From positions 1-37,363 of IMG/VR virus record IMGVR_UViG_3300032242_002852: a DNA stretch of 37,363 nt. One strand, 5' to 3'. The stretch is from a virus. The translations under genes and the position numbers were made by a program. Of the stretch, positions 1-37,363 are shown piece by piece (within the stretch, counting starts at the first letter, position 1; each line of letters starts with the position of its first letter). A model generated the notes under the pieces. The model saw only the letters and a program-made list of their open reading frames with translations, was not told the origin of the DNA and did no database searches.

Positions 1-114
1 AAGTTTCTTGAAGCCAGGGCGTTTATGCGTCACTTGAACCTTGGTGGCGGTTTTGATGGTTTCACGCCAAATTTTTTTCTGAATAGTGTAGAAAAACTAC
101 TACTCTCCGTATAA
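1..114 (+). CDS. C-terminal end of an unidentified phage protein (partial)
   Basis: Frame 1 is open from the first base to a TAA at 112-114 and encodes 37 residues, including the stretch RHLNLGGGFDGFTPNFF. The composition looks like real protein, and the stop lies inside the late promoter at 110-117, the usual arrangement where one phage gene ends and the next unit begins. The start and most of the gene lie outside the window. I do not recognise the family. Given the structural genes downstream, a virion or assembly protein is a guess. Confidence 0.6.
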   Translation, partial: KFLEARAFMRHLNLGGGFDGFTPNFFLNSVEKLLLSV

Positions 115-117
115 ATA
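110..117 (+). promoter_or_regulatory. T4-type late promoter (TATAAATA)
   Basis: An exact TATAAATA, the -10 element used by the gp55/gp33/gp45-dependent polymerase of T4-like phages. It overlaps the stop codon of the preceding gene. Transcription would start near 124, and the next intrinsic terminator is at 236-270 with no convincing ORF between, so its product looks like a short RNA. Confidence 0.75.
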
Positions 118-123
118 AATGCA

Positions 124-270
124 ATAGCAAATGTGTATTGTGTCTGCAGCACAAAGAGGCAAGTTCTAGCTTTATAGGAAGGAACAGTCGGGAGTATTGG
201 TGGGGTTCCACCCGACCATATTTGCTTGGGAGTCAGGGAGACGGTCGTAAGGGACTGTCTCCCTTTTTTT
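124..270 (+). ncRNA. candidate ~145-nt phage noncoding RNA
   Basis: The interval lies between a late promoter (110-117) and an intrinsic terminator (236-270). Its longest ATG frame is about 12 codons with no ribosome binding site. It can fold: GTCGGG at 187-192 can pair with CCCGAC at 211-216, and GGTGG at 199-203 can pair with CCACC at 208-212. These two pairings exclude each other, so two structures compete. A new late promoter follows at 274, so the next gene does not depend on this transcript. It may be a discrete RNA or a leader whose terminator is sometimes read through. Confidence 0.4.
236..270 (+). terminator. intrinsic terminator
   Basis: GGGAGACGGTC at 236-246 pairs with GACTGTCTCCC at 253-263 (11 bp with one G-U), with a 6-nt loop and a run of seven T at 264-270. 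This is a textbook rho-independent terminator and the clearest in the window. Confidence 0.85.
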
Positions 271-273
271 GTT

Positions 274-281
274 TATAAATA
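274..281 (+). promoter_or_regulatory. T4-type late promoter (TATAAATA)
   Basis: An exact TATAAATA four bases after the T-run of the terminator. It is 18 bases upstream of the ATG at 300, so the transcript leader is only about 12 bases and carries the AAAGGAG ribosome binding site. Confidence 0.75.
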
Positions 282-299
282 GTAATAAAAGGAGTGATT

Positions 300-1001
300 A
301 TGAGCGAAAACAAAGGCATTTTATACGAAGCAACTTTAAATAAAAATTTAAAGAAGTATAAAGTTCAGGATCAAAGTTTTCAACCAGCTGGTTCTGATTC
401 TAACGCTCCAGATGCAGAACTACGTTTCAAAGGCGTCGATTATAAAGTTGAAGTCAAACTCGATTTGAATGTTGACTTCGGTCAGGGTAGTCTTGATTAT
501 GATGTAGAAAAAAAGAAGTGGAAACTTGGGGGTGCTTCTACAGCTTCAGCGATACAAATGCGCGAGTTTTTGACGGGCATTGGCGTTTTGAAAATTGTAC
601 AAAAAGAGTGGGGACCAAAAGGAGCGCCAAGAAAGTTTACAGTGCCTTTTGCAAAATATAAAAAAGAAGACGTAGATCACGATTATAAAAACTTTACGGA
701 TAAGTTCGTCAATATCCCTAAAACAGCTGTTGCTAATTATTATAATTCTAAATCAACATATTATATTCAAATTGGTGGTATGGGGTTGTATTACATGGGC
801 AAAGACCCAGCTGGTTTAGGAGTTCCTGAGTTTGATTTACAACTTAGATTAAGAATAAGATTAAAAAGGGGCGGCTCGAATCCGATATATAATTATAGAT
901 TCTCCACCGCTATTCAAGCTGTTAAAAACACATTAGTCAAGTCGCCAGATGATTTGGACGATATTGAATTTTTGAAAGCGTTAGCAGCAAGGTCAAAGTA
1001 G
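300..1001 (+). CDS. putative PD-(D/E)XK-type nuclease
   Basis: A soluble 233-residue protein. Asp38 in NAPDAE, then Glu51-x-Lys53 in YKVEVKLDL after a beta hairpin, fit the D-(x)n-ExK active site of PD-(D/E)XK nucleases; Glu10 in the first helix would also fit the fold. I chose ATG at 300 over an upstream GTG at 294 because AAAGGAG (287-293) has correct spacing to 300. It is the first gene behind the late promoter at 274 and lies just before the ligase-like fusion gene, so a DNA-end role in late infection or the virion is possible. The fold call rests on motif reading alone; the rest of the protein is unfamiliar. Confidence 0.5.
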   Translation: MSENKGILYEATLNKNLKKYKVQDQSFQPAGSDSNAPDAELRFKGVDYKVEVKLDLNVDFGQGSLDYDVEKKKWKLGGASTASAIQMREFLTGIGVLKIVQKEWGPKGAPRKFTVPFAKYKKEDVDHDYKNFTDKFVNIPKTAVANYYNSKSTYYIQIGGMGLYYMGKDPAGLGVPEFDLQLRLRIRLKRGGSNPIYNYRFSTAIQAVKNTLVKSPDDLDDIEFLKALAARSK

Positions 1002-1008
1002 GAATATA

Positions 1009-3075
1009 ATGCTATCATTTAAAACATACTTAATAGAATCGCTTGACATAGAAAAGCTAAAGCATTTAGAACACCTTGAAGATCATATGATTCATGGCGG
1101 TCATGAAGGCGTTGCGCATGCCTCTGAAACGCTAGCTGACGTTCTTGCTATATTGGAAGGCAAACCAAGAAAAAGCTTTGGTCAACAAACTAGAATCACA
1201 ACCAAGTATGATGGCGCCCCTTCGATTGTATTCGGTATTAATCCAGAGAACGGTAAGTTCTTTGTTGCTTCCAAATCAGCATTCAATAAGAATCCAAAGC
1301 TAAATTACAATGAAAGAGACATTGAAGAGAACCACGGACATGCGCCTGGTCTCGTAGCTAAATTGAAACAAGCTTTGAAAGAGCTACCGAAAATAATGCC
1401 TAATGGCGGTGGTGTTTTCCAGGGAGACCTGATGTACACCAAAGAGGATCTCGTCAAAAACAAAGACGGTTCTTTCAGCTTCACACCTAATACAATTACA
1501 TATACAACAGATACCCCTGAACAAATACGCAGCGCTGAAGTGGCAAACCTTGGCGTTGTCGTGCACTCGAGATATGTTGGTAAAACTTTGGCTGACGCTA
1601 AGGTAAGCTTTGATGTTGATCAGAGTCAGTTCAAGCGTAATCCAGATGTTCATATGATCAACCCAGAAATATCTGGCGCTAATATCAGACCCATTGAAAA
1701 GAAAAAGTACGAAACAGAACTTCAGCAAGCATTAGACATTTACTCTAATATGGATAATGATATATTCAACGTTGTCGACGGTCACGACGAAACGATGAAA
1801 ACGTATATCAATGCTTGCGTTAGAGATGGTTCAACACCTGACGGTAAAGGCTACCTTGCGTTTATGAAAACAAGGTGGCAGAAAGAAATAGATAAGGCGA
1901 AGTCAGCAGAAGGTAAAGCTAAGAAAAAAGCTTCAGGCGACGCAGCAACTTCACATATCAAAAACCATATGGAACAGTTTAATAATCTGTTCAGAATGCA
2001 CAAGAGTTTACAGCAAGCCAAAGATACATTGACTGTTGCTTTGTCTAACACTGTGAACACAGGTTTCAAAACAACTGTTGGCGGTAAGGTTGTCAAGCCT
2101 GAAGGGTTCGTTGCTATCCGTGGCGGTCGCCCAACGAAACTTGTTGACCGTGCTGAGTTTAGCCGTTTGAATTTTGCTGGCGGTGCATTCCAGAAAGCAG
2201 CTAAGGAAGAACAAGCAGCTGCTGAAGATTTGAATACAGTTGTTACTTCGTTCGGCAGAATGAACCCACCAACATACGCTGGTCACGGTGCTGTTGTTGG
2301 TAAGGTTGACGAACTAGCCAAAGAAATGAAAGTCCCTTCTGTTATTGCGCTTTCGCGTTCGCAAGACCCAGAAAAGAACCCACTGACGCCAGAACAAAAA
2401 CTAAAGCATGCAAAGCGTATGTTCCCTGGTGCTAATATTATGTTGGCTGATGAAGATGCCAAAACTATCATCGCCCATATCAAAAAGCTAAATCAAAAAG
2501 GTCACAATCACCTCGTGCTTGTTGTCGGTTCTGATCGCGTTACAGAGATGCAAAAGCTGCTTGAAAAGTATAATGGTACAGAGTTCAACTTCAAAAAGAT
2601 AGATGTAGTGTCTGCTGGCCAGCGCGATATGGATTCTGACGTTGAAGAGCCAGATGAAAAGCCAGCCAAAGACGAAACACCAGAGCAAAGAAAAGCTCGT
2701 GAAGAAAGAAAACGTCGCGGTATGTCAGCGTCAAAAATGCGTGCTCATGCTATTGGCGGTCGTTATAGTGAATTCAAAGCAGGTATGCACCCTGAAGCGC
2801 CCGAAGAACATACTAAAGAAATGTATCATGAAGTTCGTCAGGGTATGGATATTAAAATCGGTCCAGATACACCAATTAGAGCTTTGTTGAATCATGCCAA
2901 GCGTAAAGACCCTATCGGTCTGAAAGCTCGTAAAGAAATTGAACGCCGTGAACATATGAAAGAAATTGAAAAGCAACAAACTGTTAGGAAAAAAGCGGCA
3001 TCAAAAACAATCAAAACAGTTAAGAAAGTAGCGACTGGAAATGGACGAGCAGAAGTTATTAAGAAACCTAGCTAA
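1009..3075 (+). CDS. ligase-like KxDG domain fused to HIGH-type nucleotidyltransferase
   Basis: A 688-residue two-part protein of a family seen in T4-like phages of aquatic bacteria (related to DUF6267, from memory). The N-terminal half has K66-Y-D-G in TTKYDGAPSI, the motif I signature of the covalent nucleotidyltransferases (DNA/RNA ligases, capping enzymes), and GVFQGDLMY near 135-145, like ligase motif III. The C-terminal part has GRMNPPTYAGHG (416-427), a variant of the (H/T)xGH loop of NMN/cytidylyl-transferases, and MSASKMRAHA (572-581), resembling their ISSTxxR motif. A charged linker lies at about 545-570. The first ten residues, MLSFKTYLIE, look like a T4 capsid-targeting leader. 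The substrate is unknown: RNA or DNA end repair, or NAD metabolism, are options. Confidence 0.6.
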   Translation: MLSFKTYLIESLDIEKLKHLEHLEDHMIHGGHEGVAHASETLADVLAILEGKPRKSFGQQTRITTKYDGAPSIVFGINPENGKFFVASKSAFNKNPKLNYNERDIEENHGHAPGLVAKLKQALKELPKIMPNGGGVFQGDLMYTKEDLVKNKDGSFSFTPNTITYTTDTPEQIRSAEVANLGVVVHSRYVGKTLADAKVSFDVDQSQFKRNPDVHMINPEISGANIRPIEKKKYETELQQALDIYSNMDNDIFNVVDGHDETMKTYINACVRDGSTPDGKGYLAFMKTRWQKEIDKAKSAEGKAKKKASGDAATSHIKNHMEQFNNLFRMHKSLQQAKDTLTVALSNTVNTGFKTTVGGKVVKPEGFVAIRGGRPTKLVDRAEFSRLNFAGGAFQKAAKEEQAAAEDLNTVVTSFGRMNPPTYAGHGAVVGKVDELAKEMKVPSVIALSRSQDPEKNPLTPEQKLKHAKRMFPGANIMLADEDAKTIIAHIKKLNQKGHNHLVLVVGSDRVTEMQKLLEKYNGTEFNFKKIDVVSAGQRDMDSDVEEPDEKPAKDETPEQRKAREERKRRGMSASKMRAHAIGGRYSEFKAGMHPEAPEEHTKEMYHEVRQGMDIKIGPDTPIRALLNHAKRKDPIGLKARKEIERREHMKEIEKQQTVRKKAASKTIKTVKKVATGNGRAEVIKKPS

Positions 3076-3751
3076 GGCACTAGGCAACGAAAACTTATTG
3101 GAAGAGTTAGAGCAAAAAAAAGCTAAAGAAGCTGCTTTGCTTGAAAGCATGAATAGTGCTTTGACTAAACTAACCATGGGAGAAAAATTAGCTCCAGCAC
3201 CAATTGTTGAAGAAACAAAAGTTGCTGCACCAGAGCTTATCGTTGAAATTGGTCGTCAGCCGGAACCAGAGTTACCTAAAAAAGATATTGTTACACAATC
3301 AGTTATTGCTCTTTCTAAAACGAATCAACAAGACGGTTCAATACAAGCGGTTGCTGACGAGATACCAGATGTGTATCGCCGCGAATTAGATATTATCAAA
3401 AAGTCGATCGCCGACTTCCATCGTTTTGCTCAAAGGCATTCTCAGCTCGGCGGTGGCGGTGCTGGTGATATTGTTCACCTCGATCATCCAACAAAAACTG
3501 TTTACTCAAATTACGCCTTTACAAACAAAGATTATTATATCGGCGCTGGTGCTACACCAATTACTATTACACTTCCTGCTGTTGCTAAGAACGGCAGAGT
3601 TATAGTGGTAAAAGACGAAGTTGGTAACTGTTCTCAAAATCCGATCACAGTTCATGGAACGGTCGACAATGATCCAGGCGGTTTAATTTTAGCAGAAAAT
3701 AATGGCGGCATTCAGCTGATATACAACAACGGAAGTTGGAGAATCATATGA
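3041..3751 (+). CDS. virion structural protein with tail-fibre-type C-terminal domain
   Basis: A 236-residue protein whose ATG lies 35 bases inside the previous gene. Residues 1-45 are a charged helix, probably coiled coil, followed by a Pro/Glu-rich linker. The C-terminal ~95 residues (ITLPAVAKNGRVIVVKDEVG, then a Gly/Asn-rich stretch ending in QLIYNNGSWRII) match the small beta domain that often closes phage tail fibres and baseplate appendages. The stop overlaps the next start by four bases (ATGA), so the two fibre-like proteins are translationally coupled and probably assemble together. Confidence 0.6.
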   Translation: MDEQKLLRNLAKALGNENLLEELEQKKAKEAALLESMNSALTKLTMGEKLAPAPIVEETKVAAPELIVEIGRQPEPELPKKDIVTQSVIALSKTNQQDGSIQAVADEIPDVYRRELDIIKKSIADFHRFAQRHSQLGGGGAGDIVHLDHPTKTVYSNYAFTNKDYYIGAGATPITITLPAVAKNGRVIVVKDEVGNCSQNPITVHGTVDNDPGGLILAENNGGIQLIYNNGSWRII

Positions 3752-5511
3752 CATATCTTTTTAGTAATACAATTACTGGTAACGTAAACATTTATAATAG
3801 TAACGGCACCGCAATTGCTGGCGCGAATAGGTTACCAGTTGATATTGGAAACACGACTATCAACATATCTGGTAACGTCAATATTTCTGACGTCGTTCAA
3901 GTAAACAGCACACCAGAAAATCCAGTGCATAATCACGTTACTGAAGTCGGCACTAGCGGTATTTTGGCTGTACCGTATTTACCAATTGGCGGCAATGTTT
4001 CTGTTAATAACGTCGTTATAGTTTCTAATGCTTATCCTGTTACGCAGAACGTATCGTTTTCTAATCAAACTATAAACATTTCAGGCATTTCAGGTAATTT
4101 AGCCGGTATTACATCAACAATAACAGTAGCTAATTCCTATCAAACAACACAGAACGTCTCGTTCAGTAATCAATCTGTCAATATTACTAATATACCAGCA
4201 ACACAAAACGTACAAGTACTTTCTAACACGACCAATTACGTTTATACACAGTCGGCGCCAACTTGGTCTGTCGACGCTCTTAGTAAATTGCGCGTATCAA
4301 TTATTCAAAACCAAGATTTTTTCACGCCAGTAGTTGACGACGATACAACTTTCAGATGGAATCAAACTGTAACTGGTACTCAAGCAACTTCTGCTTTCCT
4401 TGCTAACACCGCTGAAATAACTATGACTTCTGGTAATTCGGCTTCTGGTTCTGTAATAAGACAAACTTATGTCAAATATAAAATTATTCCAGGAACCTCG
4501 CATTCCGTTTACACGACAGTTAATTTCAACGCTAATAATACTGAAACTGGCGTTACCCGTAGAACTGGATTATTTGACGGTAACAACGGGTTGTATTGGG
4601 AACAAACAGCTAATACGCTAGCGGTTGTTGTCAGGAGAAAAGTTGCTAATGGTTCTGTAATTGAAGATAGAACTTATGCGAATAGTTTCAACACGGATAA
4701 ATTGGATGGTACAGGTCCTTCAGGTTTCGACATATTTTCTAAAGGATTAAATTTTTATTATACTTTCTGGTTCGATATCGTTGGCGGTAGGACTGGTAGG
4801 GCAAGGTTTGGAATAGGAACTGCATCTGGTCCACAAATATGTCACGTGGCGAATTATGGCGGTAACAACGCTCTAAACACTAATTTTATCACAGCTGCTA
4901 GCTTACCGCTGAGAAGAGAAATATTCAATAGCACTACACAAGCTACTATCCCATATTTCAATATGTCGGGTATTACATATCAGGCAGAAGCCCCAACAAG
5001 ATACAACGCTTCGCCAACTTCTGCGTACAACGTCAATGGTTATGTTCCAGGATCATCGCTAACCCCATTGATAACAATAGGGTTGAGGTCAGGAGCTCCA
5101 TACACTTCTTCTGATATTTCGCCAGGCGAATTTACTCTAGTGGAACAAAACAATCAAGGTAAAAATAGCACCGCCGGAACATTCTTATATACTGTAGTTT
5201 ATAACGCTAACGTCAATGGAACATACGCGTATTCTGGTAACGGCTCTGTTTCGAATACAAATGTTGGTAGGTCAGCAAAACAATGGACTTGGGCAAATAC
5301 CGCTACCGTGACCGGAGGGTTGACTGTTCTTTCTGGAATAACTCAATCTGGTATTGGCCAACAAGTGTTCGATGGTATTCCAGAAACGTTTAACCTTGGT
5401 TCTGATATAAATGGAAACCCAGCAACCATGACAATATGTATTCAGCAACTTACGGCTGGCGGCGGTGCTTCTAACGTTGTTTGCACCTGGAACATGATTG
5501 AACAGTTATAA
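3748..5511 (+). CDS. large beta-rich virion protein, probably tail fibre
   Basis: A 587-residue protein. ATG at 3748 is preferred over an upstream in-frame TTG because GGAG (3738-3741) fits it and the start overlaps the previous stop. The first ~160 residues are low-complexity beta repeats rich in Asn/Val/Ile/Ser (NVNISG, TQNVSFSNQTINIS, TQNVSFSNQSVNIT), as in fibrous shafts. A larger globular part starts at about residue 170 with WSVDALSKLRVS, a motif I know from virion proteins of other T4-like phages. No enzymatic motif is seen. It ends just before the late promoter at 5514. Adhesin, shaft or other appendage cannot be separated from sequence alone. Confidence 0.6.
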   Translation: MTYLFSNTITGNVNIYNSNGTAIAGANRLPVDIGNTTINISGNVNISDVVQVNSTPENPVHNHVTEVGTSGILAVPYLPIGGNVSVNNVVIVSNAYPVTQNVSFSNQTINISGISGNLAGITSTITVANSYQTTQNVSFSNQSVNITNIPATQNVQVLSNTTNYVYTQSAPTWSVDALSKLRVSIIQNQDFFTPVVDDDTTFRWNQTVTGTQATSAFLANTAEITMTSGNSASGSVIRQTYVKYKIIPGTSHSVYTTVNFNANNTETGVTRRTGLFDGNNGLYWEQTANTLAVVVRRKVANGSVIEDRTYANSFNTDKLDGTGPSGFDIFSKGLNFYYTFWFDIVGGRTGRARFGIGTASGPQICHVANYGGNNALNTNFITAASLPLRREIFNSTTQATIPYFNMSGITYQAEAPTRYNASPTSAYNVNGYVPGSSLTPLITIGLRSGAPYTSSDISPGEFTLVEQNNQGKNSTAGTFLYTVVYNANVNGTYAYSGNGSVSNTNVGRSAKQWTWANTATVTGGLTVLSGITQSGIGQQVFDGIPETFNLGSDINGNPATMTICIQQLTAGGGASNVVCTWNMIEQL

Positions 5512-5513
5512 TT

Positions 5514-5521
5514 TATAAATA
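5514..5521 (+). promoter_or_regulatory. T4-type late promoter (TATAAATA)
   Basis: An exact TATAAATA three bases after the fibre gene's stop. It gives a leader of about 57 bases before the next ATG at 5586; the leader has a small GGGAAACCC hairpin (5573-5581) but no clear Shine-Dalgarno sequence. Confidence 0.75.
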
Positions 5522-5585
5522 ACGAGTCAGCAGAAAGCTACGGCAATCCTGCAAGTTCTTTGGTCAGCCCACGGGAAACCCAAAA

Positions 5586-6263
5586 ATGCAAAATGAAGAT
5601 ACCAGTCTCCAATCTAGTCCTCAGCTAGCACTTCGCGAGCAAAACAGGGTTGCCGTAGCCCTGTCTGGCAAACAAATCGTTTCAATTTATAAAAAATCGC
5701 AACAATCAGGTATCCCTTTTGACATCCTCGAAGAGGTGTACAGGAGAGGGTATGCTATTGACTTATCAGAACAAACAGCTTACAATAGGCTTAATTCTTT
5801 CATAGCGGGGGGCGCAGCATTGGATATTGATAAAGACTTAACTGAAAAAGAAGTTTGGGATAAACCAAACCCAGCAAAACATCACAAAACGTTGTCTCCT
5901 GCAGCAAAATCAAAGGCAAAGGCTAGAGCAAAAGCTGCTGGTCGCCCTTACCCAAATATGATAGACAATATGTGGGCTGCTTCTCATAACGAAGAATACA
6001 CTGGCGCAGAGCCAACTTCTAAAAACATGGAAGACCCAGCAAGCCGTTTCGTTGGCACAGATGCTTTGACGAACACTTACAAGTCAATGACTCCAGGTTA
6101 TTCAAAAGCTCAAACAGTAAAAAGAGTCGTAAAAGAATTGAACGTTCGTGATGCTGCGGGTAAAGAACATCACTTGAACAAAGTTGCTATCCGTATGGCG
6201 AACGGTAAAATTGAAATGAAAGATCCAGGTAAGAGCGGTAGCTCGGGCGGAGGCGGAAAATGA
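5586..6263 (+). CDS. conserved T4-like phage protein with basic Lys/Ala region
   Basis: A 225-residue soluble protein. Residues ~95-125 (KTLSPAAKSKAKARAKAAGR followed by PYPNMIDNMWAA) form a short conserved block that I associate with small proteins of cyanophage-like T4 relatives; it is strongly basic and could bind nucleic acid. The C-terminus is Gly/Ser-rich. No catalytic signature is evident. No ribosome binding site is visible before the ATG, which is unusual for a gene behind its own late promoter. Its stop overlaps the next start, so it is coupled with the DUF6321-like gene. Confidence 0.55.
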   Translation: MQNEDTSLQSSPQLALREQNRVAVALSGKQIVSIYKKSQQSGIPFDILEEVYRRGYAIDLSEQTAYNRLNSFIAGGAALDIDKDLTEKEVWDKPNPAKHHKTLSPAAKSKAKARAKAAGRPYPNMIDNMWAASHNEEYTGAEPTSKNMEDPASRFVGTDALTNTYKSMTPGYSKAQTVKRVVKELNVRDAAGKEHHLNKVAIRMANGKIEMKDPGKSGSSGGGGK

Positions 6264-6556
6264 TTCGTTTCAAAGACTTCATAGCAGAAGATTGGTCAGA
6301 TAAAAAATATCAAAATCCAACTGGCGGATTGACGAAAGCTGGCGTTAATGCTTATCGCCGTGAACATCCAGGAAGTAAATTAAAAACAGCTGTAACAACT
6401 GAACCATCTAAGTTGAAGAAAGGTTCTAAGTCAGCTAACCGCCGTAAGTCGTTCTGCGCACGCATGGGCGGTATGAAAAAGCGTTTGACATCAGCTAAAA
6501 CAGCCCACGATCCGGATTCACGTATCAACAAGGCACTTAGAAAATGGCACTGTTAG
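6260..6556 (+). CDS. DUF6321-like small basic protein with capsid-targeting-like leader
   Basis: A 98-residue protein. The core, GLTKAGVNAYRREHPGSKLK then EPSKLKKGSKSANRRKSFCA, matches the DUF6321-type family common in T4-like phages of aquatic bacteria. It is very basic, with two cysteines (FCARMGG and the final WHC), so DNA binding or a small metal site is possible. The N-terminus MIRFKDFIAED is almost the T4 internal-protein leader as I remember it (MKTYQEFIAEA), sharing FIAE at the same position. This suggests packaging in the head and cleavage after Glu10. It overlaps both neighbours. Confidence 0.6.
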   Translation: MIRFKDFIAEDWSDKKYQNPTGGLTKAGVNAYRREHPGSKLKTAVTTEPSKLKKGSKSANRRKSFCARMGGMKKRLTSAKTAHDPDSRINKALRKWHC

Positions 6557-7173
6557 GATTCATACAGTATATTGAAGAAGCTAAAAAGGGTACACTACAC
6601 GTTGTCGACATAGACGACACGATGTTTCATACAACAGCTCGTGTTCGTGTAAGAAATTCAAAAGGTAAAATTATCCGTTACCTTTCAAACTCAGAATACA
6701 ATGATCACAAGTTGAAGCCAGGGCAGAAGTACGATTACAAAGAGTTTAGAAACGCTAAAAAGTTTCGTGACGAATCTAAGCCGATTCAGCCAATGATCAG
6801 CAAGGTGAATAAGATTCAAAGGAACGTTGGAAAACATCCTAACAGTCGAGTTATTATAAACACTGCGCGTGCTGACTTCGATGACAAGGATACGTTCCTC
6901 GATACGTTTAGAAAACAGGGCGTTGATATTGATAAGATTCACGTTCATAGAGCAGGTAATGATACAAGCAAAGATTTACCCGCTCATAAAAAAGTGAAAA
7001 TTATCAAACAGTATATCGACAAGCACAGCCACAAAAAAGTTATCATGTACGATGATAGTAAAACTAATCTACAAGCATTACTAAATATGAAAAGAGAATA
7101 CCCTGATGTGAAATTTATTGCGTTTCATGTCAAACCAGACGGAACTATGAAAAAGTATAATGGAGAGAAATGA
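6544..7173 (+). CDS. HAD-family phosphatase (PNKP/acid-phosphatase-like)
   Basis: A 209-residue protein with the four HAD motifs: DIDDT (22-26) carrying the nucleophile, INTARADF as motif II, a conserved lysine in the HKKVKIIK region, and MYDDSKTN as the acidic motif IV. The family includes the 3'-phosphatase domain of T4 polynucleotide kinase as well as metabolite phosphatases; no kinase domain is present. The N-terminus MALLGFIQYIEEAKKGT resembles a capsid-targeting leader and shares EAKKGT with the protein starting at 9275. With the ligase-like fusion at 1009, a nucleic-acid end-processing role is attractive but inferred. Confidence 0.65.
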   Translation: MALLGFIQYIEEAKKGTLHVVDIDDTMFHTTARVRVRNSKGKIIRYLSNSEYNDHKLKPGQKYDYKEFRNAKKFRDESKPIQPMISKVNKIQRNVGKHPNSRVIINTARADFDDKDTFLDTFRKQGVDIDKIHVHRAGNDTSKDLPAHKKVKIIKQYIDKHSHKKVIMYDDSKTNLQALLNMKREYPDVKFIAFHVKPDGTMKKYNGEK

Positions 7174-7496
7174 TGGAAGTTTTATTTTTAGGTGTTGCGT
7201 TCGCGCTTATAATGTACGCTCTTATAGGTAACAGAAGCAAACCTGCCGTTAGCGAAAGTGCCGTAAAAAAAGAGCCTGAAGAAGTTGTTAAGGTTGAAAA
7301 AGAAATCAAACCAGCTCCGGTTGCTTCTTTAGAACCAGTTGTGACGCCTGAACCTGTTCCAGGACCTGTGGTAGAAAAAACAGTGACTGTTGAATCTAAA
7401 GCGGAAGCTATTCAGACGGTCATTGAAAAGAAAAACAAAAAGATAGCTAAGGCAACTGTAAAGAAGCCAGCCGCTAAGAAAACAAAGGCGAAGTAA
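7170..7496 (+). CDS. small membrane-anchored Pro/Lys-rich protein
   Basis: A 108-residue protein. One hydrophobic segment at residues 3-19 (VLFLGVAFALIMYALIG) probably anchors it in the inner membrane. The rest is a low-complexity Pro/Glu/Val linker followed by a Lys/Ala tail (KKPAAKKTKAK) like histone H1. The start overlaps the phosphatase stop, and the stop overlaps the Dps start. I do not recognise a family. A periplasm-spanning linker or a DNA-tethering protein are both possible. Confidence 0.5.
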   Translation: MMEVLFLGVAFALIMYALIGNRSKPAVSESAVKKEPEEVVKVEKEIKPAPVASLEPVVTPEPVPGPVVEKTVTVESKAEAIQTVIEKKNKKIAKATVKKPAAKKTKAK

Positions 7497-7933
7497 TGGA
7501 AGAACTAATCGAGCAGTTGAAGGTTGTACAAGCGTCATCCTTCGCTTTATATTTGAAAGCTCATTATTTCCACTGGAATGTGGAGGGACCAATGTTTCCT
7601 TCGTATCACGGGTTTTTTGAAACCATTTATACCGACGTTTGGGAATCAGTTGATTCTACAGCGGAAGAAATCCGTTCGCTACAGTCATATGCTCCTGGTT
7701 CTTTTGTTCGTTTCAGCGATTTATCGGTTGTGAAAGACGAAATAAACATTCCACCAGCTTTATCTATGGTAACGAAATTACAAGAAGACAATCAGAAGGT
7801 AATCAACGAGCTAACCAAAGCTCAATCACTCGCAGTAAAAAATAAATGCGATGGTTTACAGAATTACCTACAGGACAGAATCGATAGGCATTTCAAGCAC
7901 GATTGGATGCTTAGGGCAACAATGAAGGCGTAA
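7496..7933 (+). CDS. dps: Dps/ferritin-like DNA-protection protein
   Basis: A 145-residue protein of the Dps family, which oxidises Fe(II) with H2O2 and stores iron in a 12-subunit shell. The ferroxidase residues can be placed against E. coli Dps: His26 (HYFHWNVEGP), His38 and Glu42 (YHGFFE; E. coli has Asp), Asp53 and Glu57 (DSTAEE). It lacks the Lys-rich N-terminal tail that binds DNA in E. coli Dps, but the gene before it encodes a protein ending in such a tail. In the late structural cluster it may act on the host nucleoid or accompany the virion. The family call is firm; the role is inferred. Confidence 0.85.
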   Translation: MEELIEQLKVVQASSFALYLKAHYFHWNVEGPMFPSYHGFFETIYTDVWESVDSTAEEIRSLQSYAPGSFVRFSDLSVVKDEINIPPALSMVTKLQEDNQKVINELTKAQSLAVKNKCDGLQNYLQDRIDRHFKHDWMLRATMKA

Positions 7934-7937
7934 AGTA

Positions 7938-9275
7938 ATGAGAATCAGTTTAGAACACCAGATCAGAATGCTAATGGAAGAGCCAAAGAATACAACCGAA
8001 CGTAAAAAGGTTGTAAATGTTGCGCGCCCAGATGACAAGAAGCCAAACGATTCGGGTTCTAAGTTGGCGAAGCAAGCTGAAATTCAAACCAAGATTATCG
8101 AAGACAACCTTGGTTACGAATCAAAAGCCAGTGCTAACAAGCCAAACGAAACTGATAAGAAAGACGCCAAAGAAATCAAAGGCGGTAAAACCGAAATTGA
8201 GTTGAATCCTAAGACAGACGATAAAGTTGGCGATGAGTCTGATGAAACTCAGAAATCAAAAAATGCCAAAAACAAAGCTAATAAAGAAATTGGCGCTAAG
8301 GGCGCTGGAGAAAAAATAGTAAAGGAAACTAACATGGACATCAAATTCGGTTTATCAGACAGTCTTATCGAAGCTGCTCGTAAAGTAATGGAAGCTAAAA
8401 TGAAGGGCGTTTGCCCTAAGTGTGGTAAAAATCCTTGTCAGTGCGCTGGTGACCCAAAAGAGGTTGACGAAGGAAAACTTGACGAAAAGCTTGTTGGTAA
8501 GCAGCATAAGATTGACGCAAATCATAATGGCAAGATCGACGGACAGGACTTCAAAATTCTTCGTGGTAAGAAAAAGGTCGAAGAAGAAGTAGAAACTGTT
8601 GATGAAGCTGTAAATCACAGAGAATTCGGTAGCAAGGGTAAAATGCACCCAACTATGGCAAAAGGTATGAAGGTCGGTCAACACGCTGATTTTTATGGCC
8701 ATGGCAACGGAGACAAACATTATGGTATGGTAACAAAAAATACTGGCACAGCTGTACACATTAAAGCTGCTGGCAAAACTCATAAGTTTTCTGTTTCACA
8801 TAACGTTAGCGAAGAAGTTGAAACCGTTGAAGAAGGTAACGCAGCTAATAAAGAAAAGAAAAACGCTGCAGTAGCTGCTGTTGGCGCTAAAAATAAAGAC
8901 AGTCAATACCTTAATAAAATGAATCCGGCTGTAGCTGATAAAATTCGTGGTCGTGAAAAGATGTCCGGCGTTGACCGTAAACAATATAAAGAAGAAGTTG
9001 AGCAGATCGACGAACTATCAAGAAAAACTCTTGGTTCATATGCTCAAAAAGCTGATAAGCAGCTTACGACTGTTAATGCTGTTGGTCCAAGTCATAAGGC
9101 TGGTATTCCAGGTCATTACAGAGGTAAAAATAAAGACCTTGGTAAAGACCCTACAGATAAAATGAGAGGTAGAAAAGCGGGTATCAATATGGCTGTTAAG
9201 AAGCTCAACAAAGAAGAAGTTGAGTTCTCAGAAGCAGAACTAGCCCGCATCGAAGAAATCGCAAAGGGTCTATAA
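7938..9275 (+). CDS. virion-associated repeat protein with zinc knuckle and EF-hand-like loop
   Basis: A 445-residue, highly charged protein. Residues ~1-130 are Lys/Glu/Asp-rich and probably disordered. Then come CPKCGKNPCQC, a compact zinc-binding knuckle, and DANHNGKIDGQD, a complete calcium-loop pattern (acidic or Asn at 1, 3, 5, 9, 12; Gly at 6). Four repeats of the type EEVExxxE follow, encoded near 8580, 8811, 8991 and 9211; one continues as IDELSRKTLGSYAQKA, a module I associate with other large myoviruses. The next gene carries a related module. I infer a head-core or internal protein in which the Glu-rich repeats could be prohead-protease sites. No enzyme motif is seen. Confidence 0.5.
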   Translation: MRISLEHQIRMLMEEPKNTTERKKVVNVARPDDKKPNDSGSKLAKQAEIQTKIIEDNLGYESKASANKPNETDKKDAKEIKGGKTEIELNPKTDDKVGDESDETQKSKNAKNKANKEIGAKGAGEKIVKETNMDIKFGLSDSLIEAARKVMEAKMKGVCPKCGKNPCQCAGDPKEVDEGKLDEKLVGKQHKIDANHNGKIDGQDFKILRGKKKVEEEVETVDEAVNHREFGSKGKMHPTMAKGMKVGQHADFYGHGNGDKHYGMVTKNTGTAVHIKAAGKTHKFSVSHNVSEEVETVEEGNAANKEKKNAAVAAVGAKNKDSQYLNKMNPAVADKIRGREKMSGVDRKQYKEEVEQIDELSRKTLGSYAQKADKQLTTVNAVGPSHKAGIPGHYRGKNKDLGKDPTDKMRGRKAGINMAVKKLNKEEVEFSEAELARIEEIAKGL

Positions 9276-10315
9276 TGAAAAAGTTTTCTGATTGGGTAAA
9301 CGAGGCAAAGAAGGGGACTAATGATTCCCTTCCGCCTACCGCTATGTCATCGCCGATCCGTGGTGCCAATCAGGACCAGTCTGGCGCTAACGTAAAAAAC
9401 GACCTCGCTGATTACACGATCAGCGACAGCGCCACTATCGACAACTGGGAACTAAACTCTCCAGCCGCACGTTCGAAAGCGGTAAAAGATTTGATGAAGC
9501 TGAACGCCCGTCACGGGGCTGATCATATGCCTCATTCAAAGATAAAAGAAGAAACAATAAACGAATTATCACCTGAAATAGTCGGCAAAGTAAACAAAGC
9601 ACGCACAGTTGGTGGCAAACCAAGCAAAACAGACGTAGCTAAAAAAACACTTTCAACAGCTGTCAACAAAGCTTGGATCAAGTCTAAGGTTGGTACAGTT
9701 AAAGAAGGTATCCTTGCTGGTGTTGGTAAAACTAGAATCAAACCAGTCAACATGGCTCAAAAGGCTAGTTCGACAAAAGAACCGAATGCGCCAGGTAATG
9801 TGCATGCTCTACAAAACGCCGCAAACAAACGTGTTGCACAACTAGACCAAGCAGCACAACAGGAAAAAGAAAAATCAGCGCAAGACCGCGAAACTGAAAC
9901 AGCAAAGCGTCAAAGAGAAGCAGCTGCCCGCGATACAACCCGTAATAAGCAACAGCCAAAACAAACAACAGAACAATTTGATCTAGACGAAGCACGCGGT
10001 CGTCCTAAAAAGTCAACTGGTGAAGAATCTCTAAACATCATTATGCAGTTGCGTAAAGTTATTTCGTTGAGGGGTCAAGAACCCGTAACGTTCGCTAACG
10101 GAACTAGGGTTAAGTTGAATCCTGGAACGGCACATAGACTATTAGCCATGTATGATAATTTGAAGACTACTGGCGAGAAGCATGCGTTCTCTATGCGTAT
10201 TCATAAAAGCCCAGAAAGCCTAAGAGATGTTATTGCAGGCAAAAAAGAAGTTGTTAAACCAAAAATTAGTTTGGCTGGTAAAATAACAGGAACTCAACAT
10301 GCCGATCATTCTTAA
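9275..10315 (+). CDS. probable internal or core virion protein with capsid-targeting-like leader
   Basis: A 346-residue basic protein starting MKKFSDWVNEAKKGT, a close fit to the T4 internal-protein leader. Residues ~90-112 (KEETINELSPEIVGKVNKA) are a diverged copy of the module in the previous protein. A Gln/Glu/Arg-rich helical region (~185-230, probably coiled coil) follows. The C-terminus (RGRPKKSTGEESLNIIMQLR, then a compact alpha/beta stretch) begins with an AT-hook-like RGRPKK. Packaging in the head with DNA binding is inferred. It overlaps both neighbours. Confidence 0.5.
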   Translation: MKKFSDWVNEAKKGTNDSLPPTAMSSPIRGANQDQSGANVKNDLADYTISDSATIDNWELNSPAARSKAVKDLMKLNARHGADHMPHSKIKEETINELSPEIVGKVNKARTVGGKPSKTDVAKKTLSTAVNKAWIKSKVGTVKEGILAGVGKTRIKPVNMAQKASSTKEPNAPGNVHALQNAANKRVAQLDQAAQQEKEKSAQDRETETAKRQREAAARDTTRNKQQPKQTTEQFDLDEARGRPKKSTGEESLNIIMQLRKVISLRGQEPVTFANGTRVKLNPGTAHRLLAMYDNLKTTGEKHAFSMRIHKSPESLRDVIAGKKEVVKPKISLAGKITGTQHADHS

Positions 10316-10502
10316 TGGCGATTTACACGACCCAAACAAACCAATCGTAGAAGCAACGCCAAGACCTATCATTGACGCAGATGTCTTAGACCCTGAAACT
10401 GGTAAAGATATTGATAAGCAACATCATATAGTCGTGAACGGAAAGAAAAAGAAACTTGGCGTTAAGTCAGCGTATATGTTAGATATGCTCACGATAGAAT
10501 AA
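10299..10502 (+). CDS. small unknown phage protein
   Basis: A 67-residue soluble protein beginning in the end of the previous gene, with AGGA at suitable distance before the ATG. It is Pro/Asp-rich at the start, with a basic GKKKKLG near the end. I do not recognise it. The late promoter at 10504 begins directly after its stop. Confidence 0.55.
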   Translation: MPIILNGDLHDPNKPIVEATPRPIIDADVLDPETGKDIDKQHHIVVNGKKKKLGVKSAYMLDMLTIE

Positions 10503-10503
10503 C

Positions 10504-10511
10504 TATAAATA
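10504..10511 (+). promoter_or_regulatory. T4-type late promoter (TATAAATA)
   Basis: An exact TATAAATA 28 bases before the ATG at 10540. The downstream AGGAGG (10527-10532) is the strongest Shine-Dalgarno sequence in the structural region, suggesting an abundant product. Confidence 0.8.
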
Positions 10512-10539
10512 ATAAAAAGCTTCTCTAGGAGGAAAACTA

Positions 10540-11550
10540 ATGGCACAATGGGGTAGAAATATTACAGCTGTTACAGCTAACGGCTCAACAACGAAAGAAT
10601 CATCAACGGGTGCACCAATTGGCACTTTCGCCCTCGTAAAAGGCGCTGACCCCGTTTCTATGGGTTCAAATTCACATTATGGTAACACATCAGCAGGTTC
10701 GCGCGCAAACGTTGACGTTGCCATGTTTGGTAACACAACAATTGGTTCTTTCGTGGCAAATAAAGCTGTTGGCGTTTTTGCTGTTAATACCAGTATGATG
10801 CAAACAGTTGGCGGCAATGTTGCTATTGCTATCGTAACTTCCGGCGGTTCTGGCTACCAAGCCAACACAGCAAACTTTACGCCTACAGTAACAAACGGCG
10901 GTTCCGGCGCTTCAATCAACGCAGTTGCTAATACAACGGCAGGTTCAACAAACGCTGGTCGTATCACCAGCTTGAACATCGTTGCCGCTGGCAGCGGTTA
11001 TCAAACTGCTCCAACGCTTTCTATCCCAGCCCCTGCGGCGTTCAACGTTATTGCCAATACGACAGGGTTTGCTAACGGTACAGTTGCTGGCTCTGGAAAC
11101 AGCGCATTCCTAATCACATCAGCAAATTCATACTGGCAGGTAAACGACCGTCTTTACTACGGCGTTCCTTCTGCAAACACGCCGATCGCTCCACTTACTG
11201 GTAACACTTACTACTACGTATCTTTTGCCAACACTTCGGTTATCAAGCTTGCTGCTACTGCTGGTGGCGCTAACATCACTATCACTGATACACGTGCAGC
11301 TGGTGCTTCTGAAACTCACACTTTCAAGGGCGATACAGCAACTGGTTATGTTGACGTAAATACAGACAACCCTCTAGTGTGTCACGTTGGCTGGGTTCTT
11401 CGCACAGAAGGTTCAGGCGGACGCGCAGGTCGTATTCAATATGAAACACTTGTTGCAATGCATTCTATTGGTGTAAACGGCACTACCGCTACTGGTGTAA
11501 CAGGGACTGCTACTGTAACATCTAATACGCAAAATGATCCGTTCGTATAA
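10540..11550 (+). CDS. abundant virion protein (decoration or fibre type)
   Basis: A 336-residue protein, mostly beta-strand and rich in Gly/Ala/Asn/Thr, with no membrane segment or enzyme motif. It contains an internal repeat (VTSGGSGYQANTANFTPTVT and VAAGSGYQTAPTLSIP), a pattern frequent in fibre and decoration proteins. The C-terminal block HVGWVLRTEGSGGRAGRIQY then ETLVAMHSIG is one I know from structural proteins of T4-like cyanophage relatives. A dedicated late promoter and a very strong ribosome binding site imply high expression. Head decoration and fibre are both possible. Confidence 0.6.
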   Translation: MAQWGRNITAVTANGSTTKESSTGAPIGTFALVKGADPVSMGSNSHYGNTSAGSRANVDVAMFGNTTIGSFVANKAVGVFAVNTSMMQTVGGNVAIAIVTSGGSGYQANTANFTPTVTNGGSGASINAVANTTAGSTNAGRITSLNIVAAGSGYQTAPTLSIPAPAAFNVIANTTGFANGTVAGSGNSAFLITSANSYWQVNDRLYYGVPSANTPIAPLTGNTYYYVSFANTSVIKLAATAGGANITITDTRAAGASETHTFKGDTATGYVDVNTDNPLVCHVGWVLRTEGSGGRAGRIQYETLVAMHSIGVNGTTATGVTGTATVTSNTQNDPFV

Positions 11551-11552
11551 TA

Positions 11553-11900
11553 ATGTCTAATCAGTCTGTCAGAACTTCTAATCTCGGTATTACTACTACT
11601 CTATCTGCAAATGATAGAGTAGTAGTTCTCACAAACCCAGCATCTTCCGCGCAAACACAAACAATAACTGCGAATAATCTAGCTAACAGCGTTGTTAGTT
11701 TGTTACCTTATGCTAATGCAACGAACGCTGGCGTAATACGAGTTGGTTCTGGGTTGACTGTTTCTGCGGGAGGCGTTTTGAGTGCGCCTATATCTATCCC
11801 CGGATCTTATGCAAATGACGCCGTAGCTAACACCAACGGTGTTGCCGTTGGTGGGTTGTATCATAACAGTAACGGAACAGTACAAATTAGATTATCATAA
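11553..11900 (+). CDS. small tail-fibre-like protein
   Basis: A 115-residue beta-rich protein. The segment AGVIRVGSGLTVSAGGVLS is a motif common in shafts and tips of phage tail fibres. No Shine-Dalgarno sequence precedes the ATG, which follows the previous stop by two bases, so translation probably depends on the upstream gene. The reading frame contains two perfect inverted repeats (11592-11626 and 11831-11853). The stop overlaps the next start (TAATG). Confidence 0.55.
   Translation: MSNQSVRTSNLGITTTLSANDRVVVLTNPASSAQTQTITANNLANSVVSLLPYANATNAGVIRVGSGLTVSAGGVLSAPISIPGSYANDAVANTNGVAVGGLYHNSNGTVQIRLS
11592..11626 (+). repeat. perfect 14-bp inverted repeat inside a coding region
   Basis: ACTACTACTCTATC at 11592-11605 and its exact reverse complement at 11613-11626 flank a 7-base loop. 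It lies in the first third of the small fibre-like gene. No T-run follows, so it is not an ordinary terminator. It could be a protein-binding site, an RNA stability hairpin, or a brake on translation. Confidence 0.85.
11831..11853 (+). repeat. perfect 9-bp inverted repeat inside a coding region
   Basis: CACCAACGG at 11831-11839 and CCGTTGGTG at 11845-11853 flank a 5-base loop, near the 3' end of the small fibre-like gene, about 50 bases before its stop. The stem is GC-rich with no T-run. It may protect the mRNA 3' end or reduce flow into the next gene. Confidence 0.75.
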
Positions 11901-12301
11901 TGATTTTTGAAAAATTGACTGATGAAAACTTTTTGATTTATTGTGCAAAACATTACAACAATCCTCAGTGTCATTCAACTGAGGAATTTCTCGAAGATTT
12001 GAAGCGCATCAAATATATAAAAAAACTGATTACTAGATACGTAGAGAGTGGTGATTTGAAGGAGAGGTTGATCCTCAATCATATCATCATTCTCTATAAT
12101 GTTTTTGGCGCCGATCATTTACCGAGAATATTGTATTTGAAAATGCAAAAACAGTTTCATCAATTGAAGCCGTTTCTCGTTATGTTAAATATTATGCCGA
12201 ATAAATTATTGAATATAAAAGAAGAATCGATTATCGACACAAATTTAATTGGGTTGGATCAGACAATAGTAGAAGCACTTAGGGTGATTAACAATGGGTA
12301 A
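11900..12301 (+). CDS. conserved T4-like phage protein of unknown function
   Basis: A 133-residue, mainly helical protein. Its pattern (NFLIYCAKHYNNPQC, then LKRIKYIKKLITRY, then LILNHIIILYNVFG) is one I associate with a conserved hypothetical protein of T4-like phages of aquatic bacteria. No catalytic motif is seen. It starts on the last base of the preceding stop (TAATG), so it is coupled with structural genes and may have a virion or assembly role. Confidence 0.6.
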   Translation: MIFEKLTDENFLIYCAKHYNNPQCHSTEEFLEDLKRIKYIKKLITRYVESGDLKERLILNHIIILYNVFGADHLPRILYLKMQKQFHQLKPFLVMLNIMPNKLLNIKEESIIDTNLIGLDQTIVEALRVINNG

Positions 12302-12482
12302 ATTACACGAAGATGGAGTTGGGTTTGGGTCTGCACCCGTTGCAGTGAACACCAATGCCGGAGTTGCTGGTACAGGCGACTTGCGTTTGGCTGCAGATCA
12401 ACGTGAACCAGGCGTTAATCGTAAAAAGAAAAAACTACGTTCGATAATCACTCCTAGTCCTCTAAAAAGATTGATGAAATAA
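12294..12482 (+). CDS. small unknown basic phage protein
   Basis: A 62-residue protein, Gly/Ala/Asn-rich at first and with the basic cluster RKKKKLRS near residue 45. It overlaps the previous gene by eight bases and the next by one. Tight coupling supports it as a real gene; no family is recognised. Confidence 0.5.
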   Translation: MGKLHEDGVGFGSAPVAVNTNAGVAGTGDLRLAADQREPGVNRKKKKLRSIITPSPLKRLMK

Positions 12483-12868
12483 TGGTTAGCGTTGAAGCGA
12501 AATTAGACAGGATAGAAGATGCTATCGTGAGGTTGACTGGAATATCTGGTGACCTAAAATCTATGATTGCTGTCAACGAATCAAGAATCACTCAGCAAGA
12601 AAAATCATCCGAGGAGCTTCATATCGTGATCGAAGCAAGAAGAGTCGAAAACGATGCTAAATTGAAAGATGTTTACGACACCATGAGAGAACAAGATAAT
12701 AGTATTTTATCAGAAATATCAAAGCTTCGTAAAGAATCAAGCGATCAGCACAATATACTCTCAAACAAAATCAATCAGCTAGAACGTTATATTTGGATAG
12801 CTATTGGCGGCGGTATGGTCCTAACTTGGCTGGCAAGCAACCTAGTACATTATTTCAAAGTGGTATAA
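12482..12868 (+). CDS. coiled-coil protein with C-terminal membrane anchor
   Basis: A 128-residue protein. Residues 1-100 are a continuous charged helix with heptad spacing (LDRIEDAIVRL through LSNKINQLERYI). Residues ~103-120 (IWIAIGGGMVLTWLA) form one transmembrane segment, so the coiled coil should lie on one side of the membrane. The design is like XhlA-type holin-associated proteins, but no specific family match is visible. It is the last gene of the late structural block; a lysis or membrane-remodelling role is a guess. Confidence 0.5.
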   Translation: MVSVEAKLDRIEDAIVRLTGISGDLKSMIAVNESRITQQEKSSEELHIVIEARRVENDAKLKDVYDTMREQDNSILSEISKLRKESSDQHNILSNKINQLERYIWIAIGGGMVLTWLASNLVHYFKVV

Positions 12869-12876
12869 AATAGTAC

Positions 12877-12904
12877 TTTACTTTTTCGCGAGATACGGTA
12901 TAAT
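12877..12904 (+). promoter_or_regulatory. sigma70-like promoter upstream of primase
   Basis: TTTACT (12877-12882), a 16-base spacer and TATAAT (12899-12904), ending 30 bases before the primase start. The promoter before nrdA (23009-23037) has the same TTTACT box and the same TACGGTA at the spacer end, so the two may be a phage-specific early or middle class. Confidence 0.6.
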
Positions 12905-12934
12905 TCTTAATGTACCCAATGAGAAAGTATTACT

Positions 12935-13963
12935 ATGGATTGGTTAGAACACAAATACGTAGGAATGGTCTCTAACCGCCTACGAAATTTCAAACGCAAA
13001 TCATCTGGTCTTTATAACTTCTCCTGCCCTTTGTGCGGAGACAGTACCACTCACGCGCAAAAAGCTCGTGGATATATTTACGAGAAAAAAGGTTCAGCGT
13101 TGTTTCACTGTCATAACTGCAGTGCTACGATGGGCGTACCGAACTTTATCAAAACACTAGATCAAAATCTTTACAACGAAATGTTACTCGAAAAACTCAA
13201 GGAAAACAAGTCTCCTGAGCAGCAGGATTTTGATTCATTCGTCGAAAAGATGAAGAAACCTATCTTTATGAAAGAGGGTCCGCTGAAAGGGTTGAAGAAG
13301 GTTTCGCAGCTCGACCCTAGTCACAGAGTGAAACAGTTCGTAGACGCTAGGAAAATACCTACACCGTATCATGCGAAGCTGTTTAATTGTCCTAACTTCC
13401 GTCACTTCACAAACAACCTAGTTCCGCACAAGTTTACTGCAGAGTCGCTTGAGAGGGATGAGACTAGGTTACTTATTCCGTTCTTCAACAAAGACAAAAA
13501 GGTTCATGCCTATCAGGGTAGAGCTATAACTGAATCCAAGGTGAAGTATATCACGATAGTTCTTGATGAAAGCGTTCCTAAAGTTTATGGTCTAGATACA
13601 GTAAACCTCGACAGAACTACCTACGTATTGGAGGGTCCAATTGATTCTATGTTTGTCGATAATAGTATTGCTACTGCTGGCGGTGATCTTGTTTCTGCTC
13701 TTGCTCCTCTCAGCGCCTCCAAAGCTTCCATGGTGATTGTCTACGACAACGAGCCAAGATCGAGGGAGACAATAAAAAAGCTTGATAAAGCGATCATGCA
13801 GGGGTATAATATTGTAATATGGCCAGAGAATTTAGAGCATAAAGACATCAACGATATGGTTCTGGCAGGTATGAGCTCAGAGTTTATTACACATATCTTG
13901 AAAACAAACACCTACCGCGATCTAGCTGCGAAGCTGGCGCTGACTAAATGGAGCAAAGTGTGA
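12935..13963 (+). CDS. 61: DNA primase, T4 gp61-like
   Basis: A 342-residue primase, the same length as T4 gp61 as I remember it. It makes the short RNA primers for lagging-strand synthesis with the replicative helicase (gp41 in T4). An N-terminal zinc ribbon uses Cys31, Cys34, Cys59 and Cys62 (CPLCGD, FHCHNC). The central region LLIPFFNKDKKVHAYQGRAI begins the TOPRIM-type core, followed by the acidic motif LEGPIDSMF and the DxE-like VYDNEPRSR. It is the first gene behind its own sigma70-like promoter, as expected for an early or middle replication gene. Confidence 0.9.
   Translation: MDWLEHKYVGMVSNRLRNFKRKSSGLYNFSCPLCGDSTTHAQKARGYIYEKKGSALFHCHNCSATMGVPNFIKTLDQNLYNEMLLEKLKENKSPEQQDFDSFVEKMKKPIFMKEGPLKGLKKVSQLDPSHRVKQFVDARKIPTPYHAKLFNCPNFRHFTNNLVPHKFTAESLERDETRLLIPFFNKDKKVHAYQGRAITESKVKYITIVLDESVPKVYGLDTVNLDRTTYVLEGPIDSMFVDNSIATAGGDLVSALAPLSASKASMVIVYDNEPRSRETIKKLDKAIMQGYNIVIWPENLEHKDINDMVLAGMSSEFITHILKTNTYRDLAAKLALTKWSKV
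13782..13810 (+). promoter_or_regulatory. possible internal sigma70 promoter in primase gene
   Basis: TTGATA (13782-13787), a 17-base spacer and TATAAT (13805-13810): 11 of 12 consensus bases. It would start a transcript near 13817 serving the small genes from 13963 and thyX. Being inside a coding region, it could be chance. Confidence 0.4.
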
Positions 13964-14175
13964 TGGAAGATAAAATTGAAATGCTGCTGAATGAACTTGG
14001 TTGGGGTATGGGCGATCCTAGCGACGACTGTATGCAGTGCAGCCCATTTGATCCACGTGAGTTTGCTATTAGGATTATCGAAGAGTGTATGGACATTGCA
14101 GATAATTCAGTAGACCATGGTTTACCTTCTGCATACATCGCTAAACATTTTGGCGTAGAGGTTGAATATGAATGA
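13963..14175 (+). CDS. small unknown phage protein
   Basis: A 70-residue acidic protein. I chose ATG at 13963 because it overlaps the primase stop (TGATG) and has GGAG (13950-13953) upstream; an in-frame ATG at 13948 would add five residues. Two cysteines occur in DDCMQCSPFD. No family is recognised. Confidence 0.5.
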   Translation: MEDKIEMLLNELGWGMGDPSDDCMQCSPFDPREFAIRIIEECMDIADNSVDHGLPSAYIAKHFGVEVEYE

Positions 14176-14521
14176 CATTGTTGAACGAATCGATAAGCTG
14201 ATACTTGGCTGGGAACGTGAATATGGTATCACCAACAAGACAATGGTTGATGCTATGCAAACTATCATAGAGTTGAAAGATCAAAATCGAATTTTGATTG
14301 AAACAATTCGAGTTGCCGCAGATCAAATTGAAATGACGAAAGCTCAACTACTGATTCGCGGCGACCTAATCGAGAAGCTAAAGTATGGTCCAGGCGGCAT
14401 TACGGAAATGAAGCAGACTATCGCTGATAAAGAAACAGAGATTGGGCTGATGGAAAAAGATCTAGATTTGGTATACAGACATGACAGCAACTTGCTGGAT
14501 CACTTGAAGGGGTGGAAGTAA
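14168..14521 (+). CDS. small helical or coiled-coil phage protein
   Basis: A 117-residue protein, almost all helical with heptad-like spacing (IIELKDQNRILIETIRVAAD and MKQTIADKETEIGLMEKDL). ATG at 14168 is preferred over a TTG at 14162. It overlaps the previous gene by eight bases. No family is recognised; small early proteins of this shape often modify host proteins, but nothing here shows that. Confidence 0.5.
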   Translation: MNDIVERIDKLILGWEREYGITNKTMVDAMQTIIELKDQNRILIETIRVAADQIEMTKAQLLIRGDLIEKLKYGPGGITEMKQTIADKETEIGLMEKDLDLVYRHDSNLLDHLKGWK

Positions 14522-14851
14522 ATGGTAGGGTATCAGTCTAAGAAGTTTCTCGCCGAAAGTCGAGAACCGTTTGCTCCGAATTACGAAGATATCAAGTTCG
14601 AAAAAGCTAATCCAGAGTTGTTTTACAACCTTCGTCATTTGAAAATGTTTCAGGAACGTACTAAATCAGATAAGACAAAATGGTTTTGTAGTTGGGATCA
14701 CGAAAATATCCTTATCTATGATAACAAAAACAACATGATTTGCAAGCTCGACGATATTGTACTAGCTGAGTATATTACCAGCCTACATAATATGTCTATT
14801 CGATTAATCCGTGAAGTGGAAGAAAAATATGCCGTTCGTAAAACTGACTAA
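14522..14851 (+). CDS. small unknown phage protein
   Basis: A 109-residue soluble protein with mixed alpha/beta pattern and no cysteine pair or catalytic motif that I recognise. It starts directly after the previous stop and overlaps the next gene by 23 bases, in the run of short genes between primase and thyX. Confidence 0.5.
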   Translation: MVGYQSKKFLAESREPFAPNYEDIKFEKANPELFYNLRHLKMFQERTKSDKTKWFCSWDHENILIYDNKNNMICKLDDIVLAEYITSLHNMSIRLIREVEEKYAVRKTD

Positions 14852-15044
14852 CAATCACCCCAATTTCAAAGACATGCCGATCTATATAAACACGGATCAT
14901 ATTCTTTCTGTGTATGAAGTGTCACAACCAGGAGGTAGTTTGTCTTGCGCCGTTTTTGGAACACACGGGCGAGAATGGTTTCCAGAACAAAGTTTGAATG
15001 AAGTGATGAAGCTTATAAAGGATGCTGAAAATGAACAACGCTAA
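14829..15044 (+). CDS. small unknown phage protein
   Basis: A 71-residue protein from ATG 14829 (a GTG six codons upstream is less likely because a GGAAG lies before the ATG). The pattern MPFVKLTNNHPNFKDMPIYI then ILSVYEV suggests a small beta sheet followed by a helix. No family is recognised. It overlaps the thyX start. Confidence 0.5.
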   Translation: MPFVKLTNNHPNFKDMPIYINTDHILSVYEVSQPGGSLSCAVFGTHGREWFPEQSLNEVMKLIKDAENEQR

Positions 15045-15711
15045 AATTATTGCTCTTACACAGCCAACTATTTGTGCTTCAGATGACCCTGAAGCGCCGT
15101 ACCTTACTGTTGATGAGTTTATCGCCTACGTTGCTCGTGTATCAAATCCATCAAACCAGAACAACACGCTGACTGCACCGAAGCTGCTTCGTTACCTAGC
15201 CAAGCATAAGCATTGGTCGCCTTTTGAGATGGTCAATGTTGTGATGGAAATCAACACTACCCGTGACATTGGTCGTCAGATCCTTCGTCACCGTTCTTTC
15301 ACCTTTCAGGAGTTTAGTCAACGCTATGCGGATCCAACCAAAGATATGGGTTTCGTCGCTCGTGAAGCCCGTTTGCAAGATACAGCCAATCGCCAGAATT
15401 CCATCGAAACTTCCAACGAAGACCTCAAACGGGAATGGCACAATAAACAAGCGTATCTCACCAGAGTTGCAGACGAAGCCTACGTTTGGGCTGTCAATAA
15501 TGGTATAGCAAAGGAGCAAGCACGTGCAGTACTACCTGAAGGACTTATTCTTAGTCGCATGTATATGGCTGGCAGTCTTCGCTCTTGGATTCATTATTGC
15601 CAACTGAGAATGACTGAAGGTACTCAGAAGGAACATCGTGAAATTGCTCGTGATGCTTGGTATCAGATTGTCGAAAAGTTTCCATCTCTTAAAGATGCAC
15701 TTGACCTATAA
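15031..15711 (+). CDS. thyX: FAD-dependent thymidylate synthase ThyX
   Basis: A 226-residue ThyX, which makes dTMP from dUMP with methylene-tetrahydrofolate, FAD and NADPH. The signature RHRxxSxxxxSxRY is RHRSFTFQEFSQRY at 86-99 (Thr replaces the first Ser). The C-terminal block LRSWIHYCQLRMTEGTQKEH holds the conserved substrate-binding region. ATG 15031 is preferred over 15022 because AAAGGA (15017-15022) is correctly placed for it. With NrdA/NrdB it supplies DNA precursors. The gene ends in a late promoter. Confidence 0.93.
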   Translation: MNNAKIIALTQPTICASDDPEAPYLTVDEFIAYVARVSNPSNQNNTLTAPKLLRYLAKHKHWSPFEMVNVVMEINTTRDIGRQILRHRSFTFQEFSQRYADPTKDMGFVAREARLQDTANRQNSIETSNEDLKREWHNKQAYLTRVADEAYVWAVNNGIAKEQARAVLPEGLILSRMYMAGSLRSWIHYCQLRMTEGTQKEHREIARDAWYQIVEKFPSLKDALDL

Positions 15712-15714
15712 ATA
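15707..15714 (+). promoter_or_regulatory. T4-type late promoter (TATAAATA) for the curli-like operon
   Basis: An exact TATAAATA overlapping the thyX stop and 14 bases before the csgF-like ATG, with GGAGG (15719-15723) between. It places the csgF-csgG-curlin-fecR-cyclase genes under phage late control, so they are part of the phage programme and not an idle insertion. Confidence 0.8.
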
Positions 15715-15728
15715 AGGCGGAGGATATT

Positions 15729-16166
15729 ATGAGAGCACTTTTTACCTTTATTTTTTCTTGTTTTACAACCATTGCTTTTGCTAATGATTTAGAGTTCAGC
15801 TTTAACTCTCCAGCATTCAACGGCAACGGTTACACTTCGCATATAACTACTATCTACCAGTTAGAACAGGGTAATAAGCAAAAAATTAAAGATGATAAGT
15901 CTCTTTCCGAAGCACAGGCAGCCGCTAAGGCAGCTTCCGACCCTATCAATCAGTTCGTTATGACATTGAACTCAATGGTTTATCAGAAACTATCTCAGCA
16001 AGTTACTGATTCTATTTTTGGCACTGGCGGTAACTCAGGTAACGTTTCGTTCGGTACAACGACTATTTCTTGGTCTAAAAATCCAGACGGAACAGTTACA
16101 GTTAATACAATGACTCCTAACGGTATGACTCAGCTGATTATTCCCACTACAACTTTTGTTCAATAG
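15729..16166 (+). CDS. csgF: CsgF-like curli assembly factor
   Basis: A 145-residue secreted protein. A signal peptide (MRALFTFIFSCFTTIAFA) is followed by a mature N-terminus NDLEFSFNSPAFNGNGY. This matches the start of mature CsgF (TFQFRNPNFGGNP in E. coli), the segment that inserts into the CsgG pore and forms a second constriction. The C-terminal half (WSKNPDGTVTVNTMTPNGMT) resembles the CsgF beta region. In bacteria CsgF sits at the cell surface and couples secretion to fibre nucleation. It is the first gene of the operon and directly precedes csgG, as in bacteria. Confidence 0.8.
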   Translation: MRALFTFIFSCFTTIAFANDLEFSFNSPAFNGNGYTSHITTIYQLEQGNKQKIKDDKSLSEAQAAAKAASDPINQFVMTLNSMVYQKLSQQVTDSIFGTGGNSGNVSFGTTTISWSKNPDGTVTVNTMTPNGMTQLIIPTTTFVQ

Positions 16167-16173
16167 GTGAAAT

Positions 16174-16965
16174 GTGAAAATCTTTATTGCTGCCCTTAGT
16201 TGCCTAATCCTTGCTGGATGTGCAACGAAATATGCTGATGTGGATTATCAGGTTGAACCGCCCAAGGTTGTTAGCCCTGACTTTTTTAAGCGTGATGAAA
16301 ACAAAGTAAAACCACCAAAGGGTGGTAAGGTAACAGTAAGCGTATACAGTTTCAAAGACCAGACAGGTCAGAGGAAGCCAAACGATAAGTTGGCAGTGTT
16401 CTCATCAGCCGTCACTCAAGCGCCGGACGCTTACCTCGTCAAGGCGTTACAGGATGTCGGCGATAATAAGTGGTTTCGAGTTATTGAACGAGTTGATATT
16501 GATAACTTGATCAAAGAACGTCAACTTATCAAGTCGATGAGAGACCTATATGATGGCGACAAGGCAAAACCTCTTGACCCTCTGTTGTTCTCTGGTTTGA
16601 TTATCGAAGGCGGCGTTGTTGGTTATGATTCGAGCATTCAAAGTGGCGGTATTGGCGTAAAGGTATTTGGTATCGGTCCTAGTGTTCAGTACAGAACAGA
16701 TATCGTTACAGTTAATTTAAGAGTTGTCGCTGTTAACTCTGGCGAAGTGTTGCTCAGCGTTACGACAACGAAAACGATTATGAGTTATGGCGACAACGTA
16801 GGTTCTTTGGTTTTTGTTGATGCTGGAACACTAAGTATTGAGGGCGAAGTCGGTCATTCTCTAAACGAGAGCGTAAACTTAGCTACGCAAAGAGCAATTG
16901 AAGCTGCTGTTGTTGAGATGGTGAGGGAAGGCGAAAGAAAGAAATACTGGAAGTATAAGGAGTAA
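16174..16965 (+). CDS. csgG: CsgG-like curli secretion channel lipoprotein
   Basis: A 263-residue outer-membrane lipoprotein. In E. coli nine CsgG subunits form the pore that exports curlin. The lipobox LAGC has the lipidated Cys16. Strongly conserved blocks include VSVYSFKDQTGQRKP, SGGIGVKVFGIG, TVNLRVVAVNSGEVLLSV, TKTIMSYG and LSIEGEVGHS. The constriction loop has diverged: the Tyr-x3-Asn-Phe of E. coli becomes NDKLAVF, keeping only the Phe, so pore selectivity may differ. The start is GTG with AGGTGA upstream. CsgG homologues occur in other marine phages, but here CsgF, a curlin, FecR and a cyclase accompany it. Confidence 0.93.
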   Translation: MKIFIAALSCLILAGCATKYADVDYQVEPPKVVSPDFFKRDENKVKPPKGGKVTVSVYSFKDQTGQRKPNDKLAVFSSAVTQAPDAYLVKALQDVGDNKWFRVIERVDIDNLIKERQLIKSMRDLYDGDKAKPLDPLLFSGLIIEGGVVGYDSSIQSGGIGVKVFGIGPSVQYRTDIVTVNLRVVAVNSGEVLLSVTTTKTIMSYGDNVGSLVFVDAGTLSIEGEVGHSLNESVNLATQRAIEAAVVEMVREGERKKYWKYKE

Positions 16966-16968
16966 CAA

Positions 16969-17631
16969 ATGAAGAAAATACTACTAGCTTTCTTTGTATT
17001 GCTAGCAACTATGGGCGTCAGTCACGCTCAAAATACCATATACATGAGGCAGTTAGGTTCTTCGTCAACTATCAACTTAGAACAAATTGGTTCAAACAAC
17101 TCCATTGGTACATCGACCACTTACTCATCAAGTAACGGCGAAACCAATACGGTTAACGTGCAACAAACTGGTAGCAATAATATACACAATTTTGCTATCA
17201 ATGGTTCTACAGTTAACTATAGTTCTATAATCAACGGCGACTCCAATCAGTTTACTTTGAGCTGCGGCGACTCTGCTGTTTCTTGTACTAATGCTAATAT
17301 AACAGAAACCGCAACTGGTAACTTGAATACCGTTAGTCAAACGGTGAAGGGTCAAAATATCAGTTCAACAGTTTCTATTATGGGATCGTCTAACGCTATA
17401 ACTACTAACATTAGGCAATCTAACTCAACGAGCAATATCTCCGTAACAGGAGATGCGAACAACGTGAATTCAACTATGAATGCTGTCGGCGGAACTGGCA
17501 GCACTTTGGGTATTAATATTCTTGGTAGCTCAAATACCGTATTAACAGCCCAAGGTGGAACGATTGATAGTACCGTCAAACTTCAGGTTACTGGTACTTC
17601 TAATAACGTTACTGTTCGTACCGGAAATTAG
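16969..17631 (+). CDS. curlin-like amyloid repeat protein (CsgA/CsgB type)
   Basis: A 220-residue secreted protein with signal peptide 1-20 (ending GVSHA). The mature part has about eight repeats of ~22 residues built around (Q/x)xGxxNxh, for example NLEQIGSNNS, NVQQTGSNN, TETATGNLN, VSIMGSSNA, ISVTGDANN, INILGSSNT and LQVTGTSNN. This is the strand-turn-strand pattern of curlin beta-solenoids. The Gln is fully kept only in the first two repeats, so it is diverged and could be a nucleator (CsgB-like) or a fibre subunit. Two cysteines (SCGDSAVSC) near residue 100 are unusual for curlin. AAGGAG precedes the ATG; the last 77 bases also encode the start of the next gene. Confidence 0.75.
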   Translation: MKKILLAFFVLLATMGVSHAQNTIYMRQLGSSSTINLEQIGSNNSIGTSTTYSSSNGETNTVNVQQTGSNNIHNFAINGSTVNYSSIINGDSNQFTLSCGDSAVSCTNANITETATGNLNTVSQTVKGQNISSTVSIMGSSNAITTNIRQSNSTSNISVTGDANNVNSTMNAVGGTGSTLGINILGSSNTVLTAQGGTIDSTVKLQVTGTSNNVTVRTGN

Positions 17632-18541
17632 TTTTGCTGAAATAGGTAAAATTAATACGCTCGAAGGACCAGTTGTTTCAATAAAAAGAAACAAAGAGTT
17701 ATTAGAAGGCGCTAAAAACTCTGATATCGAATCTATGGACACTGTAGAGACTAAAAACTCTACGGTGAATATTTCGTTTAAAGACGATACTAAAGTTGTC
17801 ATCAAAGAAAACTCAAGACTACTGATCGATGACTTTGTTTACAACGCTAATGCTTCTGGTGGCAAGCTTGGACTGAAAATTGGGTTTGGCACCGTTAGGT
17901 ACGCATCAGGTCAGATAGCTCACGCCAACCCTCAGTCGGTCGATATACAAACGCCAACCGCGACTATAGGCGTACGTGGCACTGACTTCAATATGGTTGT
18001 TGACGAAATCGGTAGAAGCCTCGTTGTTCTTGTACCAAGCTGTGATGGAAGCAGATGCGTTACGGGTAAGATAGAAGTTACATCGTTATCAGGTGCAGTT
18101 GTTCTTGATCAGCCATATACAGCAACATATGTTTCTCAGGCTTCTCAAGCACCAATACCGCCAGTAAAAGTAGCGAATGTAACTGACAGGCAAATAAATA
18201 ACCTGTTGATTATTGCTGTCCCTCATGAAGTTATGACTGAGTTGCATCGTGAAGGTGATGAACGACAAAGAAGAAACGAAGCGGATCAGATGGATAGGCA
18301 TCAGATACCTGGACCAGGCAAAGCACTACAGAATAAACAACCCCCATCTCCAGTTATCGTTATAGAAAATAAAAACAGTAACACTACGGCAAAAACGACT
18401 AACGATGCAAACAATAGTATAAACCTAAATTTTGGTACAAATGGTAACGCTTCTATAACACTGGTAAGGAACGCAGAAGTTAACACGGCGACAGTCGGAG
18501 ATGGCGGGTCAAATAAAATAACTATAAGGCAGACAAAATGA
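17555..18541 (+). CDS. secreted FecR-domain protein
   Basis: A 328-residue secreted protein. From GTG 17555 it has a convincing signal peptide (MERLIVPSNFRLLVLLITLL then FVPEISFA), encoded entirely inside the 3' end of the curlin gene in another frame; TTG 17564, nine bases after the AAGGTGG at 17552, is an alternative start. The FecR signature TPTATIGVRGTDF is at 133-145. The C-terminal ~40 residues (SINLNFGTNGNASITLV, NTATVGDGGSNKITIRQTK) look like curlin-type repeats. FecR-domain proteins often lie beside CHASE2 cyclases in bacteria, as here. A periplasmic or surface scaffold or sensor for the amyloid is inferred. Confidence 0.75.
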   Translation: MERLIVPSNFRLLVLLITLLFVPEISFAEIGKINTLEGPVVSIKRNKELLEGAKNSDIESMDTVETKNSTVNISFKDDTKVVIKENSRLLIDDFVYNANASGGKLGLKIGFGTVRYASGQIAHANPQSVDIQTPTATIGVRGTDFNMVVDEIGRSLVVLVPSCDGSRCVTGKIEVTSLSGAVVLDQPYTATYVSQASQAPIPPVKVANVTDRQINNLLIIAVPHEVMTELHREGDERQRRNEADQMDRHQIPGPGKALQNKQPPSPVIVIENKNSNTTAKTTNDANNSINLNFGTNGNASITLVRNAEVNTATVGDGGSNKITIRQTK

Positions 18542-20598
18542 TGGAAAAGGTAGGGATATATCTAACAAGCACCTGGGCTGCTGTTATCAGCGCCTTGCTT
18601 CTTATCACTTTGTACGTTAGTAACCCCAGCCCTATTCAAACGCTGCAGCTGAAAACGTTTGATTACTTCATCAACTCGTTACCTAAAAAAGAATCAGAAG
18701 AAGTTGTTATCGTCAACTTCGGAGAAAAGTCCGTCGAACAATTCGGTCAGTGGCCATTTGATCGTCGTGATATAGCTAAAACAATTAATAATTTGAAAGA
18801 AAACGGCGCAACCGTTATTGTTGCTCCAATACTATTTTCTGAAAAAGACAGAGCAGGTGGTGATGATGAACTGGCAAAAAATCTTGAAGGTGTGGTCCTC
18901 GCACAAGTCCCTACTACCCAAAATAGCAAACCTGATAGCGTCCGTCGTGGCTTTGCTGCTATTGGTCCCGTTGACCCTGTTGACTCTGTATACCGTTGGA
19001 ATGGTGGACTTAGACCTCTTGAACACTATGCCAATGCTGCCGAAGGCGTTGGAGTTATCGCAACCGTACCTGAAATTGATGGTGTGGTGCGTCGTATGCC
19101 TCTGGTTGTCTCTATATCAAATAATCTTTATCCAGCTATTCCTCTTGAGGGTATCAGAGTTGCGGCAGGGGATCCTTCTTATCAAATTAAAACGAATGAG
19201 TTCGGAATAGAAGCTGTAAGAATACCTCAATTCCCTACTATAAAAACAGATGAAAGAGGAAGAGTTTGGACTACTTGGAACAATAAATTCAAAACATACG
19301 AAGCTACCGATCTAAATGAATCACTAGAAGGTAAAATCGTTGTTCTTGGCTTGACTATTGAAGGCGTAGGCGGTATAATTGCTACGCCTGTTGGTGAAAA
19401 GTGGGCGCATGAAATTCAAGCCGCAACACTTCAAACTCTTATAGACGGAACCTCTATTACTAGGTCGCCAGACTCCAAATTGATAGAACCAGCGCTGCTA
19501 GCATCATTGCTAGCGCTACTATTGTTTCTGGTGCCTCGTACTGCGGTAAAGTGGACATTGCCATTGTTCGGATCATTAGTTGCCTCCATCGTTTGGGGTA
19601 GCTATTATATGTTTGAATATTATATGCAGCTTTGGGATCCAAGCTACCTAATACTTAGTTGCGTCGCAATATTTTTTCATCTAGTTTTCAATAATTTTGC
19701 GAGAGAATTTAGGCTAAAACAACAAATCAAAAAGCAGTTCGGAACTTACCTTTCTCCAGCAATGGTTGAGAAACTTCAAAAGAACCCAGAGCTATTATGT
19801 CTTGGAGGAGAAACTCGTGAGCTATCGATCATGTTCACAGACGTTCGCGGCTTTACTACTATTAGTGAGCATTATGGAGCTGACGTACAAGGTCTTACTC
19901 AAATAATGAACCGCTATATGACGGCGATGACTGCGAAAATTATAGATAATGAAGGCACATTAGACAAGTATATCGGCGACGCTCAGATGGCTTTTTGGAA
20001 TGCGCCGCTTGACGATAAAGATCATGCGTTACACGCAGTAAAAACGGCATTGGAGATGTTAGGTGATTTGGAACGATTCAACAAAGAAGTTGCTTTGGAA
20101 GGCGTCCCTCCTTTTGGCATGGGGCTTGGCATCAATACTGGTTCTGTTGTCGTCGGAAATATGGGATCAGCCCAGCGTTTTGATTACACTTGTTTGGGTG
20201 ACTCTGTTAACCTTGCGTCTCGTCTTGAAGGACAATCAAAACCATACCACGTGAAAATGGTTATTGGTCCGAAAACATATGAATACGTCAAGGATAATTA
20301 CCTTTGCCTTGAGCTAGATTGCCTCGCTGTGAAAGGCAAAACAGAGGGCGTGAACATATACACTATCGTTCCAACATCTTATGTCAATCAAAAATACGCT
20401 AAAACACACGCTGATTTTATCAAATATTATCGCGAACAAAAGTGGGATAGATTAGAAAATTATCTGAAAGTGTTGTCTACCGCTTTTGACGGAGAGATGA
20501 CTGAATATTACGATATGATGAAAGAACGTATAAATCAATATAAAATAAATCCGCCAGGAAAGGATTGGGATGGAGTCTTCAGAACCAACAGTAAGTAA
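18538..20598 (+). CDS. CHASE2-domain class III adenylate cyclase
   Basis: A 686-residue membrane cyclase. One transmembrane helix (~10-28), a periplasmic CHASE2 sensor (~30-310), three transmembrane helices (~317-390), then a cytoplasmic class III cyclase domain (~425-600). All key residues are present: metal-binding Asp435 (FTDVRGF) and Asp481 (GDAQMAFW), substrate-choice Lys in LDKYIGD and Thr in FDYTCLGD (the Lys/Thr pair of class IIIb adenylate cyclases), and transition-state Asn/Arg in SVNLASRLE. It should make cAMP. It overlaps the FecR gene by four bases. In bacteria CHASE2 senses an unknown extracytoplasmic signal; FecR or the fibre is a candidate here. Confidence 0.92.
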   Translation: MMEKVGIYLTSTWAAVISALLLITLYVSNPSPIQTLQLKTFDYFINSLPKKESEEVVIVNFGEKSVEQFGQWPFDRRDIAKTINNLKENGATVIVAPILFSEKDRAGGDDELAKNLEGVVLAQVPTTQNSKPDSVRRGFAAIGPVDPVDSVYRWNGGLRPLEHYANAAEGVGVIATVPEIDGVVRRMPLVVSISNNLYPAIPLEGIRVAAGDPSYQIKTNEFGIEAVRIPQFPTIKTDERGRVWTTWNNKFKTYEATDLNESLEGKIVVLGLTIEGVGGIIATPVGEKWAHEIQAATLQTLIDGTSITRSPDSKLIEPALLASLLALLLFLVPRTAVKWTLPLFGSLVASIVWGSYYMFEYYMQLWDPSYLILSCVAIFFHLVFNNFAREFRLKQQIKKQFGTYLSPAMVEKLQKNPELLCLGGETRELSIMFTDVRGFTTISEHYGADVQGLTQIMNRYMTAMTAKIIDNEGTLDKYIGDAQMAFWNAPLDDKDHALHAVKTALEMLGDLERFNKEVALEGVPPFGMGLGINTGSVVVGNMGSAQRFDYTCLGDSVNLASRLEGQSKPYHVKMVIGPKTYEYVKDNYLCLELDCLAVKGKTEGVNIYTIVPTSYVNQKYAKTHADFIKYYREQKWDRLENYLKVLSTAFDGEMTEYYDMMKERINQYKINPPGKDWDGVFRTNSK
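19351..19379 (+). promoter_or_regulatory. possible internal sigma70 promoter in the cyclase gene
   Basis: TTGACT (19351-19356), a 17-base spacer and TATAAT (19374-19379): 11 of 12 consensus bases. It could transcribe the LpxH-like and glycosyltransferase genes early, apart from the late operon. It lies in coding sequence, so chance cannot be excluded. Confidence 0.35.
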
Positions 20599-21337
20599 AT
20601 ACCGTTCGGTATTCATATCCGACGTTCATCTAGGAACTAAATCTTCACAGGCTGATGCACTTCTCGAATTTATGAAAACGTTTGAATGCGAAAAGCTTTA
20701 CCTTGTTGGCGATATCATTGATTGCTGGGCTATGTCCAAGTCAATGTATTGGCATCAAACTCATAACGACGTTATTCAAAAAATACTTCGCCGTGGTCGT
20801 AAAGGAACGGATATTATCTACGTTTCCGGTAATCATGACGAGGTGCTAAGAGATTTTGGCGATCAGTTTTTCGGTAATATTCATATTGTCGAAAAGGCTG
20901 TTCATATCACTGTTGATGATAAACCAATGATGGTTATCCACGGCGATCAGTTTGATGCTGTTATTAGGAACGCTAAGTGGTTAGCTCATTTAGGAACTTG
21001 GGCTTACGATACAGCTATTTTATTGAACATAGCTGTCGCCAAAGTTAGAAAATGGTTCAACTTACCTTATTGGTCGTTGAGCGCATGGGCAAAGTATAAA
21101 GTGAAAGAAGCTGTAAACTTTATTGGCAACTATGAAGAAACTTTGGCTTCGTATGCGAAGGCACAGGGCGTTACAGGTATTATTTGCGGTCATATTCATC
21201 ACGCCAATATCCTTGACATTGGTAATATTAAGTATATGAATTGCGGCGATTGGGTCGAATCTTGTACAGCTATTGTCGAACATCATAACGGTAAGTTCGA
21301 AATAATTAGGTGGGGTCATGATACTAATAGCAACTGA
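20570..21337 (+). CDS. LpxH-like metallophosphoesterase (UDP-2,3-diacylglucosamine diphosphatase type)
   Basis: A 255-residue calcineurin-like phosphoesterase with the full metal set: SDVHLG (Asp18, His20), GDIIDCW (Asp48), GNHDEVL, HGDQFD and CGHIHHA. Its length and pattern fit the LpxH-like subgroup that hydrolyses UDP-diacylglucosamine in lipid A synthesis, or a related lipid-linked pyrophosphate. A strong AGGAAAGGA precedes the ATG, 29 bases inside the cyclase gene. It overlaps the glycosyltransferase gene by 20 bases. I recall similar phosphatase-glycosyltransferase pairs in alphaproteobacteria, suggesting glycolipid modification. Confidence 0.8.
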   Translation: MESSEPTVSKYRSVFISDVHLGTKSSQADALLEFMKTFECEKLYLVGDIIDCWAMSKSMYWHQTHNDVIQKILRRGRKGTDIIYVSGNHDEVLRDFGDQFFGNIHIVEKAVHITVDDKPMMVIHGDQFDAVIRNAKWLAHLGTWAYDTAILLNIAVAKVRKWFNLPYWSLSAWAKYKVKEAVNFIGNYEETLASYAKAQGVTGIICGHIHHANILDIGNIKYMNCGDWVESCTAIVEHHNGKFEIIRWGHDTNSN

Positions 21338-22292
21338 CGCCTGGGAACCGCAAATAAACGGCGTTGTTATGACGCTGAAACAAATAAAGAAAGAGTGCGA
21401 TGATGTTGTATTCATCACACCAAACGATTTCAAATCTATACCTTGCCCGTTCTATAAAGACATACGTTTATCTTGGGCTTGGAACGTTAGCAGGTTGATC
21501 AAAAAAATCAATCCAAAATACATTCACATTGCTACAGAAGGACCAATCGGGTTTTTTGTTCGTAACTGGTGTATACAAAACAATAGAAATTTTACAACCA
21601 GCTACCATACGAAGTTTCCAGAATACCTTCATAAAATGGTAGGCGTGCCTACAGAGCTCACTTACAAGTATATGAAATGGTTTCACTCTATGAGTTCGGC
21701 TGTTATGGTTACGACCAATAGTTTGAAACAAGAACTTGAAGGTAGAGGGTTCAAAAACTTAGTGAAGTGGACCAGAGGCGTGGATACAAATTTGTTTTAT
21801 CCATTGTCAAAAAATGCGCGTATTGCAAATGATCGCCCGACATACCTTTACGTTGGTCGAGTTTCAAAAGAGAAAAACATAGAAGCTTTTCTTGACTTGA
21901 AATTAGAAGGTAATAAAACTGTAGTTGGCGATGGTCCAGAGCTAAAACGTTTGAGTAAAAAGTACCCTGACGTTTTCTTTACTGGCGCTTTGAAAGGTAA
22001 CGATTTAGCTTTATTTTATAGGACAGCCGACGTATTCGTTTTTCCTTCCAAAACAGATACGTTTGGAATGGTTATTATTGAAGCACTTGCTTGCGGAACG
22101 CCTGTAGCAGCATATCCAGTTACAGGACCAAAAGATATTCTAACGCCAGAAGTCGGCGCAATGAATGATAATTTAGGAGTTGCTATTCAAGAAGCTTTGA
22201 AACTTGATCGTAACAAATGCACTGAGTTTGTACAAAAAAATTATGTTTGGAGTAAAACAGCTAAAATGTTCATAGACAACTTGAGGGTTTAG
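21318..22292 (+). CDS. GT4-family glycosyltransferase
   Basis: A 324-residue GT-B glycosyltransferase. The N-terminus ILIATDAWEPQINGVVMTLK is the glycine-loop start typical of the alpha-mannosyl/glucosyl diacylglycerol transferases. The C-terminal half has YVGRVSKEKN, VVGDGPELKRL and KTDTFGMVIIEALACGTPVA, the nucleotide-sugar site (first Glu of the Ex7E pair replaced by Asp). No membrane segment is seen; such enzymes are peripheral. With the LpxH-like gene it probably modifies a host membrane glycolipid. It is somewhat shorter than usual (~350-400). Confidence 0.85.
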   Translation: MILIATDAWEPQINGVVMTLKQIKKECDDVVFITPNDFKSIPCPFYKDIRLSWAWNVSRLIKKINPKYIHIATEGPIGFFVRNWCIQNNRNFTTSYHTKFPEYLHKMVGVPTELTYKYMKWFHSMSSAVMVTTNSLKQELEGRGFKNLVKWTRGVDTNLFYPLSKNARIANDRPTYLYVGRVSKEKNIEAFLDLKLEGNKTVVGDGPELKRLSKKYPDVFFTGALKGNDLALFYRTADVFVFPSKTDTFGMVIIEALACGTPVAAYPVTGPKDILTPEVGAMNDNLGVAIQEALKLDRNKCTEFVQKNYVWSKTAKMFIDNLRV

Positions 22293-22627
22293 TCAGACTG
22301 AATTTTATTTTCTGACTCATGAACCGTTTTTTTAACTGTTTGTTTAGTTTCTTCTTTACGGAACTCAGCCGCTTTTTTCAACAGCTCTGTTTGCTCCATA
22401 TCGCGCAGCATAAGAACAATGTTAACTTTTTGATTCAAACGAATCAAATCGTTGTCGAGCATTCGAATGCGGTCTATAAGAGCGATAAGTACAGTATTGG
22501 CATCGTTAAGAACTGGTTTGATTTCTTTCGTTGCCCAAGTCCATACATAGTAAATCATGTAAGACATACCAGCGGCTGCAACGATAGGGAAACCATATTT
22601 TGAAATTAGTTCGGCTAAATTACCCAT
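22289..22627 (-). CDS. small membrane protein, holin-like (paralogue of 22705-22992)
   Basis: A 112-residue protein. One transmembrane segment at ~10-32 (YGFPIVAAAGMSYMIYYVW) is followed by a cytoplasmic helical tail (LIDRIRMLDNDLIRLNQKV) ending in charged residues. The same plan, GFPI(V/A)AA then a short loop and an I(V/A)L-(I/D)-(D/N)R(I/V) helix, occurs in the protein at 22705-22992, so the two are duplicates. One-segment proteins with charged tails are typical of some holins and YvrJ-like proteins. Its start overlaps the stop of the 37-residue ORF before it. Confidence 0.6.
   Translation of the reverse strand: MGNLAELISKYGFPIVAAAGMSYMIYYVWTWATKEIKPVLNDANTVLIALIDRIRMLDNDLIRLNQKVNIVLMLRDMEQTELLKKAAEFRKEETKQTVKKTVHESENKIQSD
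22291..22317. terminator. weak hairpin between convergent genes
   Basis: AGTCAGA (22291-22297) pairs with TCTGACT (22311-22317) around a 13-base AT-rich loop, exactly where the plus-strand glycosyltransferase and minus-strand gene stops meet. There is no T-run, so termination would be weak at best. Confidence 0.3.
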
Positions 22628-22733
22628 GGAAAAGCTCCAACCCGACCATCCCTACAAGGGCGAATGCGATTACAACGAATGAGTATACTGTGTATTCTAA
22701 TAGTTTAGTCGCGTCTAGCATCTGTTTTCCCAT
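22620..22733 (-). CDS. 37-residue single-span membrane protein
   Basis: Reading the minus strand from ATG at 22733 gives 37 codons (33 from an internal ATG at 22721). A transmembrane helix (TVYSFVVIAFALVGMVGLEL) fills most of the protein. The start lies inside the end of the upstream paralogue gene and the stop overlaps the downstream start by eight bases, so the three genes form a coupled minus-strand cassette. Such tiny membrane proteins next to holin-like genes can be antiholins or spanin parts; this is inference. Confidence 0.5.
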   Translation of the reverse strand: MGKQMLDATKLLEYTVYSFVVIAFALVGMVGLELFHG

Positions 22734-22992
22734 CGGCTCGAGCGATACGATCTGTATCGGGTTTGACGCCCATAACGTTACTAACTAAAGTATCGATACG
22801 GATAACATCATGGTTCATAGTTTTTACACGGTTATCAAGAGCGACAATGATACCTTTCATACCATTTACAGAGCTCATAACGCCCGCTAAAATAAATTTG
22901 ATTGTTAGAAAAATGAAGTAGCCCATAGCACAGGCTGCAGCTATAGGAAATCCAACATCAGAAATCAGTTTAAAGATAGAATTTACGTCCAT
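22705..22992 (-). CDS. small membrane protein, holin-like
   Basis: A 95-residue protein with a transmembrane segment at ~13-36 (VGFPIAAACAMGYFIFLTIK) and a helical cytoplasmic tail (IIVALDNRVKTMNHDVIRID) ending RADGKTDARRD. AAAGGTG precedes its minus-strand start. It is the first gene of the only minus-strand unit in the window and is paralogous to the gene at 22289-22627. I saw no clear promoter for it in the shared intergenic region with nrdA. Confidence 0.6.
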   Translation of the reverse strand: MDVNSIFKLISDVGFPIAAACAMGYFIFLTIKFILAGVMSSVNGMKGIIVALDNRVKTMNHDVIRIDTLVSNVMGVKPDTDRIARADGKTDARRD

Positions 22993-23008
22993 TCGTCACC
23001 TTTTTTGC

Positions 23009-23037
23009 TTTACTTTATTGGCAAATTACGGTAGTAT
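23009..23037 (+). promoter_or_regulatory. sigma70-like promoter upstream of nrdA
   Basis: TTTACT (23009-23014), a 17-base spacer ending TTACGG, then TAGTAT (23032-23037). It shares the TTTACT box and the TACGGTA junction with the primase promoter at 12877-12904. AGGAGAAG lies between it and the nrdA ATG. Confidence 0.5.
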
Positions 23038-23058
23038 TTAGGTTCATAGGAGAAGAAA

Positions 23059-25350
23059 ATGATTCAATCAGTAACAGTAACTAAAAGAAACGGGCAAAAA
23101 GAACCGCTTGACCTGAACAAATTTCATAAGGTTGTCGCTTGGGCTTGCGAAGGAATCAGTAACGTTTCTGAGTCTGAAATTGAATTGAAATCAGCTATAC
23201 AGTTTTACAGCGGCGTAAAAACGTCTGACATTCAAGAAACTTTGATCAAGGCTGCTGCTGACCTTATCAGCGAGGACACTCCTGGGTATCAGTATGTCGC
23301 TGGTCGCCTAATCAATTATCATTTACGTAAGGAAGTATACGGTGACTTTAACATACCTGATCTTGCTAGCCATGTGCGTAATGTGGTGGACGCTGGTTAT
23401 TATGATGGAGATATCTTGGAGTGGTATGACGCTGCAGAGCTTGCTACTCTTGATAGCTTTGTGGACCATCGTAGGGATTTCAGTATCGCTTACGTAGGCA
23501 TGGAACAGTTTCGCGGTAAGTATTTGATCAAGAACCGTGCAACTGGACGAATTTACGAAACTCCTCAGTTTGCGTATATGCTTATTGCGATGGTGTTATT
23601 TCGCAACTATCCAAAAGAAACAAGGCTAAAATGGGTTAGGGATTTATACGATGCAACTTCTACTTTCGAAATTTCTCTTCCAACTCCAATTATGGCGGGT
23701 TTACGCTCGCCTCAGAAGCAATTCAGCTCGTGTGTCCTTATCGAGACAGATGACTCTCTTGATTCTATTAATGCGACATCTTCCGCAATCGTTAAGTATG
23801 TTAGTCAAAAAGCTGGTATCGGTATTAATGCTGGGCGTATTCGTGCTCTTGGCTCTCCTATTCGCGCTGGCGATACTACGCATACTGGCGTTATTCCTTT
23901 CTACAAGCACTTTCAGTCTGCGGTTAAATCGTGTTCACAAGGCGGTGTCAGAGGCGGTGCAGCAACTCTATATTACCCTATCTGGCATTTGGAAGTCGAA
24001 GATTTATTGGTACTAAAGAACAACAAGGGCACAGAAGACAACCGTATCAGAGGTCTTGATTATGGCGTTCAGTTTAATAAAGTCATGTATGAAAGGCTTC
24101 TTTCGGGAGGTAATATTACTCTTTTTAGCCCTCATGATGTTCCTGGGCTTTATGACTCTTTTTATATTGATACCGATACATTTAGATCACTATATGAAGC
24201 AGCAGAACAGAATCCAGCAATTAGAAAGAAATCAATCCCAGCCATTGAACTTTTCTCAGGATTTATGCAAGAGAGGAAGGATACCGGACGTATTTATTTG
24301 CAAAATGTAGATCATGCTAATGACCACGGATCGTTCATCAAGGAACTAGCTCCTATTCATCAGTCCAACCTATGCTGCGAAATTGATCTTCCTACCAAGC
24401 CACTAAATGATATTAATGATCCAGACGGAGAAATTTCACTATGCACACTAGCTGCTATCAACTGGGGGAAAATTCGTGATCCTGCTGATTTTGAACGTCC
24501 TTGTAATCTTGCCGTACGTGCTCTTGATGAGCTTCTTGACTATCAAGACTACCCAGTATTGGCAGCAAAAAACTCAACTATGGCAAGACGTCCTTTGGGC
24601 GTTGGTATTATTAACCTTGCCTACTGGCTTGCTCGTAATGACCTTTCATATCAGAACATTGATCATGACGGATTGAGTAAGTTACATGCTTTTGCCGAGG
24701 GTTGGTCTTATTATCTTATCAAAGCATCAGTTGATCTAGCGGAGGAAAAAGGTGCGTGTCCGAAAAGTAATGAAACAAAATACAGCCAAGGCGCGTTCCC
24801 CATACACACCTACAAGAGAGAACTGGACGAAATCGTATCGCCAGCGTATCGCATGGACTGGGTTTCGTTGGGCGCTAAGGCATTACGAGTCGGCATCAGA
24901 AACTCAACGCTCATGGCTCTCATGCCATCAGAAACATCAGCACAGATTAGCAACGCAACGAATGGTATTGAGCCGCCAAGATCGCTTGTCTCTGTTAAAC
25001 AGTCTAAAGATGGCGTCCTTAAACAAGTTGTACCAGAAGTTCGTAAACTTAAGAAGAAATACGACCTACTTTGGGACCAACAGTCACCCGAAGGATATCT
25101 TAAGATTTGCGGGGTATTGCAAAAGTTCATTGATCAAGGAATATCCGTTAACACCTCGTACAACCCTAAGTTCTACGAAGATGAAAAGATACCGATGAGC
25201 GAGATGATTGGACATCTGTTGATGTTCTATAAGTATGGTGGAAAGCAGCTATATTATTTCAATACCAATGATGGTGCTGGAGAATATGAAGAAGCACCTT
25301 TGGCTGCTGATGTAGTTGAAGATGAAGATTGCGAAAGTTGTAAGATATGA
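23059..25350 (+). CDS. nrdA: class Ia ribonucleotide reductase large subunit NrdA
   Basis: A 763-residue alpha subunit reducing ribonucleoside diphosphates. An N-terminal ATP-cone (~1-90, VTKRNGQKEPLDLNKFHKVV) suggests allosteric control by ATP/dATP. Catalytic residues are visible: first redox Cys in SSCVLIE, the thiyl Cys and Glu in NLCCEIDLPT, second redox Cys in SLCTLAAINW, the radical-transfer Tyr pair in LYYFNTNDG, and the C-terminal CESC shuttle. Complete with no intron or inserted domain. The stop overlaps the next small gene, and nrdB follows 285 bases later. Confidence 0.96.
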   Translation: MIQSVTVTKRNGQKEPLDLNKFHKVVAWACEGISNVSESEIELKSAIQFYSGVKTSDIQETLIKAAADLISEDTPGYQYVAGRLINYHLRKEVYGDFNIPDLASHVRNVVDAGYYDGDILEWYDAAELATLDSFVDHRRDFSIAYVGMEQFRGKYLIKNRATGRIYETPQFAYMLIAMVLFRNYPKETRLKWVRDLYDATSTFEISLPTPIMAGLRSPQKQFSSCVLIETDDSLDSINATSSAIVKYVSQKAGIGINAGRIRALGSPIRAGDTTHTGVIPFYKHFQSAVKSCSQGGVRGGAATLYYPIWHLEVEDLLVLKNNKGTEDNRIRGLDYGVQFNKVMYERLLSGGNITLFSPHDVPGLYDSFYIDTDTFRSLYEAAEQNPAIRKKSIPAIELFSGFMQERKDTGRIYLQNVDHANDHGSFIKELAPIHQSNLCCEIDLPTKPLNDINDPDGEISLCTLAAINWGKIRDPADFERPCNLAVRALDELLDYQDYPVLAAKNSTMARRPLGVGIINLAYWLARNDLSYQNIDHDGLSKLHAFAEGWSYYLIKASVDLAEEKGACPKSNETKYSQGAFPIHTYKRELDEIVSPAYRMDWVSLGAKALRVGIRNSTLMALMPSETSAQISNATNGIEPPRSLVSVKQSKDGVLKQVVPEVRKLKKKYDLLWDQQSPEGYLKICGVLQKFIDQGISVNTSYNPKFYEDEKIPMSEMIGHLLMFYKYGGKQLYYFNTNDGAGEYEEAPLAADVVEDEDCESCKI

Positions 25351-25532
25351 TCAACAATGGTGTCGGTAAAGACGATAGAATTTATCAAGACATGGAAACT
25401 ATGATTGATGTAAAATACAACGATAAGTATTTTGTTCATAGATTGATTAGGTTTCTTCGTGATCATCCAGAACGAGCAGTAGACTACGAAGATTTTGTGC
25501 CTGATTGGCAGACGAGGAAATTAGATGAGTGA
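25347..25532 (+). CDS. small unknown protein between nrdA and nrdB
   Basis: A 61-residue acidic protein whose ATG overlaps the nrdA stop (ATGA) and whose end overlaps the next small ORF by eight bases. It has the pattern VHRLIRFLRDHPERAVDYED. No family is recognised. Position and overlap suggest co-translation with the reductase. Confidence 0.55.
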   Translation: MINNGVGKDDRIYQDMETMIDVKYNDKYFVHRLIRFLRDHPERAVDYEDFVPDWQTRKLDE

Positions 25533-25638
25533 ACACTTTACATCGTTTATGTTTATCTACTGGGATTGTCCCAGATATATCTGTATCAATAACTGGTCTG
25601 AAAATCAGGCTAGAAACTATTTGTTAGGAACTAGATGA
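25525..25638 (+). CDS. 37-residue ORF coupled to nrdB
   Basis: ATG 25525 overlaps the end of the previous gene, and the stop overlaps the nrdB ATG (ATGA at 25635-25638). The product is rich in aromatics and has two cysteines (YWDCPRYICINNW). The perfect fit between two overlaps supports translation. It may be a small reductase-linked peptide or only a translational relay to nrdB. Confidence 0.45.
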   Translation: MSEHFTSFMFIYWDCPRYICINNWSENQARNYLLGTR

Positions 25639-26774
25639 GCTACAGCGTATTTGATTCGAACAATAAGAAAGATGCAACACAGGTAAGAGCATTTTTTGAT
25701 GATGCTCCTACCATTGCACGTTACGACAAGCAGAAGTATGCTTGGATCGAGAAGCTCACCGACAAGCAGCTGGGCTTCTTCTGGAGACCCGAAGAGGTCG
25801 ACATCTATAAGGATGCTAAGGACTTTAAGGATCTAACTGTTCATGAACAACATATTTTTACCTCAAATCTTAAGCGACAAATTCTCCTTGACTCAGTACA
25901 GGGTCGAGCACCAACAATGGCATTCGGACCTATTTGTAGTTTACCTGAACTCGAAACCTGGATCACAACTTGGGCGTTCTCAGAGACCATCCACTCACGC
26001 AGCTATACGCACATCATACGAAACATTTATCCAAACCCTTCCAAGATATTTGATGAGATAATGGATATACCTGAGATCGTAGAATGTGCTGGTGATATCA
26101 GTAAGTATTATGATTATTTGATTGCTTATAACAATGCATATGCTGATTCATATAATACATTTATGGGTAGTGATATGACCCAAAATACTATCATATATGA
26201 TATGCGTCATAAAGAACATAAGAAGGCTCTTTGGTTGGCTCTTATGTCTGTTAACGTACTTGAAGGAGTTAGATTCTATGTATCTTTTGCATGTTCATGG
26301 GCATTTGCGGAGGTCAAAAGGATGGAAGGTAATGCGAAAATCATTAAGTTTATCGCTCGTGACGAAAACGTGCACCTTGCTGGAACCCAACAACTACTCA
26401 AGGCGCTACCGAAAGAGGATCCTGAATTCGCCAGAATTGCAGAAGAAACAAGAGATGAATGCATCAACCTATTTAACAGCGCTGTTGAGCAAGAAAAGGC
26501 ATGGGCAAGTTATCTATTCAGGGACGGGTCGATGGTTGGTCTCAACGAAGCCCTACTCTCAGAATACATCGAGTGGATCGCTAACAAGCGAATGACTGCT
26601 GTTGGATTGCCAACTAAGTATAAGGGTGGTAGTAATCCATTACCTTGGACTCAAAAGTGGATTGCTGGTTCTGAAGTTCAAGTAGCACCACAAGAAACAG
26701 AAATTACTAGCTATGTGAATGGCGGCGTGAAGAAGGATGTCAATGGTGATACATTCAAAGGATTTTCGCTATGA
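25635..26774 (+). CDS. nrdB: class Ia ribonucleotide reductase small subunit NrdB
   Basis: A 379-residue beta subunit holding the di-iron centre and tyrosyl radical needed by NrdA. Metal ligands and radical Tyr are in FSETIHSRSYTHIIRN (Glu, His, Tyr), with further ligands in LEGVRFYVSFACSWAF and ARDENVHLAGTQ. The N-terminal DLTVHEQHIFTSNLKRQILL contains the expected helix. It is close to E. coli NrdB in length and motif spacing. The C-terminus that docks on NrdA is present (GDTFKGFSL). Confidence 0.96.
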   Translation: MSYSVFDSNNKKDATQVRAFFDDAPTIARYDKQKYAWIEKLTDKQLGFFWRPEEVDIYKDAKDFKDLTVHEQHIFTSNLKRQILLDSVQGRAPTMAFGPICSLPELETWITTWAFSETIHSRSYTHIIRNIYPNPSKIFDEIMDIPEIVECAGDISKYYDYLIAYNNAYADSYNTFMGSDMTQNTIIYDMRHKEHKKALWLALMSVNVLEGVRFYVSFACSWAFAEVKRMEGNAKIIKFIARDENVHLAGTQQLLKALPKEDPEFARIAEETRDECINLFNSAVEQEKAWASYLFRDGSMVGLNEALLSEYIEWIANKRMTAVGLPTKYKGGSNPLPWTQKWIAGSEVQVAPQETEITSYVNGGVKKDVNGDTFKGFSL

Positions 26775-26798
26775 GTGATGTAAAAAAATGATGCAAAA

Positions 26799-27014
26799 AT
26801 GGCTCTTGCCAGATATGAGTCATCTTATGCTGCGTTCGGTGTAGAAGTTTGCTTTACACTGGAAGGTTTGCGTGATGTGCAAAGATACATCGAAAAGCTA
26901 GAGGCGGCGTTGCGTGATATTATTGTAATGCTCGACTCTGAAAGAATACCGTATATGGTTAGAAATAGATATGCTTGTGCTGTTGCGGAAGAAGTATTGG
27001 AGAATGATAAATGA
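26799..27014 (+). CDS. small unknown phage protein
   Basis: A 71-residue, mainly helical protein (LRDVQRYIEKLEAALRDIIV). No Shine-Dalgarno sequence is visible before the ATG; only a six-codon frame separates it from nrdB. It overlaps the next gene by four bases. No family is recognised. Confidence 0.5.
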   Translation: MALARYESSYAAFGVEVCFTLEGLRDVQRYIEKLEAALRDIIVMLDSERIPYMVRNRYACAVAEEVLENDK

Positions 27015-27274
27015 AACAGTGGCTATATGATGGATGGTTTAGATTTAAGGCTTGGGTACTTTTTAATTATTGGAGATATTGTACAAATGAAGATGCTATC
27101 GAACTTCGAAAGTTTTATTATCTAAAGCGTTGGGAAGAACGTGCTATGAAAGCGTATGTTAAACATATCAATGGTAGAAAATACAAAGAGCTAGAAAATT
27201 GGTATGTTGGTACAATTGATCCTGAAAAGATGATGAATGCAAATTTGCCAAACTTAGAGAAAAAAGATGACTGA
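27011..27274 (+). CDS. small unknown phage protein
   Basis: An 87-residue protein unusually rich in Trp/Tyr (WLYDGWFRFKAWVLFNYW at the start). The N-terminus is amphipathic rather than a clear membrane segment. It overlaps both neighbours, which supports it as a real gene. No family is recognised. Confidence 0.5.
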   Translation: MKQWLYDGWFRFKAWVLFNYWRYCTNEDAIELRKFYYLKRWEERAMKAYVKHINGRKYKELENWYVGTIDPEKMMNANLPNLEKKDD

Positions 27275-27629
27275 AGATTACAAACATAAGTATGATGCGC
27301 TTATGGAGCGTTGTGCTAAATTTATGTCAGAGTTTGCGCCACCATCTCCTTATGAACTTGGTTTCAAAGCTGGTTGGGAAGCAGCAAAGCAAGAGTTTCA
27401 TAAAGACAACACTTACGTTCCTGACACAACCAAGCCAGCAAAAACGATGGATATTCAATGGCCAAGAGATTACCCAAATACAACTAATCCTTGGCCACCA
27501 CATACAGTAGTTTATCAAGCCTGTGGTGTTTGTGGTATAGGCGATATAAATAAGGCAACGGGGTACGTTTGTTATAACCCAAAATGCCCAACAAGAGTGA
27601 CTTGTACAACAACAGGAACAGCAACATGA
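27267..27629 (+). CDS. small protein with zinc-ribbon-like C-terminus
   Basis: A 120-residue protein. The N-terminal helix includes YELGFKAGWEAAKQEFHK, common in small phage proteins. The C-terminus has CGVCGIG, then CYNPKCP, a CxxC-x(10-15)-CxxxxC arrangement likely to bind zinc. The late promoter for the nuclease lies inside the gene, and its stop overlaps the nuclease ATG. No family name can be given. Confidence 0.5.
   Translation: MTEDYKHKYDALMERCAKFMSEFAPPSPYELGFKAGWEAAKQEFHKDNTYVPDTTKPAKTMDIQWPRDYPNTTNPWPPHTVVYQACGVCGIGDINKATGYVCYNPKCPTRVTCTTTGTAT
27545..27552 (+). promoter_or_regulatory. T4-type late promoter (TATAAATA) for the nuclease gene
   Basis: An exact TATAAATA inside the zinc-ribbon-like gene, 73 bases before the nuclease ATG. 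The placement directly before a secreted nuclease with an AGGA ribosome binding site supports function. Confidence 0.6.
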
Positions 27630-28417
27630 ATTATAAAATTTTACTGACTTCATTATTTTTTCTAGCAACCCCAGCTCTAGCAGCTGACCAGGTTGCACCT
27701 CATCCAATTGCACAATGCGCTGCTCAGATCCCTTATGGTGAACCAACTGTAAAGGCTGGTGACACTGTTGTTTGTCGTGCTGCTTATTTGCTTTCGTTCA
27801 ACCCACAGACAAAAACTCCTGATTGGGTTGCTTGGACTTTGACGCCTGAACATGCTATTGGTTGCGTTGTTCGCACTAATGCGTTTGCTGCTGATCAGTC
27901 ACTTCCTGGTTCCGCCAAGCCATCCGACTATGCTGGTTCTGGTTATGATCAGGGTCACTTAGCTAACGATGCTGATATGTCTTGGGACAATCAGGTTGAG
28001 CACGAATCATTCTATATGTCTAATATGTCACCACAGCTACCTTCTGTAAATCGTGGCACATGGAAGAACCTCGAATCAGCTGCTCGTGCTTGGGTCTATC
28101 AGACAAAGCATCCTCATACAATCTACGCTGGTAACATTGGTGGTACTAAGACCATTGGCGCAGACAAGGTTGTAGTTCCTGATTTCCTTTTCAAGATTGT
28201 TATTGATGACGTGACAAAGAAGTCATATGCTTTTTTGTTCCCTCATCATGACGGATTGTCAGCCGACTTCACACAGTATCAGGTAACTGTTGCTGATATT
28301 GAAAAGGCAACTGGCAATACCTTCCCAGTTCCTGATGCTAAGAACGTGAAGAATCCTCCACTGGCAGCTGATCTTGCTAAGATTGCTGCTGACAAGAAAG
28401 CTCAATGTAAGGGGTAA
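27626..28417 (+). CDS. secreted DNA/RNA non-specific endonuclease
   Basis: A 263-residue nuclease of the NUC1/Serratia (beta-beta-alpha metal) family. From ATG 27626, with CAGGAA upstream, it has a signal peptide (MNYKILLTSLFFLATPALAA). The catalytic motif is YDQGHLANDADM, Gln replacing Arg of the usual DRGH; the general base His is kept, and the metal-binding Asn is in YMSNMSPQ. Export means it would act in the periplasm or outside: destroying released DNA, clearing matrix, or attacking incoming phage DNA. It has a likely late promoter at 27545. Confidence 0.88.
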   Translation: MNYKILLTSLFFLATPALAADQVAPHPIAQCAAQIPYGEPTVKAGDTVVCRAAYLLSFNPQTKTPDWVAWTLTPEHAIGCVVRTNAFAADQSLPGSAKPSDYAGSGYDQGHLANDADMSWDNQVEHESFYMSNMSPQLPSVNRGTWKNLESAARAWVYQTKHPHTIYAGNIGGTKTIGADKVVVPDFLFKIVIDDVTKKSYAFLFPHHDGLSADFTQYQVTVADIEKATGNTFPVPDAKNVKNPPLAADLAKIAADKKAQCKG

Positions 28418-28420
28418 TCG

Positions 28421-28588
28421 ATGCTAAAGTACGATATTATCTGCGAAGAATGTGACGCAAACTTTGATGTAATGTCTGACCTAATGGAAAGAGTGGACTT
28501 TTGTCCTTTCTGCGGCGAATCTATTCCATTCGATCCAGATGGATGGGATGAAGAAGAGGAAGAACAAGAGGAAGACGGGAGCGAGTAA
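28421..28588 (+). CDS. 55-residue zinc-ribbon protein with acidic tail
   Basis: ATG 28421 to TAA 28588. Two knuckles (ICEECD and FCPFCGE) form a four-cysteine zinc ribbon, followed by an all-acidic tail (DEEEEEQEEDGSE). AAGG precedes the start, three bases after the nuclease stop. Small zinc-ribbon proteins with acidic tails often bind RNA polymerase or mimic DNA; neither is shown here. Confidence 0.65.
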   Translation: MLKYDIICEECDANFDVMSDLMERVDFCPFCGESIPFDPDGWDEEEEEQEEDGSE

Positions 28589-28594
28589 TAAGTA

Positions 28595-28612
28595 GGGGGA
28601 AGGAGTTCCCCC
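28595..28612 (+). promoter_or_regulatory. hairpin presenting the Shine-Dalgarno in its loop
   Basis: GGGGGAA (28595-28601) pairs with TTCCCCC (28606-28612), leaving GGAG as the tetraloop. That GGAG is the ribosome binding site for the ATG at 28614, two bases after the stem. A 7-bp GC-rich stem so close to the start could limit translation or serve as an operator for a phage repressor. Confidence 0.55.
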
Positions 28613-28613
28613 T

Positions 28614-29024
28614 ATGTCTTATGAAAATCCCTGGCTGTATAATAATGTGATCGTCGAGTCAAATGTGCTTGACGATTACCTTGGTTTCGTATATAATATA
28701 ACTAACTTGATCGACAACCGTCAGTACATCGGTAAGAAGTTGCTCAAGCGTACTAAAACAAAGCAAGTCAAAGGTAGGAAAAAAAGAACACTCGTCGAGT
28801 CAGACTGGAAAGAATACTACGGTTCAAATAAAGAACTCCAAGCTGATGTCGAAAAATATGGTAAGCACAACTTCAAGAGGGAAATCCTAAGATTGTGCAA
28901 AACCAAAGGCGAGTGTAATTATCATGAAGCCAAGCTTCAATTCAAGCTTGACGTCCTTGAGGACATAGGCTATTATAATAGCTGGATTATGGTGAAAGTA
29001 CACCGTAAACATTTGCCCCTGTAG
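28614..29024 (+). CDS. GIY-YIG-type endonuclease-like protein
   Basis: A 136-residue protein. The N-terminal GFVYNITNLIDNRQYIGKK has the two GIY-YIG strands (here G-F-V-Y and Y-I-G) of the Seg/I-TevI nuclease fold. The later ESDWKEYYGSNKELQADVEK and CNYHEAKLQF hold conserved residues including the putative catalytic Glu. No DNA-binding tail is present, so it is a minimal version, freestanding homing endonuclease or repair-type. No intron is seen nearby. The stop codon lies inside the 5' end of the following tRNA. Confidence 0.7.
   Translation: MSYENPWLYNNVIVESNVLDDYLGFVYNITNLIDNRQYIGKKLLKRTKTKQVKGRKKRTLVESDWKEYYGSNKELQADVEKYGKHNFKREILRLCKTKGECNYHEAKLQFKLDVLEDIGYYNSWIMVKVHRKHLPL
28669..28697 (+). 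promoter_or_regulatory. sigma70 promoter inside the GIY-YIG gene
   Basis: TTGACG (28669-28674), a 17-base spacer and TATAAT (28692-28697): 11 of 12 consensus bases. It could drive the tRNA region in early infection. It is inside coding sequence, but the match is rare by chance. Confidence 0.5.
28948..28976 (+). promoter_or_regulatory. possible sigma70 promoter for the tRNAs
   Basis: TTGACG (28948-28953), a 17-base spacer and TATTAT (28971-28976), 10 of 12 consensus bases. It ends 38 bases before the first tRNA, a fitting position for a tRNA promoter. Confidence 0.45.
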
Positions 29025-29092
29025 CCCAACTGGTGAGAGGCAGTGGACTTAAAATCCATACAGTGTGGGTTCGAATCCCACTTGGGGCACCA
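29015..29092 (+). tRNA. tRNA-Leu (anticodon TAA) with short variable loop
   Basis: A cloverleaf of 78 bases with encoded CCA. The D-arm stem is GCC/GGC; anticodon stem GTGGA/TCCAT with loop CTTAAAA, giving anticodon TAA; T-arm GTGGG-TTCGAAT-CCCAC. The acceptor stem has five strong pairs, then a T-T mismatch and a G-T. The variable loop is only ACAGT, although leucine tRNAs normally have a long extra arm. The discriminator A fits leucine. It would read TTA codons. Confidence 0.85.
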
Positions 29093-29109
29093 AAAAAAAC
29101 AGGTGAAGT

Positions 29110-29583
29110 ATGAAGCATTTCGATTTAGAAGAAGTAAAAGAATTTATCCGTAACACTTCCGAAAGCACCAAAGTTTATATCGGTGCTGATTCCGAACGTT
29201 ATTGTCGTAAAGATGGCGTTTGGCAGGCAGATTACACAGTTGCTATCGTCGTCCACCATGACGGTTCGAGAGGCTGTAAGGTGTTTGGACAGGTTTCTTC
29301 TGAAGTCGATTATGATCGTCGTAAAGACCGCCCTGCGCTTCGTTTGATGAACGAGGTTTACCGTGCGGCTCAGATGTACCTCGATCTTGAGGAAGCAATC
29401 GGCGACCGTCATGTCGAAGTTCACCTGGACATCAATCCCGACTACATGCATGGTTCTTCATGCGTAGTCACTCAGGCTATTGGTTATGTACGTGGCGTAA
29501 CCAATATCACGCCGATGGTAAAACCAGAAGCGTTTGCAGCATCTTACGCTGCTGATCGTTTGAAAGAAATCCTTTCGCAATAA
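29110..29583 (+). CDS. RNase-H-fold protein, YkuK (DUF458)-like
   Basis: A 157-residue protein. The conserved start VYIGADSER, then YTVAIVVHHDGSRGCKVFG, the RPALRLMNEVYRAAQ helix and VHLDINPD match the YkuK/DUF458 family, predicted to have the ribonuclease H fold with Asp residues as metal ligands. Activity has not been clearly established for the family. Between two tRNA genes, it might process or trim RNA. The second tRNA begins on the base after its stop. Confidence 0.7.
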   Translation: MKHFDLEEVKEFIRNTSESTKVYIGADSERYCRKDGVWQADYTVAIVVHHDGSRGCKVFGQVSSEVDYDRRKDRPALRLMNEVYRAAQMYLDLEEAIGDRHVEVHLDINPDYMHGSSCVVTQAIGYVRGVTNITPMVKPEAFAASYAADRLKEILSQ

Positions 29584-29659
29584 GTGCTGGTAGCTTAGTG
29601 GCTAAAGCCGACCGCTCATAACGGTCTGATCGGGGGTTCGAGTCCCTCCCGGCACACCA
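29584..29659 (+). tRNA. tRNA with CAT anticodon (Met elongator or Ile2)
   Basis: A 76-base cloverleaf with encoded CCA. Acceptor GTGCTGG/CCGGCAC pairs fully, so it is not an initiator. The anticodon stem GACCG/CGGTC carries loop CTCATAA (anticodon CAT). T-arm is GGGGG-TTCGAGT-CCCTC with one wobble. CAT is either methionine or, after lysidine modification, the ATA-reading isoleucine tRNA; I cannot decide. Confidence 0.9.
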
Positions 29660-29678
29660 ATTTCAACAGGAGTATATA

Positions 29679-29771
29679 ATGGCACATCCGCATAAGAATC
29701 GCCCCCGTAAGGGTCGCCGTAAGATCGGTTCAAAGAAGCGCAGACAGCGCAACAACCGCAAAAAGAAGTGA
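29679..29771 (+). CDS. 30-residue extremely basic peptide
   Basis: ATG 29679 to TGA 29771, with AGGAG (29668-29672) well placed. About half the residues are Lys or Arg (RPRKGRRKIGSKKRRQRNNR), with no acidic residue. It resembles small nucleic-acid-binding peptides found in other aquatic T4-like phages, as I recall them. The stop overlaps the RlpA-like GTG start. It follows directly on the tRNA, so RNA or DNA binding is likely. Confidence 0.65.
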   Translation: MAHPHKNRPRKGRRKIGSKKRRQRNNRKKK

Positions 29772-30115
29772 AACTATTAGTAACCTTGTTTGCCCTGGTA
29801 CTATCAACTAGCGCTATCGCTGCTGATAAGTATCAGGGTAAAGCTTCTTGGTATAAAGACGGTAAAAATACAGCTCAAGGTAAAAAATTTAATCCTAATA
29901 AATATTCAGTAGCTCATCGTACTCTTCCTTTCGGTACGATGATAAGATTAACGAACGTGAAAAATGGCAATACTATAGATGCCGTTGTAAACGATAGAGG
30001 ACCGTTCGTTAGAACAAGAGAACTTGATGTTTCCAGTAGTGCCGCTCAAGCTTTGGGCTTTTTTCATAGCGGTACCGCGAAACTTATAATTGAAGTTCTT
30101 GATAGGAGAAAATAA
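29768..30115 (+). CDS. secreted RlpA-like protein (double-psi beta-barrel)
   Basis: A 115-residue protein with signal peptide (MKLLVTLFALVLSTSAIAA), then a complete RlpA domain: GKASWYKDG, TAQGKKFN, AHRTLPFGTMIRLTN, VVNDRGPF with the catalytic-type Asp, and LDVSSSAAQALGF. Bacterial RlpA is a lytic transglycosylase for denuded glycan strands. There is no SPOR domain or lipobox, so this is the minimal soluble form. Its start is a GTG overlapping the basic peptide stop. With the hydrolase after it, it forms a probable lysis pair. Confidence 0.85.
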   Translation: MKLLVTLFALVLSTSAIAADKYQGKASWYKDGKNTAQGKKFNPNKYSVAHRTLPFGTMIRLTNVKNGNTIDAVVNDRGPFVRTRELDVSSSAAQALGFFHSGTAKLIIEVLDRRK

Positions 30116-30116
30116 A

Positions 30117-30881
30117 ATGTACAGATTAATTTTAGCGGCTGTAATAGCTTTGGGCTTGATAGGTGTGCCCTCTACAGTTGCTGCAAAACCAACAGAAATT
30201 CATAAAGTAAAAAAGCATAAGCATAGAAAAAAAGCGGTAGTCGTGAAGGCAGAACACAACCCGTTCCTGCGCTGCGAAGGCTGTAGTACAGCGCCAGTCA
30301 CGGTTTCCTCGGCTTCGAGTCAGCAAACTTCCGCTGAGTATTTTACAGAAGACAGAGCAAGAACAGTCGCTCAAAAGCTTATAGCAAGCCCATTAGAAAT
30401 AACACGCGAACAAAAACGTCAGCAGGTTGCCCGTAGTTGTTCTTGGTTTTCTTGTTCTGAAAACAATCAAGTAGTCGTTCAGGCTAAAGCTTGGGAAGGC
30501 AAAACAGCTAAAAACAATCGTAAAGAGTTGAAGGATTTATTCGCTGGGGCTTTTGGTTACCCCGTTGATCCTACTCGTATACCTTGGTGCGCTGCATTTG
30601 CTAACGCTATCCTACGCCGCGAGAATATGCCAACTACAAACAGCTTAATGGCTCGTTCGTTTTTGAACTGGGGCGTAGTAACCCATGACCCTAAAGAGGG
30701 CGACGTAGTTGTTCTTGCCCGTGGTAAAGGTAAAACGTTCGGTCATGTAGGTTTCTTTATGGGATACGAGTACGTTGAGGGTATCAAGTATGTAAAGGTT
30801 CTTGGTGGAAATACAGACCATGCCGTACAGGTTGGTTATTATCCAGCGTCAAAAGTAGTAGGCTACCGCACTTTCGCATAA
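30117..30881 (+). CDS. secreted CHAP/NlpC-P60-like peptidoglycan hydrolase
   Basis: A 254-residue protein from ATG 30117, with AGGAG at 30104-30108 (an in-frame ATG 27 bases upstream is less likely). Signal peptide MYRLILAAVIALGLIGVPST; a basic stretch (KVKKHKHRKKAVVVK) and four cysteines follow. The domain at ~130-254 fits the TIGR02594-type family: WCAAFANAIL (catalytic Cys), GDVVVLARG, GHVGFFMGYE (catalytic His) and VLGGNTDHAVQV. It probably cleaves peptide bonds in peptidoglycan, acting as endolysin after Sec export. Confidence 0.82.
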   Translation: MYRLILAAVIALGLIGVPSTVAAKPTEIHKVKKHKHRKKAVVVKAEHNPFLRCEGCSTAPVTVSSASSQQTSAEYFTEDRARTVAQKLIASPLEITREQKRQQVARSCSWFSCSENNQVVVQAKAWEGKTAKNNRKELKDLFAGAFGYPVDPTRIPWCAAFANAILRRENMPTTNSLMARSFLNWGVVTHDPKEGDVVVLARGKGKTFGHVGFFMGYEYVEGIKYVKVLGGNTDHAVQVGYYPASKVVGYRTFA

Positions 30882-30906
30882 TCATAACAAACGTGAGTTA
30901 GATATA

Positions 30907-31470
30907 ATGACAGATAAAGAAGATAAAATTAGCACGGTTCCGAATATCGAAGACCATCATTATTTGATGTTCAATAAAGATTTCACACCAGATTCATCTG
31001 CTGACGGTATAGAGTTTATCATAGCCCGCAACTTGATGAGGAAAGATCGCCCTAAGTTTATCAAGATGATTATAAATTCTCCTGGCGGAGAAGTGCCCTC
31101 TGCTTTCGCGTTGATTGACACGATGAAGGGTTCTCGGATACCGATATATACCTACGGTTTGGGTGAAATCGCCAGTTGCGGGCTGTTGACGTTTATCGCG
31201 GGCGAAAAAGGTCATAGATATATAACAAGGAACACTGCGATTCTTTCGCATCAATATAGTTGGGGGTCTTACGGTAAAGATCACGAACTTATGGCGCGTG
31301 TTAAAGAGTTCAATAACACGCATGAAAGAATCGTAGAACATTACAAGCGTTGTACAGGATTGGACGAAAAAGATATCAAGAAGTATCTTCTTCCCGCCGA
31401 GGACGTTTGGCTTACTGCAAAGGAAGCAGTCAAGTACGGAGTGGCTGATGAAATTGTTAATTTTTACTAG
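30907..31470 (+). CDS. ClpP-like serine protease
   Basis: A 187-residue ClpP-fold protease. The triad is Ser90 (GEIASCG), His115 (ILSHQYSWG) and Asp166 (PAEDVWLTAKEA). The oxyanion-region NSPGGEV is at 58-64. It matches ClpP in length but is diverged around the Ser (SCG for SMG/SMA). Without a phage unfoldase in view it may use host ClpX or ClpA or process phage proteins. The spacing before the ATG has only a weak ribosome binding site. Confidence 0.85.
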   Translation: MTDKEDKISTVPNIEDHHYLMFNKDFTPDSSADGIEFIIARNLMRKDRPKFIKMIINSPGGEVPSAFALIDTMKGSRIPIYTYGLGEIASCGLLTFIAGEKGHRYITRNTAILSHQYSWGSYGKDHELMARVKEFNNTHERIVEHYKRCTGLDEKDIKKYLLPAEDVWLTAKEAVKYGVADEIVNFY

Positions 31471-31481
31471 GAGAAAATGAA

Positions 31482-32072
31482 ATGAGTACACCTGCTAGCT
31501 TTGGAAACATCCTCAGCGAAATTCAAATGAATCAAGATGAAATTGATTATGTTGTCAATCAAATCAAGAATATGCCTTCCGACGGTTTGATGGTCGAATG
31601 GGGGTGTGGCGGTTCTACTTGCAAGTGGTTGGAATCCCTTGAAGGCGATCAAAAGCTTATCTCCGTTGATCATAACGAAACTTGGTACAGTAGAGTTACA
31701 AGAGCTATCAGAGCACATTTTGGCGACGTTAGCGACAAGTTTAAGTTTTATCATATCCCAGAGCAGTTTGATTTCGAACACGGCTATGGACACTTCCTAG
31801 AGGAACATCCTCTCGGGACTAACAATTACCTACTACCTCCAGATGACCGTTGGTTTGATGCTGATATTTTCTTCATTGACGGTATCGCTCGCGCGACTTG
31901 TGCGCTAGTGACCTTGCTCAAGCATACCAAGAAAAATCCTGTAATTTTCATTCACGATTATGTTGGTCGTGAAGTTTGGTACAGCTGGGCTAGTCAGTTT
32001 TATGATGTAGAAATTATCGGCGACCCCGAAAAGAATTCGACTTTGGCTCGCCTTCATATCAAAAATGCGTGA
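31482..32072 (+). CDS. class I SAM methyltransferase-like protein
   Basis: A 196-residue protein. LMVEWGCGGSTCKWLE is a motif I glycine loop, LISVDHNETW gives the acidic residue after strand 2, and ADIFFIDGIARATC resembles motif IV. No nucleic-acid methylase signature (such as NPPY) is present, so the target is unclear; some members of such families act in sugar or lipid modification. AGGAG (31469-31473) precedes the ATG. It overlaps the next small gene by eight bases. Confidence 0.6.
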   Translation: MSTPASFGNILSEIQMNQDEIDYVVNQIKNMPSDGLMVEWGCGGSTCKWLESLEGDQKLISVDHNETWYSRVTRAIRAHFGDVSDKFKFYHIPEQFDFEHGYGHFLEEHPLGTNNYLLPPDDRWFDADIFFIDGIARATCALVTLLKHTKKNPVIFIHDYVGREVWYSWASQFYDVEIIGDPEKNSTLARLHIKNA

Positions 32073-32232
32073 TTTTTGGAAAATCTGGGCTAAGGCGCTC
32101 GGCGAAAAAGCTGATAAATTCAACGATGATGTTTCGGACAAAGTTGCTATTGTCCGGAGCATCATTATCATTTCTTATATCGTTACAAATTTGTTCATCG
32201 TAGCTGGCGTGATAAGGCATTGGAATGGATAA
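32065..32232 (+). CDS. 55-residue membrane protein
   Basis: ATG 32065 to TAA 32232. A charged amphipathic N-terminus (MRDFWKIWAKALGEKADKF) is followed by one transmembrane helix (IIIISYIVTNLFIVAGVI). It overlaps both the methyltransferase-like gene and the next membrane protein by eight bases, which supports translation of all three together. Confidence 0.6.
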   Translation: MRDFWKIWAKALGEKADKFNDDVSDKVAIVRSIIIISYIVTNLFIVAGVIRHWNG

Positions 32233-32458
32233 GAATAAATATGATTGGGTGGTATTTGTAGAATGGATTGGCACTGCCGTTGTTCTTGTCGGCGTTGCGA
32301 TGACTTCTTTTAACATCTATCCTATGAACCTATACATGGGATTACTCGGCAACTTCGCTTGGATCATCGTGGGCTGGAAATGGCGCAAATGGTCTCTCCT
32401 TGTAATCGAAGCTACTATATCAATTTTGTACGTAGCAGGTATAATATCGGCTTGGTAA
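32225..32458 (+). CDS. small multi-span membrane protein (DUF6552-like)
   Basis: A 77-residue protein with two to three hydrophobic segments: VVFVEWIGTAVVLVGVAMTS, LYMGLLGNFAWIIVGW and LLVIEATISILYVAGI. The pattern (WIGT...NIYPMNLY...LGNFAWIIVG) resembles a small phage family I know as DUF6552, of unknown function. It is coupled to the previous 55-residue protein. Confidence 0.6.
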   Translation: MDKNKYDWVVFVEWIGTAVVLVGVAMTSFNIYPMNLYMGLLGNFAWIIVGWKWRKWSLLVIEATISILYVAGIISAW

Positions 32459-32459
32459 A

Positions 32460-33167
32460 TTGTTAAAAATAAGAAAAGAGCATTTTTACGGATCTCAGGA
32501 AAATCAAGAACTTCATTACGTTAAGTTGAAGCTTGATAAAGAAAATTTGAACGAAAAAGAAGCTCTCGAAAACGGTTGGTTGATAGCCGAAGACGAATGG
32601 TATCAATGCCGATCAGTCAGAATAAACATCAGCGAATACCTAGCAAAAACAAAAAAGCCAAAGCTTCCCGAATCGGTAAAATTTCATTGGTTTTGGCAAA
32701 GTCAAATCACAGAAAAAGAGTCAGCTGATATTACCTCCGTATTCAAACAGTTTACAGAACAAAAAGGGTTTGAAGCTGAGTACGACGTAAACTCTGATAA
32801 CGACCGCAGCAGTTGGTTGATCGTTTACGACAATGAAGTGCCTGTAGCATTCACTAAATTTGTTATGTATAAACCAGGGATAGAAAGTCAGTTTACAGCC
32901 TGGAATTATCACAACCCGAAACTATCTCTCGGTAAAAATATCGTGTGGTACGAAATTCAATGCGCTACTACATTTTGCACTGACCAATACTTGTATATCG
33001 GTCAAGGCTACGAAAAAGGCAGTTTGTATAAAGCAGATTTTGCTGGGTTTGAGTGGTGGGACGGTGAACAATGGTCTACGAATAAAGAAAAGTACCGTGG
33101 GCTTTGTATGCGCGATTCAACTATAAATACACTACAGGACCTCGCAAAAGTGTATAAAGATGCCTAA
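32460..33167 (+). CDS. GNAT-like protein resembling arginyl-tRNA-protein transferase C-terminus
   Basis: A 235-residue protein starting with TTG (no ATG near; no clear ribosome binding site, but it begins one base after the previous stop). The C-terminal stretch GKNIVWYEIQCAT, then DQYLYIGQGYEKGSLYKADF and FEWWDG follows the pattern of the C-terminal acyltransferase fold of bacterial Bpt/Ate1 enzymes (YLGYxIxxxxxMxYKxxFxPxE). Residues 1-60 look separate. If correct it could transfer an amino acid or acyl group to a protein N-terminus. Weak recognition; treat as a lead. Confidence 0.45.
   Translation: MLKIRKEHFYGSQENQELHYVKLKLDKENLNEKEALENGWLIAEDEWYQCRSVRINISEYLAKTKKPKLPESVKFHWFWQSQITEKESADITSVFKQFTEQKGFEAEYDVNSDNDRSSWLIVYDNEVPVAFTKFVMYKPGIESQFTAWNYHNPKLSLGKNIVWYEIQCATTFCTDQYLYIGQGYEKGSLYKADFAGFEWWDGEQWSTNKEKYRGLCMRDSTINTLQDLAKVYKDA
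33122..33129 (+). promoter_or_regulatory. T4-type late promoter (TATAAATA)
   Basis: An exact TATAAATA inside the end of the GNAT-like gene, 30 bases before the ATG at 33160. The distance fits other late promoters here. Confidence 0.6.
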
Positions 33168-33693
33168 ATACGGACACAAACATAAAATTATTTCGGATAA
33201 TTCGCCGGAGCTATTGAAGATCAAAAATGATCCTCGTTTCAAAGCCCGCATAGCGAAAATTGACTCTATTCCAATCATTAAAAATTTTGATGTACCTTAC
33301 CTTTGCGGTTACTCCAAAGACGCTAAAAAAATTTATTTTGACCGTCACCTTTCTACAAAATGGAAAGGGCATGACCTAAGCAAGTTTTTACGTATTCACG
33401 AGTTTACAGAAAAAGCTATATTAGATATTTTCGATTACAAATACCAACAAGCGCACCACTTTGCTTCTTATTTCGAACGTAAGGCTTTAGAAGCTGCTGG
33501 GTTGAGTTGGGACGAATATCAGGATCATTTGAAACCGTATATAAAAAAGGTTCATCACGAACACCTTGATATTGTACCGCCAGATTTAGACTTAGAACCA
33601 TACGCCGACGAAAAAGAAAAGAAGTTACTGAACACTCTAGCAAGCGCTGAAAAGAAAGAAAAAAAGACAATCAAAGAGCATCTTTATGGTTGA
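33160..33693 (+). CDS. unknown phage protein with HExxE-like motif
   Basis: A 177-residue protein. The central helix FLRIHEFTEKAIL has HEFTE, which could be a zinc-metallopeptidase-type HExxE/HExxH variant, followed by a His pair (QQAHHFASYFERKALE). The C-terminus is highly charged (EKKEKKTIKEHLYG). Late expression is suggested by the promoter at 33122. I do not recognise a named family. Confidence 0.5.
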   Translation: MPKYGHKHKIISDNSPELLKIKNDPRFKARIAKIDSIPIIKNFDVPYLCGYSKDAKKIYFDRHLSTKWKGHDLSKFLRIHEFTEKAILDIFDYKYQQAHHFASYFERKALEAAGLSWDEYQDHLKPYIKKVHHEHLDIVPPDLDLEPYADEKEKKLLNTLASAEKKEKKTIKEHLYG

Positions 33694-33838
33694 CAAAAAG
33701 TCAAAATGCCGCTATAATGATGTTAGGTTGATTTTCGAAAACGGCAGAACAATCTTCAAACTTTACCGAGAAGGTAAACTGATCTATATAGGAGTGAAAG
33801 CGAATGAAAGTGTACCTGGAAGACCTAGTGGTGGTTGA
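33686..33838 (+). CDS. 50-residue ORF, possible small protein
   Basis: ATG 33686 overlaps the previous stop (ATGGTTGA) and the frame runs 50 codons (RLIFENGRTIFKLYREGKLI in the middle, a beta-hairpin-like pattern). The sigma70 promoter at 33690 lies inside its first codons, so only upstream transcription could express it. It overlaps the next small ORF by 35 bases. Moderate evidence only. Confidence 0.35.
   Translation: MVDKKSKCRYNDVRLIFENGRTIFKLYREGKLIYIGVKANESVPGRPSGG
33690..33718 (+). promoter_or_regulatory. perfect consensus sigma70 promoter
   Basis: TTGACA (33690-33695), a 17-base spacer and TATAAT (33713-33718): a full 12 of 12 match, the strongest sigma70 promoter in the window. It should be read by host polymerase immediately after infection and would drive the glutaredoxin, SpeD-like, peroxiredoxin and heptose genes, which follow without a visible terminator. 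Confidence 0.75.
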
Positions 33839-33911
33839 TATGATTTTGAACGGTTACGACCCCATGAACCCTCTTGACGTTGATGCTTACTGGGAGATCC
33901 GTTTGTCATGA
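33804..33911 (+). CDS. 35-residue acidic small protein
   Basis: ATG 33804 with AGGAG (33790-33794) at good spacing; the stop overlaps the glutaredoxin ATG (ATGA). Acidic, with the pattern MILNGYDPMNPLDVDAYWEI. The first ORF after the perfect promoter, so it is likely expressed and may be a leader for glutaredoxin. Confidence 0.6.
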   Translation: MKVYLEDLVVVDMILNGYDPMNPLDVDAYWEIRLS

Positions 33912-34171
33912 TTGGTAACGTAGTTATCTGGTCGAAGCCAGATTGCCCTTATTGTTCGAAAGCGAAGAACGTTCTTCGAACCAACAACATTAGTTTCGAA
34001 GAAAAAATTTTGAATCGCGATTTTACTCGCGAACACCTCCTCGAAATGTACCCAACCGCTAAGTCGTTCCCCGTTGTAGTAGTTGACGGATTCTATATCG
34101 GCGGTTATACTCAACTCGCAGAAAAGTTAAACGAACAGCTAAATAACACGCAACAGCTTCTGAATGAATAG
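33908..34171 (+). CDS. grx: glutaredoxin
   Basis: An 87-residue glutaredoxin with the active-site Cys13-Pro-Tyr-Cys16 and the cis-proline region SFPVVVVDG, then GGYTQL. It transfers electrons from glutathione to disulfides; likely clients are the phage NrdA (CESC tail) and the Prx5-like peroxiredoxin 1.2 kb downstream in the same transcription unit. Complete and of normal length. Confidence 0.92.
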   Translation: MIGNVVIWSKPDCPYCSKAKNVLRTNNISFEEKILNRDFTREHLLEMYPTAKSFPVVVVDGFYIGGYTQLAEKLNEQLNNTQQLLNE

Positions 34172-34178
34172 GTGAACA

Positions 34179-34451
34179 ATGCCAAGATATGAACGTGATG
34201 TGCTGCTTAAAGATCTTAAGCAAGCAGTGGTTGAAGTTACGTTTACTAAGGTAAACGGCGAAAAGCGCGTAATGCGTTGTAGTTTAGATCCTAGGTATGT
34301 AAAGGTTCCTATGGATATGAACCACCTAGACGAACAGCACAAAAAGAAAGAAAACAAAGACATCATCGTCTGCTGGGACGTGCATGTCGGCGGCTGGCGT
34401 TCTTTCCGTGTTGATTCGGTTGAATATGTTCAGGAAATTGACGGATACTAA
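34179..34451 (+). CDS. DUF2693-like small protein
   Basis: A 90-residue protein. The pattern VEVTFTKVNGEKRVMRCSLD, then the VCWDVHVGGWRSFRVDSVEY ending, is that of DUF2693-type proteins common in T4-like phages: a small beta-barrel-like domain of unknown function. It begins seven bases after the glutaredoxin gene, without an obvious strong ribosome binding site. Confidence 0.65.
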   Translation: MPRYERDVLLKDLKQAVVEVTFTKVNGEKRVMRCSLDPRYVKVPMDMNHLDEQHKKKENKDIIVCWDVHVGGWRSFRVDSVEYVQEIDGY

Positions 34452-34453
34452 AA

Positions 34454-34744
34454 ATGTCAAAGTTGGTTTTGGTTGAAACTATCTCGCAGTTTCTTCATCG
34501 TTATGTCGTTGAAATTCCTGAAGGCGCTGACAACACTTGGGCGGTCGAGGATGTTATTCTCGAGTCGGGAACAGTAGAAGAAATGAGTCAACGCCACCTT
34601 GGCGAGTTCGACATTTCAAATAGAATAATCACTAAAGAAGAATACCTGCGCCTCTTCGACGAAGATAACGGTTATCTCAAGGAATGGCCAGAAAAACAGA
34701 AACTGGGTTTCATCCACAAATCAAAATCTTTGAAAGGGGAATAG
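34454..34744 (+). CDS. conserved small phage protein, unknown
   Basis: A 96-residue acidic protein (LVETISQFLHRYVVEIPEGA, then EMSQRHLGEFDISNRIITKE). I associate this pattern with small proteins of aquatic T4-like phages but cannot give a function. It starts two bases after the previous stop and is followed closely by the SpeD-like gene. Confidence 0.5.
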   Translation: MSKLVLVETISQFLHRYVVEIPEGADNTWAVEDVILESGTVEEMSQRHLGEFDISNRIITKEEYLRLFDEDNGYLKEWPEKQKLGFIHKSKSLKGE

Positions 34745-34745
34745 T

Positions 34746-35111
34746 ATGGCATACTGGGGTTTTCATCTAATGCTTGATTGCGCTGAACTTGATCATGCGT
34801 GTATCACTAGCGAAAATACTATCTACAACTTCGTGAAGCGTCTTGTTGCTGACATTGACATGGTTGCTTACGGCGAACCGCAGATTGTAAACTTTGGTTC
34901 TGGCAACAAGGCTGGCTACACTCTTGTCCAGCTTATCGAAACGTCAAACATCTGCGCTCACTTTGTTCCCGATGACGGAATGGGTGGCAACGCTATGTAT
35001 CTCGACGTGTTCTCTTGCAAGGAATACGACGATCAAGTTGTCATCAAGCTCGTCAAAGATTTCTTTGGCGCAAAGTATATCCGTCCTAACTATCTAACAC
35101 GTCAAGCCTAA
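34746..35111 (+). CDS. S-adenosylmethionine decarboxylase-like protein (SpeD-like)
   Basis: A 121-residue protein resembling bacterial SpeD and its phage relatives: GFHLMLDCAELD at the start, VQLIETSNICAHFVPDD, then MYLDVFSCKEYD. SpeD makes decarboxylated SAM for spermidine and self-cleaves before a Ser that becomes pyruvoyl (ESHISIHT in bacteria). Here the corresponding stretch is ETSNICAHF; a Ser is present but shifted by one, so self-processing is uncertain. Length is normal for the alpha/beta fold. It may supply polyamines for DNA packaging or be a non-processed homologue. Confidence 0.65.
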   Translation: MAYWGFHLMLDCAELDHACITSENTIYNFVKRLVADIDMVAYGEPQIVNFGSGNKAGYTLVQLIETSNICAHFVPDDGMGGNAMYLDVFSCKEYDDQVVIKLVKDFFGAKYIRPNYLTRQA

Positions 35112-35122
35112 AGGAGATTATT

Positions 35123-35725
35123 ATGCAAAATTTTGACGAATGGATTGAATTAGAAAACGAAAAGCATAAGACTAATAGAGTCGGAAAAATTATACCCGCT
35201 GTGACGTTCAAGACACGTGTTCGTGACGAAAACGTTGGTGGGGCTAATCCTTATCGTTGGCAGGACGTAAATAGCTACGATTTGTTTGGAGGTAAGAGAG
35301 TTATTATTTTCTCGCTTCCTGGCGCTTTCACGCCAACTTGTGACACGTACCAGCTTCCTAGCTTCGACTTCATGTTCGAACAGTTTAAGGAACTTCACGG
35401 TATCGAAGACATCTATTGTATCTCTGTAAATGATGCTTTCGTTATGAATGCTTGGGCTAATTCGCAGGGCACTAGATCTGTGAAGATGATCCCTGACGGA
35501 AACGGTTCTTTCACTAGTAAGATGGGAATGCTCGTAAGCAAGTTCAACCTTGGTTTCGGCGATCGTAGCTGGCGTTACGCTGCTGTTGTGAATAACGGCG
35601 TTATCGAAGCTTGGTTCGAAGAGCCTGGTTTCAAGAACGACGCTGAAGAGGACCCTTACGGCGAAACTGACCCTAAGAACATCATGAATTATCTAAACTC
35701 TAAAGCAACAGAGGCTTCTCGTTGA
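35123..35725 (+). CDS. Prx5-like peroxiredoxin
   Basis: A 200-residue peroxiredoxin. The peroxidatic site is LPGAFTPTCDTYQLPSFD with Cys73, preceded by the conserved VIIFSLPG strand; the Arg partner is probably in the later GDRSWRYAAVV region. Prx5-type enzymes often take electrons from glutaredoxin (fused in some bacteria), and a glutaredoxin lies in the same transcription unit. The first residues, MQNFDEWIELENE, weakly recall the capsid-targeting leader but are not cut-site-like. AAGGAG precedes the ATG. Confidence 0.88.
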   Translation: MQNFDEWIELENEKHKTNRVGKIIPAVTFKTRVRDENVGGANPYRWQDVNSYDLFGGKRVIIFSLPGAFTPTCDTYQLPSFDFMFEQFKELHGIEDIYCISVNDAFVMNAWANSQGTRSVKMIPDGNGSFTSKMGMLVSKFNLGFGDRSWRYAAVVNNGVIEAWFEEPGFKNDAEEDPYGETDPKNIMNYLNSKATEASR

Positions 35726-36126
35726 TCATAGGTTTTACATGTGGCGCGTTTGACCTGTTGCACACAGGTCATCTCGCTATGTTAAAAGAAGCAAAGCAGC
35801 AGTGTGATTACCTTTTAGTAGGTCTTCACACCGATCCATCAAAAGATAGACAGGAGAAAAACAGTCCGGTTCAATCTGTTTTCGAAAGATATTATCAGCT
35901 AGCTTCTTGTAGGGATGTCGATAATATTATTCCTTACGATACCGAACTTGACCTCGAAAATATGATGGGTATTCTCGACATGAATATTAGATTTGTCGGT
36001 GCTGATCATATCAATGACTATATAACTGGTCAGGACATAATGAAAGAGCGCGGTATCAAAGTTGTGTTCACTGGCAGACATCATTGTTATAGCTCAAGTG
36101 AATTGAGGGAGAGAATTTTAAGATGA
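35722..36126 (+). CDS. HIGH-type cytidylyl/adenylyltransferase, probably sugar nucleotide forming
   Basis: A 134-residue nucleotidyltransferase with the His14-Thr-Gly-His17 loop (GAFDLLHTGHL), VGLHTDPSKD and C-terminal SSSELRERI. Size and motifs fit TagD-like cytidylyltransferases and the C-terminal half of HldE (heptose-1-phosphate adenylyltransferase). The next two genes are gmhA- and gmhB-like, so heptose-1-phosphate is the likely substrate. The start is TTG overlapping the peroxiredoxin stop (TTGA). Confidence 0.8.
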   Translation: MIIGFTCGAFDLLHTGHLAMLKEAKQQCDYLLVGLHTDPSKDRQEKNSPVQSVFERYYQLASCRDVDNIIPYDTELDLENMMGILDMNIRFVGADHINDYITGQDIMKERGIKVVFTGRHHCYSSSELRERILR

Positions 36127-36710
36127 GTTTTAGCGATCAGTTTTTTAATGAAGTTGTAGAAATTGCAGAACAACTCGATAGAAATGGAGTAGAACGTCTT
36201 GCTTCGACCCTCGCAAATACTAGAGATTTCAACGAAGGTCGTGTCTTCATCCTTGGAGTTGGTGGTAGTGCTGGCAATGCCTCACACATGGTTAACGACC
36301 TCCGCAAACTCTGCGGAATCGAAGCTTACGCACCAACTGATAACGCATCAGAAGTTACTGCTCGCACAAACGATGAAGGTTTTGACACCGTATTTGTCGA
36401 GTATCTCAAAGTCAGCCGACTAAGCTATAAGGACACTATCTTTATCCTTTCTGTTGGCGGTGGCGACGAAGAGCGTAATGTTTCCGTTGGGTTGATCAAA
36501 GCGATCAAGCTAGCTAAGTCAGTTGACGCTACTGTTGTCGGTATTGTTGGTAAGCCAAACGGTTATACAGCTAACAACTCAGATGTTTGTGTCGTTGTCC
36601 CACCGTTGTTCCCAGAACGTGTTACCCCTCACTCTGAAGCATTTCAGGCTGTAGTATGGCACTGTTTAGTTTCCCATCCAAAGCTTCAAATCAACTCGAC
36701 CAAATGGTAA
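36123..36710 (+). CDS. gmhA: GmhA-like sedoheptulose-7-phosphate isomerase (SIS domain)
   Basis: A 195-residue SIS-domain protein. GVGGSAGNASHMVNDL binds the sugar phosphate and SVGGGDEERN is the second phosphate loop; a conserved His is in FQAVVWHCL near the C-terminus, as in GmhA. It should convert sedoheptulose-7-phosphate to D-glycero-D-manno-heptose-7-phosphate, the first step of ADP- or GDP-heptose synthesis. The start overlaps the previous stop (ATGA). Confidence 0.85.
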   Translation: MSFSDQFFNEVVEIAEQLDRNGVERLASTLANTRDFNEGRVFILGVGGSAGNASHMVNDLRKLCGIEAYAPTDNASEVTARTNDEGFDTVFVEYLKVSRLSYKDTIFILSVGGGDEERNVSVGLIKAIKLAKSVDATVVGIVGKPNGYTANNSDVCVVVPPLFPERVTPHSEAFQAVVWHCLVSHPKLQINSTKW

Positions 36711-37258
36711 ACAAAGCTGTTTTTTTCGACAGGGATGGTGTTTTGAATCACCTTGTCGAACGAACTGAGGGGTCTACCGCTCCTTGGGATATCAACGAGT
36801 TTCAATTCATCGATGGCGCTAAAGAAGCAGTTGACTTAGTCAAAAAACTAGGCTATCATACATTTGTTGTAACCAATCAACCAGATGTATACGACGGAAT
36901 GTTACCTCAAAGTCACCTCGACCTTATGTCTCGTTTACTCTATGCATGGCTTAGAGTTGACGAAGTTCTAGTTGCATATGAAAGAGGTTCTGCTTGGTAT
37001 AAGCCAAACAACGGTATGATAGAAACTCTCGTCAAGAAATACGACATCGATCGCGGGAGCTCCTATATAATTGGTGACCGTTGGAAAGATATTGTTGCTG
37101 GAGAAAAGAGTAAACTCGGCACAATTTTCGTCGGTGAAGAATACACTTATCCCTACGAATACAAAGAATCTCAACCCGACTACATAGTTGCAGACGTGGT
37201 TGATGCCGCGAAACTTATCTACGCTATTGATGCTTTTATGGAGCCAAAATATGATTAA
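36704..37258 (+). CDS. gmhB: GmhB-like HAD phosphatase (heptose-bisphosphate phosphatase type)
   Basis: A 184-residue HAD-IIIA phosphatase. ATG 36704 is chosen because it overlaps the gmhA stop and starts right before VFFDRDGVLN; an in-frame ATG at 36656 would add 16 unrelated residues. Motif II VVTNQ and motif IV GDRWKDIVAGEKS are present. Canonical GmhB has a zinc site of Cys/His near CRKPxPG; here the place reads AYERGSAWYKPNNGMIE, without cysteines, so it is a zinc-less variant. It should act on heptose-1,7-bisphosphate. Confidence 0.8.
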   Translation: MVNKAVFFDRDGVLNHLVERTEGSTAPWDINEFQFIDGAKEAVDLVKKLGYHTFVVTNQPDVYDGMLPQSHLDLMSRLLYAWLRVDEVLVAYERGSAWYKPNNGMIETLVKKYDIDRGSSYIIGDRWKDIVAGEKSKLGTIFVGEEYTYPYEYKESQPDYIVADVVDAAKLIYAIDAFMEPKYD

Positions 37259-37363
37259 ATTATACGCCGACGGCGCTGCTATGGATGGTATTATCGAAGC
37301 TGCTAAAGATTTTATGATCACTGGATTCACGACGAATCCAACATTGATGAGGCAAGCTGGCGT
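37251..37363 (+). CDS. TalC-type transaldolase, N-terminal part (cut by window end)
   Basis: The first 37 residues are visible (MIKLYADGAAMDGII then FTTNPTLMRQAGV), matching the start of small transaldolases/fructose-6-phosphate aldolases (FxDTAN... VTTNPSL). The Schiff-base Lys lies outside the window. Transaldolase forms or consumes sedoheptulose-7-phosphate, the substrate of GmhA, so it probably feeds the heptose cassette. The ATG overlaps the gmhB stop. Confidence 0.8.
   Translation, partial: MIKLYADGAAMDGIIEAAKDFMITGFTTNPTLMRQAG

Follow-up and report, generated by a model that had tools for sequence, protein, structure and literature searches.

Four proteins encoded on a 37,363-bp virus fragment (the whole stretch analysed, hereafter the window) begin with leaders of the T4 capsid targeting type, which with a probability of about 0.85 serve the route known from T4, from core binding and packaging through cutting by gp21 to a cargo that is kept in the head and most likely injected. 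In this mechanism, leader residues 4 and 7 would bind the scaffold core during head assembly, the leader proteins would be incorporated into the prohead and the gp21 protease would cleave after Glu10 (Glu12 in the HAD protein). The freed cargo would remain in the head beside the DNA and most likely enter the next host cell with it. The set carried would comprise a HAD protein resembling a Pnkp-type 3'-phosphatase, a fusion of a domain with ligase motifs to an adenylyltransferase, and two further proteins.

The best protein matches of the window are mostly to T4-like phages of cyanobacteria, Pelagibacter and Methylophilales (Kyanoviridae), and genes for primase and ribonucleotide reductase lie downstream of the leader genes. 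The nearest long relative (L082, 167,756 bp) has a similar gene order, with DUF6267 and HAD proteins 61% and 59% identical to those of the window. gp21 was not found on the 37-kb fragment, the head genes falling outside it; L082 and every isolate checked encode both the gp21 protease and the gp23 capsid protein.

Table 1. Leaders and genes of the region in window coordinates.
Feature	Position	Strand	Basis or remark
DUF6267 fused to PPAT/NMNAT-type adenylyltransferase	1009..3075	+	PF19782 E=3e-89; fold Z 13.8
Leader 1	1009..1038	+	MLSFKTYLIE, predicted cut before S11; strict motif
Small basic DUF6321 protein	6260..6556	+	PF19846 E=3e-20
Leader 2	6260..6289	+	MIRFKDFIAE, predicted cut before D11; strict motif
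HAD phosphatase, T4 Pnkp 3'-phosphatase-like	6544..7173	+	model, motifs, phrog_415
Leader 3	6544..6579	+	MALLGFIQYIEE, predicted cut before A13; strict motif, two-residue extension
Dps/ferritin-like protein, leaderless, between leader genes	7496..7933	+	PF00210 E=2e-19
Repeat protein without strict leader	7938..9275	+	N-termini of relatives
Low-complexity protein with leader 4	9275..10315	+	ORF
Leader 4	9275..9304	+	MKKFSDWVNE, predicted cut before A11; strict motif

The leaders and their occurrence in the window

Each leader begins at the ATG that opens a plus-strand ORF, and the four N-termini lie where the initial annotation had placed them (1009, 6260, 6544 and 9275); the T4 leader that it gave for comparison, MKTYQEFIAEA, is indeed the start of ipII and ipIII. 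Aromatic residues at positions 4 and 7, an aliphatic residue at position 8 and Glu10 are present in all four, giving the sites LIE/S, IAE/D, IEE/A and VNE/A; the HAD leader has the same spacing, shifted by two additional N-terminal residues. In the predicted structure of the fusion protein, the region of leader 1 is of low confidence and unfolded.

The strict motif used for counting, M.{2,5}[FYW]..[FYW][ILVMF].E, was built on the residues that matter in T4, where positions 4 and 7 act in targeting and positions 8 and 10 in processing (PMC9026906); that source names the positions, and the aromatic class was taken from the T4 leaders. Among the 56 called genes of the window the motif finds the four leaders and no other match, whereas 0.048 are expected from shuffled N-termini of the same genes and 0.032 from internal protein stretches used as a control. 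A DNA version of the pattern gives two matches against 0.05 expected; in the T4 genome its matches are ipII, ipIII and the small gene 61.1. The 4 of 56 genes in the window also exceed the proportion in T7, lambda, N4, T5 and SPO1, five phages that do not belong to the T4 group (3 of 607; Fisher p=0.0013).

Two of the proteins also read EAKKGT beside the predicted cut, which had been put forward as a second common signal. This did not hold up: the stretch is mostly kept in close relatives of the HAD protein and not in the 9275 family, whose members read EAKKVP, EAKKKS or EKKATK at this position, so its occurrence in both proteins is probably a coincidence.

Conservation and virion presence in related phages

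A search for the leader in related phages, proposed in the initial annotation, bears out conservation within protein families, while the excess across whole genomes of T4-like phages over other phages (26 of 1875 genes compared with 3 of 607, p=0.08) is only suggestive; the HTVC008M genome has no strict leader at any gene. All 34 environmental relatives of the DUF6267 protein with an intact N-terminus keep the leader, a figure that overstates the independent cases since several contigs carry identical copies. Positions 2, 3, 5, 6 and 9 drift among these environmental homologues, and F4, L8 and E10 are invariant, S11 nearly so (23 relatives). The DUF6267 proteins of the isolates C48C1, Melnitz and DLP_6 also keep the leader, and its conservation reaches homologues of about 30% identity.

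In the HAD, DUF6321 and 9275 families the leader is kept in some relatives and lost in others. Leader 2 is kept in L048, L050, L051, L052 and L073-L075, and leader 4 in L054, L055, L056, L080 and L090-L092; leader 3 reads MALLTFKQYIEE or MIRFTQFLDEE in an alignment of 18 HAD relatives. The strict leader is absent from the adjoining Dps, 5586 and 294 families in all relatives examined, the Dps/ferritin-like protein, which serves as an internal control, carrying it in 0 of 25 loci. Where DUF6267 and the adenylyltransferase are separate genes (L068, L070, L071 and isolate C48C1), each has its own leader, and the DUF6267 proteins of S-SZBM1 and S-CREM2, which have none, start at about the point where the mature protein would start.

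Virion proteomes of these relatives follow the same pattern. The virion list of S-CREM2 (Table 3 of that source) names 52 of about 219 proteins, among them all four with a strict leader (p=0.003), namely the SAM lyase gp6, the kinase gp14, gp136 and the adenylyltransferase gp154; the leaderless DUF6267 protein gp87 is absent from these 52. The S-SZBM1 list, of only 30 proteins, includes the leader-bearing adenylyltransferase gp140 and not its leaderless DUF6267 neighbour gp141. In S-SCSM1 the leader-bearing gp91 is given as a virion protein, and the neighbourhood that corresponds to that of the window leader genes holds the NMNAT and six further annotated virion proteins. Four strict-leader proteins, three in S-SZBM1 and one in S-SCSM1, are undetected by mass spectrometry in these sources, all of them small (43 to 165 residues). 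Pooled over the three phages, 6 of 10 strict-leader proteins are in virions (p=0.0035), and presence in such lists weighs more as evidence than absence. Many virion proteins have no leader, so the leader is not the sole route into the virion. The listed S-CREM2 virion proteins also include the leader-like gp12 (LRFASFMAEA), gp13 (MKDLHSFLTEQ) and gp15 (MNFSEFNES), which do not match the strict motif and were left out of the counts.

Sequence comparison establishes that the leader is present and conserved, that it is gained and lost as a module and that in relatives it goes together with presence in the virion; the four window proteins are very probably packaged in the phage head. Candidate maturation sites of gp23 and gp21 in the relatives (TLSE/A, LLTE/A, FLSE/A and YLSE/A), as read from their sequences, have the same form as the leader sites, and gp21 probably cuts the leaders in the window phage. 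In two HAD relatives position 10 is Asp (MLKFRDYVTD), the same change that in T4 leaves targeting intact and blocks cutting (PMC9026906); reading the N-termini as leaders predicts that these natural variants are packaged yet uncut. The original proposal of a T4-type capsid targeting leader is strongly supported by the key residues, by conservation, by modular gain and loss, by the virion proteomes of relatives and by the gp21 of relatives with its matching sites.

The cargo proteins

The view that the bodies behind the leaders are enzymes, some of them of nucleic-acid metabolism, finds support in fold and motifs for the HAD protein and the fusion. The HAD protein carries the full DxDxT, T/S-x-R, K and DD set, and D22, D24, T26, T107-A-R109, K150 and D170-D171 are invariant in 18 relatives. 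Its model (mean pLDDT 90) matches best the T4 Pnkp phosphatase (5uj0; Z 13.8 over 133 residues, rmsd 2.7) and next best the Pnkp1/Rnl/Hen1 complex; other HAD phosphatases come close behind at Z 11-12, so the fold does not settle the substrate. By profile, it matches the polynucleotide kinase family phrog_415 at E=2e-8. With Foldseek by itself, neither the HAD nor the fusion model had a match at E below 0.001, a structure search of a viral library returned phage homologues and uncharacterised proteins, and searching PDB sequences with profiles of DUF6267 and of the HAD protein returned only noise.

In the fusion protein, DUF6267 occupies residues 18-390 and the adenylyltransferase about residues 408-615. 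The DUF6267 part contains the ligase-like motifs KYDG, QGD, EGFV and KLV, and KxDG, QGD, EGxV and KLV or KFV are invariant and in this order across 10 divergent homologues. KxDG, EGxV and K (motifs I, IV and V) follow the order expected of ligase-type nucleotidyltransferases. No ligase profile in Pfam matches DUF6267 up to E=10, so the assignment as a putative ligase-type nucleotidyltransferase is carried by the motifs by themselves. Matches in a fold search with the fusion model are taken up by the C-terminal domain, which is predicted to be a PPAT/NMNAT-type adenylyltransferase (Z 13.8 to PPAT and 12.9 to NMNAT, a tie that does not fix the substrate). Consistent with this, its sequence contains YAGHG and MSASKMR, which fit motifs of the GH and SxxKxR type, and PF01467 is matched in 11 of 23 members.

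As for the remaining genes, in several families of larger phage proteins the DUF6321 domain sits at the C-terminal end, and the 9275 protein has no family match in profile searches. Relatives of the repeat protein at 7938 share the N-terminal pattern M..[FY]RSLE.KIR..x(I/L/V).EA, which may be a longer leader of another kind.

Role of the cargo and relation to known systems

The main rival explanation accepts that the leaders target the prohead and assigns the cargo a role there, aiding head assembly or filling the head, with no injected enzyme set. T4 IPIII, which influences how core and head form and whose mutants assemble heads slowly, provides a precedent (PMC9026906), and two of the four cargos, the small basic and the low-complexity protein, are devoid of an enzyme signature. 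The other two, however, keep complete catalytic signatures, which a pure assembly role would not preserve, and the T4 internal proteins and Alt are ejected (PMC9026906); we consider it unlikely that assembly is the whole of their function. Less probable still, and by a wide measure, is that the N-terminal helix is a tag for another phage or host structure, such as the tail or a membrane, and that the proteins are detected in virions because they are abundant or sticky. An N-terminus of the amphipathic F..F type would be able to bind other partners, and the S-SCSM1 authors considered such proteins left over after purification, but a mere helix would not need a Glu10 site and small next residue that match those read in gp23 and gp21 of the same phages, and virion detection tracks the leader even between neighbouring genes. 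That short N-termini are alike by chance is hardly credible: although so short a motif also has isolated matches in the control genomes (the 3 of 607 genes above), four leaders were reached in none of 20,000 shuffles, and conservation among homologues down to about 30% identity makes the comparative evidence incompatible with this explanation, which is rejected.

For cargo that is packaged by a T4-type leader, injection into the host may follow by analogy with T4, and the cargo might act early, in repairing nucleic-acid ends or supplying cofactors. T4 IPI and the leader-bearing SAM lyase of S-CREM2 make an anti-defence role conceivable. A more specific proposal, which is speculative and on balance doubtful, is an injected kit of 3'-phosphatase and ligase-like nucleotidyltransferase with adenylyltransferase that would repair tRNA or DNA cleaved by the defence nucleases of the host, or restore NAD-type cofactors, before phage gene expression; were it true, the Asp10 relatives would retain the leader on their cargo.

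The leaders resemble those of T4 IPI, IPII and IPIII, whose propeptides are removed by gp21, in length, in the aromatic residues 4 and 7, the aliphatic residue 8 and Glu10, in preceding unrelated bodies and in the presence of gp21 (here in relatives). They differ in that the window cargo belongs to other families, including enzymes, that one leader is two residues longer and some HAD relatives have Asp10, and that packaging in the window phage is predicted from the genes. T4 Alt, an ADP-ribosyltransferase, is likewise an enzyme that is loaded into the head and reaches the host from there, as would be the case here, whereas the four cargos have no sequence relation to Alt and its activity is different. 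Like the 3'-phosphatase of T4 Pnkp, the window HAD protein has the HAD fold and the catalytic residues, although it stands alone without a kinase domain. DUF6267 shares with Rnl-type RNA repair enzymes the ligase order of KxDG, EGxV and K, a likeness of motifs only, without a profile match.

The adenylyltransferase domain is homologous to the cytidylyltransferase/NMNAT described from virions of S-SM1, S-CBWM1, S-SZBM1, S-SCSM1 and S-CREM2, and the enzyme carries the same kind of leader in S-SZBM1, S-SCSM1 and S-CREM2; in the window, unlike in these cyanophages, it is fused behind DUF6267 under a single common leader. The accessible parts of those virion papers do not mention the leader and leave open whether such enzymes are cargo of the virion or carry-over; their presence in several cyanophage virions would be explained by a T4-type leader. 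The open literature searched yielded no description of a capsid targeting sequence from a cyanophage. The mechanism is already known from the T4 capsid targeting sequence, and the leader on such enzymes, the virion link and the position-10 variants were not found reported there. These observations suggest that T4-like phages of aquatic habitats exploit the packaging route of T4 so that enzymes arrive before gene expression. Scanning sequences for leaders can serve to predict which proteins are packaged and possibly injected, and in S-CREM2 such a scan picks out the SAM lyase, the kinase and the adenylyltransferase.

Leader-bearing genes in related phages

In cyanophage S-CREM2, two proteins encoded in the gp6-gp14 region (L141:838-9847), an APH-like kinase and a SAM lyase of family PF23780, carry the strict form of the N-terminal capsid targeting leader; a Cas9-annotated nuclease of the region has a near-leader 16 residues past the annotated start. 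All three proteins are present in the published S-CREM2 virion proteome, and they look like a second head-packaged set.

The cytidyltransferase gene of the isolate phage C48C1 (OQ984149) is annotated as starting at an internal ATG (63514); use of the GTG at 63448 as the start adds the leader MIKNFSQYLLEE. Another leader-bearing family of ~200 residues, located close to DUF6267 genes and containing no known domain, is found in one relative (L068:8782-9372; MDKFKEFLYERFINL) and in C48C1 (57293-57910; MDLMKFKTYLNEGFVNL).

Small related ORFs in T4 (114210) and RB49 (102832) have the leader-like N-termini MLLEFKQFLYEA and MISFKRFLVEA.

DUF6321 arrangement

Many phage proteins of different kinds have DUF6321 at their C-terminus. 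In some relatives (L054, L055, L082) it is joined to the 5586-type protein, a family adjoining leader genes. In the window it is a stand-alone gene with a leader (6260-6556).

Other gene groups of the window

The window holds a block of host-surface and signalling genes that is unusual for a phage, and a row of three genes near its end that looks like a heptose-synthesis set.

Gene groups of the window, with the span of each whole group
Feature	Location	Arrangement
csgF and csgG, curli-type secretion genes	15729-20598	first in block
Small repeat-type protein, secreted-looking	15729-20598	after csgF/csgG
FecR-domain protein	15729-20598	after small repeat-type protein
CHASE2 adenylate/guanylate cyclase	15729-20598	with FecR-domain protein
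Cytidylyltransferase, SIS-domain isomerase, HAD phosphatase	35722-37258	consecutive
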